This document shows positions 1-43,309 of a stretch of DNA of 43,309 bases, piece by piece (within the stretch, counting starts at the first letter, position 1; each line of letters starts with the position of its first letter). Below the pieces are notes generated by a model. That model had not been told where the DNA came from. It saw nothing but the letters and a program-made list of their open reading frames with translations, and searched no databases. This DNA is from Myxococcales bacterium. GTDB lineage: Bacteria; Myxococcota_A; UBA796; SXON01. Position numbers and translations under genes: made by a program. The stretch spans positions 1-43,309 of the forward strand of contig SHYV01000004.1 of NCBI GenBank assembly GCA_009692605.1, read 5' to 3'.

Positions 1-811
1 CGAGGTCGGTGTCCGCTGTGACGGCCACCACACGGGGCGCCACGAGTCCCGGGGCCACCACAGTCCCCGTCCCCTCGGGATTGTCCGTCTGGCTGGCCCG
101 AAGCGTGACCCCTTCGCGTTTGGCCCACTCCACGGCCTCCTCGTACAGCACCTTCGCCCCATTCCGCGAAAGGGCGAGGGCCTCGTCCACCGAAAGGCGC
201 TCAATCTTCCTCGCGCCGGGCACGGTCCGCGGGTCGGCGGACCAGATGCCGTCTACATCGGAGCAGATCTCGCACTCGTCAGCCTGCAACGCTGCTGCGA
301 GGACGACCGCGGTGGTATCGCTGCCGCCTCGGCCCAGCGTGGTGACCTCTCGCGACCGGCTCACCCCCTGGAAGCCGGCGACGATCGCCACCTCACCGCG
401 GTCTATTGCCGCCCGTACGCGGTCGGGCCGGACCTCCAACACCCGGGCGTTCGCGTGGTGCTCATCGGTCACGATCCCGCTCTGGCTGCCGGTGAACGAC
501 CGCGCTGGCACACCCAGATCGGCCAGCGCCATGGCCAGGAGCGTCATGCTCACCCGCTCTCCGACGCTGATCAGCATGTCCAGCTCCCGCCTTCCCGGGC
601 TCGCGCTCACCTGTCGCGCCAGCGCCAGCAGTTCATTGGTCGTATTGCCCATCGCCGACACCACGACGACCACGCGGGCGCCCGTCGCCCGTGTCCGAGC
701 CACCCGGGCGGCCACCGCGCGCAGCTTGCCAAGGTCAGCGACCGAGCTGCCGCCATACTTCTGGACGATCAGCCGGGCGCCTTGACCTGCGTGGTCGGCT
801 TCAAGCTTCAC
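1..811 (-). CDS. lysC: Aspartate kinase, N-terminal part (cut by window edge)
   Basis: Aspartate kinase phosphorylates L-aspartate with ATP, the first step towards lysine, threonine, methionine and diaminopimelate. The reverse strand reads continuously from a GTG at 811 to the window edge (about 270 codons). It shows the family motif KYGGSSVAD at residues 18-26, the block [16 protein letters not shown], and the nucleotide-binding stretch [13 protein letters not shown]. The C-terminal ACT regulatory domains lie outside the window. The GTG overlaps the TGA of the upstream gene as GTGA, which fixes the start and suggests translational coupling. It is the last visible gene of a kinase-regulator-secreted protein operon, an unusual place for this enzyme. 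Family assignment is firm; whether it is feedback-regulated cannot be judged. Confidence 0.93.
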
Positions 812-1635
812 CGCAGCTCCAGGTCGTCGATCCAAAGCTCGTTCGGCCCGCGGTCCTCGGAGAGCAGCCCCGTGAGGTCCTCGATCCGGAGCAACCGAGC
901 CTGAGCGGACCAGCCGCCGACCTCCGCCGGGCGAAACTCCCGGACAGAAAGCTCGGCGCTCGCCCACTCGTCGCGGGGGACCTGCACGACCTCGGACTGA
1001 ACGCGGGCGCCGGTGCCGTCATCGAGCGCCACCCGCACGTAGCTGACGATCGCCGAAGCCCGGATCCGGAAGGCGACGGTGCGCAGGGCCTCTGGGTGGC
1101 GGAACACCGCCTCCAGAGCGTCCGCCGCGGCCGGCTTCACCTCGGTCGGCCAAACCAGCACCCTCCCCTCTCCGGTCGCGACCAGCCTCGGCGCCCCCTT
1201 ACGCGTCCAGACCCGGTGGAGCGCGCACAGGTCGTCGTCCGCGGGCCCATCGAAGTCGCATACGCGGGGAACGCTGGCGATGGGCTGCCCGATCTCCTCA
1301 AAACGGGCGAGGATGGCATGGGCCGAGAGGCTGGGCACCGCCGCGTTGGCGGCGCGCTCCCAGGCGTCGGCAGCGCCCTGCCCGTCGCCCTGCTCAGCGC
1401 GCGCCTGACCCAGAAAGTACCACGCCTTTCCGAACAGCGTGTCGCTCGGGGAGAGGTCGTCGAGGACCTCCTCGCAGTACATCGCGGAGGCCGCCGGGGT
1501 GCCGTCCACGGCCTGCGCGAGCCGCGCATCGTACAGCGACTCCCAGCTCCGCTCGGAGTCTCCGGCGGCAGACGGCAAGGGGAAAGCCATCGCCGCGGCA
1601 AGCCAGCAGGCCATTCCGGCAAAGGGCCTTCGCAA
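808..1635 (-). CDS. Secreted protein with a C-terminal beta-sandwich-like domain
   Basis: I do not recognise a named family. The 275-residue product begins with a plausible Sec signal (two arginines, then a hydrophobic run ending at PSAAGD near residue 26). Residues 30-110 are alanine-rich and helical, resembling TPR-like helices. The C-terminal 100 residues look like a carbohydrate-binding-type beta sandwich and end with [11 protein letters not shown], a motif common at the last strand of such folds. The start is TTG, 2 bases after the response regulator stop; an in-frame ATG seven codons later would also leave a signal peptide. Its stop overlaps the aspartate kinase GTG. Co-transcription with the two-component pair suggests an envelope protein linked to that signalling, but this is inference. 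Confidence 0.8.
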
Positions 1636-1637
1636 CG

Positions 1638-2339
1638 TCAGCTCTCGGTCCCTACAAACTTGTAACCGATGCCATGAAAAGTTTCGATAAAACGTGGCTT
1701 TCCAGCGTCGTCCCTGAGCTTCTTGCGCACGTTGAGGATGTGGGTATCGACCGTTCTGGTGGTGACCCCGGCGCTGTACTTCCAGATCGCGGAGAGCAGC
1801 TCCTCGCGGTCGACCACCTTGCCCCGGTGCTCGATCAGGTAGCGCAGCAAGTCCTGCTCGCGATTGGACAGGCGCTCCTCCTGATCGGGGTGCCGGATCA
1901 GGTAGTTGTCGAGGTCCACCTCGGTGGTGCCGTATCGGTAGATACTCTTCGCCCCGCCGGCACGCTTGAGCACGGCCTGGATGCGCGCCTTGAGCTCAAG
2001 CAGCGAGAACGGCTTGGTGAGGTAGTCATCCGCACCGAGGTCGAACGCCAGCAGCTTGTCCGTCTCCAGGGTGCGCGCGGTCAGGAAGATGAGCGGCCCC
2101 GAGAAACCCTTCTTGCGAAGCTCCGACAGGATCTGGAACCCGTCCATGCCGTCGGGCCCTTCGGGGCCCTCCTGAAGCATCACGTCGCACACCGCGACGT
2201 CGATCGCGCGTTGATCGACCACTTCGAGGGCCGCCTTGCCACCGCGCGCGTGGAAGACCTCGAAGCCCTCGCGGGTGAAGAACGCGATCAGCGAGGAGAG
2301 AAGATCTTCCTCGTCTTCAACGAACAAGATGCGGGGCAT
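1638..2339 (-). CDS. OmpR/PhoB-family response regulator
   Basis: This DNA-binding response regulator acts in the cytoplasm as partner of the histidine kinase encoded just upstream. The N-terminal receiver domain has the acidic pair E8-D9, phospho-acceptor D52, T87 and K109 (LTKP). The C-terminal half is a winged helix with the typical NREQDLLRYLIEH and TRTVDTHILNVRKKLRDD segments. The loop after D52 is odd: it normally runs MLPGMDG but here carries about eight extra residues (QEGPEGPD) before GMDGF. The gene starts with ATG behind a strong AAAGGAG site and lies 43 bases after the kinase. The targets are unknown. Confidence 0.96.
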   Translation of the reverse strand: MPRILFVEDEEDLLSSLIAFFTREGFEVFHARGGKAALEVVDQRAIDVAVCDVMLQEGPEGPDGMDGFQILSELRKKGFSGPLIFLTARTLETDKLLAFDLGADDYLTKPFSLLELKARIQAVLKRAGGAKSIYRYGTTEVDLDNYLIRHPDQEERLSNREQDLLRYLIEHRGKVVDREELLSAIWKYSAGVTTRTVDTHILNVRKKLRDDAGKPRFIETFHGIGYKFVGTES

Positions 2340-2345
2340 GGCGTG

Positions 2346-2352
2346 CTCCTTT
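2346..2352 (-). promoter_or_regulatory. Ribosome binding site of the response regulator
   Basis: The reverse strand reads AAAGGAG six bases before the ATG at 2339. It is one of the best Shine-Dalgarno matches in the window and confirms this start. It gives the regulator its own initiation site although it follows the kinase closely. Confidence 0.75.
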
Positions 2353-2382
2353 GAGGCCGAATCCCGGTCGGGGAGGGACTCA

Positions 2383-4470
2383 CTAAGACGGCGGGACGAA
2401 CGAGAGGGGAAAGTGCAGGGTGAAGGTGGACCCGACTCCCGGGGCAGACTCTATCCCGACCCGGCCGCCGTGAGCCTCCATGATGTAGCGAACGATGGTG
2501 AGCCCAATGCCGGTGCCCTTCTTGCTTCGGGCGAGAGGGTCGGTGGACCGGTAGTACTGATCGAAGACCTGCTTCTGCTCAGCCGGCGCGATGCCGATCC
2601 CCCGATCGCTCACCGCGACGCAGATCTCGCCCGACTTGCGCCCGGACCCGTCGGGGTCGCCGCTCACGTACACCCGAACGCCGATCCACGCCGACTGCTG
2701 CCCATACTTGGCGGCGTTCGAGAGCAGGTTGATGACCACTTGTGACACCGCATCCGCGTCGTGCCAGATCACCGGCAGGTCGTCCGGCAGTTCGAAGTCG
2801 ATGGTCATGGTTTTGGTCTCCATCGCCACCCCAGCCTGCTCCACACACCGCGCTACGGTCAGCCCCAAATCGCCGATGCGAAAGGTATACTTCTTCTTAC
2901 CCTTCTCGATCGCGGAGAAGTCGAGGATGTTGTCCACCAGCCGCGAGAGGCGCTCGGACTCCCGGACGATCACATCGTAGTGACGGCTCCGCGACACATC
3001 GTCGGTGGCGAGGCCGAGCTGCAGCGCCTCGGCCTTCAGCCGGATCTGGGTGAGCGGCGAACGGAGCTCGTGCGAGACATGGGCGGCGAAGTCGGACTTG
3101 TCGCGCGCGGCGTCCAGTTCGCGCCGCACCAGCCTCGTCGATGCGACCGTGCCGACGAGGATCATGGTCAGCGAGAGGAAGATGATGCCCAGGCCGCGGC
3201 GGCGCTGGTCGGCCTGCTGCTCCGCGAGGCCCGCGGGGTCGCGCGCGGTCACCACGAACGACCAGTTCGGCAGCCACGGCGCGAGCGAGCCGCGGGACAG
3301 GACCGAGGACGGTGCGACAGCGTCCGGCCCGACGAGCGTCGCGCGAATGTCCCCATCCGGGCCTCCCGCCGCCGCCGCCATCACCCGGTAACGGTCGAGC
3401 AGGCGGCGCAGATCGAGGCCGAACGCGTATTGCTCGCTCTCAGTCCAGGTCATGGCCCATACCGCGCTGTCGGTGCGCATGTAAACGAAGGTCCCCGGCT
3501 CCGCCCGCAACAGCCTGCCCTTGGCGCCCAGCGTATCGAGCTCGGGCTGCAGCCGTTCCGCCCAGTACAGCTGCGCCGAACGCTCATCGACGCGCCCACG
3601 GGCCCGGGCGGTCCAGTCGCTGTTGGGCAGCAGCTCGATCGCCCGCCGGGCGACGGCTCCTTCGCCACCCCGTCCGATCTCCCACGGCTGGGTGAGGACG
3701 GCTTCAGCGAGCGCCTTCAGATCCTCCTGGCCTCCGGCCGGGTCGCGCTTCAACCGGGACTGGGCCAGCTGGAGTCGGGCCAGGTCTCCGATCCGGAAGC
3801 CATAGAGATCGCGCGCGGGCTCGTCTACCAGCTGTTGCCAGGTGCCCTCCGCTTCGCGACCCAGTCCAGCGCGGTCGAGCGCGCGAGCCCGGTTGTAGAC
3901 GCAGCGTGCGCGGTCCCGGCGGGTGTGCGTCTGTCGCGCGGCCTGAGCGTACAGCGTCGCCGCGCGCTCCCATAGACCTTCGCGCTCGGCGGACTGGGCC
4001 TCGCGCCATTCGTCGAACAGCAGGAACGCCTGATCCTCACGGGGATCCACGCCGGCGCCGCTCAGGAAAGGCTCCGCGAGGTTGCCGTCACCGTCGAACC
4101 CAAACGCCACCCGGAGCACATCGGAGAGCTCCTTCTGGCCGACATGGACCGACTGCCCCGAGGTGAGACGGCTCAACGCGGTGTTCTGAAACGTCGAGAA
4201 CTGGGTCTCAACCGCGGACTTGAACTCTGCGCTCGCGGCGTCCGCCCGCCGCCGCACATCTGCGGCCAGCGCCAGTTCGTCGGCGCGGATGCCGACGACG
4301 CCGTAATACACCAGCATCAACCCCGGCAGCCCGATCGTGGCGAGGAAGACAGCGATCACGGTGAGCACGCCCCTTAGGTGGTAGACGTCCTCCATCGCGC
4401 GCACGTCCCCGCGCCGCGCCGCGATGAGGCGCTTGAGCAGGGCGATCGGACCGAGGTTGCGGGGGGTCAC
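2383..4470 (-). CDS. Membrane sensor histidine kinase with a large extracytoplasmic helical domain
   Basis: This 695-residue kinase should autophosphorylate and pass phosphate to the regulator encoded 43 bases downstream. A first membrane segment lies at about residues 34-58 and a second at 426-446. The roughly 365 residues between them face the periplasm and contain TPR-like helices (about 160-290). The cytoplasmic part has an H box with H467 in HVSHELRSP, an N box at 581-590 (NLLSNAAKYG), a D box at 622 (DRGIGIAP) and a glycine-rich lid at 652 (GTGIGLTIV), so all catalytic blocks are intact. The start is GTG; an ATG at codon 26 is an alternative. The sensor domain is not a PAS or Cache type I recognise. 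Confidence 0.95.
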   Translation of the reverse strand: MTPRNLGPIALLKRLIAARRGDVRAMEDVYHLRGVLTVIAVFLATIGLPGLMLVYYGVVGIRADELALAADVRRRADAASAEFKSAVETQFSTFQNTALSRLTSGQSVHVGQKELSDVLRVAFGFDGDGNLAEPFLSGAGVDPREDQAFLLFDEWREAQSAEREGLWERAATLYAQAARQTHTRRDRARCVYNRARALDRAGLGREAEGTWQQLVDEPARDLYGFRIGDLARLQLAQSRLKRDPAGGQEDLKALAEAVLTQPWEIGRGGEGAVARRAIELLPNSDWTARARGRVDERSAQLYWAERLQPELDTLGAKGRLLRAEPGTFVYMRTDSAVWAMTWTESEQYAFGLDLRRLLDRYRVMAAAAGGPDGDIRATLVGPDAVAPSSVLSRGSLAPWLPNWSFVVTARDPAGLAEQQADQRRRGLGIIFLSLTMILVGTVASTRLVRRELDAARDKSDFAAHVSHELRSPLTQIRLKAEALQLGLATDDVSRSRHYDVIVRESERLSRLVDNILDFSAIEKGKKKYTFRIGDLGLTVARCVEQAGVAMETKTMTIDFELPDDLPVIWHDADAVSQVVINLLSNAAKYGQQSAWIGVRVYVSGDPDGSGRKSGEICVAVSDRGIGIAPAEQKQVFDQYYRSTDPLARSKKGTGIGLTIVRYIMEAHGGRVGIESAPGVGSTFTLHFPLSFVPPS

Positions 4471-4534
4471 CGGCGGGGTCTATTCCGGGCCCGGTTGTAC
4501 AGGACGGAACCGGGGCCTGGGCTATGTCTGGGGC

Positions 4535-5134
4535 ATGCACACCACCGCCCCCGGCGCAGGGCCCTTGATCTGGGCGATCTCCGGCGGACAGCCCGACCTC
4601 ATGGCACGCGCCCGGCTCGCGCTCGCTGCGGGCCTCGACCGCCTGCTGGTCCGCGAAGCGCAATTGCCTGCCCGGAGTGGGCTGGAGCAGCTCGCGGCGA
4701 ATTTTTCAGGGCGCGTCGTCCTCCACGCCCGGATGCCTGACGCGGCCGTCGTGGCGCTCGATCTCGGCCTCGGGCTCCACCTGCCGTCGGACGCGTTGGC
4801 GGGCCCGTTTCGCGAGCGCTGGGCCGGACCGCTTGGGCAAAGCTGCCATACGCTCGACGAGGTGCGAGCGGCGTTCGACGCCGGCTGTGACTGGGCCTTC
4901 CTCTCACCGATCTTCAGGCCGATCTCGAAGCCCGACGACCGACGACCAACGCTGGGGCTCGCGGCGTTGAACGGGAGCCAGGCGGTAGCGCTGGGCGGCA
5001 TCACGCTGACGACCGCAGCGGAGTGTGTCCGGAGCGGGGCTGTGGGGGTCGCGTCCATGAGCGGCGTCCTCTCCCAGCCCGACCCCGCCCACGCGGTCAG
5101 GCTGTGGATGGCGGCGACAGGGCGCCTACACTGA
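4535..5134 (+). CDS. TenI/ThiE-like thiamine biosynthesis protein
   Basis: This is a 199-residue TIM-barrel protein of the thiamine phosphate synthase/TenI superfamily. It contains SCHTLDEVRAAFDAGCDW followed by FLSPIFRPISKPDDRRP, then ALGGIT and GAVGVASMSGV, which form the phosphate-binding end of the barrel. The usual ThiE magnesium motif (GQxD after GxHL) is replaced by GLHLPSDAL. The retained histidine of SCHT fits the TenI thiazole tautomerase better than the synthase. I chose the ATG at 4535 because longer versions run into the divergent kinase gene. No other thiamine genes are nearby. The 3' end overlaps the convergent uvrA stop by nine bases. Family placement is firm; the exact reaction is open. 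Confidence 0.82.
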   Translation: MHTTAPGAGPLIWAISGGQPDLMARARLALAAGLDRLLVREAQLPARSGLEQLAANFSGRVVLHARMPDAAVVALDLGLGLHLPSDALAGPFRERWAGPLGQSCHTLDEVRAAFDAGCDWAFLSPIFRPISKPDDRRPTLGLAALNGSQAVALGGITLTTAAECVRSGAVGVASMSGVLSQPDPAHAVRLWMAATGRLH

Positions 5135-8100
5135 CCCACCCGCCAGCGCCGCAGCCGAGGCCCGCCCACGCAGGGCCTCGCCCGTCCAGCTCCCGGTGAC
5201 CTGCGCGATCTCCTCCGGAGTCCCCGTCGCGACGACCCGGCCGCCCCCGGGACCGGCGCCGGGCCCCATGTCGATCACGAAGTCCGCGTGCCGAATGATG
5301 TCAAGGTGATGCTCCACGATCACCACGGTGTGGCCGTGGTCCACCAGCCGATCGATGACGGTGACCAGACGCTCGATGTCGCTGAGGTGGAGGCCCGTGG
5401 TCGGTTCGTCGAGCACGTACAAGGTCGGCTGTGACCGTTCCGCGAGCCCGAGCGCCAGCTTCACCCGCTGGGCCTCGCCGCCGGAGAGATCGGTCGCCGG
5501 TTGACCGAGCCGGACGTACCCCAGCCCCACCGCCGCGAGGCCCTCGAGCGCGCGACGGATCGCTTTGTGATGGGCGAACAGCTCCAGCGCATCATCGACG
5601 CGCAAGTCTAAAACATCGGCGATGGACAGGCCCTTAACGCGGGCGTCGAGCGTCTCAGGAGCGAACCGGCGGCCGTGACAGGTCTCGCACTTCACCCACA
5701 CGTTCGAGAGGAAGTGCATCTCGATCTGCTCGAAGCCGTAGCCGCTGCACACCGAGCAGGCTCCCGAGCCGCCGTTCGCGCTGAAGTGGCTGTGCGTCCA
5801 GCCGCGCTCGCGGGCTACGGGCGTCTGCGCGAAGAGCTTACGCAGCGGGTCCATCACCCCCACGTAGGTGGCTGCGCTGGAGCGCGGGCTCCGGCCGATA
5901 GGTGTCTGGTCGATCACCTGAAGGAGCAGCGCAGGGCCGGTGACGTCAACCGGCCGCTGCTCGCCCTGAAGGCGACCCACCATCAAGTCAAGGATCAGTG
6001 TGCTCTTTCCAGAACCACTCACCCCGGTCACCACGGTCAGCGCCCCGGTGGGAATGTCCACCGAGACGCCGTTCAGGCTGTGGCGCGTGGCGTTCCGGAT
6101 CTGGATCGGGGGCCCGCCGAGCCGTCGGGCCGAGGGCAACCGGATCGACCGCTCGCCGGTGAGCCACGGGCCGGTGACGCTGCCCGGCCCAAGGGACATA
6201 GGCGGGCCTGCGGCGAGCACCTGCCCCCCTCGCTCGCCCGCCTCGGGACCGAGATCGATCACATGGTCGGCCCGCTTGATCGTCTCAGGGTCGTGCTCCA
6301 CGATCACCAGCGTATTGTCGAGCGCGCGGAGGCCTTCAAGGGTAGCGAGCAGCCTGTCGGTGTCGCGAGCGTGCAGGCCGATCGTGGGCTCGTCGAGCAC
6401 ATAGATCACGCCGGTCAGGCCGCCGCCGAGCTGGGTCGCCAGCCGGATGCGCTGGGCTTCGCCGCCAGAGACGGTGTTCCCCCCGCGATCGAGGGTGAGG
6501 TAGCCCACGCCTACATTGTCGAGGAAGCCCAGCCGGGCCCGAATCTCACGCAGCGGCTGTGCAGCGATCAGCGTCGCCTCGGGGTTCAGCTGGAGACCGT
6601 CGAACCAGTCGCGCGCACCGGCGATGGTCATCGCGGAGACCTCGTGCAACCCAAGCAGCGCGCGCCCGCCCCCCGCGGGCCCGCCCCCCGAGAGCACGGC
6701 CCTCCCGCCAAACTTCACCGCCAGAATCTCGGGCTTCAGCCGCCCCCCGAGGCACTTCTTGCAGTGCCACAGCTGGCCCTTGATCTCGATGCGACCCATG
6801 CCGTCGCAGGTGCCACAGGCGCCAAGGTAGTGGTTGAAGCTGAAGTGCCGGGGCGTCAACGCCACCTTGTGGATCAGCCCGTGATCGGGGCAGCGGGCCT
6901 GAGAGCTAAACGGAATCGGAGCCGGGTTCCCGCTCGTGCCAGCGCTCGTGCCGGCGCCAGCCCGGCCGCCGGAAGCCGGGCGAGGCTGGAACCGCGCCAT
7001 GTTGCCCCCGTAGCGGTAGGCCGTGGTGATCGCCTCAACCACCCGGCTTCGCTCTACGGTGCCGGGGTCCAGCCGATCGATGACCAACGTGGCGACCCGC
7101 GCCTGATCGGTGAGCTCGTATGCCCCCTTGCGGCCATCATACCCACGGGCAAAACCTGCCTTCCGAAGATCCTCGGCGGATGCCGGCTCGGAGAGCGCGC
7201 ACAGGAGCCAGCCCGGGCCGGGCTGCTGGGAGGCCAGAAACTCGGCGGCCTGAACGGGCGGACGGGCGTGGATCCTCTGGTCGCAGGTGGGGCAGTGTGG
7301 AACCCCGAGGTTGGCCCAGAGGAGCCGGAAGTGATCCTGAAGCTCGGTGATCGTCGCGACGGTGCTCCGCCCGCTGCCGCCGGACGTGCGCTGATCGATA
7401 GCGATCGCGGGCGCGAGCCCGGTGACGCTGTCGATGGGCGCACGCTCCAGCCGGCCCAGAAAGCGCCTTGCATAGGTAGATAGGCTCTCGACGTAGCGCC
7501 GCTGGCCCTCGGCGAAGATGGTATCGAACGCGAGCGAGGTCTTCCCCGACCCGGAGGGCCCGGTGATGACCGTCATCTTGCCGTGTGGGATGCACACGTC
7601 CACGCTGCGGAGGTTGTGGCATCTGGCCCCGCGGATCACAAGGTCGTGGCTGTGCGCGAGGACCGGGCGAACTCGGGGCTCGTGGACAAAAGACACCTGC
7701 CTGCCGCCGAACTCTGGAAGTCCGGCCAGCACCCGGCCGGTCGGGGTGTCGGTCGCGGCGATCGCCCGGGGTGTCCCGGCGGCGAGGACGCGCCCGCCGT
7801 CGATCCCGCCCTCCGGCCCGACCTCGACGAGGTGGTCGGCGACCTTGACGACGTCGGTGTTGTGCTCGATGATCAGCACGGTGTTGCCCGCGTCCACCAG
7901 CAGCTGGAGCGCGTCGATCAGGATCCTCACATCGGCGAAGTGCAGCCCGGTCGTCGGCTCATCGAGCAGGTAGACGGTGTTCCCCGTGGCCGGCCGCTGC
8001 AGCTCCGTCGCGAGCTTGAGGCGTTGGGCCTCGCCGCCAGACAGCGTGGTAGCGTTCTGTCCAAGCGTCAGGTACCCCAGACCGACATGATCCAGCGCGC

Positions 8101-10306
8101 TCAGGATGCGATGGATCTTCGGGTGGTTCGCCCAGAACTCCACGGCCTCCTTGATCTGCATTTCCAGCGCGTCGGCGATCGATTTGCCACGGTACAGGAT
8201 TTCAAGGGTCTGTACGTTGAATCGCCGTGAATTACAGGTTTCGCAAGGCACCTCGACGTCGGCGAGGAAGTGCATCGCGATCGTGCGTACGCCGGCGCCG
8301 TCGCACCCATCGCAGCGCCCACCCTTCACGTTGAAGCTGAATTGCCCCTTCTTGTAGCCGCGCGCTTTGGCCTCCGGGAGCTGGGTGTAAAGATCACGGA
8401 TCAGGTCCCATGCGCCCGAGTAGGTCCCTGGATTTGACCGTGGCGTACGCCCGATCGGGGTCTGCGCGATCTCGATCACCTTGTCGGGGAGCTGTGCACC
8501 CTCCGGGCCGGTGAGGGTGAGCGTGCCGCACTCCGGGGTGGCCCGCCCCTCAAGGTGCGCCTGCAGCACGTCAAACAGCAGGGTCGATTTACCTGAGCCG
8601 GAGACGCCGGTGAACACCGTCAAGCAGCCGAGCGGGAGCTTCAGCGTATCGCCGCGCAGGTTGTGGACCTTCGCTCCCTTGATGTAGATTTCACCCCGCC
8701 CGAGCGCCTTCGCCGTGCGCAGCTTGCCGGGGAGCGGGATGACGTCCTCGTCGCGGAGGTAGCGGGCGGTTGGGGAGTCTACGAACATGAAGCTAGCCGG
8801 CGGGCCGGACGCCATCAGCGACCCGCCGCGCACACCGGCCCCCGGCCCGATGTCGACCAGATGGTCGGCCATCTCCATCGTCTCCCGATCGTGCTCCACG
8901 ATCAGCAGCGTGTTTCCTTGATCGCGAAGCACACCGAGCGCGTGCAGCAAGCGCCGGTTGTCTCTGGCGTGCAAACCAATGCTCGGCTCATCCAGAACGT
9001 AGGTGACACCCTGCAGCCCGCTCCCGACACAGGCAGCGAGCCGTATGCGCTGCGCCTCTCCACCCGAGAGGGTGTTCGCGCGCCGGTCGAGCGTCAGGTA
9101 ACCAAGCCCGACCTGATCCAGAAATCGCATGCGGTCCCGGATCTCCTTGACGATGCCCTCGCCCAGCAGGATCTCGTTGCCGACGAGCGTGACACCCGCG
9201 AAGAACTCGTTGGCGTCGCGCACGCTCATGTGGGTCGCCTCGTCGATGTGCTTGCCGCGAAACTCCACGGCGAGCGCCACGGCGTTCAAACGGCGGCCCC
9301 CGCAGTCCCCGCAGCGGGAGCGCAACGAGGGCTCGGCGTCCGAAGGAGCGGGCACGGTCAGGCCGCGAAGCTGAACGACCTCCCCGATGCCGTTGCACGT
9401 GGAGCACGCCCCCTGCGGGGCGTTGAACGAGAACAACCTTGGCTCAAGCTCTGGAATCGAAATTCCGTGCTCCGGGCAGGCACGGTCGACGGCATGCACA
9501 GAGTGCCGATCCGGCGCGCCGTTCACGCCGGGGATCAGGAGACAGACCACCCCGTCCGCCAGCCGCAACGCCCGCTCCACCGACTCCACGAGGCGAGCGC
9601 GGTCCTGATGCAGGCAGGCCAGCCGGTCCACCACCAGCTCGAGGGTGTGCTTCTCGTACCGGGCGAGGGCGCGCGGCTCGTCCAAGCGCCGGATCTCCCC
9701 GTCGACACGAACGCGGATCCACCCGTCCTTCTGCCACTGCTCCCACTCTTCCCGGTACTCCCCCTTGCGGTCGCGGACGACAGGGGCGAGGACCAGCACC
9801 CGGTCCCCTTCGTGGTCACGGAGCCACCGGTCGGCGAGCTCCCCCGGGCTCTGTCGGGCGATGGTGCGGTCACACTTCGGGCAGTGCGGTGTGCCCAGCC
9901 GAGCGAAGAGCAGCCGCAGGTGGTCGTACACCTCAGTGACCGTGCCGACCGTCGACCGTGGGTTGCGGTTGACCGTCTTCTGGTCGATGGACAACGTCGG
10001 GGAGAGCCCCTCGACCCGGTCGACCTTCGGGCGCTCCATCTGGCCCAGGAACTGGCGCGCGTAGGGCGAGAGCGACTCCATGAAGCGCCGCTGGCCCTCC
10101 TGATAGATCGTGTCGAACGCCAGCGACGACTTGCCAGAGCCCGACACGCCGGTGATGACCACGAGGGAGTCTCTGGGCAGGTCGAGGGACACGCCGCGCA
10201 GGTTGTGTTCGCGGGCGTTGCGCACGGAGAGCATGCGCGTCCCGGGGCGGGTGTAGACGGGGGCGGCCATGGCCCCGCGGGTAACGCGGGGGGCGTCGTT
10301 TCGCAC
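5126..10306 (-). CDS. uvrA: Double-length UvrA excinuclease ATPase
   Basis: UvrA recognises DNA damage and loads UvrB in nucleotide excision repair. A usual UvrA has about 940 residues and two ABC ATPase modules; this one has 1726 residues and four. Walker A motifs of the form GxSGSGK lie near residues 53, 567, 915 and 1428, each followed by a SGGEAQR signature and a DEP Walker B. The first half keeps a recognisable UvrB-binding region (VLVLAPVVRDRKGEYRE). The matching part of the second half is degenerate and has an alanine/glycine-rich insert. In both halves the insertion domain between the two cysteine pairs is cut to about 15-25 residues. The longest frame starts at GTG 10306; an ATG at 10270 is equally plausible given the promoter signals. 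It overlaps the convergent TenI-like gene by nine bases. Confidence 0.93.
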   Translation of the reverse strand: MRNDAPRVTRGAMAAPVYTRPGTRMLSVRNAREHNLRGVSLDLPRDSLVVITGVSGSGKSSLAFDTIYQEGQRRFMESLSPYARQFLGQMERPKVDRVEGLSPTLSIDQKTVNRNPRSTVGTVTEVYDHLRLLFARLGTPHCPKCDRTIARQSPGELADRWLRDHEGDRVLVLAPVVRDRKGEYREEWEQWQKDGWIRVRVDGEIRRLDEPRALARYEKHTLELVVDRLACLHQDRARLVESVERALRLADGVVCLLIPGVNGAPDRHSVHAVDRACPEHGISIPELEPRLFSFNAPQGACSTCNGIGEVVQLRGLTVPAPSDAEPSLRSRCGDCGGRRLNAVALAVEFRGKHIDEATHMSVRDANEFFAGVTLVGNEILLGEGIVKEIRDRMRFLDQVGLGYLTLDRRANTLSGGEAQRIRLAACVGSGLQGVTYVLDEPSIGLHARDNRRLLHALGVLRDQGNTLLIVEHDRETMEMADHLVDIGPGAGVRGGSLMASGPPASFMFVDSPTARYLRDEDVIPLPGKLRTAKALGRGEIYIKGAKVHNLRGDTLKLPLGCLTVFTGVSGSGKSTLLFDVLQAHLEGRATPECGTLTLTGPEGAQLPDKVIEIAQTPIGRTPRSNPGTYSGAWDLIRDLYTQLPEAKARGYKKGQFSFNVKGGRCDGCDGAGVRTIAMHFLADVEVPCETCNSRRFNVQTLEILYRGKSIADALEMQIKEAVEFWANHPKIHRILSALDHVGLGYLTLGQNATTLSGGEAQRLKLATELQRPATGNTVYLLDEPTTGLHFADVRILIDALQLLVDAGNTVLIIEHNTDVVKVADHLVEVGPEGGIDGGRVLAAGTPRAIAATDTPTGRVLAGLPEFGGRQVSFVHEPRVRPVLAHSHDLVIRGARCHNLRSVDVCIPHGKMTVITGPSGSGKTSLAFDTIFAEGQRRYVESLSTYARRFLGRLERAPIDSVTGLAPAIAIDQRTSGGSGRSTVATITELQDHFRLLWANLGVPHCPTCDQRIHARPPVQAAEFLASQQPGPGWLLCALSEPASAEDLRKAGFARGYDGRKGAYELTDQARVATLVIDRLDPGTVERSRVVEAITTAYRYGGNMARFQPRPASGGRAGAGTSAGTSGNPAPIPFSSQARCPDHGLIHKVALTPRHFSFNHYLGACGTCDGMGRIEIKGQLWHCKKCLGGRLKPEILAVKFGGRAVLSGGGPAGGGRALLGLHEVSAMTIAGARDWFDGLQLNPEATLIAAQPLREIRARLGFLDNVGVGYLTLDRGGNTVSGGEAQRIRLATQLGGGLTGVIYVLDEPTIGLHARDTDRLLATLEGLRALDNTLVIVEHDPETIKRADHVIDLGPEAGERGGQVLAAGPPMSLGPGSVTGPWLTGERSIRLPSARRLGGPPIQIRNATRHSLNGVSVDIPTGALTVVTGVSGSGKSTLILDLMVGRLQGEQRPVDVTGPALLLQVIDQTPIGRSPRSSAATYVGVMDPLRKLFAQTPVARERGWTHSHFSANGGSGACSVCSGYGFEQIEMHFLSNVWVKCETCHGRRFAPETLDARVKGLSIADVLDLRVDDALELFAHHKAIRRALEGLAAVGLGYVRLGQPATDLSGGEAQRVKLALGLAERSQPTLYVLDEPTTGLHLSDIERLVTVIDRLVDHGHTVVIVEHHLDIIRHADFVIDMGPGAGPGGGRVVATGTPEEIAQVTGSWTGEALRGRASAAALAGGSV

Positions 10307-10320
10307 ACCTGTTCAGTATC
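10301..10320 (-). promoter_or_regulatory. Possible LexA-type box overlapping a uvrA -10 element
   Basis: The top strand at 10301-10317 contains the core GTTCAG and, as I recall the myxobacterial LexA consensus (CTRHAMRYBYGTTCAGS), agrees at 14 of 17 positions. On the reverse strand a GATACT hexamer at 10315-10320 could be the uvrA -10 element; no good -35 is visible. If this is the promoter, transcription would begin near 10308. That would favour translation from the ATG at 10270, or leaderless translation from the GTG at 10306. The consensus is degenerate, so chance is a real alternative. Confidence 0.35.
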
Positions 10321-10350
10321 GCAAGACCACCCGGCGCGGTGAGCGCCGGG

Positions 10351-10381
10351 CGCGCCGATTTCGTTCCCACCGCGCCGATTT
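10351..10381. repeat. Direct repeat overlapping the promoter
   Basis: CGCGCCGATTT occurs at 10351-10361 and again at 10371-10381. The period of 20 bases is close to two helical turns, so both copies face the same side of DNA. They flank the -35 element and end just before the -10, a common layout for an operator. No protein is known to bind it. Confidence 0.5.
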
Positions 10382-10392
10382 TCCTGTATAAT
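10364..10392 (+). promoter_or_regulatory. Sigma-70-type promoter of the orphan protein gene
   Basis: A perfect TATAAT lies at 10387-10392, with TTCCCA at 10364-10369 as a 4-of-6 match to the -35 consensus and an ideal 17-base spacer. Transcription would start near 10399, giving a leader of about 12 bases that still contains GGAG at 10403-10406, five bases before the ATG at 10412. A perfect -10 element is rare in such GC-rich DNA. Confidence 0.65.
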
Positions 10393-10411
10393 CGGTGCGT
10401 TCGGAGTCCAA

Positions 10412-12118
10412 ATGGCCGGTCAGCAGCGTCAACCCGTTTCGCCTTCACCCCCCGCTGTGTCCCCCGACACCGGAGAACAAGCCGTTGCGCCAGCGGTTTC
10501 GCAGGCGCGAGGGAATGACGCCGCCCAAGCCGGCATCCCCGCGGCTGCAACCGACGACAAGGCCGCCCAAGGTGCGGGTGGCGGGGACTCCGGCCTCGCA
10601 AACTACGAGGCCGCCCTCGGCGAGTTCCTCGGCGGCGAACTGTACAAGGCGATCGCACCGTCGCTGGGCTACGAAAAGCTCTCCGGCGCCGCGAAAAAGG
10701 GAGTCGACAGCGCGCTCGACGCCCTCGTGAAGCAGTTCGGCAGCCTCGACAACGTCACCGCCGATCCGAAGGCCCTCGATGTCCTCGGCAAGCTCCTGAA
10801 GGACTCGCTCGACCCGCTGGTGGACGAGTGGCTCAAGAAGCACGGCCCCGGGCTGGCCGAGAACCTCACCGAGTGGGTGGGCGCACATCCCCGGACGATC
10901 GTGCTCACGGCGCTGCTCGCCGCCGCGGGCGCCATCATCGCGAATGTCGGCATCCCGACGCTCAAGCAGAAGTTCGCGCTCGGCAAGGGGCTCTCAGCCG
11001 AGGTCGAGGCCAAGCTCGGCAAGCTCCGCGACATCTCGCTGCAGCGCGTCCGGGCCACGCTGACGTACGAGAGCGGCCCGCTGCTCGCGGCCGTGTCCGC
11101 AGGTCGCGACGACAAGGGCACCACCGGGGAAGTCCACGCTGCGTACAAGGGCGAAGGCAAGTCCCTCACCGCCGACGCCACCTACGACGGGAAAGGGCTC
11201 AAGTTCGCGGGGCTGAACGGGGTCATTGATACCAGCGCAGGGCAGGTCTCCGCGGGGGTGAACAGCAAGCGCGGCGACAGTACGATCGCAGGGGTGAAGG
11301 TCTCAACGAAGGACGGAAAGCTCACCGATACTAAGGATTTCCAGTACAACGCGACGACCGGCATCTTCTCGCTCGGGCTCGGCAGCGTCTACTCGGACGG
11401 CGGGCTCACCGTCGACCGCAAGTCCACCGTCAGCTCCGACGGCAGCAGCAGCAGCAGCCAGAGCATCGCGGCCCAGAGCACCAAGGACGGGGTGACCAGC
11501 GGGGCCTACGCCGGCATCTCGCACGAGTCGTCGAAGACTCCATTCGGCATGACCGAGACCGACAAGTTGACCTTCGGCATGAATTACTCAAAGGAGGATT
11601 TCAAGGCGAAGCTGGACGCCGCGCTCTCCTCCAACGGCACGACGAGCCTCGCGGGCTCGCTCAAGAACACCGATGGCGAGCACAGCTACGGCGGCGACTT
11701 CCTCACGAAGTCCGGCAACGAGAAGCTCTGGGAAGTGGGCGGGTTCTACGGGTTCAAGTCGCGCGACGAATTCCGAAGCTACGTCCTGGACTACCGCTAC
11801 AAGTCGGACGTCGAGCAGTCAAAGTTCGGCCTGCTGGTCGAGCAAGAGATCAAGGGCACCTACATGCGTTGGCAGTCTTCCGTCACCTGGGGGGGCGCGA
11901 ACACCACGAAGCTGGACACGTCGCTTCAGGCCGCCCGCTACATCAACGACGACACTGCGCTGATCGGGGGCGCGAGGTACCAAAAGGACTTCGGGACTGA
12001 CAAGAGCAGCATCAACCCCCAGATTGGCGTTCAGTACAAGGGCATCCCGATCCTAGCCGAGTACAACACCCAGACCAAGGGCGTCATGCTGGGCATCACG
12101 ATCCCGTTCGGGCGGTAG
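10412..12118 (+). CDS. Orphan protein: proline/alanine-rich head, one hydrophobic helix, beta-rich tail
   Basis: I do not recognise this 568-residue protein. Residues 1-55 are rich in Pro, Ala and Gln and look disordered, with no Sec signal. Residues 60-155 are helical and charged. A hydrophobic segment at about 162-184 (TIVLTALLAAAGAIIANVG) could span or insert into a membrane. From about residue 205 to the end the sequence is a long run of short amphipathic strands with alternating residues and glycine/serine turns, resembling a beta barrel or a repetitive beta solenoid; it ends GVMLGITIPFGR. The mixture resembles exported or injection-system cargo more than an enzyme, but no secretion genes are adjacent. 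A strong promoter and a GGAG site precede the ATG. Expressed and coding: confident. Function: unknown. Confidence 0.85.
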   Translation: MAGQQRQPVSPSPPAVSPDTGEQAVAPAVSQARGNDAAQAGIPAAATDDKAAQGAGGGDSGLANYEAALGEFLGGELYKAIAPSLGYEKLSGAAKKGVDSALDALVKQFGSLDNVTADPKALDVLGKLLKDSLDPLVDEWLKKHGPGLAENLTEWVGAHPRTIVLTALLAAAGAIIANVGIPTLKQKFALGKGLSAEVEAKLGKLRDISLQRVRATLTYESGPLLAAVSAGRDDKGTTGEVHAAYKGEGKSLTADATYDGKGLKFAGLNGVIDTSAGQVSAGVNSKRGDSTIAGVKVSTKDGKLTDTKDFQYNATTGIFSLGLGSVYSDGGLTVDRKSTVSSDGSSSSSQSIAAQSTKDGVTSGAYAGISHESSKTPFGMTETDKLTFGMNYSKEDFKAKLDAALSSNGTTSLAGSLKNTDGEHSYGGDFLTKSGNEKLWEVGGFYGFKSRDEFRSYVLDYRYKSDVEQSKFGLLVEQEIKGTYMRWQSSVTWGGANTTKLDTSLQAARYINDDTALIGGARYQKDFGTDKSSINPQIGVQYKGIPILAEYNTQTKGVMLGITIPFGR

Positions 12119-12123
12119 CGGCC

Positions 12124-12741
12124 TCATTGACAGTGTAGGTCCCGCAGCTGATTCGCTCTCGGTAGCTCCGCGTTGCAGTTCTCGGTCATGGGGCCGAGAT
12201 CCGGGCAGACCGTGCGCTTTTGGCAGGCGAGGTGCTTCAGCGTCCGCTTAAGCGCGCTCTCGCCGTATGGGCCCTCCGCGACCCGCTTGAGATCCTCGTC
12301 CGAAGGCCGAGCCGCGAAGAACCGCTCACCGACATGCCCGATGCAGTCGGGCGCCATCTTGCCGGTCCACTTCGTGCACGCTTCGGCCTGTACGGCGTAG
12401 TCCCCCTCCGGGCGCTGATCCAATACGAAGAACCCGCAGTCCGGCGAGCCCTTGCAGAACACCAGCAGGTCCTCCCTCGTGCCGTCGAAGCGCACAGCCC
12501 GAGTAGCCGCGCCGGCCGTCCAGCTCTGGCGGCAGGCCAGGTTCTCGGCCTCGGAGAGCTGGTCGCACCACTTCGCCGCCGCCGCGGTGGTGCGCTCGGA
12601 GCGGACACGGCGGCCGATGCACACCGCGAAGACGTCCTCCTCGGACTCGTAGGGCGCGCACGGCTGCGCCGGGTCGATGGGCGGCGGGATGCACCCTACC
12701 GTCAACAGCGGCCCCCCAGAGAGCAGCCAAAAGGCGATCAC
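12124..12741 (-). CDS. Cysteine-rich lipoprotein
   Basis: This 205-residue predicted lipoprotein has the signal MIAFWLLSGGPLLTVGC and lipobox cysteine at residue 17. The mature part is rich in cysteines spread along its length, suggesting several disulphides in the periplasm or at the surface. No family is recognised. I chose the GTG at 12741, which overlaps the stop of the upstream lipoprotein as GTGA. A TTG thirteen codons earlier would put polar residues before the signal and overlap the neighbour by 43 bases. It converges on the orphan gene with only five bases between the stops. Confidence 0.78.
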   Translation of the reverse strand: MIAFWLLSGGPLLTVGCIPPPIDPAQPCAPYESEEDVFAVCIGRRVRSERTTAAAAKWCDQLSEAENLACRQSWTAGAATRAVRFDGTREDLLVFCKGSPDCGFFVLDQRPEGDYAVQAEACTKWTGKMAPDCIGHVGERFFAARPSDEDLKRVAEGPYGESALKRTLKHLACQKRTVCPDLGPMTENCNAELPRANQLRDLHCQ

Positions 12742-13070
12742 GGGCGGTGCAAATGCGGCGAGTTGACCTTGCGAGAGCAATTCTGCTTCTCGCCCTCAAG
12801 CAGGGTCTCACAGAGCTTCACCCCCTCCGCGGGCGGCACCTTCGGGTTGCGCTTCAGCCAGAGCTCAACCGCTGCCGTGCGGACAACCGGATCGTTCATC
12901 GCCACAATCACCGCGAGAGCGTCGCTTGAAGCGACCGGCATCTCGTCCTTGAATTTCTCGTAGCGGCACATGTCGCCGAACGGATCGGAGAAGCAGATCG
13001 AGTCCGTCGAGTTGCACGCGCCCAAGCCGACCAGAAACGCGAGGGGGAGGGCGTGGCCGGAACACGACAT
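12738..13070 (-). CDS. Small lipoprotein
   Basis: This 110-residue predicted lipoprotein has a short signal ending in VGLGAC (cysteine 19). The mature region has further cysteines and a helical stretch (DPVVRTAAVELWLKRNP) that resembles HEAT-type helices. No family is recognised. Its TGA lies inside the GTGA start of the next lipoprotein gene, so the pair is probably translated in a coupled way. It is divergent from clpB, 91 bases away. Confidence 0.75.
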   Translation of the reverse strand: MSCSGHALPLAFLVGLGACNSTDSICFSDPFGDMCRYEKFKDEMPVASSDALAVIVAMNDPVVRTAAVELWLKRNPKVPPAEGVKLCETLLEGEKQNCSRKVNSPHLHRP

Positions 13071-13161
13071 ATGGGAGAGGTAACCTCATCGTCCGACGAA
13101 TGACGGTCACGGACCTGCGTCGGGTGGCGAGGGGCGCCGCCTTTGGGCTAAGAGAGCCCCC

Positions 13162-15752
<2,591 letters not shown>

Positions 15753-15756
<4 letters not shown>

Positions 15757-15778
15757 CCCGGCCGGATTCGGCCCCTAC
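15753..15778. terminator. Possible two-way hairpin between convergent stops
   Basis: GGCCG-GATT-CGGCC at 15760-15773 forms a five-pair stem, and outer GTAG/CTAC arms (15753-15756, 15775-15778) can extend it across a small internal loop. It covers both the clpB TAG and the stop of the convergent lipoprotein gene. There is no T tract, so intrinsic termination is doubtful. Confidence 0.3.
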
Positions 15779-16983
15779 TGCACCGTCGCCGCGTCGGTCA
15801 GCACCGGGAGCCCGTAGTCCCGGGCGTCCCACGGCGTGACCGTGGCCCAAACGGAGTCGCCGGAGTTGAAGTGGCTGGGCGTTAGCGTCGAACTGGAGCC
15901 GGCGGCGACGCCGTTCACGAACCAGTCGTATTGGTAGACGATGTAGTCACCATCAGCGTCGTAGCCCGTGCCGATGGTCAACGAAAGGGTGTCGCTGGTG
16001 GTCGGAGACAGGGTGTTCAGCGCAGCGGAAGCGACGAAGGGCGCGGCGTTGGCGACCGTTGTGATCCCGGTGGCGAGGGTAGGCCCGTCCAGCTCACCGT
16101 CAAACGCCGTCGCCTGACAGGAGACGTCGTCGCCACGCGAAAAGAGCGCGCCGTCCAGCGTGGCGCCGGTGCCGGCGACGTCGCCCTCCACCGTCCAGAC
16201 AAAACGGTAGGCCTCCGGGTCGTCGTCCACATCGCTCCAGCCAGACCCCGAGCAGGTGGCGACCGCGTCGGAGTACAGAGGGACCGGACCGAGCGCGAGG
16301 GCGTCGAAGGTGGGCGCGGTGTCCCCGATGATGACCGTGTTGCTCATGACCCCCTCGCCCGTTGCGGCGTCATCGGAAGGCGTGACCATCACGTAGACGT
16401 AGTCGCCCTTGGAGAAGTCTGCCCCGGTGAGGGTAGGCTCGTCGCCCGAACGGACCCGGTCGCCTGCGACATACCAGTCGTACGTGAAGGTGATCGGGTC
16501 TCCATCGAGGTCATGCGCGCTGCCGAGGGTGACGGCGAGCGTGCTGGTCTCGGTGGGATCGGGGGGCCCGAGCGCCAGAGCGTCGAGCACCGGGGCGGTA
16601 TCGCCGATGACGACCGAGGCGCCCGCGGGCTCCCCCAAGACCAGCCCCTCAGAGGGCCCTGAGCGAGCCGGCCACGGGCTGGATGGCGTCACGGTGAGAG
16701 CCCACTCCTCACCGCGTGCCGTCTGGCCCTCGGGCACGCTCGCGTCGGTGCTGACCACCTCGCCGTCCCGTGTCCAGAGGTAAGCGTAGGTGACTACGCC
16801 GTCCGCGTCTCCCGAGTCCGCTATGGCTGCTTCGGCGACGATGACGCACGCCAGCGCGTCCCCGCCCAACGGCAGGTCAGGTGAGATCGTGACCACGAGG
16901 CCCGAAGGACCCTCCGGCGCGGGGCGAGGACAGCCGATCACCGCGCTGAGCGGGATGAGACCGATGATCGCGAAGCGGGACAT
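15775..16983 (-). CDS. Lipoprotein made of four Ig-like repeats
   Basis: This 402-residue predicted lipoprotein has signal MSRFAIIGLIPLSAVIGC (cysteine 18) followed by four units of about 90 residues. Each unit holds a phrase like DLDGDPITFTYDWYVAG and ends like GDYVYVMVTPSD, as in PKD/Ig-like extracellular repeats. The recurring DxDGD motifs could bind calcium. Two unit junctions share the sequence VIGDTAP. No enzymatic domain is present, so a structural or adhesive surface role is likely. It is divergent from the hydrolase-like lipoprotein, with only 36 bases between start codons. Confidence 0.85.
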   Translation of the reverse strand: MSRFAIIGLIPLSAVIGCPRPAPEGPSGLVVTISPDLPLGGDALACVIVAEAAIADSGDADGVVTYAYLWTRDGEVVSTDASVPEGQTARGEEWALTVTPSSPWPARSGPSEGLVLGEPAGASVVIGDTAPVLDALALGPPDPTETSTLAVTLGSAHDLDGDPITFTYDWYVAGDRVRSGDEPTLTGADFSKGDYVYVMVTPSDDAATGEGVMSNTVIIGDTAPTFDALALGPVPLYSDAVATCSGSGWSDVDDDPEAYRFVWTVEGDVAGTGATLDGALFSRGDDVSCQATAFDGELDGPTLATGITTVANAAPFVASAALNTLSPTTSDTLSLTIGTGYDADGDYIVYQYDWFVNGVAAGSSSTLTPSHFNSGDSVWATVTPWDARDYGLPVLTDAATVQ

Positions 16984-17019
16984 GACGACTCTGGGGGCCC
17001 GCCTTGATAACCCGCCAGG

Positions 17020-19095
17020 ATGCGCGTTTTTCGCCCTGCCCTCGCCCAGATCGCCCTCGCCGCGGGCACCCTCGCCTCGGGCACCCTCGCCTCGGGCGCG
17101 CTCGGCGGGTGCCGACCTGCAGCTGACTCGGCGCGTCCCGCCCGCGACGACACCTCTACGGACACCGGGGTCGTCCCGGTGTTCACGCTCAGCGGACCGG
17201 ACAGCGTGGCGCTGCCGTACGCCAGCACCGGAGCCGCCGCGCCATCGTTCACCTTCACCCTACAGGCCAACGGCAAATCCGACTCCGATGCCGGCCTTGC
17301 GGTGACCGTCGATGGCCCGTTCACCCTCACCCTGCAGGACTCGCCTCTGGCGGTGGATGAGGGTCGCACCGGCACCATCACCTACAGCGGCGACATGGCA
17401 ACGCCAGCGCTCACCACCGGCTCCCTCACCATCACCGTGGACCAAGCCACGCTGACCATTGGGCTGGCCGCTGTGATCGGCGATGCGGACATCGGCCCCG
17501 CCACTTGGGACACCGACGAGTGGGGCGCCTGCACCACGCTGGACCTCCCGTCCGCGCCGTTCCCCCACAGCGGTAGGTCGTACACCGACTCCTCAGTCAG
17601 GATCTGCGTCCCGACCGGCTTGTCGGATCGCGGCAACATCGGCGTGATCACCCACTTTCATGGGTGGAATGCCACAATTGACGAAGTCGACGCCGACCAG
17701 GAGCTGCACGCGCAAGCGTCGCTCTCCGGCCGCGATGCGATCTTCATCCTCCCGCAGGGCCCGGTGGAGGCCGAAGACGGCGACTTTGGCCGGCTTGATG
17801 AGGCCAACGGCCTCGCGGACCTCGTGCGCGACGCCATCTCGGTGCTCTACCGCGACGGCGTCGTCATGCAGCCCGTCATCGGCCTCGTCGTGCTCTCCTC
17901 GCACTCCGGCGGCTACGGCGCCGTAGCGAACGTGATCCAGCACGGCGGACTCCCCATCTCGGCGGTCCACCTGTACGACTCGATGTACGGCGACGAGGAC
18001 ACCTTCGCCGAATTCGCACAGTCCGGCGGCGTCCTGCGCTCCAGCTACACCTCGGGCGGGGGGACCGACGATGTCAACCGGGAGACCGCGAGCCGCCTCT
18101 CCGCAGCGGGCCTCTCCGTCGGCGCCTCGTTCTTCGAGGATACGCTGCGCGCCAGCCCAGTCACCATCGGCTTCATCGACTCGTCCCATGGAGACTGCCT
18201 CGCCGACGACCAGAGCTACGCGCGGTGGCTGGCGGCCTCGGGCCTACCGCGCATCCCGACCGCGCCGCCCGAGCTCCTCGCGATCGTCGGAGGGCGCGCA
18301 GAGGCCCGGTGGCGGGCGGACGGAGACCTCACGGTGCAGGTCGAAGGGTCTACCGACGCGGAGCGCTGGACGGTCCTCGAAACCGCGACCGGGACCAGCG
18401 CGAGCGTGCCCGCGTACCCGTTCCTGCGCCTGATGACTGAGGCGCCTGACGCGGCCGACACGCCCGACGCGGCTGACGCCCGCCCGTCGCGGGTGTACGG
18501 GGCGTCGGACACCGGCGCTGAGGTCTGGCTCATCGTCGATGGGTTCGACCGGATCTTTGGGGGCAGTTGGCGCCAGCCTACACATGACTTCGCGGCGTTG
18601 TTGGGGAATTCCCTGAACGCTTCGTGGCGCGCCGCCTCAAATGAAGCCGTAGCCGAGGGCGTCGTACAACTGTCCAGCTACACCCGTGTGCTCTGGCTGC
18701 TTGGCGACGAATCCACCGCAGACCGGACGTTCGACGCGCGCGAGAAATCAGCGATCGATGACTACCTTCTTGGCGGTGGCAAGCTGGTCGTCTCGGGCAG
18801 CGAGGTCGGCTACGCGACGGCGGGTAGCTGGCTGTCCAGCAGCTTGCACGCATCCTACGTGAGCGACGACGCCGGGAGCAACGTCGTCGAGGACTGGACC
18901 CTGGGCGTCACCTACCCGGAGGATTTCCCGGACGTGCTCGCTGGGAGCGAGGTGATCTGGCGCTACGGCACCGGGGCGACCGCGGCTGTAGGCTGGAATC
19001 AACAGGTCGTGGTCGTCGGGTTCGCGTTGGAGACCCTCGGCGCTGCGGACCGCGCGGACGCGCTAGCTGAGCTGGGGCGGTGGCTCGACGGGTAG
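17020..19095 (+). CDS. Lipoprotein with serine-hydrolase-like and golvesin/xanthan-lyase-like domains
   Basis: This 691-residue predicted lipoprotein has cysteine 31 in GALGGC. An Ig-like region spans about 50-150. An alpha/beta-hydrolase-like domain follows at about 160-410, with nucleophile S296 in SHSGGYG, candidate acid D320 (HLYDSM) and histidine H390 in SSHGDC. A small beta domain lies at about 415-480. The C-terminal 195 residues begin VWLIVDGFDRIFGGSW, a signature seen in golvesin or xanthan-lyase-like proteins of a class-I-glutaminase-like fold. It is probably a surface or secreted hydrolase; the substrate is unknown. The signal peptide contains a tandem GTLAS duplication. The 3' end overlaps the convergent cysteine-cluster gene by 33 bases. 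Confidence 0.85.
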   Translation: MRVFRPALAQIALAAGTLASGTLASGALGGCRPAADSARPARDDTSTDTGVVPVFTLSGPDSVALPYASTGAAAPSFTFTLQANGKSDSDAGLAVTVDGPFTLTLQDSPLAVDEGRTGTITYSGDMATPALTTGSLTITVDQATLTIGLAAVIGDADIGPATWDTDEWGACTTLDLPSAPFPHSGRSYTDSSVRICVPTGLSDRGNIGVITHFHGWNATIDEVDADQELHAQASLSGRDAIFILPQGPVEAEDGDFGRLDEANGLADLVRDAISVLYRDGVVMQPVIGLVVLSSHSGGYGAVANVIQHGGLPISAVHLYDSMYGDEDTFAEFAQSGGVLRSSYTSGGGTDDVNRETASRLSAAGLSVGASFFEDTLRASPVTIGFIDSSHGDCLADDQSYARWLAASGLPRIPTAPPELLAIVGGRAEARWRADGDLTVQVEGSTDAERWTVLETATGTSASVPAYPFLRLMTEAPDAADTPDAADARPSRVYGASDTGAEVWLIVDGFDRIFGGSWRQPTHDFAALLGNSLNASWRAASNEAVAEGVVQLSSYTRVLWLLGDESTADRTFDAREKSAIDDYLLGGGKLVVSGSEVGYATAGSWLSSSLHASYVSDDAGSNVVEDWTLGVTYPEDFPDVLAGSEVIWRYGTGATAAVGWNQQVVVVGFALETLGAADRADALAELGRWLDG
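17064..17093. repeat. 15-base tandem duplication in a signal peptide
   Basis: GGGCACCCTCGCCTC is present twice in perfect tandem, followed by a degenerate third copy. It lengthens the hydrophobic core of the lipoprotein signal by GTLAS units and keeps the frame. Confidence 0.7.
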
Positions 19096-19452
19096 GTGAG
19101 CGAGGCCGACCCGCCTGCGAGCGTCGGCGCAGTTCACGCTGCCCTGCTCGAACTCGCGGCAGGTCTTCGGGCGGTCCGCGTACACCACGCAGCGGTAGTC
19201 GAGCGGGTCTACCGGGCCTGCGGACGAGTCCCCTAGACAGGCGCAGCGCGTTCCCGTCAGCGTGGCCACTCGCTTCACGATGCGGCGGCGGCCGGCACCG
19301 GCGAAGTGAGGGTCAACCTGCGTCCATCCGGGGTGCAGGCGGATGAAGGCGTCTCTCGGTCCGATCTCCACCGCGTGGTACGCCTCCCGGCAGCACGCAC
19401 CGCAGGACAGACACTCAGAAGGGCTGACTTCGGGTTGGGCGCATTCAGCCAT
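19063..19452 (-). CDS. YkgJ-family cysteine-cluster protein
   Basis: This 129-residue protein belongs to the YkgJ (UPF0153) cysteine-cluster family, thought to bind a zinc ion or iron-sulphur centre. Near the N-terminus it shows C-x2-C-x2-CC (CLSCGACC), and later CAC, YRCVVYADRPKTCREFEQG and a final NC, matching the family's spaced cysteines. The ATG directly abuts the TGA of the transglutaminase-like lipoprotein gene, with no bases between, so the two are surely co-translated. The last 33 bases overlap the convergent hydrolase-like gene. The function of the family is unclear. Confidence 0.9.
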   Translation of the reverse strand: MAECAQPEVSPSECLSCGACCREAYHAVEIGPRDAFIRLHPGWTQVDPHFAGAGRRRIVKRVATLTGTRCACLGDSSAGPVDPLDYRCVVYADRPKTCREFEQGSVNCADARRRVGLAHLPVEPPPQLS

Positions 19453-21171
19453 TCAGGGAATCTGGGGCCAGCCGCCTTCGTGGGCCGCGGCGAGCCAATG
19501 GAGCACGGTGTCGGCGGTGACGCCCGCGTCGAGCCAATCGTTGAGCTCGCCGTAGGTCGTCTGGCCCCCGGCGACGGCGGGGCCCGCGGCGCCGAAACCC
19601 GCCCAGCCCAGCATCAGCCCATGGGCGTTCAGCGCGGGGAGCGGGGCGTAGACGAAGGCGGCCTGGCCGTTCCACTTGCCAGAGGGCCCCGCTTGCGTGG
19701 CGCGGAACCGCTCGCCGTCCCACACCAGGGGCAGGTTGTGGGTCGGATCGAACCACGTCTCGCCGGCCCAGCCGAGCGCCAGCGGGGACAGCCCGACCGC
19801 CTGCAACGCGGCGATCATCACGCTCGTCGCGCTCGCGCAGTCGCCCGAGAACGAGCCGTCCGCGAGCCAACGATCAGCCTGGAACGAAGCGCTGGTGCCC
19901 TTGTGGAGCGGAACGGGCACGCCGTCCACCGCGCCGAGCGAGCGACCCTCGGCCCTGTCGCGCTCCCAAGCAAAACACGTGCTGCGATCGAGCCGCTTCT
20001 GATCACACAGCGCCTCCATCCCGGCGTCGTCAGCGCGGTACGCGAGGTCGGCCCACACCCGGCTGTCCCGCGCGTCGGCGGTGGCGATCTCGTCGGGACC
20101 GAGCGGCAGCTCGTCCCGAAGGGCCCGCAGGGTCTCGATGTCGGCGACGTGGAACCGGTACGCCTCCGCGGAGAGCCGACCCGCCTCCCAGCCCAGCGGG
20201 CGGGCGCCATAGACCGAGCCTTCTCCGCCCGGCCAGGCCCACAGCATCTTTTGCACCGGGCCGAGCGCGTGGACGCGCCACGCCAAGGGCGGGCTGTCGC
20301 CCGCCTGCTCGCTGAGCCAGAGGTCCACCTCATCGGCGTAGGCAAGCCGGGCCCGGGCGTCCGCCAGAACCTGCGGCGCCACGCCGGCGTCCACGAGGTC
20401 CAGCCAGGGGCCCCAGGTCGCCGCCACGGCGACGACGAGGTCCGCGTCGACCGGACCGGCCTGCCCATCGAGCAGCGCGACGACCAGCCGCACGGTCTGC
20501 CCGGTCGCCCCGAACGTACCGCCGGCGGCGTCATCCACCTCATCTCGACCGGGGGAGTCGCCGCCGTCGCCCGGCCCCAGCGCCCGGAACAGGAACGACG
20601 TGGGGCGCTCGCCGAGCGGGCCGGCGTCGATCGAGATCGAGAAGTCCCAGCCGTGATCGTCGTGCCACGCCTGCCCAGGGACAACCACGGTGTTCTCGAC
20701 AGCCGTGCCACCGGGGATGACGTTCGCCTGCAGGATCGTGGTCGCCCGCCACACCGGCAGGTCGAACCGAAGGTCGGGGGCCGGTCCGCCCCGGTTGTCC
20801 ACGTAGATCTGGAGCCTGTCCAGGCCAACCCCCTCGACGTGGCCGGTGTAGCGCCAGCCTGCCCCCTGGCGCTCGCGGACCATCTTGCTCCACGTGATGT
20901 CCGGCCCGCTGGCCAGCTCGTCAAGCTCATCCGGCAGCCAGCCCGAGTCCTTCGGCAGCAAGAAGCGACGGAGGGAGGGGTGCGCCCGCTCCAGCACGTC
21001 CGCCAGAGCGCCGAGGTCGTCGGTATACCGCGCGGCCTCCTTCGCGAGCCCCGGAGCCAGCCGGTCCAGCCGCTCGGCCGGAGTGAGCGACGGCTCCACG
21101 GCGATGGGCTCCGCGTCACACGCGAAGAGGCCGAGCCCAGCGAGCAACACCGCCGAGCGCAGCCCCCTCAC
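19453..21171 (-). CDS. Lipoprotein with a transglutaminase-like domain
   Basis: This 572-residue predicted lipoprotein begins at the GTG overlapping the mutase stop as GTGA. That start gives a compact signal, VRGLRSAVLLAGLGLFAC; longer readings add an arginine-rich stretch with no signal. Asp at +2 after the cysteine would hold the protein in the inner membrane under the enteric Lol rule, which may not apply here. Near the C-terminus GDCASATSVMIAALQAVGLS followed by FDPTHNLPLVWDGERF matches the Cys and His segments of transglutaminase/protease-like folds. The N-terminal 400 residues mix helices and beta strands and are unfamiliar. It is probably an envelope peptidase or crosslinking enzyme; the substrate is unknown. 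Confidence 0.82.
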   Translation of the reverse strand: MRGLRSAVLLAGLGLFACDAEPIAVEPSLTPAERLDRLAPGLAKEAARYTDDLGALADVLERAHPSLRRFLLPKDSGWLPDELDELASGPDITWSKMVRERQGAGWRYTGHVEGVGLDRLQIYVDNRGGPAPDLRFDLPVWRATTILQANVIPGGTAVENTVVVPGQAWHDDHGWDFSISIDAGPLGERPTSFLFRALGPGDGGDSPGRDEVDDAAGGTFGATGQTVRLVVALLDGQAGPVDADLVVAVAATWGPWLDLVDAGVAPQVLADARARLAYADEVDLWLSEQAGDSPPLAWRVHALGPVQKMLWAWPGGEGSVYGARPLGWEAGRLSAEAYRFHVADIETLRALRDELPLGPDEIATADARDSRVWADLAYRADDAGMEALCDQKRLDRSTCFAWERDRAEGRSLGAVDGVPVPLHKGTSASFQADRWLADGSFSGDCASATSVMIAALQAVGLSPLALGWAGETWFDPTHNLPLVWDGERFRATQAGPSGKWNGQAAFVYAPLPALNAHGLMLGWAGFGAAGPAVAGGQTTYGELNDWLDAGVTADTVLHWLAAAHEGGWPQIP

Positions 21172-24100
21172 AGGTTCCGCCGGTACTCGCCGCCGACGTC
21201 GTACAGGGCGCGGCTGATCTGCCCGAGGCTGGCGACCCGCACGGTCTGCATCAGCTCCGCGAACAGGTTGCTGCCGTCCAGCGCAGCGAGGCGCAGGCGG
21301 TCGAGCGCAGGCCCGCACTCGTCGGCGTGCCCAGCCTGAAAGGCGCGGAGCGCGGTGATCTGCGCGGTCTTCTCCGCGGGGGAGGCGCGCCGCAGATCGA
21401 TCTTCGCCGGCTCCCAGTCCGCCCCGAGTGTAGAGGGGTCCTGAAAGGTGTTGATCCCGACGATCGGCAAGGTGCCATCGTGCTTCTGGTTCTCGTAGTA
21501 CAGCGACTCCTCCTGGATCTTGCCGCGTTGGTACTGGGTCTCCATCGCCCCGAGCACGCCGCCTCGCGAATCGATGCGCTCGAACTCCTTCAACACCGCC
21601 TCCTCGACCAGGTCGGTGAGCTCGTCGACGATGAATGAGCCCTGCAGCGGGTTTTCATTCCGCGCCCAGCCCAATTCCTTATTGATGATCATCTGGATCG
21701 CCATCGCCCGCCGAACCGACTCTTCAGTGGGTGTAGTCACCGCCTCGTCGTAGGCGTTGGTGTGCAGGCTGTTGCAGTTGTCGAACAGCGCGAGGAGCGC
21801 CTGCAGCGTGGTGCGGATGTCGTTGAACTGGATCTCCCGGGCGTGCAGGGAGCGTCCCGAGGTCTGAATGTGGTATTTCAACCGCTGGCTGCGCTCGTCC
21901 GCCCCATAGAGATCGCGCATGGCGACCGCCCAGATTCGCCGGGCGACCCGGCCGAGCACGGTGTACTCGGGATCGAGCCCGTTGGAGAAGAAGAACGAGA
22001 GGTTGGGCGCGAAGTCGTCCACCGACATGCCGCGCGACCGGTAGTACTCCACGAACGTGAAGCCGTTCGACAGGGTGAACGCGAGCTGGCTCACCGGGTT
22101 CGCGCCGGCCTCTGCGATGTGGTAGCCCGAAATCGACACTGAGTAGTAGTTTCTAACTTCATTTTCGACAAAGTACTGCTGGATGTCGCCCATGAGCTTG
22201 AGCGAGAACTCGGTCGAGAAGATGCAGGTGTTCTGGGCCTGATCCTCCTTCAAGATGTCGGCCTGCACCGTGCCGCGGACCGTGCTCACCGTCCGTGCCC
22301 GGATCGCAGCGGCTTCAGCGGCGTCGGGCTGTCGGCCATTTCGATCCACGAACACCGCGATCTGCTGGTCGATCGCGGTGTTGAAGTACATCGCGAGCAG
22401 GATGGGCGCTGGGCCGTTGATGGTCATGCTCACGCTGGTGGTCGCGTCGCACAAGTCAAAACCCGAGTACAGGATCTTCATGTCATCGAGCGTGGGCACG
22501 CTCACGCCGCTCTCGCCGATCTTGCCGTAGATGTCGGGTCGCTCGTGAGGGTCCTCGCCGTAGAGCGTGACGCTGTCAAACGCGGTGGAGAGTCGTTTGG
22601 CGGGCTCGCCCTTGCACAGGTAATGGAAGCGCGCGTTGGTCAGGGCCGGCCCGCCCTCGCCCGCGAACATCCGCTTCGGGTCTTCATTCTGTCGCTTGAG
22701 CGGAAAGACGCCGGCGGTGTACGGGAACAGGCCGGGAAAGTTCTCAAGGAAGCCGAAGCGGACGATCTCGCCGGCGTCTTCGAAGCGCGGAGCGGAGACC
22801 CGCGGGATGTCGAGCCCCGACAGGGACCGGACCTTCATCGGCTGCTTCAGCGTCTTGCCGCGCACCTCGTAGCTGTACTCGGCGCCGAGGTAACCCTGAC
22901 GCAAGTCCGGCCAGCATCGCACATAGTTGGCGACCTCCGGCGTGAGCGGGATGGCGTCGCGCGCGGCGGCGAGGACGGCGCGGGTGGCCGCGAAATCGGG
23001 CGTGTCGCCGGCGGCGATCTCGTCCAAGGCGCCGTCGATGCGCCAGCGCCGACGGGCGTTCTGCGCCTCGTTCTCGATCCGCGCACGATACCGGCGCACG
23101 GTGTCCACGATCTCGCCGAGGTAGCGTGAACGTTCGGGAGGCAGGATGCGGCGTCGCGGAGGGCTCGCCTTCTGGGCAGGCGCCTGCAAGCGGGAGGTCC
23201 AGGGCAGGCCGGTCGCCTGATGCAGCAGCCCGCAGAGGTGCAAATAGGCCGCGTTGACGCCGGCGTCGTTGAATTGGGAGGCGATGGTCCCAAAGACAGG
23301 CAGGACCTCGTCGTCCAACGTCCACAGCTCCTTGTTGCGCCTGACCTGCTTGCGAACGTCGCGGAGCGCGTCCTCCGCCCCTCGCCGCTCAAACTTGTTC
23401 ACGACCACCATCTGCGCGTAGTCGAGCATGTCGATCTTCTCGAGCTGGCTCTGCGCTCCAAACTCGGGCGTCATGATGTAGATCGAGAGATCCGAGACAT
23501 CGACGATCCCGGCGTCGCCCTGTCCGATCCCGCTCGTCTCCACCAGGATCAGGTCGTAGCCGGCCTCCCTGCAGAGTCGGATGGCGTCGCGGGTGGCCGA
23601 GGACAGCTCACCCTTCTCGTCACGCGTGGCGAGCGAGCGCATGTACACGTCGCCGCCAAGAGCGTTCATCCGGATCCGGTCGCCGAGCAGCGCCCCGCCG
23701 GACCGCTTGCGCGTCGGGTCGATGGAGAGCACCGCGATGCGGCGGCTGTCGCCGAAGTCCATGCGGAACCGACGGACGAGCTCATCCACGAAGCTCGACT
23801 TGCCCGCCCCGCCTGTCCCGGTGAAGCCGACCACCGGAGCGGGGTTGACCGCCGCGGACTCGAGCACCGCGCGCAGCTCGGCTCCCGCGGCGCCGCGCCG
23901 CGACTCGGCGGCGGTGATGGCTCGGGCGAGCTGGGACGGATCGCCGGCGCGCAGCTTCTCGAGGTCGAGCGCGGCGACGTCAATGGGGTCGAAGTCCGAG
24001 CGGCGAAGGATGTCGTTGATGATGCCCTGCAGCCCCAGCCTCCGCCCGTCCTCGGGCGAGTAGACGCGCTCGACCCCCTCCTTCTGAAGCACCCGGATCT

Positions 24101-24422
24101 CGTCGGGCACGATGACACCGCCGCCGCCCCCGAACACCTTGACGTGCTTTGCCCCCGCGTTGTCGAGCAGCTCCCGCATGTAGCGGAAGTACTCCATGTG
24201 GCCGCCCTGATAGCTGGAGATGGCGATAGCCTGCGCGTCTTCGTCAACGGCGGCCTTGACCACGTCAGCTACGGAGCGGTTGTGACCGAGGTGGATGACC
24301 TCCGCTCCGCTCGACTGCAGGATGCGGCGCATGATGTTGATGCTGGCGTCGTGGCCGTCAAACAACGCAGCGGCCGTGACGATGCGTACCTTGTGGGTGG
24401 GGCTGTAGCGCTCGGTTTCCAT
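21168..24422 (-). CDS. icmF: Fused isobutyryl-CoA mutase (IcmF)
   Basis: IcmF interconverts isobutyryl-CoA and n-butyryl-CoA using adenosylcobalamin and contains its own G-protein chaperone. The 1084 residues are in the IcmF order: a B12-binding domain (1-140) with cobalt ligand H24 in FDGHDASINIM, a MeaB-like GTPase domain with Walker A GTGGAGKS at 202-209, and a C-terminal mutase barrel from about 560. The barrel carries FPYTAGVFPLKR and RMFAGEGG, and later DDMKILYSGFDLCDATTSVS. All parts look intact. Related fused mutases can prefer pivalyl-CoA or other acyl-CoAs, and I cannot settle the substrate. The stop overlaps the start of the transglutaminase-like lipoprotein gene. Confidence 0.96.
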   Translation of the reverse strand: METERYSPTHKVRIVTAAALFDGHDASINIMRRILQSSGAEVIHLGHNRSVADVVKAAVDEDAQAIAISSYQGGHMEYFRYMRELLDNAGAKHVKVFGGGGGVIVPDEIRVLQKEGVERVYSPEDGRRLGLQGIINDILRRSDFDPIDVAALDLEKLRAGDPSQLARAITAAESRRGAAGAELRAVLESAAVNPAPVVGFTGTGGAGKSSFVDELVRRFRMDFGDSRRIAVLSIDPTRKRSGGALLGDRIRMNALGGDVYMRSLATRDEKGELSSATRDAIRLCREAGYDLILVETSGIGQGDAGIVDVSDLSIYIMTPEFGAQSQLEKIDMLDYAQMVVVNKFERRGAEDALRDVRKQVRRNKELWTLDDEVLPVFGTIASQFNDAGVNAAYLHLCGLLHQATGLPWTSRLQAPAQKASPPRRRILPPERSRYLGEIVDTVRRYRARIENEAQNARRRWRIDGALDEIAAGDTPDFAATRAVLAAARDAIPLTPEVANYVRCWPDLRQGYLGAEYSYEVRGKTLKQPMKVRSLSGLDIPRVSAPRFEDAGEIVRFGFLENFPGLFPYTAGVFPLKRQNEDPKRMFAGEGGPALTNARFHYLCKGEPAKRLSTAFDSVTLYGEDPHERPDIYGKIGESGVSVPTLDDMKILYSGFDLCDATTSVSMTINGPAPILLAMYFNTAIDQQIAVFVDRNGRQPDAAEAAAIRARTVSTVRGTVQADILKEDQAQNTCIFSTEFSLKLMGDIQQYFVENEVRNYYSVSISGYHIAEAGANPVSQLAFTLSNGFTFVEYYRSRGMSVDDFAPNLSFFFSNGLDPEYTVLGRVARRIWAVAMRDLYGADERSQRLKYHIQTSGRSLHAREIQFNDIRTTLQALLALFDNCNSLHTNAYDEAVTTPTEESVRRAMAIQMIINKELGWARNENPLQGSFIVDELTDLVEEAVLKEFERIDSRGGVLGAMETQYQRGKIQEESLYYENQKHDGTLPIVGINTFQDPSTLGADWEPAKIDLRRASPAEKTAQITALRAFQAGHADECGPALDRLRLAALDGSNLFAELMQTVRVASLGQISRALYDVGGEYRRNL

Positions 24423-24470
24423 GCGGGTGGGGGTATCCAGGCGCGAGGGCGGACGGAGGCCGCCCCCCCC

Positions 24471-24497
24471 TTGACGCGCAGGCGCCCCGGCGTAAGC
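24471..24497 (+). promoter_or_regulatory. Possible promoter of the Ig/LamG lipoprotein
   Basis: TTGACG at 24471-24476 matches five of six -35 bases. TAAGCT at 24492-24497 is a weak -10, and the 15-base spacer is short. The leader holds GGAG at 24532-24535, five bases before the ATG at 24541. The same CGGAGTCC leader sequence precedes the gene at 10412. Confidence 0.4.
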
Positions 24498-24540
24498 TCC
24501 GCCGAGAACCGTCGATTAAGCCGCACTCTCCGGAGTCCCC

Positions 24541-27003
24541 ATGCCCAGCCCGCGCTCCCGAATCCTGAGCCTGATCGCCCCGCTCGCGCTGCTCGTGGGC
24601 TGCGGCCCCGACAACAAGTTCTCCACGTTCAACGCGGAGCCCGAGGTCGAGATCCTGACGCCCGCCGACGGCTCGACGGTGCTCGCCGGCACCACGCTCG
24701 CCTTGCTCGGCAGCGCGAGCGACGCCGACGATGCCCACGCGGACCTCACGGCGCGCTGGTTTGTGAATGACGCAGAGGCCTGTGACAGCGCGGCGCCGGC
24801 CTCCGATGGCACCACCACCTGCGCCATCACCGTCCCCGACACCGACGCCTTGTCCATCCGGCTGCAAGCGACCGACCTGCGTGGCGCAGCCGGGGTGGAC
24901 CACGTTGACCTCGTGGTCACCCCGAACGAAGCGCCGACCGCCACGATCGTGAGCCCGACGACCGAGGGCCTGTACTACTCGGATACGCTCATCCTGTACT
25001 CGGGCGTGGTCGCCGACGCGGACGAGGACGAGGACGCGCTCACCGTCTGGTGGGAGGATGGCGCGACGCGGCTCGACGACGTGGAGGCCCAACCCACCTC
25101 CTCGGGCGTCGTGCTCGGCTACTCCACCTTGGCAGAGGGCCCGCATGCCATCGAGCTGCACGCGCTGGACGGGGCCGGGAACGAGGGGGTCGCCACCGTG
25201 CTCATCGAGGTGGGCCCGCCCAACTCCGCCCCAAGCTGTGGCATCACCGAGCCTGCGGACTCAACCGTCGGCCGCGAGGGGCAAGCGGTCACCTTCCGCG
25301 GGACGGTCGCGGACGCCGACCTCGCCTCCGACCTCTTGGTCGCGACGTGGACGAGCGACAAGGACGGCCCGCTGGGCAGCAGCGCGCCCACCAGCGGGGG
25401 CACCGTCACGTTTCCGTTTTCAGGGCTGACCCTCAACTCCCACGTCATTTCGCTGCACGTGGTCGACGAGGTGGGCGCCACCTGTACGGCCGAGGTGCTG
25501 TACACAGTAGGATCCCCGCCGACGATCGCCCTGGATCTGCCGCTGTCGGACGAGGCGGTGAACGAGGGCGAATCGCTCACCTTCTCGGCGCTCGTCTCCG
25601 ACGGCGAAGACGCGCCGGCGGCCTTGACCGTGATGTGGGAGAGCGACGTCGACGGGGTGTTCCACGAGGCGCCGCCCGACAGCGGGGGCGTGGCGCAATT
25701 CCTCGACGACGCCCTCTCGCGCGGCGACCACGCGCTGACGGTGACCGTCACCGACAGCGACGGCCTCACCTCCACCGCGCTCGGGACCTTCACCGTCAAC
25801 GGCCTCCCGTCGGCACCCGGCGTCTCGCTCTCCCCGGCCTCCCCCAGCACCGACGACGACGTGCGGGTGTCCGTGGACAGCCCGTCCGTAGACCCCGAAG
25901 GCGACGCCCTCACCCTCGCTTACGTCTGGCTGCTCGACGGCCTCGCCTCCACCGCGAGCACGAGCGCTACCGTCCCCGCCAGCGCGACCACGCGCGGCGA
26001 CGTCTGGACGGTGGAGGTGACCGCCACCGACGGGCTCGGCACAAGCCCAGCCGGTCTGGCCTCGGTCACCATCCGCAACACCGCGCCCACCGCGCCGGGC
26101 GTAGAGATCACGCCGGCCGACGCCGAAGACAGCGACGACCTGACCTGCGCCGTGACCACGGCCAGCACAGACGCAGACGGGGACGTCCTGACCTACAGCT
26201 TCCGATGGGACGTAGACGGCGTGGAATACACCTCGGCGACCGACTCGGCCACGACCAGCAGCGTCAGCGGAGCAGACGTGGCCGGAGGCCAACTCTGGAC
26301 CTGCGAGGTGGAGGCGGGGGATGGCACCGACGTGGGTACGGGCACGGCCGACGTGCTCGTAGTGGAGTCGGCGTGCGACAGCGCGCTCAGCTTTGACGGT
26401 GTCGACGACGCGGCTTCCTTCTCGAACGTCTCCGGGCTGGGCAGCGGCTTCACCTTCGAAGCGTGGATGCGGGGAACGCCCACCAGCAGCCACGGGCCCC
26501 TCCTCTCCACGAACTGCGGGGGCCTGTTCTGGACCGCCTCGGGGTTGTGGGCCGAGATCTACCCGGACTGCTCGGGCACGATCACCCGGTACACCAACTA
26601 CGAGAGCGAACTCGCGGTCGCTTGGCCGACGGATTGGTTCCACCTCAGCGTCGTCGTGACCACCGCCACGGTGACGGTGTACGTCAACGGCACGTCCGTC
26701 GGGTCCGATACCCTGTTCGTTGACGGCGGCGTGTCCGGCACCTACGGCTCCGGGATCGGCGCCCGCTTCGAGCGCGGCAGCCCGAGCTCGTTCTGGACGC
26801 AGGTGGACTTCGCGGACGTGCTGCTCAACGCGGGAAGTTCGCGATCCGGCGCCTTCACCCCAAGCTACCCGCTCGTCGCCACGGGCGACACCCACCTACA
26901 CTACGACTTCACTGAGGGCGCCGGGAGCACCCTCAACGACGCGGTGGGTACCCGCGACGGGACGATCCTCGGGGCGACGTGGGTGGAGGCCTGCCTGCCG
27001 TAG
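24541..27003 (+). CDS. Lipoprotein with six Ig-like repeats and a LamG domain
   Basis: This 820-residue predicted lipoprotein has signal MPSPRSRILSLIAPLALLVGC (cysteine 21). Residues 35-610 hold six Ig-like units of about 85-100 residues. The first four are of one type (openings like VEILTPADGSTV and ALDLPLSDEAVNEG); the last two open with APGVxxxP and resemble the units of the gene at 15775. The C-terminal part, from about 615 (LSFDGVDDAASF), is a concanavalin-like LamG domain containing FTFEAWMRGT and a closing LHYDFTEGAG, usually carbohydrate-binding. It is likely a surface-exposed adhesin or glycan-binding protein. It is divergent from icmF. Confidence 0.88.
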   Translation: MPSPRSRILSLIAPLALLVGCGPDNKFSTFNAEPEVEILTPADGSTVLAGTTLALLGSASDADDAHADLTARWFVNDAEACDSAAPASDGTTTCAITVPDTDALSIRLQATDLRGAAGVDHVDLVVTPNEAPTATIVSPTTEGLYYSDTLILYSGVVADADEDEDALTVWWEDGATRLDDVEAQPTSSGVVLGYSTLAEGPHAIELHALDGAGNEGVATVLIEVGPPNSAPSCGITEPADSTVGREGQAVTFRGTVADADLASDLLVATWTSDKDGPLGSSAPTSGGTVTFPFSGLTLNSHVISLHVVDEVGATCTAEVLYTVGSPPTIALDLPLSDEAVNEGESLTFSALVSDGEDAPAALTVMWESDVDGVFHEAPPDSGGVAQFLDDALSRGDHALTVTVTDSDGLTSTALGTFTVNGLPSAPGVSLSPASPSTDDDVRVSVDSPSVDPEGDALTLAYVWLLDGLASTASTSATVPASATTRGDVWTVEVTATDGLGTSPAGLASVTIRNTAPTAPGVEITPADAEDSDDLTCAVTTASTDADGDVLTYSFRWDVDGVEYTSATDSATTSSVSGADVAGGQLWTCEVEAGDGTDVGTGTADVLVVESACDSALSFDGVDDAASFSNVSGLGSGFTFEAWMRGTPTSSHGPLLSTNCGGLFWTASGLWAEIYPDCSGTITRYTNYESELAVAWPTDWFHLSVVVTTATVTVYVNGTSVGSDTLFVDGGVSGTYGSGIGARFERGSPSSFWTQVDFADVLLNAGSSRSGAFTPSYPLVATGDTHLHYDFTEGAGSTLNDAVGTRDGTILGATWVEACLP

Positions 27004-27023
27004 TTGGAGCGCCGACCAAGACT

Positions 27024-28082
27024 TCAGGGCGCGTAGCTGCCGTCGGGCCCGGGGAACGAGCTGCCGTCGCTGTACGTGCCGGGGCTCCAGTCGCCCATCG
27101 AGCCGGAGACGTAGGCGTGGTGCGTATAGTTCGCGCCAGTCACCTCGGGGGAGAGCACCAGGGAGGCGTCATCGACGATGTCCGGCCCGCCTTCGTCGCC
27201 GTACGGGGCGGAGGCGAGCACGGTGGAGCCGTTGGACGCGACCAGCGCGGGTCTGTCCCCCTCGTTGTTCAGCGCGACGCCGTACTGCAGGCTGTGGTCC
27301 TCATTGTCGGCGACAAAGAACCGAGCGTTAGACGCTGAAAGTCGTCCAACGGACCCGCCGCCGAAGACGACGACGACCTGCCCCGCGTAGAGGTAGGTCG
27401 GCGTGGGGAAGGTGTGGCGGGCGAGGGACAGGTCAGCGTCCCAGAGCGAGACCCCGGATATGTCGACGGTCACCCCCGCCGCGTTGGCGATCTCGACGAA
27501 CTCGTCGTCAACCGGGTCGGGGTCTCCGTCCTTGTTCGGGTCCGCGGTCGTGGCCGGGTCGGCGAGGACCTCGTTGAACACGAGATCGCCGGGCTGCACG
27601 GCGGACATGGTGACCTCGAGCGGCATCGGGTCAAGATCGGCGCCCTCGGCCCGGACCGTGATGTCGACCGAGCCTTCGAACAACGGCTGCCCGACGTCGT
27701 GCTCATAGAACTCGAGGACCGCCGAATCAGACGAGGCGATGGTGGAGGAGGCGGTCACATCCGAGGTGGAGCCGTCGCTCCAGGTCGCGGTCACGACGAC
27801 GTTGACCGTGTCGCGCGTAGTGATCCGGGTGACTCCGGGGACGAGTCGGGCCACGACCGAGCGCAGCTCGACGGGGTCGGTGTCGGCGTCAGTGTCGGCG
27901 TCAGTGTCGGCGTCAGCGTCGGCGTCAGTGTCGGCGTCAGCGTCGGTGTCGGCGTCCCCGTCGAGGTCCTGACCGGGGTCGGTGGTGCCGAGCGTATTGT
28001 CGATGCAGCCGCCCAGCGGGGTGAGCAAAACGGGGAGCAGGGCGGGGAGCAGGAGAGCGAGAACGACAGCGCGCGACGACAT
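27024..28082 (-). CDS. Lamin-tail-domain lipoprotein with acidic linker
   Basis: This 352-residue predicted lipoprotein starts at the ATG at 28082, which gives the signal MSSRAVVLALLLPALLPVLL ending at cysteine 26 (TPLGGC). The longer open frame only adds a glycine/arginine-rich shadow of the upstream gene. The signal is followed by a strikingly acidic Asp-Ala-Asp-Thr linker (about residues 36-66), a beta domain (70-160) and a lamin-tail domain from about 162. The last includes DLVFNEVLADPATT, DDEFVEIANAAG and VSLWDADL, as in secreted LTD proteins. LTD domains often sit beside nucleases or at cell surfaces; no nuclease is present here. It follows the membrane protein pair by 41 bases. Confidence 0.85.
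   Translation of the reverse strand: MSSRAVVLALLLPALLPVLLTPLGGCIDNTLGTTDPGQDLDGDADTDADADTDADADADTDADTDADTDPVELRSVVARLVPGVTRITTRDTVNVVVTATWSDGSTSDVTASSTIASSDSAVLEFYEHDVGQPLFEGSVDITVRAEGADLDPMPLEVTMSAVQPGDLVFNEVLADPATTADPNKDGDPDPVDDEFVEIANAAGVTVDISGVSLWDADLSLARHTFPTPTYLYAGQVVVVFGGGSVGRLSASNARFFVADNEDHSLQYGVALNNEGDRPALVASNGSTVLASAPYGDEGGPDIVDDASLVLSPEVTGANYTHHAYVSGSMGDWSPGTYSDGSSFPGPDGSYAP
27876..27956. repeat. Simple repeat coding the Asp-rich linker
   Basis: Units of GTCGGC and GTCAGT/GTCAGC alternate for about 80 bases. On the reverse strand they encode Asp-Ala and Asp-Thr pairs. Such tracts expand and contract easily by slippage in steps that keep the frame, and each step adds negative charge to the linker. 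Confidence 0.75.
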
Positions 28083-28123
28083 GGCAGGGTCCGGTGCAGG
28101 CAGGTCGGTATCCGGTCGGCGCG

Positions 28124-30346
28124 TCACAAGCTGGGAGGTGGCCCGATCTCGGACCCGGTGGTCCCGCCGCCCCCGCCCGAGCCCGGCCCGCCCGAGCCCG
28201 GCCCGCCCGAGCCCGGCCCGCCCGAGCCCGGCCCGCCCCCCCCGCCCGGGCTGCCGGGAGCCCCGCTGCCCGGCACGGCCGAGGTCGCCGGGGCGATCTC
28301 CCGATCCGCCAGGTCCGCCCCGGCGGAGGGCAGCTCCCAGACCGTCATGTGGTAGACGGCAGGCGCCTTGTCGGGCGGCAGGTCCATCGGCTGCGAGGAC
28401 CACGGGACGAGGTCCCCCACGATGGGCACGCCAAGCTGTGGGCGGGTGGGGTCGCCCCGCTTGAGCTCGTCATACTCGGTGCCGGGCAGGTTGATCGCGG
28501 CGGTAAGGCGGCGGGTGGCGGCCTTGTAGAGCTCCCCGCCTCGGCGCGGGTCCACGAGGTAGTACCCCCGCTCATGCATGATCACCCGTCGGTAGTTGTT
28601 GGTCTTGGCGAAGGCGAGCAGGGTCTCGATGGTCAACGACGAGAGGTCGGCGTCGTGTGCGTCGCGCGACAAGGCACCGAGGGCATCGGGGACAGGCCCG
28701 GTGGTGGCGTCCTGACGGGCCTGGTAGCGTAAGCGCGCCCCGGCGTCGCCGCCGGCGTTCACCGGCCGTAGCGCGGGCGGCACCGCGGCGGGCGACGCCC
28801 ATGACCGGTAGACCCGCTGCCCGTGCACGATCTGGTAGAGGTAAAGCAGATCCTGCTGCTGGTCGAATGGCAGCTCGACGATGCCCGAGAACTGCGTTGC
28901 GTCGATCCCCTTGTAGTAGTCCGGGATGATGATCCGGTTGAGCTTCAACGGCGAGCGGAACCAGCGGCTATCGGCGTCCCCCTCGTTCACCGCACCTCGC
29001 CCCCACCTTCCCATCGGCTGCATGATGGTGGCCGCGATCACCAACGGCGCCAGCCACGCCCGCCAGCGCGAGCGCGCCAGCCCGCAAGCGACCATCACCA
29101 CCGACGCGACGATGACATAGCTCCCGAGCCGGTAGGGGGCGAACATGCGCGACATACCAGGAATGAACTGGAACATCAGCGTATAGGGCAGCCGAAGCAC
29201 CATGTCCTTGTCCACTCCGAAGCGCGTGACCTCCTGAGCGTCGCCCGTACCGATGCGCAGGAACGGACCGAGCGTGCCCACGTAGAAAAACGCCCACACC
29301 CCGAGCCACCCCCAGCTGCGCGACCGCAGCAACGCCGGTAGCAAGCCGAAGACCAGGACCGTCCACTGGAGCGACTCGTTCAGGGACGGGTCGAACGGGT
29401 ACGTCGCCGACCACGTCGACCCAATCGTCCGGTGGATGGAGGCGAGCAGGTTCTCGGCGTAGGTCTGCGGGCGCAGCGGGGCGTAGGCCACGGTGTCGTA
29501 GGCCGGGTACGGCAGGAAGAAGGTCATTTCGGGCAACGCCGATGCCCCCCCCGAATTGCTGCCGCTCTGCGGCATCGCGTACGGCAGGATGAACGGCCCC
29601 GCGACGAAGACCACGCCCAGGAACACCCCGACCGTGGCACGGATCACGCCGATCGCGTTGACCCTCGAACGCTCGGCGAGCAGGTGCTTCACGAACCACA
29701 CCCCAGAGAACACCAGCGTAAACAGCCCGTAGAACCAGTAATAAGCCCCTGCAAGGCCGAAGACGGCTCCCGCCAACAGGCCGGCGGCGAGAGTTCGGCG
29801 CCGGAGCGCCCGGTCGAGCACAGCCGGGTAGAGCAGCACCCACCAGAGGATCGCTTGGCGCAGCCCGCACGACTGCACCTCCTGGATGCACAGCGGGTTC
29901 ACCACCGCGAGGGAGCAGGCCGCCACCGAGGCGCTGACGCTGCCCGAGAAGTACCGGGAGGTGCCGTAGCCGGCGAGCCCGTTCAGCGTCAGGATCGCGA
30001 GGATCTTGAGGTTGTAGGAGCCTGGAAAGCCGACCAATTTCTCCAGCGGGTAGGAGATGGCCAGCACGTCCATGACGTTGCCGGTCTCCGGGTAGCGCCC
30101 GAGGCCGACGAACTCGACCCACGTTTTCACGAGCCCAAGGTCGGCGGCCATCACTCCGTCGAGTGACATATAATGCCAGTTATATCTCCATAACCAACCA
30201 CCAAGCTCCCCGCCCCCGAGCACGACCGTGTCATAGTTCGGCCCCATGGGCCAGGTGATCGCCACCGCCGCGATGACCGAGACGAGCAGCGCTGCGATCA
30301 CTCCGGCGACCTCGCGCGGCCGCCCTTCGAGGCGCAGCCGCTTCAC
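28124..30346 (-). CDS. Multi-pass membrane protein, GT-C/YfhO-like
   Basis: This 740-residue protein has about ten or more hydrophobic segments in its first 450 residues. A large soluble domain follows (about 455-680), then a Gly/Pro/Ser tail with four PGSGG copies. The layout (an early acidic loop, alternating helices and a C-terminal soluble domain) resembles GT-C glycosyltransferases or YfhO-type proteins that use polyprenyl-linked sugars, but I see no certain catalytic motif. It starts with GTG inside the stop of the preceding membrane protein (GTGA), so the two are coupled and may act as a pair. Predicted location: inner membrane. Confidence 0.82.
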   Translation of the reverse strand: MKRLRLEGRPREVAGVIAALLVSVIAAVAITWPMGPNYDTVVLGGGELGGWLWRYNWHYMSLDGVMAADLGLVKTWVEFVGLGRYPETGNVMDVLAISYPLEKLVGFPGSYNLKILAILTLNGLAGYGTSRYFSGSVSASVAACSLAVVNPLCIQEVQSCGLRQAILWWVLLYPAVLDRALRRRTLAAGLLAGAVFGLAGAYYWFYGLFTLVFSGVWFVKHLLAERSRVNAIGVIRATVGVFLGVVFVAGPFILPYAMPQSGSNSGGASALPEMTFFLPYPAYDTVAYAPLRPQTYAENLLASIHRTIGSTWSATYPFDPSLNESLQWTVLVFGLLPALLRSRSWGWLGVWAFFYVGTLGPFLRIGTGDAQEVTRFGVDKDMVLRLPYTLMFQFIPGMSRMFAPYRLGSYVIVASVVMVACGLARSRWRAWLAPLVIAATIMQPMGRWGRGAVNEGDADSRWFRSPLKLNRIIIPDYYKGIDATQFSGIVELPFDQQQDLLYLYQIVHGQRVYRSWASPAAVPPALRPVNAGGDAGARLRYQARQDATTGPVPDALGALSRDAHDADLSSLTIETLLAFAKTNNYRRVIMHERGYYLVDPRRGGELYKAATRRLTAAINLPGTEYDELKRGDPTRPQLGVPIVGDLVPWSSQPMDLPPDKAPAVYHMTVWELPSAGADLADREIAPATSAVPGSGAPGSPGGGGGPGSGGPGSGGPGSGGPGSGGGGGTTGSEIGPPPSL
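28179..28238. repeat. Four perfect 15-base tandem copies (PGSGG tail)
   Basis: GAGCCCGGCCCGCCC is repeated four times with no mismatch. On the reverse strand it encodes four in-frame Gly-Gly-Pro-Gly-Ser units near the C-terminus of the membrane protein. Perfect identity points to recent expansion. Confidence 0.85.
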
Positions 30347-32079
30347 GACGCGCCTCCGGCATCCGGGTCGTCGAGCCGCCAGACCCGCTCCCCGGCTCCG
30401 GTGTCTACGGTCTCCGGGCCGAGCGCCGTGCGCAGGATTCCGAGCACCTGAGAGAGGCGCTCCGAAGGGTACATCCGCTCGTGGACGACGATGTAGCGCA
30501 CGCCGACCCGGGCCAGCGCCCGGCCGGCCACCACGAGGTCGAGGCTCCCCAGCGAGGGCGGCAGCGAGTCCACCTGTCCGCCCTCGGCCACCAGCAGCGC
30601 GCGCGCAAGGTGCGACCGCTGAAGAATGGGAGGCAGGGGCTCGTTGAGGGAGTAGGGGATCGGTCGGCCAGTCATCGTCTGGTAATGCAGGTAGACCGCT
30701 CGTTCGAGGTTGGGCACGTTGATCGGCAGGTCAACGACAGCGCCGGGGGTCGGATCGTCGTGCATGGCGTACACGTACGCGGGGATGTCCGTCCTGGATC
30801 GGGCGATGGGCCAGGGGGCAGGAGACGCCAGCAGGGACTCGCCGATCATCAGCGCCCCCGCCACACCGTGTACCCAGCCGGGTCGTCGCGCGAGCCCACC
30901 CACCGCGAGGATGCCCAGTCCCAGCTGCACCCCCATCACGAAGCGGAACGGGTGGGAGATGCGCTGGAACACCGGGATGGCCTTGAACAGCGGCAAGAAC
31001 GGGAGCGGGATCTTTCGGTCGTCCACGGTGACGTACCCGCCGTTGACGTACAGGTACGGGCCCAGACACAGCACCCCGAACACCGCGACCCAGATCATCC
31101 AGTGCAGCCGGTCCGCGGGCCGCAGCGAGTGAACGCCGAGCGCGGCGAGCAGCGTCAGGCACCAGCCCACGTAGGTGACGATCAGCAGGTCCTCTCCCGT
31201 CATCGCCTTCAGGTCCGGGCTGTAGAACTTGCCCGGGTGCCAGAGGCTGACCACGTCGGTCATGTTGTGGTTCATCAGGGATTGGAGGACGAAATCTTCG
31301 TCCCGGTGCACGATCGCATCGGCGGCGTCGAGCGTCGAGGCGAACACCATCAAGACAGGCGCAACGAGCACAAGGCCGAGCGCGACGCCGAACACCGCCG
31401 GCACCGGCAGCGCGCGCCAGTGGACGCGGTCACGACGGGCCCAGGCATGCGTCCCGAGCAATACAACGGCGCCGATCACGGCAAAAAGGCCAAAGTAGAA
31501 GTTCGCGATGACGGTCAGCGCACCGGTGACCCCGGCAACGATGGCGCGCGCGGGTCCCGGCCGCTCGTAGAGCCGCAGCGAGGCCAGCGTGGTGAACGGC
31601 AAGCCGGCCGCGAACAGCGTCTCGGTGATGCCGTTGTAGGCCTGAGCGATCAGGTGGGGGCTCCCGGCGTAGGCGATCGCGACGAGGAAGGCGAGACGGT
31701 CAGTGCGCGGCCCGGCCCCTTGAAGCGTCGTCAGGACGTGGCGCCCGAGCAACCACGCCGAGAAGCCGGCCGCCCAGAAACAGACGAACATGATCGCGTT
31801 GATCGCGGCGACCGGGCCCAGCGCCCACTGGATGGGCAAGGTGATGACCGCGCCGAACGTGTCGATGAAGAAGAGACGGCTGGTGTCCGGGAAGTGCATC
31901 AGGCCCGTCGACAGCGGGAGCCGCCCCTCCGCAAGCTCGCCCGCCACCCACCAGTAGCCCCAGATGTGGTTCCACACGTCGTTGCCGGGGTGCCCGAGCA
32001 CAGCGCTGGTCGGCTGGATCAACGTCGGCCAAGTCACCAGCGTGGCGAGCAGGAAGGTAGCGAGGACGGCAGGACGCAT
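30343..32079 (-). CDS. Multi-pass membrane protein, GT-C-like, first of a pair
   Basis: This 578-residue protein begins at ATG 32079 and has about ten to twelve hydrophobic segments in its first 410 residues, followed by a soluble domain of about 160 residues. An early loop has GNDVWNHIWGYWWV and later FIDTFGAVITLP, similar in position to the loops of GT-C glycosyltransferases. The C-terminal domain has VVDLPINVPNLERAVYLHYQ, and the same theme (ELPFDQQQDLLYLYQIVHGQ) occurs in the next gene, so the two are paralogues. A role in polyprenyl-linked sugar transfer or surface polymer export is an inference from fold type only. Confidence 0.83.
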   Translation of the reverse strand: MRPAVLATFLLATLVTWPTLIQPTSAVLGHPGNDVWNHIWGYWWVAGELAEGRLPLSTGLMHFPDTSRLFFIDTFGAVITLPIQWALGPVAAINAIMFVCFWAAGFSAWLLGRHVLTTLQGAGPRTDRLAFLVAIAYAGSPHLIAQAYNGITETLFAAGLPFTTLASLRLYERPGPARAIVAGVTGALTVIANFYFGLFAVIGAVVLLGTHAWARRDRVHWRALPVPAVFGVALGLVLVAPVLMVFASTLDAADAIVHRDEDFVLQSLMNHNMTDVVSLWHPGKFYSPDLKAMTGEDLLIVTYVGWCLTLLAALGVHSLRPADRLHWMIWVAVFGVLCLGPYLYVNGGYVTVDDRKIPLPFLPLFKAIPVFQRISHPFRFVMGVQLGLGILAVGGLARRPGWVHGVAGALMIGESLLASPAPWPIARSRTDIPAYVYAMHDDPTPGAVVDLPINVPNLERAVYLHYQTMTGRPIPYSLNEPLPPILQRSHLARALLVAEGGQVDSLPPSLGSLDLVVAGRALARVGVRYIVVHERMYPSERLSQVLGILRTALGPETVDTGAGERVWRLDDPDAGGAS

Positions 32080-32090
32080 GAGGCCGCGAG

Positions 32091-32096
32091 AGTATA
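32091..32096 (-). promoter_or_regulatory. Possible -10 element of the membrane protein operon
   Basis: The reverse strand reads TATACT, a 5-of-6 match to TATAAT, 12 bases before the ATG at 32079. No -35 is evident. Transcription would begin almost at the start codon, giving a nearly leaderless message. Confidence 0.3.
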
Positions 32097-32173
32097 CCGC
32101 GCCCTCCGGGTTCCCCGGCTATGCTCGGTCAGTGACACGTTGGCGTGGCACCTAAAGAGGCAGCGAAATCCCC

Positions 32174-33733
32174 ATGCGTCCAGCCCTCGGCCTCCTCGCC
32201 GTCAGCTTTTTCGGGTGCAACCCCGAGAACAAGATCCAACACGTCGAGCCGAGCGACTCCGGGGCCGACCCCGCCCCGAACGTCGTGATCACCCCCGGCA
32301 CGCTGGTCTTCCCCATAGCGGACGTGGGTGAGGCGTCCACGCTTTCGTTCAACATCGCCAACGACGGGGACGCCGATTTGAACGTCTCCGGCATCGACCT
32401 CTACGGATCCGTCGCGTACGCCCTGATCACGGACTCGTCCAACTTCGCGCTCGCGCCAGGTGAGGGCCGCGACATCGAGGTCGTCTACACCGGCTTCGGC
32501 GCCGAGGATCTCGGTCAGGTCCACATCACCGACGACGACCCTGGGAACCCCGCCCCGGTGGTCTTCCTCGAGGGCGCGGCCCGGGTGCCCCTGCTCAAAA
32601 TCACGCCCAACCCGCTGTCATTTGGCAAGGTGCTGGTCGGCTGCCATCGCGATCAGCCCATCGTCCTCGAGAACGTGGGTCTGGCGACGCTCACCATCGA
32701 CAACATCGTCCAGATCGGCAACGGCTGGTCACTGGACGTCCCTTTGGATCTTCCGGCGACGCTCGATCCCGGCAGCACGGCAGAGCTCACGCTCACCGTG
32801 ACCGCCGACACCGGCGACATGGACAGTCAGGTCTGGGTGACCGCCGACGACGCGGTGGGCACACATGTCGTCAGCCAGACCGCTACCGGGGTCACCGACC
32901 CGAGCATCAAGGAGGAGTTCTGGCAGGGTGATGGGCCCTACGACAAGGGCGACATCCTGTTCTACGTGGACCAGTCGTGCTCGATGCGGGACGATCAGGC
33001 CATCCTGCAGGCGAATTTCGAGAGCTTCGCCGCGACGCTCGACTCGCTGGAACTATCATGGCAGATCGGGGTGGTCACCAGAGACAAGGGATGCTTCAAC
33101 GGCGGTATCTTGACTCCGGACACGCCTAGCGTCATCACCGCCTTCACCGAGGCGGTGGCGGGGCGGGGCGGAGACAACACCGAGGCCGGGCTGATCCTCA
33201 CCGACACCGCGCTCAAAGAGTCGCAACCGGGCGGCTGCAACGAAGGGTTCATCCGCGAGGGCAGCAAGGTCACGCTGGTGCAGGTGTCTGACGAGGTGGA
33301 GCAGTCGCCGAACCCGTGGAACTCCTATGTCACGTCCTTTCAGGCGATGGCGCCGACCGCGAGCGTCACCGCCATCGTCGGAGATGTGCCGAATGGATGC
33401 GGAGGAGGAGGCCGCTACGCGGCGCAGCCCGGCACCGGGTACTACGAAGCGAGCGTGGCGACCGGTGGGGCGTTCTTGTCGATCTGCGCCACGGATTGGA
33501 CGTCCTATTTCGCCACGATCGCCCACATGACCGCATCTGGGCTCCTCAACAGCTTTCCGCTCAGCTCTGAGCCCAACCCCGCGACGCTCACCGTTCAGGT
33601 CGATGGCTCCACCTCCCAAGACTGGACCTACGACGAGCCTGCCAACAGCATCGTCTTCAGCGACGACGCCATCCCCGAGCCCGGCTCCCACATCGTCGTC
33701 TACTTCGACCTCTTCCAGGACTGCAGCCAGTAA
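32174..33733 (+). CDS. Lipoprotein with choice-of-anchor and von Willebrand A domains
   Basis: This 519-residue predicted lipoprotein has a very short signal, MRPALGLLAVSFFGC (cysteine 15). Two choice-of-anchor-type beta domains span about 38-240 (TPGTLVFPIADVGEASTLSF and TPNPLSFGKVLVG). A von Willebrand A domain at about 258-450 has the metal-binding DxSxS motif as D266-Q-S268-C-S270. The final 65 residues form a beta domain (NPATLTVQVDGS). VWA lipoproteins of this kind usually mediate binding at the cell surface. Cysteines are scattered through the VWA part and may form disulphides. It is divergent from the membrane protein operon; an AAAGAGG lies 13 bases before the ATG, which is rather far. 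Confidence 0.86.
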   Translation: MRPALGLLAVSFFGCNPENKIQHVEPSDSGADPAPNVVITPGTLVFPIADVGEASTLSFNIANDGDADLNVSGIDLYGSVAYALITDSSNFALAPGEGRDIEVVYTGFGAEDLGQVHITDDDPGNPAPVVFLEGAARVPLLKITPNPLSFGKVLVGCHRDQPIVLENVGLATLTIDNIVQIGNGWSLDVPLDLPATLDPGSTAELTLTVTADTGDMDSQVWVTADDAVGTHVVSQTATGVTDPSIKEEFWQGDGPYDKGDILFYVDQSCSMRDDQAILQANFESFAATLDSLELSWQIGVVTRDKGCFNGGILTPDTPSVITAFTEAVAGRGGDNTEAGLILTDTALKESQPGGCNEGFIREGSKVTLVQVSDEVEQSPNPWNSYVTSFQAMAPTASVTAIVGDVPNGCGGGGRYAAQPGTGYYEASVATGGAFLSICATDWTSYFATIAHMTASGLLNSFPLSSEPNPATLTVQVDGSTSQDWTYDEPANSIVFSDDAIPEPGSHIVVYFDLFQDCSQ

Positions 33734-33812
33734 CCCTCGTTACACCCCCCGTTACAATCTTCGGCGTGTATTTCGTCACGCGGCGATATGAAATGCAGCG
33801 TGAGGAACGTGC

Positions 33813-33853
33813 GGGGGCGCGGGGGGGGGCCGCGGGAAGAGGTGGACCGGGGG
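33813..33853 (+). promoter_or_regulatory. Putative G-quadruplex upstream of aconitase
   Basis: Runs of 5, 9, 3 and 5 guanines (33813-33817, 33821-33829, 33834-33836, 33849-33853) lie on the coding strand. The first three runs alone satisfy the four-tract rule with loops of seven bases or less, because the nine-G run can supply two tracts. The block ends about 80 bases before the ATG and would be in the mRNA leader if transcription starts near 33765. Confidence 0.45.
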
Positions 33854-33915
33854 CCAGCGTGGGGATAGAAGCCAGCCCCGGCCCCGCCGTCGTGACCGGA
33901 TTCCCACCCGCCGCC

Positions 33916-33924
33916 AGGAAGGAG
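33916..33924 (+). promoter_or_regulatory. Ribosome binding site of aconitase
   Basis: AGGAAGGAG ends seven bases before the ATG at 33932. It fixes the start and indicates strong initiation. Confidence 0.75.
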
Positions 33925-33931
33925 CCCCACG

Positions 33932-36199
33932 ATGTTCGACATCACCTCGATCGAGACGCTCTACGCTACGTTTCCCGCTCGCCACGCGCTTGCCCGGCAG
34001 CGGCTCGGTCGGGGGCTGACGCTCGCCGAGAAAATCCTGTGGGCCCACCTGACCGACCCCACTACGGCGGCCACCGGCCGCGGGACTTCGTTCTGCGATC
34101 TGAACCCGGACCGCGTCGCGATGCAGGACGCGACCGCCCAGATGGCGCTCTTGCAGTTCATGCTCGCGGGCAAGGACACCACCGCGGTCCCCTCGTCGGT
34201 CCACTGCGACCACCTTATCCGAGCGTACAAGGGCAGCGAGTCCGACATGACGGTCGCGCTCGGCGAGAACGCGGAGGTGTATTCGTTCCTCCGGTCGGTC
34301 AGCCAACGCTACGGAATCGGCTTCTGGAAGCCCGGCGCCGGCATCATCCATCAGGTGATCCTCGAGAACTATGGTTGCCCCGGAACCCTGATGATCGGCA
34401 CCGACTCGCATACGCCGAACGCGGGCGGGCTCGGCATGCTCGCGATTGGGGTGGGCGGCGCCGACGCCGTCGACGCGATGGTGGGACTGCCGTGGGAGCT
34501 GCTCTACCCGCGGATCATCGGCGTGAAGCTGACCGGCAAGCTGTCCGGCTGGACCTCCGCGAAAGATGTGGTCCTGAAGCTCGCCGGCATCCTGACCGTG
34601 AAAGGCGGCACCAACGCGGTCATCGAGTACTTCGGCGACGGAGCGGCCACCCTCTCGTGCACCGGAAAGGCCACCATCTGCAACATGGGGGCCGAGCTCG
34701 GAGCGACGACGTCGGTCTTCCCCTACGACGAGAAGATGGCGGCCTACCTCTGCTCCACCGCGCGCTCCGCGCTCGCCGAACTGTGTGACGCGAACCGCGG
34801 CGGGCTCGTCGCCGACCCCGAGGTGGCCGAGAACCCCGGCAAGTATTTCGATCGCGTCGTCGAGATCGACCTCTCGACGCTCGAGCCGCATCTCGTCGGC
34901 CCGCACACCCCCGACCTCGCGCGGCCCATCTCCGCGGTGGCAGCCGCCGTCGCATCTGAAGGCTACCCGGCGGACATCCGGGTCGCGCTGATCGGCTCGT
35001 GCACGAACTCATCGTACGAGGACATCAGCCGCGCGGCCTCGCTGGTCCGACAAGCCACAGCCGCGGGGCTGAAGACCGTCATCCCGCTGCTGGTATCCCC
35101 CGGCTCAGAGCAAGTGATGGCGACCATCCAGCGCGACGGCCAGATGGGCGCGCTCGTCGTCGCGGGCGCGACCGTGCTCGCGAACGCCTGCGGACCGTGC
35201 ATCGGTCAGTGGAAGCGCGACGACATCGTGAAGGGCGAAAAGAACAGCATCGTGAGCTCGTTCAACCGGAACTTCCCAGCTCGAAACGACGGAAACACTG
35301 AGACCCTCTCCTTCATCGGTTCTCCCGAGATCGTGACCGCGCTCGCGTTCTCCGGGGACCTTCGGTTCAACCCGATGACCGACACCCTCACGCGCAACGG
35401 CGTGAGCTTCCGGTTCCAGCCGCCGGTCGGCGACGAGCTGCCGAGTCAGGGCTTTGTCCCCGACATCGAGGGGTTCCTTGCGCCCAGCGAAGCCGGCAAG
35501 AGCAGCCTCGTCGTCGTCGCGCCGACCTCCGATCGGCTGGAGCTGCTCACCCCGTTTCAGGCCTGGGACGGGAAGGACCCGGAGGGCCTCGTCGTCCTCG
35601 CCAAGGCCAAGGGCAAGTGCACCACCGACCACATCTCCGCAGCCGGACCGTGGTTGAAGTACCGTGGACACCTCACCAACATCTCCGGCAACCTGTTCCT
35701 CACGGTGAACAGCGCTTTTCCCCTCGCGGGAGCCGCCCAGATGGGCAAGGGCAAGGACCAGCTCACTGGCGAGACCAGCGTCGCGTTCCCCGATCTCGCC
35801 AAGCGCTACAAGGCCAGCGGCCAGCGCTGGGTGGTCATCGGCGACGAGAACTACGGCGAGGGCAGCTCGCGCGAGCACGCCGCCATGGAGCCACGCGCGA
35901 TGGGCGCCTACGCGGTGGTCGCCCGCAGCTTCGCCCGCATCCACGAGACCAACCTGAAGAAGCAGGGCATGCTCCCGCTCACCTTCGCCGATCCGGCTGA
36001 CTACGAGCGCATCCTCGAGGACGACCGCGTCGCCATCAAGGGCATCGCGGGCATCCCAGCCGGCAAGGCGCCCAGCATGCAGCTGACCCACGCCGACGGC
36101 TCCACCGAGAGCATCGCGCTGAAGACGACCATCTCGCCCGACCAGTTTCGTTGGTTCCACGCCGGTAGCGCGCTGAACCTGATCCGCGCAGGCGGCTAG
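33932..36199 (+). CDS. acn: Aconitate hydratase, mitochondrial type
   Basis: Aconitase interconverts citrate and isocitrate in the TCA cycle using a 4Fe-4S cluster. The 755 residues align in length with the mitochondrial-type enzyme rather than the roughly 890-residue AcnA or 865-residue AcnB. Cluster ligands are C357 in GSCTNSSYED and C420/C423 in NACGPCIGQW. The substrate-binding segment HCDHLIRAYKG lies near residue 90, IGTDSHTPNAGGLGMLAIG near 150, and the swivel domain carries GDENYGEGSSREHAAMEPR near 635. All key residues are present. It is transcribed alone. Confidence 0.98.
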   Translation: MFDITSIETLYATFPARHALARQRLGRGLTLAEKILWAHLTDPTTAATGRGTSFCDLNPDRVAMQDATAQMALLQFMLAGKDTTAVPSSVHCDHLIRAYKGSESDMTVALGENAEVYSFLRSVSQRYGIGFWKPGAGIIHQVILENYGCPGTLMIGTDSHTPNAGGLGMLAIGVGGADAVDAMVGLPWELLYPRIIGVKLTGKLSGWTSAKDVVLKLAGILTVKGGTNAVIEYFGDGAATLSCTGKATICNMGAELGATTSVFPYDEKMAAYLCSTARSALAELCDANRGGLVADPEVAENPGKYFDRVVEIDLSTLEPHLVGPHTPDLARPISAVAAAVASEGYPADIRVALIGSCTNSSYEDISRAASLVRQATAAGLKTVIPLLVSPGSEQVMATIQRDGQMGALVVAGATVLANACGPCIGQWKRDDIVKGEKNSIVSSFNRNFPARNDGNTETLSFIGSPEIVTALAFSGDLRFNPMTDTLTRNGVSFRFQPPVGDELPSQGFVPDIEGFLAPSEAGKSSLVVVAPTSDRLELLTPFQAWDGKDPEGLVVLAKAKGKCTTDHISAAGPWLKYRGHLTNISGNLFLTVNSAFPLAGAAQMGKGKDQLTGETSVAFPDLAKRYKASGQRWVVIGDENYGEGSSREHAAMEPRAMGAYAVVARSFARIHETNLKKQGMLPLTFADPADYERILEDDRVAIKGIAGIPAGKAPSMQLTHADGSTESIALKTTISPDQFRWFHAGSALNLIRAGG

Positions 36200-36209
36200 T
36201 CCCTTATAG

Positions 36210-37367
36210 TCAAGGCAAGCGGGTGACGCCTGCCGAGCTGAACCGGTACCCGACCTCGAACCTCACCGAGACGCTGGTCCCGGCGGCGTCGAGGGTGGGC
36301 TCAAACAGTGAGTGGATGACGGCGCTCTCGACCGCGCCGGCAAACACCGGCGGGCACTCGAGGGTCTCCACCCGCGTCGGCACACCCCGAGCGTCGACGT
36401 CCACCAGCACCCTGCAGACGCCCTCCACCCCGCGGGCCCGCACCTCGGCGGGCAAATCGGGGAACAACTCGGTGACCGTCTGGACCGAAGCGCGCGCGAC
36501 AGCGACCGGGGGGCGTGGGCCCGACGGCGGCGCTTGAATCGCCGGGTCGGCCAGCCAGCCCACCCCCACATGGGCCAACCTCGGCGTGTTCGCCACCGCG
36601 AGCGCTGCGCTGGCGCCGGGGGGTGGCAGGTGCCACTGCAGCGCGACCGCCACGGCGGGACGAAGGCCCCGGTAGTATTTCCAACCCAGCCGGGCGTCGA
36701 CGCCGCCGAGCAGCTCCACCGACCAACCCATCCCCCGACGGTCAGGCTGCTGGGTCTGGAGCACGAACCCCGCCAGCGGCCGCAGCGAGTGGTAGAGCGG
36801 CAGGTCCCCCTCGCCCACCACGAGGCTGCTCCTTAAGGCCACCGCAGGGGTGAACGCGCTCTGCCAGAAGATGAGCCGAGTCACCCCCGCCCCCAGATCG
36901 AGCCCCAACTGCCCGCCCGAGCCGCGCGTGCCCACGGTTGCGGTCCAACTCACGCCGGTCGAGCGGGTGCCAAAGCCGAACTGCACCGCATTCTCGGCGA
37001 GGGCCCCGCCGCCTGCGCAGTGACCGCACCAGCCGTAGGCATCCCCGAGCACGCTCAAGACCCAGTCGTGTCCGAATCCGTGGTCGAGGCGAAAAGGCCA
37101 GATCATGGCGTACGACCTTGTCAACGCGCCGCCTTCGGTAGGTGCGGCCGGGAAGGACGACGCCTGCGCTGCCGTCCGGGCCGCGTCGACGAGCGACTGG
37201 GGACATGCTCCAACCTCCGTTGCGAGGATGGCCCCTGCTTCGTCCACCCGCACGGTCACGATGCAATCCCCCTGCGAATATCCCTTGCGGGCCGCATCGG
37301 GGTAGGGAGCGCGCTCGAGGACGACACCTTCGGCGCTCGGCTCGGACTCAACGGCTACAGGTACCAT
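36210..37367 (-). CDS. Protein with a TonB C-terminal-type domain at each end
   Basis: This 385-residue protein carries two TonB C-terminal-like domains: one near the N-terminus (PYPDAARKGYSQGDCIVTVR...) and one at the C-terminus (VRARGVEGVCRVLVDVDARG ... SALIHSLFEP-like). Between them, about residues 95-275 are glycine-rich alternating strands typical of an outer-membrane barrel or a beta sandwich (LLGGVDARLGWKYYRGLRP). I chose the ATG at 37367, behind AGAGGGG, rather than the ATG at 37424, which would crowd the divergent dnaJ. No signal or membrane anchor is clear. TonB C-terminal domains bind outer-membrane partners; what this double form does is unknown. Confidence 0.8.
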   Translation of the reverse strand: MVPVAVESEPSAEGVVLERAPYPDAARKGYSQGDCIVTVRVDEAGAILATEVGACPQSLVDAARTAAQASSFPAAPTEGGALTRSYAMIWPFRLDHGFGHDWVLSVLGDAYGWCGHCAGGGALAENAVQFGFGTRSTGVSWTATVGTRGSGGQLGLDLGAGVTRLIFWQSAFTPAVALRSSLVVGEGDLPLYHSLRPLAGFVLQTQQPDRRGMGWSVELLGGVDARLGWKYYRGLRPAVAVALQWHLPPPGASAALAVANTPRLAHVGVGWLADPAIQAPPSGPRPPVAVARASVQTVTELFPDLPAEVRARGVEGVCRVLVDVDARGVPTRVETLECPPVFAGAVESAVIHSLFEPTLDAAGTSVSVRFEVGYRFSSAGVTRLP

Positions 37368-37388
37368 CCGCCCCTCTAATCGTCGGCC

Positions 37389-37416
37389 TTCCCTCCCTTG
37401 CGCCGGCGTGTATGAT
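37389..37416 (+). promoter_or_regulatory. Possible dnaJ promoter
   Basis: TATGAT at 37411-37416 matches five of six -10 bases. The best -35 is a poor TTCCCT at 37389-37394 with a 16-base spacer. Transcription would start near 37423, about 26 bases before the ATG at 37449. Confidence 0.35.
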
Positions 37417-37448
37417 TGCGCCATCCACCGCCGAGCCCAGACACTGCT

Positions 37449-38555
37449 ATGCCCGTCGACCTCTACGCCGCTCTCGGCGTTCCAAAGACAGCGGATCAGG
37501 CCGAGATCAAGCGGGCATTCCGCTCATTGGCCCAAAAGCTCCATCCGGACCGCAACAAGGAGCCAACCGCCGAGAAGCGCTTCAAGGAGGTCGCCGCGGC
37601 GCACGAGGTGCTGGGGGATGAGCAGCGCCGAGCGCTCTACGACGAATTCGGCGAGGAGTCGCTGCGGTCCGGCTTCGACGCCGAACAGGCGCGTGTCTGG
37701 AAGGCGAGGGGCGGCATGCCGCACCGAGCGGGAGGCGGGTTCGGTGGCGGCGTCGACATCGATGACATCCTGCGCGGGTTCGGAGGCGGGGGGTTCGGAG
37801 GCGGGGGGTTCGGAGGCGGGCCGCGGCGACCGGCGCGCGGGGCCGACATTGAGGGAGACGTGCATGTCCCGCTCCTGGACGCGCTCCGCGGGAAGGCATT
37901 GCCCGTCAGCATCCTCCGCCCGGCGAACTGCAAGGTCTGCGAAGGCAAGGGCGGGACCGGCGCCAAGACCTGCGCGCCGTGCAAGGGCAGCGGCCGTCGG
38001 CAGGTGCGTGGACTGGGGGGCACCATGGCCACGGCGTGCAACGACTGCGCCGGCAGCGGCAAGGTGTTCGAGGTCGAATGCGCGGTGTGCGGGAGCACAG
38101 GCCGGGTTCGGGAGCGCCAGACCGTGCAGGTGTCGCTCCCCGTCGGGATCGCCGATGGCAAGGTGATTCGGCTGCGGGGACAGGGGGCAGAGGGGCAGGA
38201 CCGCGCTCCGGCCGGCGACCTGCTCCTGACCGTCCACATCACCGAGCACCCCTTCGTACGTCGGCGGGATCAAGACCTCGAGATGGACCTGCCGGTGTCG
38301 CTCGCCGAGGCGATCGGCGGCGGCCCGGTGGACATCCCGATGCCCATGGGCGGCAAGATCCGTTTTCCGCTCCCCGCCGGAAGCGGCAACGGCCAACGCC
38401 TGCGGGTTCGGGGCAAAGGAGTCGACGGCGGCGACCTCTACCTCATCGTACGGCCGGTCCTCCCGAAGGTGGATGACGCCGCGCTGCCTGAGGCGCTCGC
38501 GCTGGCGAAGAAGCTCGACGCGGGGCGGGATGCGCGGGAGGGGTGGGAGCTGTAG
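37449..38555 (+). CDS. dnaJ: DnaJ co-chaperone
   Basis: DnaJ delivers unfolded clients to DnaK and stimulates its ATPase. The 368-residue product has a J domain with HPD at residues 32-34, a Gly/Phe linker (about 90-130) and a zinc domain with four CxxCxGxG-type repeats (CKVCEGKG, CAPCKGSG, CNDCAGSG, CAVCGSTG). The C-terminal client-binding domain carries LPVGIADGKVIRLRGQG. All type-I DnaJ elements are intact. The start is the ATG at 37449, since MPVDLYAALGV is the conserved beginning; the frame opens 11 codons earlier but adds nothing conserved. No grpE or dnaK is next to it. Confidence 0.95.
   Translation: MPVDLYAALGVPKTADQAEIKRAFRSLAQKLHPDRNKEPTAEKRFKEVAAAHEVLGDEQRRALYDEFGEESLRSGFDAEQARVWKARGGMPHRAGGGFGGGVDIDDILRGFGGGGFGGGGFGGGPRRPARGADIEGDVHVPLLDALRGKALPVSILRPANCKVCEGKGGTGAKTCAPCKGSGRRQVRGLGGTMATACNDCAGSGKVFEVECAVCGSTGRVRERQTVQVSLPVGIADGKVIRLRGQGAEGQDRAPAGDLLLTVHITEHPFVRRRDQDLEMDLPVSLAEAIGGGPVDIPMPMGGKIRFPLPAGSGNGQRLRVRGKGVDGGDLYLIVRPVLPKVDDAALPEALALAKKLDAGRDAREGWEL
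37776..37820. repeat. Three perfect 15-base copies in the dnaJ Gly/Phe linker
   Basis: GGGTTCGGAGGCGGG occurs three times in tandem without mismatch and encodes GFGGG units. The Gly/Phe linker controls DnaJ-DnaK coupling, so copy number could matter for function. Confidence 0.85.
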
Positions 38556-38593
38556 GCGCGTGCCAGACGCCGCGAGGGCGCGCCGCGGACCGG

Positions 38594-39949
38594 TCAGCCC
38601 AACAGCAGCGCCGCGAGCCCCAACGCGGGCACCCGCTCCTGGTCGCCGGTCCCGAGCGACTTGATCGCCACCGTCCCGGCTGCGATCTCGTCGGGACCTA
38701 AGACCAGCGCGTAGGGGATCCCCCGCTGATCGGCATACCGGAACTGCTTACCGAGCGCTCCCGGCTCGCCGAGCCAGACCTCACAAGGCACACCCGCCGC
38801 GCGAAGCTTGGCCGCCAGCTCCAGTGAGGCTGTCTGGGTCTCCGGCGAGAACATCGTCACCAGCGCGCGAACCGACGTCCGCTCGCCGGTCAACATCCCG
38901 CGCTCCTCCATCACGGTGAGGATGCGCTCCAGCCCGATGGAGATGCCGACCGCAGGCACCTGCTTGCCGGAGAACATGCCGATCAGCCCGTCATATCGGC
39001 CTCCGGCCGCGACCGTTCCGACGCCCGTCGAAGCACCGTCCTGCCCCGGGAGCCCCTCGAGCTTCACCTCGTAGACCGCGCCCGTGTAATACCCGAGCCC
39101 CCTCGCAAGCGTCCCATCGAACACCACCCGCGAGGCCCCGAGCGCGCGAAGGTGGGCGAAGATCGTCCGCAGATCCGCGGCAGCCGCTGCGGCGTCCCGG
39201 GCGGCATCCGAGGCGGCGTCCGAAGCGGAGTGAGCGGCCTCGACGATCGCGGCCTCCACCGCGTCCAGGTCCGACGGGCGAGCCAGAATCTCCCACAGGC
39301 GGTCTACCGACCCAGCCGGGATCCCCCGCTCGAGCAGCTCCTTGGTCACCCCGTCCCGCCCGATCTTGTCGAGCTTGTCGACCGCGATGAGCACGTCCGT
39401 CTCGCGATCCGCGACCCCCGCTGCCGCCACCAGCGCGCGCAGCAGCGCACGGTGGTTCACGTGCACAACGAAGTCCGCGAACCCGAGTCGCTCCAGCGCG
39501 AGGTGCGCCATCGCGATGCACTCGGCGTCGCTGACCAGCGATTTGGAGCCGACAATGTCGCCGTCACACTGGTAGAACTCGCGGAACCGGCCCTTCTGGG
39601 GGCGATCAGCGCGCCACACCGGCTGGATCTGGTAGCGCTTGAATGGCAACGGCAGGCCCTGGTTCATCGCGATGACCCGGGCGAGCGGCACGGTCAGGTC
39701 GTAGCGCAGCGCGAGGTCGGCCTTGCCCTCGCGTCCTCCCTCCCCGCGCTCGAGGATCTTGAAGATCAGCCTGTCCCCTTCCTCTCCGTACTTGCCCATG
39801 AGCGTCTCGACCCGCTCCATGGCGGGGGTCTCGATCGGCTCGAACCCGAACATGGCGTAGACCTCGCGGATCGTCTGAATGACCCGCAAGCGGCTGTGCA
39901 TGGCGGCCGGCAGCAGGTCGCGGGTGCCCTTCGCGGCGAAGACCGGCAC
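38594..39949 (-). CDS. hisS: Histidyl-tRNA synthetase
   Basis: HisRS attaches histidine to tRNA-His. The 451-residue class II enzyme begins with AAKGTRDLLP, has motif 2 in ADRPQKGRFREFYQCDGDI, the HisA signature FDGTLARGLGYYTGAVYE, and motif 3 around VGISIGLERIL near residue 350. The C-terminal anticodon-binding domain covers the last 90 residues. The start is GTG, two bases after the TAG of the aldehyde dehydrogenase gene. Between the catalytic segments there is an alanine-rich helix (SASDAASDAARDAAAAA) longer than in most relatives. Confidence 0.97.
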   Translation of the reverse strand: MPVFAAKGTRDLLPAAMHSRLRVIQTIREVYAMFGFEPIETPAMERVETLMGKYGEEGDRLIFKILERGEGGREGKADLALRYDLTVPLARVIAMNQGLPLPFKRYQIQPVWRADRPQKGRFREFYQCDGDIVGSKSLVSDAECIAMAHLALERLGFADFVVHVNHRALLRALVAAAGVADRETDVLIAVDKLDKIGRDGVTKELLERGIPAGSVDRLWEILARPSDLDAVEAAIVEAAHSASDAASDAARDAAAAAADLRTIFAHLRALGASRVVFDGTLARGLGYYTGAVYEVKLEGLPGQDGASTGVGTVAAGGRYDGLIGMFSGKQVPAVGISIGLERILTVMEERGMLTGERTSVRALVTMFSPETQTASLELAAKLRAAGVPCEVWLGEPGALGKQFRYADQRGIPYALVLGPDEIAAGTVAIKSLGTGDQERVPALGLAALLLG

Positions 39950-39951
39950 CG

Positions 39952-41511
39952 CTATTCTCCGGTCCCGAAGATCTTGCCGAGCACCACCCGATCGCCCGCC
40001 ACCGCGGTCTTCTGCATGTAGAACAGCAGGCCCCGCTCGCCTCCCAGCTCTTCACCGCCGCCCGCCCTGCCCGGACCGCCGTGGATCATCGACGGCAGCA
40101 CCATGCCCGGCGGCGTCGCCATGTCCGCGACCTTCGACCCGCAGATCAGCATCCGGCCGAGCCAAGGCGCGGCACCGGCGATGACCTCGCCGATCCACGC
40201 CCGGTCGTCCGCGTAGAAGCTGGAGACGAGGCTCCCCTTCCCGGCGCCGATGGCCGACGCCGCGCCGGCTGCGGTTCCGTCGTACGGGAGCAGACTGACG
40301 CACGGCCCGAACACCTCAAGATCGTGGGTGTGGGAGTTCGCCCCAGAGATCACGGTGGGGCGCACATAGTAGCCCTTTCCCGCCGGAGCGTTCTTCCCAT
40401 CGAGAGCGGCGGGACCGCCAGTCACAACGCGGTTGCCCTCCGCCAGCAGGGAGATCCCAGCGCGGGCATCGCGAAGCTGCGAGGAGGTAGAGACCGGCCC
40501 CATCGTCACGCCGTCGGTGGTGGGATCCCCCACGACGACCCCGGACAGCGCGTCCACAAGCGCCTCCTCGAACGCGCCGGCGTGGGACGCGGGGAGGAAG
40601 ACCCGACGCACCGCGGTACACTTCTGGCCGGTTTTCTGGGTCATGTCCTGCACCACGTTTCGGAGCAGGGTGCTCCAGGCCTCGCCGCCGATCTCGATGT
40701 CAGGGCCGCACACCGCCGCGTTCAGCGAGTCGGCCTCCACGGCCACCCGTACGGCGTTCTGGGCGAACCCGGGGGAGCTGCGGAGCGCAGACCCGGTGGC
40801 GTTGGAGCCGGTGAACGCGAGGTGATCCTGGGGGCCGAGCAGGGAGAGCAGGTTTCCCGTGCTCCCACACACCAGTTGGAGCGCACCGACGGGCATGCAG
40901 CCGCTCTCGACCAGCAATCGCACCGCGCGCCAGGTCACCAGCGCGGTGGCGGTAGCCGGCTTGGTGATGACCGGAACCCCAGCCAGGATGGCGACGGCGA
41001 CCTTCTCGAAGGTGCCCCAGGCTGGAAAATTGAAGGCGTTGATGTGCACCGCGACACCCGGCCGCGTGGTGTAGATGTGCTGCCCCACGAAGCGGGGGTT
41101 GCGCGCGAGCTGGATGGCGTCGCCGTCGAGGAGAAAGGTGCGGTCGCCCACCCGCGCGCCAAGCTGCTCGCCGGTGACCGCGTAGGCGGAGAGCGTGCCG
41201 ATCGCGCCGTCCACGTCAAACTTGGCGTCACCCCGGGTGTTCCCGCCGTTCCGCTGCGCGAGATCGAGCAGCTCCTCGCGGTGGGTGTGCAGCACCTTCG
41301 CCATGGCCTTGAGCACCCCGGCGCGGTCCGCGAAGGTGAGCGCCCGAAGCGCTGCGCCCGCGGCACGGCCATGGGCCAGCGCATCGCCAAAGTCGACCCC
41401 CTCACTGGATGTCTCCGCGATCCCCTCTTCGGTGGCGGGGTTCACCAGCGTGGCGAGGCGACCGGCGCCGGCGACCCAGCGACCGGACACAAAACTCTCG
41501 AGGCGGATCAT
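39952..41511 (-). CDS. PaaZ/PaaN-type aldehyde dehydrogenase
   Basis: This 519-residue NAD(P)-dependent aldehyde dehydrogenase resembles the dehydrogenase half of PaaZ (oxepin-CoA pathway of phenylacetate breakdown). It has the segment NAFNFPAWGTFEKVAVAILA, general base E259 and catalytic C298 in GQKCTAVRR. The hydratase half of PaaZ is absent. I chose the ATG at 41511 (MIRLESFVSGRWV), preceded by GGAG, rather than an ATG eleven codons earlier. No other phenylacetate genes are in view, so the true substrate is uncertain. It is followed after two bases by hisS, an unusual pairing, and is divergent from the threonylcarbamoyl-AMP synthase. Confidence 0.88.
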   Translation of the reverse strand: MIRLESFVSGRWVAGAGRLATLVNPATEEGIAETSSEGVDFGDALAHGRAAGAALRALTFADRAGVLKAMAKVLHTHREELLDLAQRNGGNTRGDAKFDVDGAIGTLSAYAVTGEQLGARVGDRTFLLDGDAIQLARNPRFVGQHIYTTRPGVAVHINAFNFPAWGTFEKVAVAILAGVPVITKPATATALVTWRAVRLLVESGCMPVGALQLVCGSTGNLLSLLGPQDHLAFTGSNATGSALRSSPGFAQNAVRVAVEADSLNAAVCGPDIEIGGEAWSTLLRNVVQDMTQKTGQKCTAVRRVFLPASHAGAFEEALVDALSGVVVGDPTTDGVTMGPVSTSSQLRDARAGISLLAEGNRVVTGGPAALDGKNAPAGKGYYVRPTVISGANSHTHDLEVFGPCVSLLPYDGTAAGAASAIGAGKGSLVSSFYADDRAWIGEVIAGAAPWLGRMLICGSKVADMATPPGMVLPSMIHGGPGRAGGGEELGGERGLLFYMQKTAVAGDRVVLGKIFGTGE

Positions 41512-41549
41512 CAGGGCTCCGAAGGATGGCCGCGGGCGTATCAAGTCCC

Positions 41550-41571
41550 GGGGGGGGACGCGCGGGGGGGG
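41550..41571 (+). promoter_or_regulatory. Putative G-quadruplex upstream of the Sua5-type gene
   Basis: Two runs of eight guanines (41550-41557 and 41564-41571) separated by ACGCGC fit the four-tract rule with loops of 2, 6 and 2. The block ends 13 bases before the ATG at 41585, where a Shine-Dalgarno site would be expected; no other good site is seen. Confidence 0.45.
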
Positions 41572-41584
41572 TTAAGACTGCGCC

Positions 41585-42424
41585 ATGCGCATCCTCCCCG
41601 CGGAAGCTGTGGACCGACTCCTCGCCGGGTCGATCGTGGCGATCCCGACCGAGACGGTCTACGGGCTGGCGGCAGACGGCTTGAACGAGGCCGCCGTCCG
41701 CGCGATCTTCGTGGCCAAAGGCAGGCCCGCCGACCACCCGCTGATCCTGCACGTCGCGGACGCCGAACGAGCCGCGGCGCACGCGCGCTGGGACGAACGC
41801 GCCGACCTCCTCCTCGACCTGTGGCCTGGCCCGCTCACGCTGGTGCTGTGGAACCGCGACGTGCCCGCGATCGTGCGCGGAGGACACCCCACCGTGGCCA
41901 TGCGGGTGCCCGACCACCCGATCGCGCTCGAGATCCTGAGTGCGGTTGGCCCGCTGGCCGCGCCGAGCGCCAACCGGTTCGGTGGGGTGAGCCCAACGCG
42001 GGTGGAGCACGTTGGGATCGAGTTCCCCGGGCTCCCGGTGGTGGACGGCGGGCCGTGTCGCGTCGGCGTGGAGAGCACCATCGTCTCGCTGCTGGAAGGG
42101 CGGCCCCGCCTGCTTCGGCCGGGCTCGGTGAGCCTGGAGGAGCTCATGGCCCGACTCGGCGGGGTCGAGGTGGGCGGGACCATCGCAGCTCCGGGCAACC
42201 TCGAAGCCCACTACGCCCCGCGCGGGCGGGTCGTCTTGGTGCCCCACGGCACGCCGGGCGCGCACGTCCCCGCTCCTGAGCGGACCGAGCACGCGCGCCG
42301 CCTGTACGACGATCTGCGCCACCACGACGCGCTCGGGGTCGATCCCATCGTCTGCGAGCTGGCGGCACCGGTGGGCATCGGGCTCGCGGTGAACGATCGG
42401 TTGATGCGGGCGGCGGCCGGCTGA
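41585..42424 (+). CDS. Threonylcarbamoyl-AMP synthase (Sua5 type, compact)
   Basis: This enzyme makes threonylcarbamoyl-AMP from threonine, bicarbonate and ATP for the t6A modification of tRNA. The YrdC domain spans about 1-185, with GSIVAIPTETVYGLAADG, the KGRP loop at 45-48, SANRFGGVSPT and GVESTIVSLLEGRPRLLRPG. A linker with HYAPRGRVVLV and a C-terminal Sua5 end (VGIGLAVNDRLMRAAAG) follow. At 279 residues it is shorter than the roughly 340 of full Sua5, and the middle of the Sua5 domain appears to be missing. The start is the ATG at 41585. Confidence 0.93.
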   Translation: MRILPAEAVDRLLAGSIVAIPTETVYGLAADGLNEAAVRAIFVAKGRPADHPLILHVADAERAAAHARWDERADLLLDLWPGPLTLVLWNRDVPAIVRGGHPTVAMRVPDHPIALEILSAVGPLAAPSANRFGGVSPTRVEHVGIEFPGLPVVDGGPCRVGVESTIVSLLEGRPRLLRPGSVSLEELMARLGGVEVGGTIAAPGNLEAHYAPRGRVVLVPHGTPGAHVPAPERTEHARRLYDDLRHHDALGVDPIVCELAAPVGIGLAVNDRLMRAAAG

Positions 42425-42459
42425 TCGGCGCGTATTTTCCTGATCTCCCCACCGCCGCT

Positions 42460-42624
42460 GTGGTGCTGGTGGTGGACGACAACGCGCTGGCGCTGCTGAC
42501 GACGTCAGCGGTCCTCTCGGGGCTGGGGGCCGAGGTGGTCACCGCGAGCTCCGGCCGCGAGGCGCTGTTCAAGGTCCTGTCTGCGAACTTCGCGGTCATC
42601 GTGCTTGACATCGACATGCCATAA
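42460..42624 (+). pseudogene. Truncated response-regulator receiver domain
   Basis: A reading of about 54 codons from GTG 42460 gives VLVVDDNALALL, then GLGAEVVTASSGREALFKVL and VIVLDIDMP, followed at once by TAA. This is the first half of a receiver domain up to the phospho-acceptor aspartate; the remaining five or so secondary structure elements are gone. It lies just after the Sua5-type gene in another frame. It is very unlikely to fold. With the fragment at 42635 it looks like the two ends of one collapsed gene. Confidence 0.75.
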
Positions 42625-42634
42625 ATGAACTGCC

Positions 42635-42730
42635 GTGGGGGCGCACGGCGGTCGCATCGAGATCGAGGAAGAGCGCGGCTGGGGTTGCCTATTTAAGGTC
42701 AGCCTGCCCGTCGTAGCGGAGACGAACTGA
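42635..42730 (+). pseudogene. C-terminal scrap of a histidine kinase ATPase domain
   Basis: In a frame shifted from the receiver remnant, the DNA encodes AHGGRIEIEEERGWGC then LFKVSLPVVAETN and TGA. This is the closing strand pair of a HATPase domain, as in AHGGRVGIESAPGVGSTF of the intact kinase at 2383-4470. An in-frame stop lies just upstream at 42626, so nothing more of the domain survives. The order receiver then HATPase fits a receiver-first hybrid kinase that lost its middle. Confidence 0.72.
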
Positions 42731-42942
42731 CCTCCCGCCCGGCGTGGAGGCATCGGGTGGCGGAGGCTCCATGCGTGGTTCCACAACAACCCGCGCTCCA
42801 GTTGCGTTCCGGCGATGGCCGCGCGCGACCAAGTCTACACGGACCGGGTCCCTGTGGCCTGCCCCCCCGCACGTCGAGTGCCTGTGGGGTTGAATTGGCC
42901 AAAGCTCCGGAAATCAGCGACCTGATGCTACACACTTCGGCT

Positions 42943-42979
42943 CTGCGAATGCAGTGATTAGTTGCGGTTACTGCGAATG
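42943..42979. repeat. Direct repeat, possible antitoxin operator
   Basis: CTGCGAATG occurs twice with starts 28 bases apart, the second copy ending 28 bases before the antitoxin ATG. Antitoxin genes usually bind repeated sites in this position, so autoregulation is plausible. Confidence 0.35.
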
Positions 42980-42993
42980 ATGACTGACCTCTC

Positions 42994-43000
42994 TGAGGGG
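42994..43000 (+). promoter_or_regulatory. Ribosome binding site of the antitoxin gene
   Basis: GAGGGGG ends seven bases before the ATG at 43008 and sets this start. Confidence 0.55.
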
Positions 43001-43007
43001 GTAACCG

Positions 43008-43309
43008 ATGTCCTTTGAACCCAGCCTCCCCTCCGACGCCACGGCGCATGAAGCCGATGTCGCCGTGCAAGCCCTGCGTGGGGCCGCGCGTGGTACCGTC
43101 CGCTTGGAGCCCGATGGCTCCCCGGAAGCGGCGGTGGTCCTCCCCGCGCAAGCCTTCGACCTGCTCATGCGGATTCTAGCACACCTCGCCAACGGCGACG
43201 CGGTGACAATCGTCCCAATCCACGCCGAGGTGACCACACAGCAGGCGGCGGATGTGCTGAACGTGTCGCGACCGCACCTCATCAAGCTGCTTGTCGAGGG
43301 CAAGCTGAC
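43008..43309 (+). CDS. Excisionase-family HTH antitoxin (cut by window edge)
   Basis: About 100 codons are visible from ATG 43008. The first half is a small alpha/beta segment (VVLPAQAFDLLMRILAHLAN then GDAVTIVPIHAEV). The second contains a MerR/excisionase-like helix-turn-helix, TTQQAADVLNVSRPHLIKLL, followed by VEGKL, where the sequence stops. This arrangement is typical of antitoxins paired with PIN-domain ribonuclease toxins; the toxin would lie just beyond the window. The antitoxin would bind DNA through the HTH and neutralise the toxin. Base use in its upstream region differs from the rest of the window, as expected for a mobile module. Confidence 0.8.
   Translation, partial: MSFEPSLPSDATAHEADVAVQALRGAARGTVRLEPDGSPEAAVVLPAQAFDLLMRILAHLANGDAVTIVPIHAEVTTQQAADVLNVSRPHLIKLLVEGKL

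Follow-up and report, generated by a model that had tools for sequence, protein, structure and literature searches.

Double-length UvrA proteins are already known. NF001885 (PRK00635) is a curated double-length model of 1809 positions, named 'excinuclease ABC subunit A', which we take to be chlamydial; compared with the E. coli docking region, it gives one stretch, in its first half. The original prediction had mentioned such proteins in databases, and they have also appeared in print: a double-length UvrA was reported for Planctomycetes (PMC8567305), with all four UvrABCD subunits of Tuwongella immobilis detected by mass spectrometry. This was the one description that our literature search for fused uvrA found, and the accessible part of the report contains no analysis of the docking domain or the ATPase sites. 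The protein described here is encoded in a 43,309-nucleotide stretch of contig SHYV01000004.1 from a Myxococcales bacterium (the window). It is a further double-length variant, on which UvrA2B1 and UvrA2B2 stoichiometries can be tested against each other.

Each half shares its nucleotide-binding domains (NBDs), signatures, and zinc modules with canonical class I UvrA (TIGR00630/NF001503, e.g. E. coli), and half 1 shares the UvrB-binding domain as well. The window protein differs from class I in having two cores per chain, no insertion domain in either half, and His in place of a zinc Cys, and its half 2 is without the hairpin and E222. Class II UvrAs have no UvrB-binding domain and retain the insertion domain, a pattern also found in the paralogues that we call type C. 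In Deinococcus UvrA2 (2vf7) and Ecm16 (7sh1), both of class II, the standard UvrB-docking face is missing, as in half 2, and both structures are matches of the half 2 model. Unlike class II, half 2 lacks the insertion domain and keeps a remodelled form of the domain whose absence is the class II criterion, and half 1 has that domain itself.

Both one and two UvrB per UvrA dimer have been reported (PMC7835731), and both stoichiometries also appear in the titles of PDB entries 9ga3 and 9ga4. One model requires two UvrB, one per strand (PMC7616783). One-sidedness is hard to build into a homodimer, and a naturally one-sided tandem chain provides it. Such a chain would also permit single mutation of each of the four ATPase sites, which is likewise hard in a homodimer.

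A tandem uvrA gene and its two cores

The two UvrA cores lie in one uninterrupted minus-strand frame (5126-10306, 1726 aa, no internal stops), which GTG at 10306 opens and which runs down to 5126. ATG at 10270 or 10234 may be the true start, because relatives start closer to the first 'HNL' motif. The protein scores above the curated cut-offs of TIGR00630 (1959.9 bits in four stretches; cut-off 729.8) and NF001503 (2012.4 bits; cut-off 1147). It is not a member of NF001885, against which it reaches 1144 bits with a cut-off of 3054, and the best stretch crosses the junction between the halves (330-1020 on 397-1073). Intact sets of ATPase motifs (Walker A, signature, Walker B, H-loop) occur four times, once in each of the two NBDs per half, which confirms the predicted pair of complete UvrA cores with four ATPase sites in a single frame. 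Structure models (AF2) were made of each half separately. The features are as follows.

5126..10306, minus: gene for the tandem UvrA, 1726 aa if counted from the GTG at 10306, by frame and profile matches (alternative starts ATG 10270/10234)
7697..10249, minus: half 1, the segment used for alignments and the structure model, a complete UvrA core without insertion domain (AF2 mean pLDDT 86.5)
10124..10150, minus: half 1 Walker A of NBD I, GVSGSGKSS, by motif
9539..9853, minus: half 1 UvrB-binding domain, residues 152-256 (Pfam UvrA_inter; 123.8 bits with the HMM of 11 single UvrAs)
9755..9769, minus: half 1 RKGEY hairpin (RKG = E. coli 158-160), by alignment
9026..9070, minus: half 1 ABC signature of NBD I, LSGGEAQR..., by motif
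8573..8608, minus: half 1 Walker A of NBD II, by motif
8012..8044, minus: half 1 ABC signature of NBD II, by motif
7643..7726, minus: inter-half linker, residues 861-888 by alignment (26 aa by another alignment)
5129..7642, minus: half 2, a complete UvrA core without insertion domain (AF2, cut from 7696, mean pLDDT 82.5; top PDB match UvrA 2r6f)
7535..7561, minus: half 2 Walker A of NBD I, GPSGSGKTS, by motif
6917..7303, minus: half 2 remodelled UvrB-binding-type domain without RKG hairpin (model limits, folded-half residues 132-260; 7.5 bits with the single-UvrA HMM)
6929..6982, minus: half 2 Ala/Gly/Ser-rich insert, residues 1109-1126, within a stretch of pLDDT <50
6449..6472, minus: half 2 ABC signature of NBD I, VSGGEAQR, by motif
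5990..6025, minus: half 2 Walker A of NBD II, by motif
5672..5758, minus: half 2 C-terminal zinc module, CxxC...CxxC, by motif and alignment
5456..5488, minus: half 2 ABC signature of NBD II, by motif

At the protein level the two halves share 46-48% identity, the exact figure varying with the alignment, so no recent DNA duplication lies behind them, and the earlier judgement by eye that they are not nearly identical in DNA holds. The genome is 79% complete and lies in 186 contigs, and such fragmentation might raise the suspicion of an assembly or sequencing duplication. We give it practically no credence and ruled it out on the divergence of the halves and on the recurrence of the two-core frame in independent genomes, where the best segments of orthologous tandem frames are 54-85% identical. 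As read from the profile-search listing, frames of at least 1600 aa occur in 45 of the 63 genomes of the host's order, its own included; L029-L032 carry exactly the same tandem frames as G002, G003, G004, and G001, respectively, and are not independent evidence. In a tree of the halves, the order's tandems form a first-half clade (SH-aLRT 99) and a second-half clade (100), each with the tandem of family f7 as sister (support 100 and 99). Whether the fusion happened once had been raised with the original prediction; this phylogeny shows a single origin of the fusion in the window's lineage.

For comparison we used 35 tandems of the host's order, 17 from the window's family and 18 others. Walker A, the LDEP Walker B, and the H-loop are present at both sites of both halves in every one of them, and 35 first halves and 34 second halves have the signatures (LSGGE, or V, M, or I as first letter). 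The R/Q pair, described as marking tight (distal) versus weak (proximal) ATP sites (PMC6486640), is complete in all first halves; among second halves, R is present in 35 and Q in 34. The zinc ligands that were checked are present in both halves, with one Cys changed to His in both.

Of the insertion domain, which spans 114 aa in E. coli (287-400), 16 residues remain in half 1 (17 by another alignment) and 8 in half 2. The reduction had been predicted correctly, and the predicted size of 15-25 residues fits half 1 and not half 2. Both insertion domains are lost in only 17 of the 35 tandems, all from the window's family, and a single UvrA without the domain also exists (L110). Among the 35 examined, this loss marks a single family, and we rejected it as a key general feature. 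Nor does docking loss go together with loss of the insertion domains: docking is one-sided in 35 of 35, and both insertion domains are gone in 17.

UvrB docking in the two halves

Pfam UvrA_inter (PF17760) has one match in the window protein, at residues 152-256 in half 1 (120.3 bits), in agreement with the prediction that the UvrB-binding region would be recognisable in half 1 only. Half 2 has no Pfam UvrB-binding match and scores 7.5 bits with a docking-domain HMM of 11 single UvrAs; its region is degenerate, not absent. With the same HMM, first halves of the 35 tandems score 100-139 bits and second halves 4-34 bits, while single UvrAs reach 123-182 bits and the host's own single-length paralogue 82.7 bits.

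The RKG hairpin (E. coli 158-160) is present in 35 of 35 first halves and 0 of 35 second halves, and the contact residue E222 in 34 and 1, respectively. R216 is kept by both halves of all 35 tandems. In E. coli, changing R216 and E222 together disrupted the UvrB surface (PMC3025350). In the aligned sequences of the order's tandems, the complete UvrB-docking signature was observed in half 1 only. The RKG marker was picked post hoc, once the alignment had been seen, and we found no source that names RKG as a UvrB contact. Of 11 single UvrAs that we checked, six have exact RKG, three have RRG or KKG, and two neither; all 11 have R216. Moreover, 7 of the 35 second halves have RKG or KKG elsewhere in the docking region.

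About 119 residues of the docking-type region are left in half 2 and are folded in the AF2 model; four other members of the genus have 105-109. The predicted alanine/glycine-rich insert was found here, Ala/Gly/Ser-rich in composition. Second-half domains have conserved residues of their own (G148, P209, Y225, and F234, E. coli numbering), and the ratio of domain to NBD divergence is 1.55 for half 2, 1.48 for half 1, and 1.59 for single UvrAs. Judged from alignment and model, the half 2 domain is remodelled, not decayed.

A constraint so close to that of half 1 and of single UvrAs would suit a division of labour, in which the half 2 domain docks Mfd, UvrB in another state, or some other partner, and the chain has two different faces. 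The domain's own conserved residues, its invariant R216, and its fold in the model agree with such a role, as does the separation of hairpin and contact residues onto different halves in the type B tandems described below. We regard it as possible though doubtful, as no candidate partner was found, the region reaches only 4-34 bits against the docking HMM, and its conservation may reflect structure only.

A candidate covalent, one-sided UvrA dimer

The explanation that we favour, with somewhat better than even confidence, is that the tandem is a covalent asymmetric UvrA pseudo-dimer that acts as the order's main repair UvrA and takes one UvrB per chain; we infer both the cis-pairing and the stoichiometry. 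The two halves would pair in cis like the protomers of a normal UvrA dimer and would jointly hold damaged DNA, with all four ATP sites in use. Half 1 would be the docking site for UvrB, or for Mfd through its UvrB-like module, with one UvrB loaded per engagement. Half 2 would be the second DNA-binding and ATPase protomer, and its former docking domain may have passed to another conserved role, either structural or with a different partner. With UvrB loaded on one strand only, a lesion on the other strand would require the chain to rebind, flipped. Among 38 genomes, the host's included, UvrB and UvrC are each present in 37 and Mfd in 36, and UvrA2 with one UvrB is a state seen in structure (PDB 9ga3, by its title).

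The original prediction had likewise proposed that the chain is its own pseudo-dimer and offers UvrB a single face. The one-sided hairpin and the retained ATPase motifs uphold it in part, and the R216 of all 35 second halves speaks against it, as does the fold of the half 2 domain in the model. Against it, too, decay of a redundant duplicate would equally strip one of two docking faces, and two UvrB per UvrA dimer have been argued for (PMC7616783).

The first halves of two chains might instead join in trans (h1-h1), with two UvrB faces and half 2 as a regulatory or extra DNA-binding arm. The normal docking domain does sit in half 1, which clusters with ordinary UvrAs in the tree (support 93), and a linker of about 26 aa does not compel cis-pairing. 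This arrangement is nevertheless unlikely in our estimate, given linkers that measure 26-27 aa in the window's family (17 tandems) and 21-43 aa elsewhere in the order (18 tandems). In addition, half 2 of nearly all 35 tandems retains the R/Q pair, the ATPase motifs, and those zinc ligands that were checked, more than a mere arm should require.

A search for a separate single-length uvrA, suggested with the original prediction, found a paralogue of 892 aa on contig C123 of the host genome. Its LSGGE signature is changed to LSTGE and its second H-loop to VVDTD, and its 714.1 bits against TIGR00630 fall below the cut-off of 729.8. In the window's family, a single-length frame above that cut-off is listed for 12 of 22 genomes, where the tandem is thus not necessarily the only UvrA. 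RKG is absent from all 13 single-length paralogues examined in the family, the host's own included; G031 has a canonical UvrA of 954 aa with RKG. From such paralogues one could argue that the tandem is an accessory and that a single-length UvrA does the housekeeping repair. We consider this quite improbable, in view of the altered motifs and low score of the host's paralogue and of the order genomes outside the window's family, 14 of 16 of which list no non-tandem UvrA above the curated cut-off (E 1e-140). We do not claim the tandem as the sole UvrA of the window's genome, because of the paralogue on C123 and the 79% completeness. A LexA-like box gave no signal (8 matches with at most one mismatch, 10.1 expected).

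Other tandem types

Nine tandems from other classes of the same phylum (type B: L106, L117-L124) are, like the window protein, double-length with four ATPase motif sets, including some Walker B variants. Unlike the window protein, they carry the hairpin on half 2 (RKG in 8 of 9, KKG in one) and the contact residues on half 1 (R216, and E222 in 7 of 9), and their first halves form a separate lineage. Their docking-HMM scores overlap between halves (19-64 and 41-81 bits). We rejected a clean mirror image of the window's tandem, which the hairpin fits and which R216, E222, and the overlapping scores do not; this disagreement among the markers also lowers our confidence in the favoured pseudo-dimer. 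At the search threshold used, a single-length UvrA is also listed in seven of the nine type B genomes. Topology tests rejected a joint clade of type A and type B first halves (p 0.0035) and not one of their second halves (p 0.145); internal duplication was rejected for type A (0.018) and not for type B (0.277).

As in the window protein, the complete docking set (RKG or KG-E hairpin, R216, and E222) lies on one half at most in type B, and no type B half is complete. The set was complete in both halves of none of the nine type B, one f7, and two viral-collection tandems. In the f7 tandem, half 2 scores 53.5 bits and has R216 and E222, and half 1 has LAGGE instead of LSGGE. Half 2 of L153 keeps R216 and E222, scores 107 bits, and is only mildly changed. 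The f7 and L153 tandems, too, count against the pseudo-dimer explanation.

Covalent UvrA dimers may have arisen several times, each time with the complete docking set no longer on both halves. We think such a general rule rather improbable, as type B splits the set between its halves and half 2 of L153 is so little changed. If this repeated loss of two-face docking were true, one UvrB per UvrA dimer would suffice for repair in living cells, counter to the model in which each dimer loads one UvrB per strand, and the second face would be freed to evolve a new partner.

A plasmid search matched 530 records, none with a single place covering 80% of the chain. With the L146 protein as query, a search of phage records matched 43; among the 15 matches listed, the places span about 2.8-2.9 kb and are therefore single-length.

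Layout of the tandem uvrA gene

The tandem UvrA is encoded by one uninterrupted frame:

10306 (GTG) to the stop ending at 5126, minus strand: tandem uvrA, 1726 aa, no internal stop

In profile searches, the protein scored 1959.9 bits against TIGR00630, in four stretches, and 2012.4 bits against NF001503. Two complete UvrA cores in one frame had been predicted, and four full sets of ATPase motifs (four each of Walker A, signature, Walker B, and H-loop) were found. The halves share 46 to 48% identity, varying with the alignment, and are thus not near-identical, as had been judged by eye; half 2 is 46% identical to E. coli UvrA (reference taken from NC_000913). Aligned to this reference, 16 of 114 insertion-domain residues are left in half 1, within the predicted 15 to 25, but only 8 in half 2. 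Pfam UvrA_inter matched half 1 only (residues 152-256), in line with the proposal that the UvrB-binding region is recognisable there alone, yet a degenerate region of 119 residues persists in half 2, against 120 in half 1 (E. coli 131-248). The expected alanine/glycine-rich insert lies in this part of half 2 (Ala/Gly/Ser-rich, residues 1109-1126).

A divergent 568-aa gene with no Pfam match (10412-12118, plus strand) adjoins tandem uvrA, and a 569-aa ORF takes the same place in a comparison locus (L029, 6189-7898). Elsewhere in the window, a 1084-aa frame (21168-24422, minus strand) combines methylmalonyl-CoA mutase, a B12-binding domain, and a MeaB GTPase.

Across 35 tandems of the order, Walker A, Walker B (LDEP), and the H-loop are present at both sites of both halves, and the signatures (LSGGE, or V/M/I for L) in 35/35 first and 34/35 second halves. 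An adenine-stacking Arg marks the distal site and a Gln the proximal one, according to PMC6486640; half 1 has both in 35/35, half 2 Arg in 35/35 and Gln in 34/35. The exceptions, L077 and L078, both belong to family f2. The tandem of f7, a family of the same class outside the order, has LAGGE in half 1. Of the eight zinc cysteines checked, seven are conserved as Cys throughout both halves of the 35 order tandems. The eighth, E. coli C256 in zinc module 1, is replaced by His in first and second halves alike (35/35), a change that the two halves seem to have undergone jointly, by gene conversion or co-adaptation. Both f7 halves have Cys at this position.

The linker measures 26-27 aa in the window's family (f1); in the order's other families its length ranges from 21 to 43 aa. 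The insertion domain is lost from both halves in all 17 f1 members examined and from half 2 only in two f2 tandems and one of f3 (L081); the remaining 15 keep it on both sides. According to PMC3025350, E. coli UvrA without it discriminates damage more poorly, and its loss harms transcription-coupled less than global repair. A single-length UvrA with only 10 insertion-domain residues (L110, 860-aa frame) occurs in another class of the phylum, in a genome (G114) that also has a normal single-length UvrA (L111).

Docking markers and the second-half domain

R216 and E222 were altered in E. coli UvrA to disrupt the UvrB surface (PMC3025350). The RKG hairpin (158-160) was picked as a marker post hoc, from an alignment already seen, and we found no source calling it a UvrB contact; among 11 single UvrAs checked, six have exact RKG, three RRG or KKG, and two neither, with R216 in 11/11 and E222 in 9/11. 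In the order's tandems, every first half (35/35) carries RKG at this position and no second half (0/35) does (RKG or KKG stands elsewhere in the region in seven second halves); E222 occurs in 34/35 first and 1/35 second halves, and R216 in 35/35 of both. Against a docking-region HMM built from 11 single UvrAs, the 35 first halves scored 100-139 bits and the 35 second halves only 4-34 bits; single UvrAs, including the HMM's builders, scored 123-182 bits.

Because the ATPase and zinc parts are held in both halves and one docking face is not, the simplest reading, towards which we lean slightly, is that the tandem would act as a covalently joined pseudo-dimer in which a single UvrB face is complete. 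The halves would pair in cis, one UvrB would be loaded per chain, and rebinding of the tandem may let one UvrB suffice. The original suggestion of a built-in pseudo-dimer with a single UvrB-loading face is partly supported: a complete docking set in half 1 only fits it, and R216, kept in every second half, speaks against it. By their titles, PDB entries contain UvrA2 with one UvrB (9ga3) and with two (9ga4), and PMC7616783 holds that each strand receives a UvrB, two in all, as a way of identifying the damaged one. Chains may instead pair in trans, which would keep two docking faces. Decay of a duplicate would likewise leave a single face, so the pattern would show one face per chain to be enough rather than advantageous.

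Sequence comparison and structure prediction argue that plain decay is not the account of the half-2 domain. Its mean identity among 22 order members (231 pairs) is 39%, against 8% with positions shuffled, and its divergence relative to the NBDs is 1.55 (25 members), compared with 1.48 for half 1 and 1.59 for single UvrAs (n = 11). Several residues are conserved specifically in this domain (G148, P209, Y225, F234, E. coli numbering), and half 2 may have a new partner. AlphaFold2, run on each half alone with 21-row alignments, gave a mean pLDDT of 86.5 for half 1 and 82.5 for half 2, with block values of 79-90 across the half-2 domain (131-240) and values below or near 50 for the Ala/Gly/Ser-rich insert. 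The first 39 PDB matches of the half-2 model in Foldseek were UvrAs.

Other double-length UvrAs in databases had been mentioned, and NF001885 is indeed a curated 1809-position model, which the E. coli docking region matches once, in its first half. We found no description of unequal UvrA halves in the open-licence literature. Three features are new: a one-sided docking face kept through an order, a split docking set in a second tandem type (B), and, in a single family (f1), the disappearance of the insertion domain from both halves.

Distribution and repair role

The tandem UvrA is real and old. Our orthologue survey covered 71 genomes of the class, 63 of them in the order (own included), with counts read from the match table. 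A frame of at least 1600 aa lies at the orthologous match in 45/63 order genomes and a shorter one in 16/63; several of the latter begin no more than 50 bases from a contig end, and one is split in two (G014). Two order genomes (G041, G057) had no orthologous match at E 1e-130. Outside the order, f7 (one genome) has a tandem and a single-length UvrA, f8 (one genome) a frame of 1051 aa, and f9 (six genomes) frames of 572-1078 aa in four, with no match at E 1e-130 in two. Four named records repeat G001-G004 (identical frames). One genome record from this uncultured group (L031) bears the title 'Bifidobacterium breve', which is evidently wrong.

Very likely, the tandem serves as the order's repair UvrA. 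At the search thresholds used, 38 genomes (own included) yielded UvrB in 37, UvrC in 37, and Mfd in 36 (above its cut-off in 28). No other UvrA was listed above the TIGR00630 cut-off (E 1e-140) in 14/16 order genomes outside f1, the exceptions being G031 and G033. In f1, 12/22 genomes list a single-length frame above the cut-off, and members of this family may have a second UvrA beside the tandem. RKG is missing from all 13 f1 paralogues examined, the own one among them; in the window's genus, all four show LSTGE at the first signature and no longer have the His of the second H-loop. The suggested search of the own genome for a separate single-length uvrA returned one:

L002:1498-4176, contig C123: own single-length UvrA paralogue, LSTGE for LSGGE, VVDTD for the second H-loop

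It scored 82.7 bits against the docking HMM. Its coding frame contains what looks by eye like a palindromic repeat, with arms of the GGATCCTACCC type, at about 2680-2750 of L002.

Origin of the fusions and docking in other tandems

Whether the fusion happened once had been left to a phylogeny of the halves. In our tree, computed by a quick method from 80 rows (halves plus single UvrAs) and 907 columns with SH-aLRT support only, 17 order first halves form one clade (99) and 17 second halves another (100), each with the f7 half as sister (100 and 99, respectively), which indicates a single fusion before the order split. The first halves group with ordinary UvrAs (93), and the second halves form a separate lineage.

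Type B tandems belong to other classes of the phylum; of 45 genomes surveyed there, at least 9 have one (nine verified: L106, L117-L124). AU tests on 42 rows rejected a joint clade of first halves of B and the order's type A (p = 0.0035), as well as one uniting the two halves of A (p = 0.018), but not those of A and B second halves (0.145) or of B first and second halves (0.277). Given these outcomes, which support it in part, A and B probably arose by separate fusions. Type C, within the order (L114, L116, L125, L126), consists of two joined class II-like UvrAs, paralogues with the insertion domain kept and the UvrB-binding domain in neither half; some members have altered signature or Walker B motifs. 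A further, recent, separate fusion is probably represented on a viral-collection contig:

L153, 1750-7635: double-length UvrA, 1961 aa, halves each other's nearest kin

Both its halves cluster together among single UvrAs (support 92, 44-row tree).

Docking is less clean outside the order's tandems. In type B, none of nine first halves has RKG and eight of nine second halves do (the ninth has KKG); R216 occurs in 9/9 first and 1/9 second halves and E222 in 7/9 and 2/9, with overlapping HMM ranges (19-64 and 41-81 bits). Since the markers are split between halves, type B mirrors A by hairpin, not by contact residues. L153 has AKGE, R216, and E222 in half 1 (138 bits); its half 2 has lost the hairpin and kept both residues (107 bits), as has f7 half 2 (53.5 bits, against 97.8 for half 1). 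Hairpin, R216, and E222 were complete in both halves of no tandem examined, and type B, L146 (a second viral-collection tandem), L153, and f7 share nothing beyond this missing two-sided set. That repeated UvrA fusions each stop keeping a complete set on both halves is a tentative generalization that we regard as rather unlikely.

L146 carries a type B tandem UvrA (1840 aa, 1186-6708) with that type's split between hairpin and contact residues. Directly beside it is a phage capsid gene (6973-7968; PF19821, E 8.8e-38); this double-length UvrA is phage- or prophage-borne. On a second contig (L147), a frame matches the L146 tandem in size and position.
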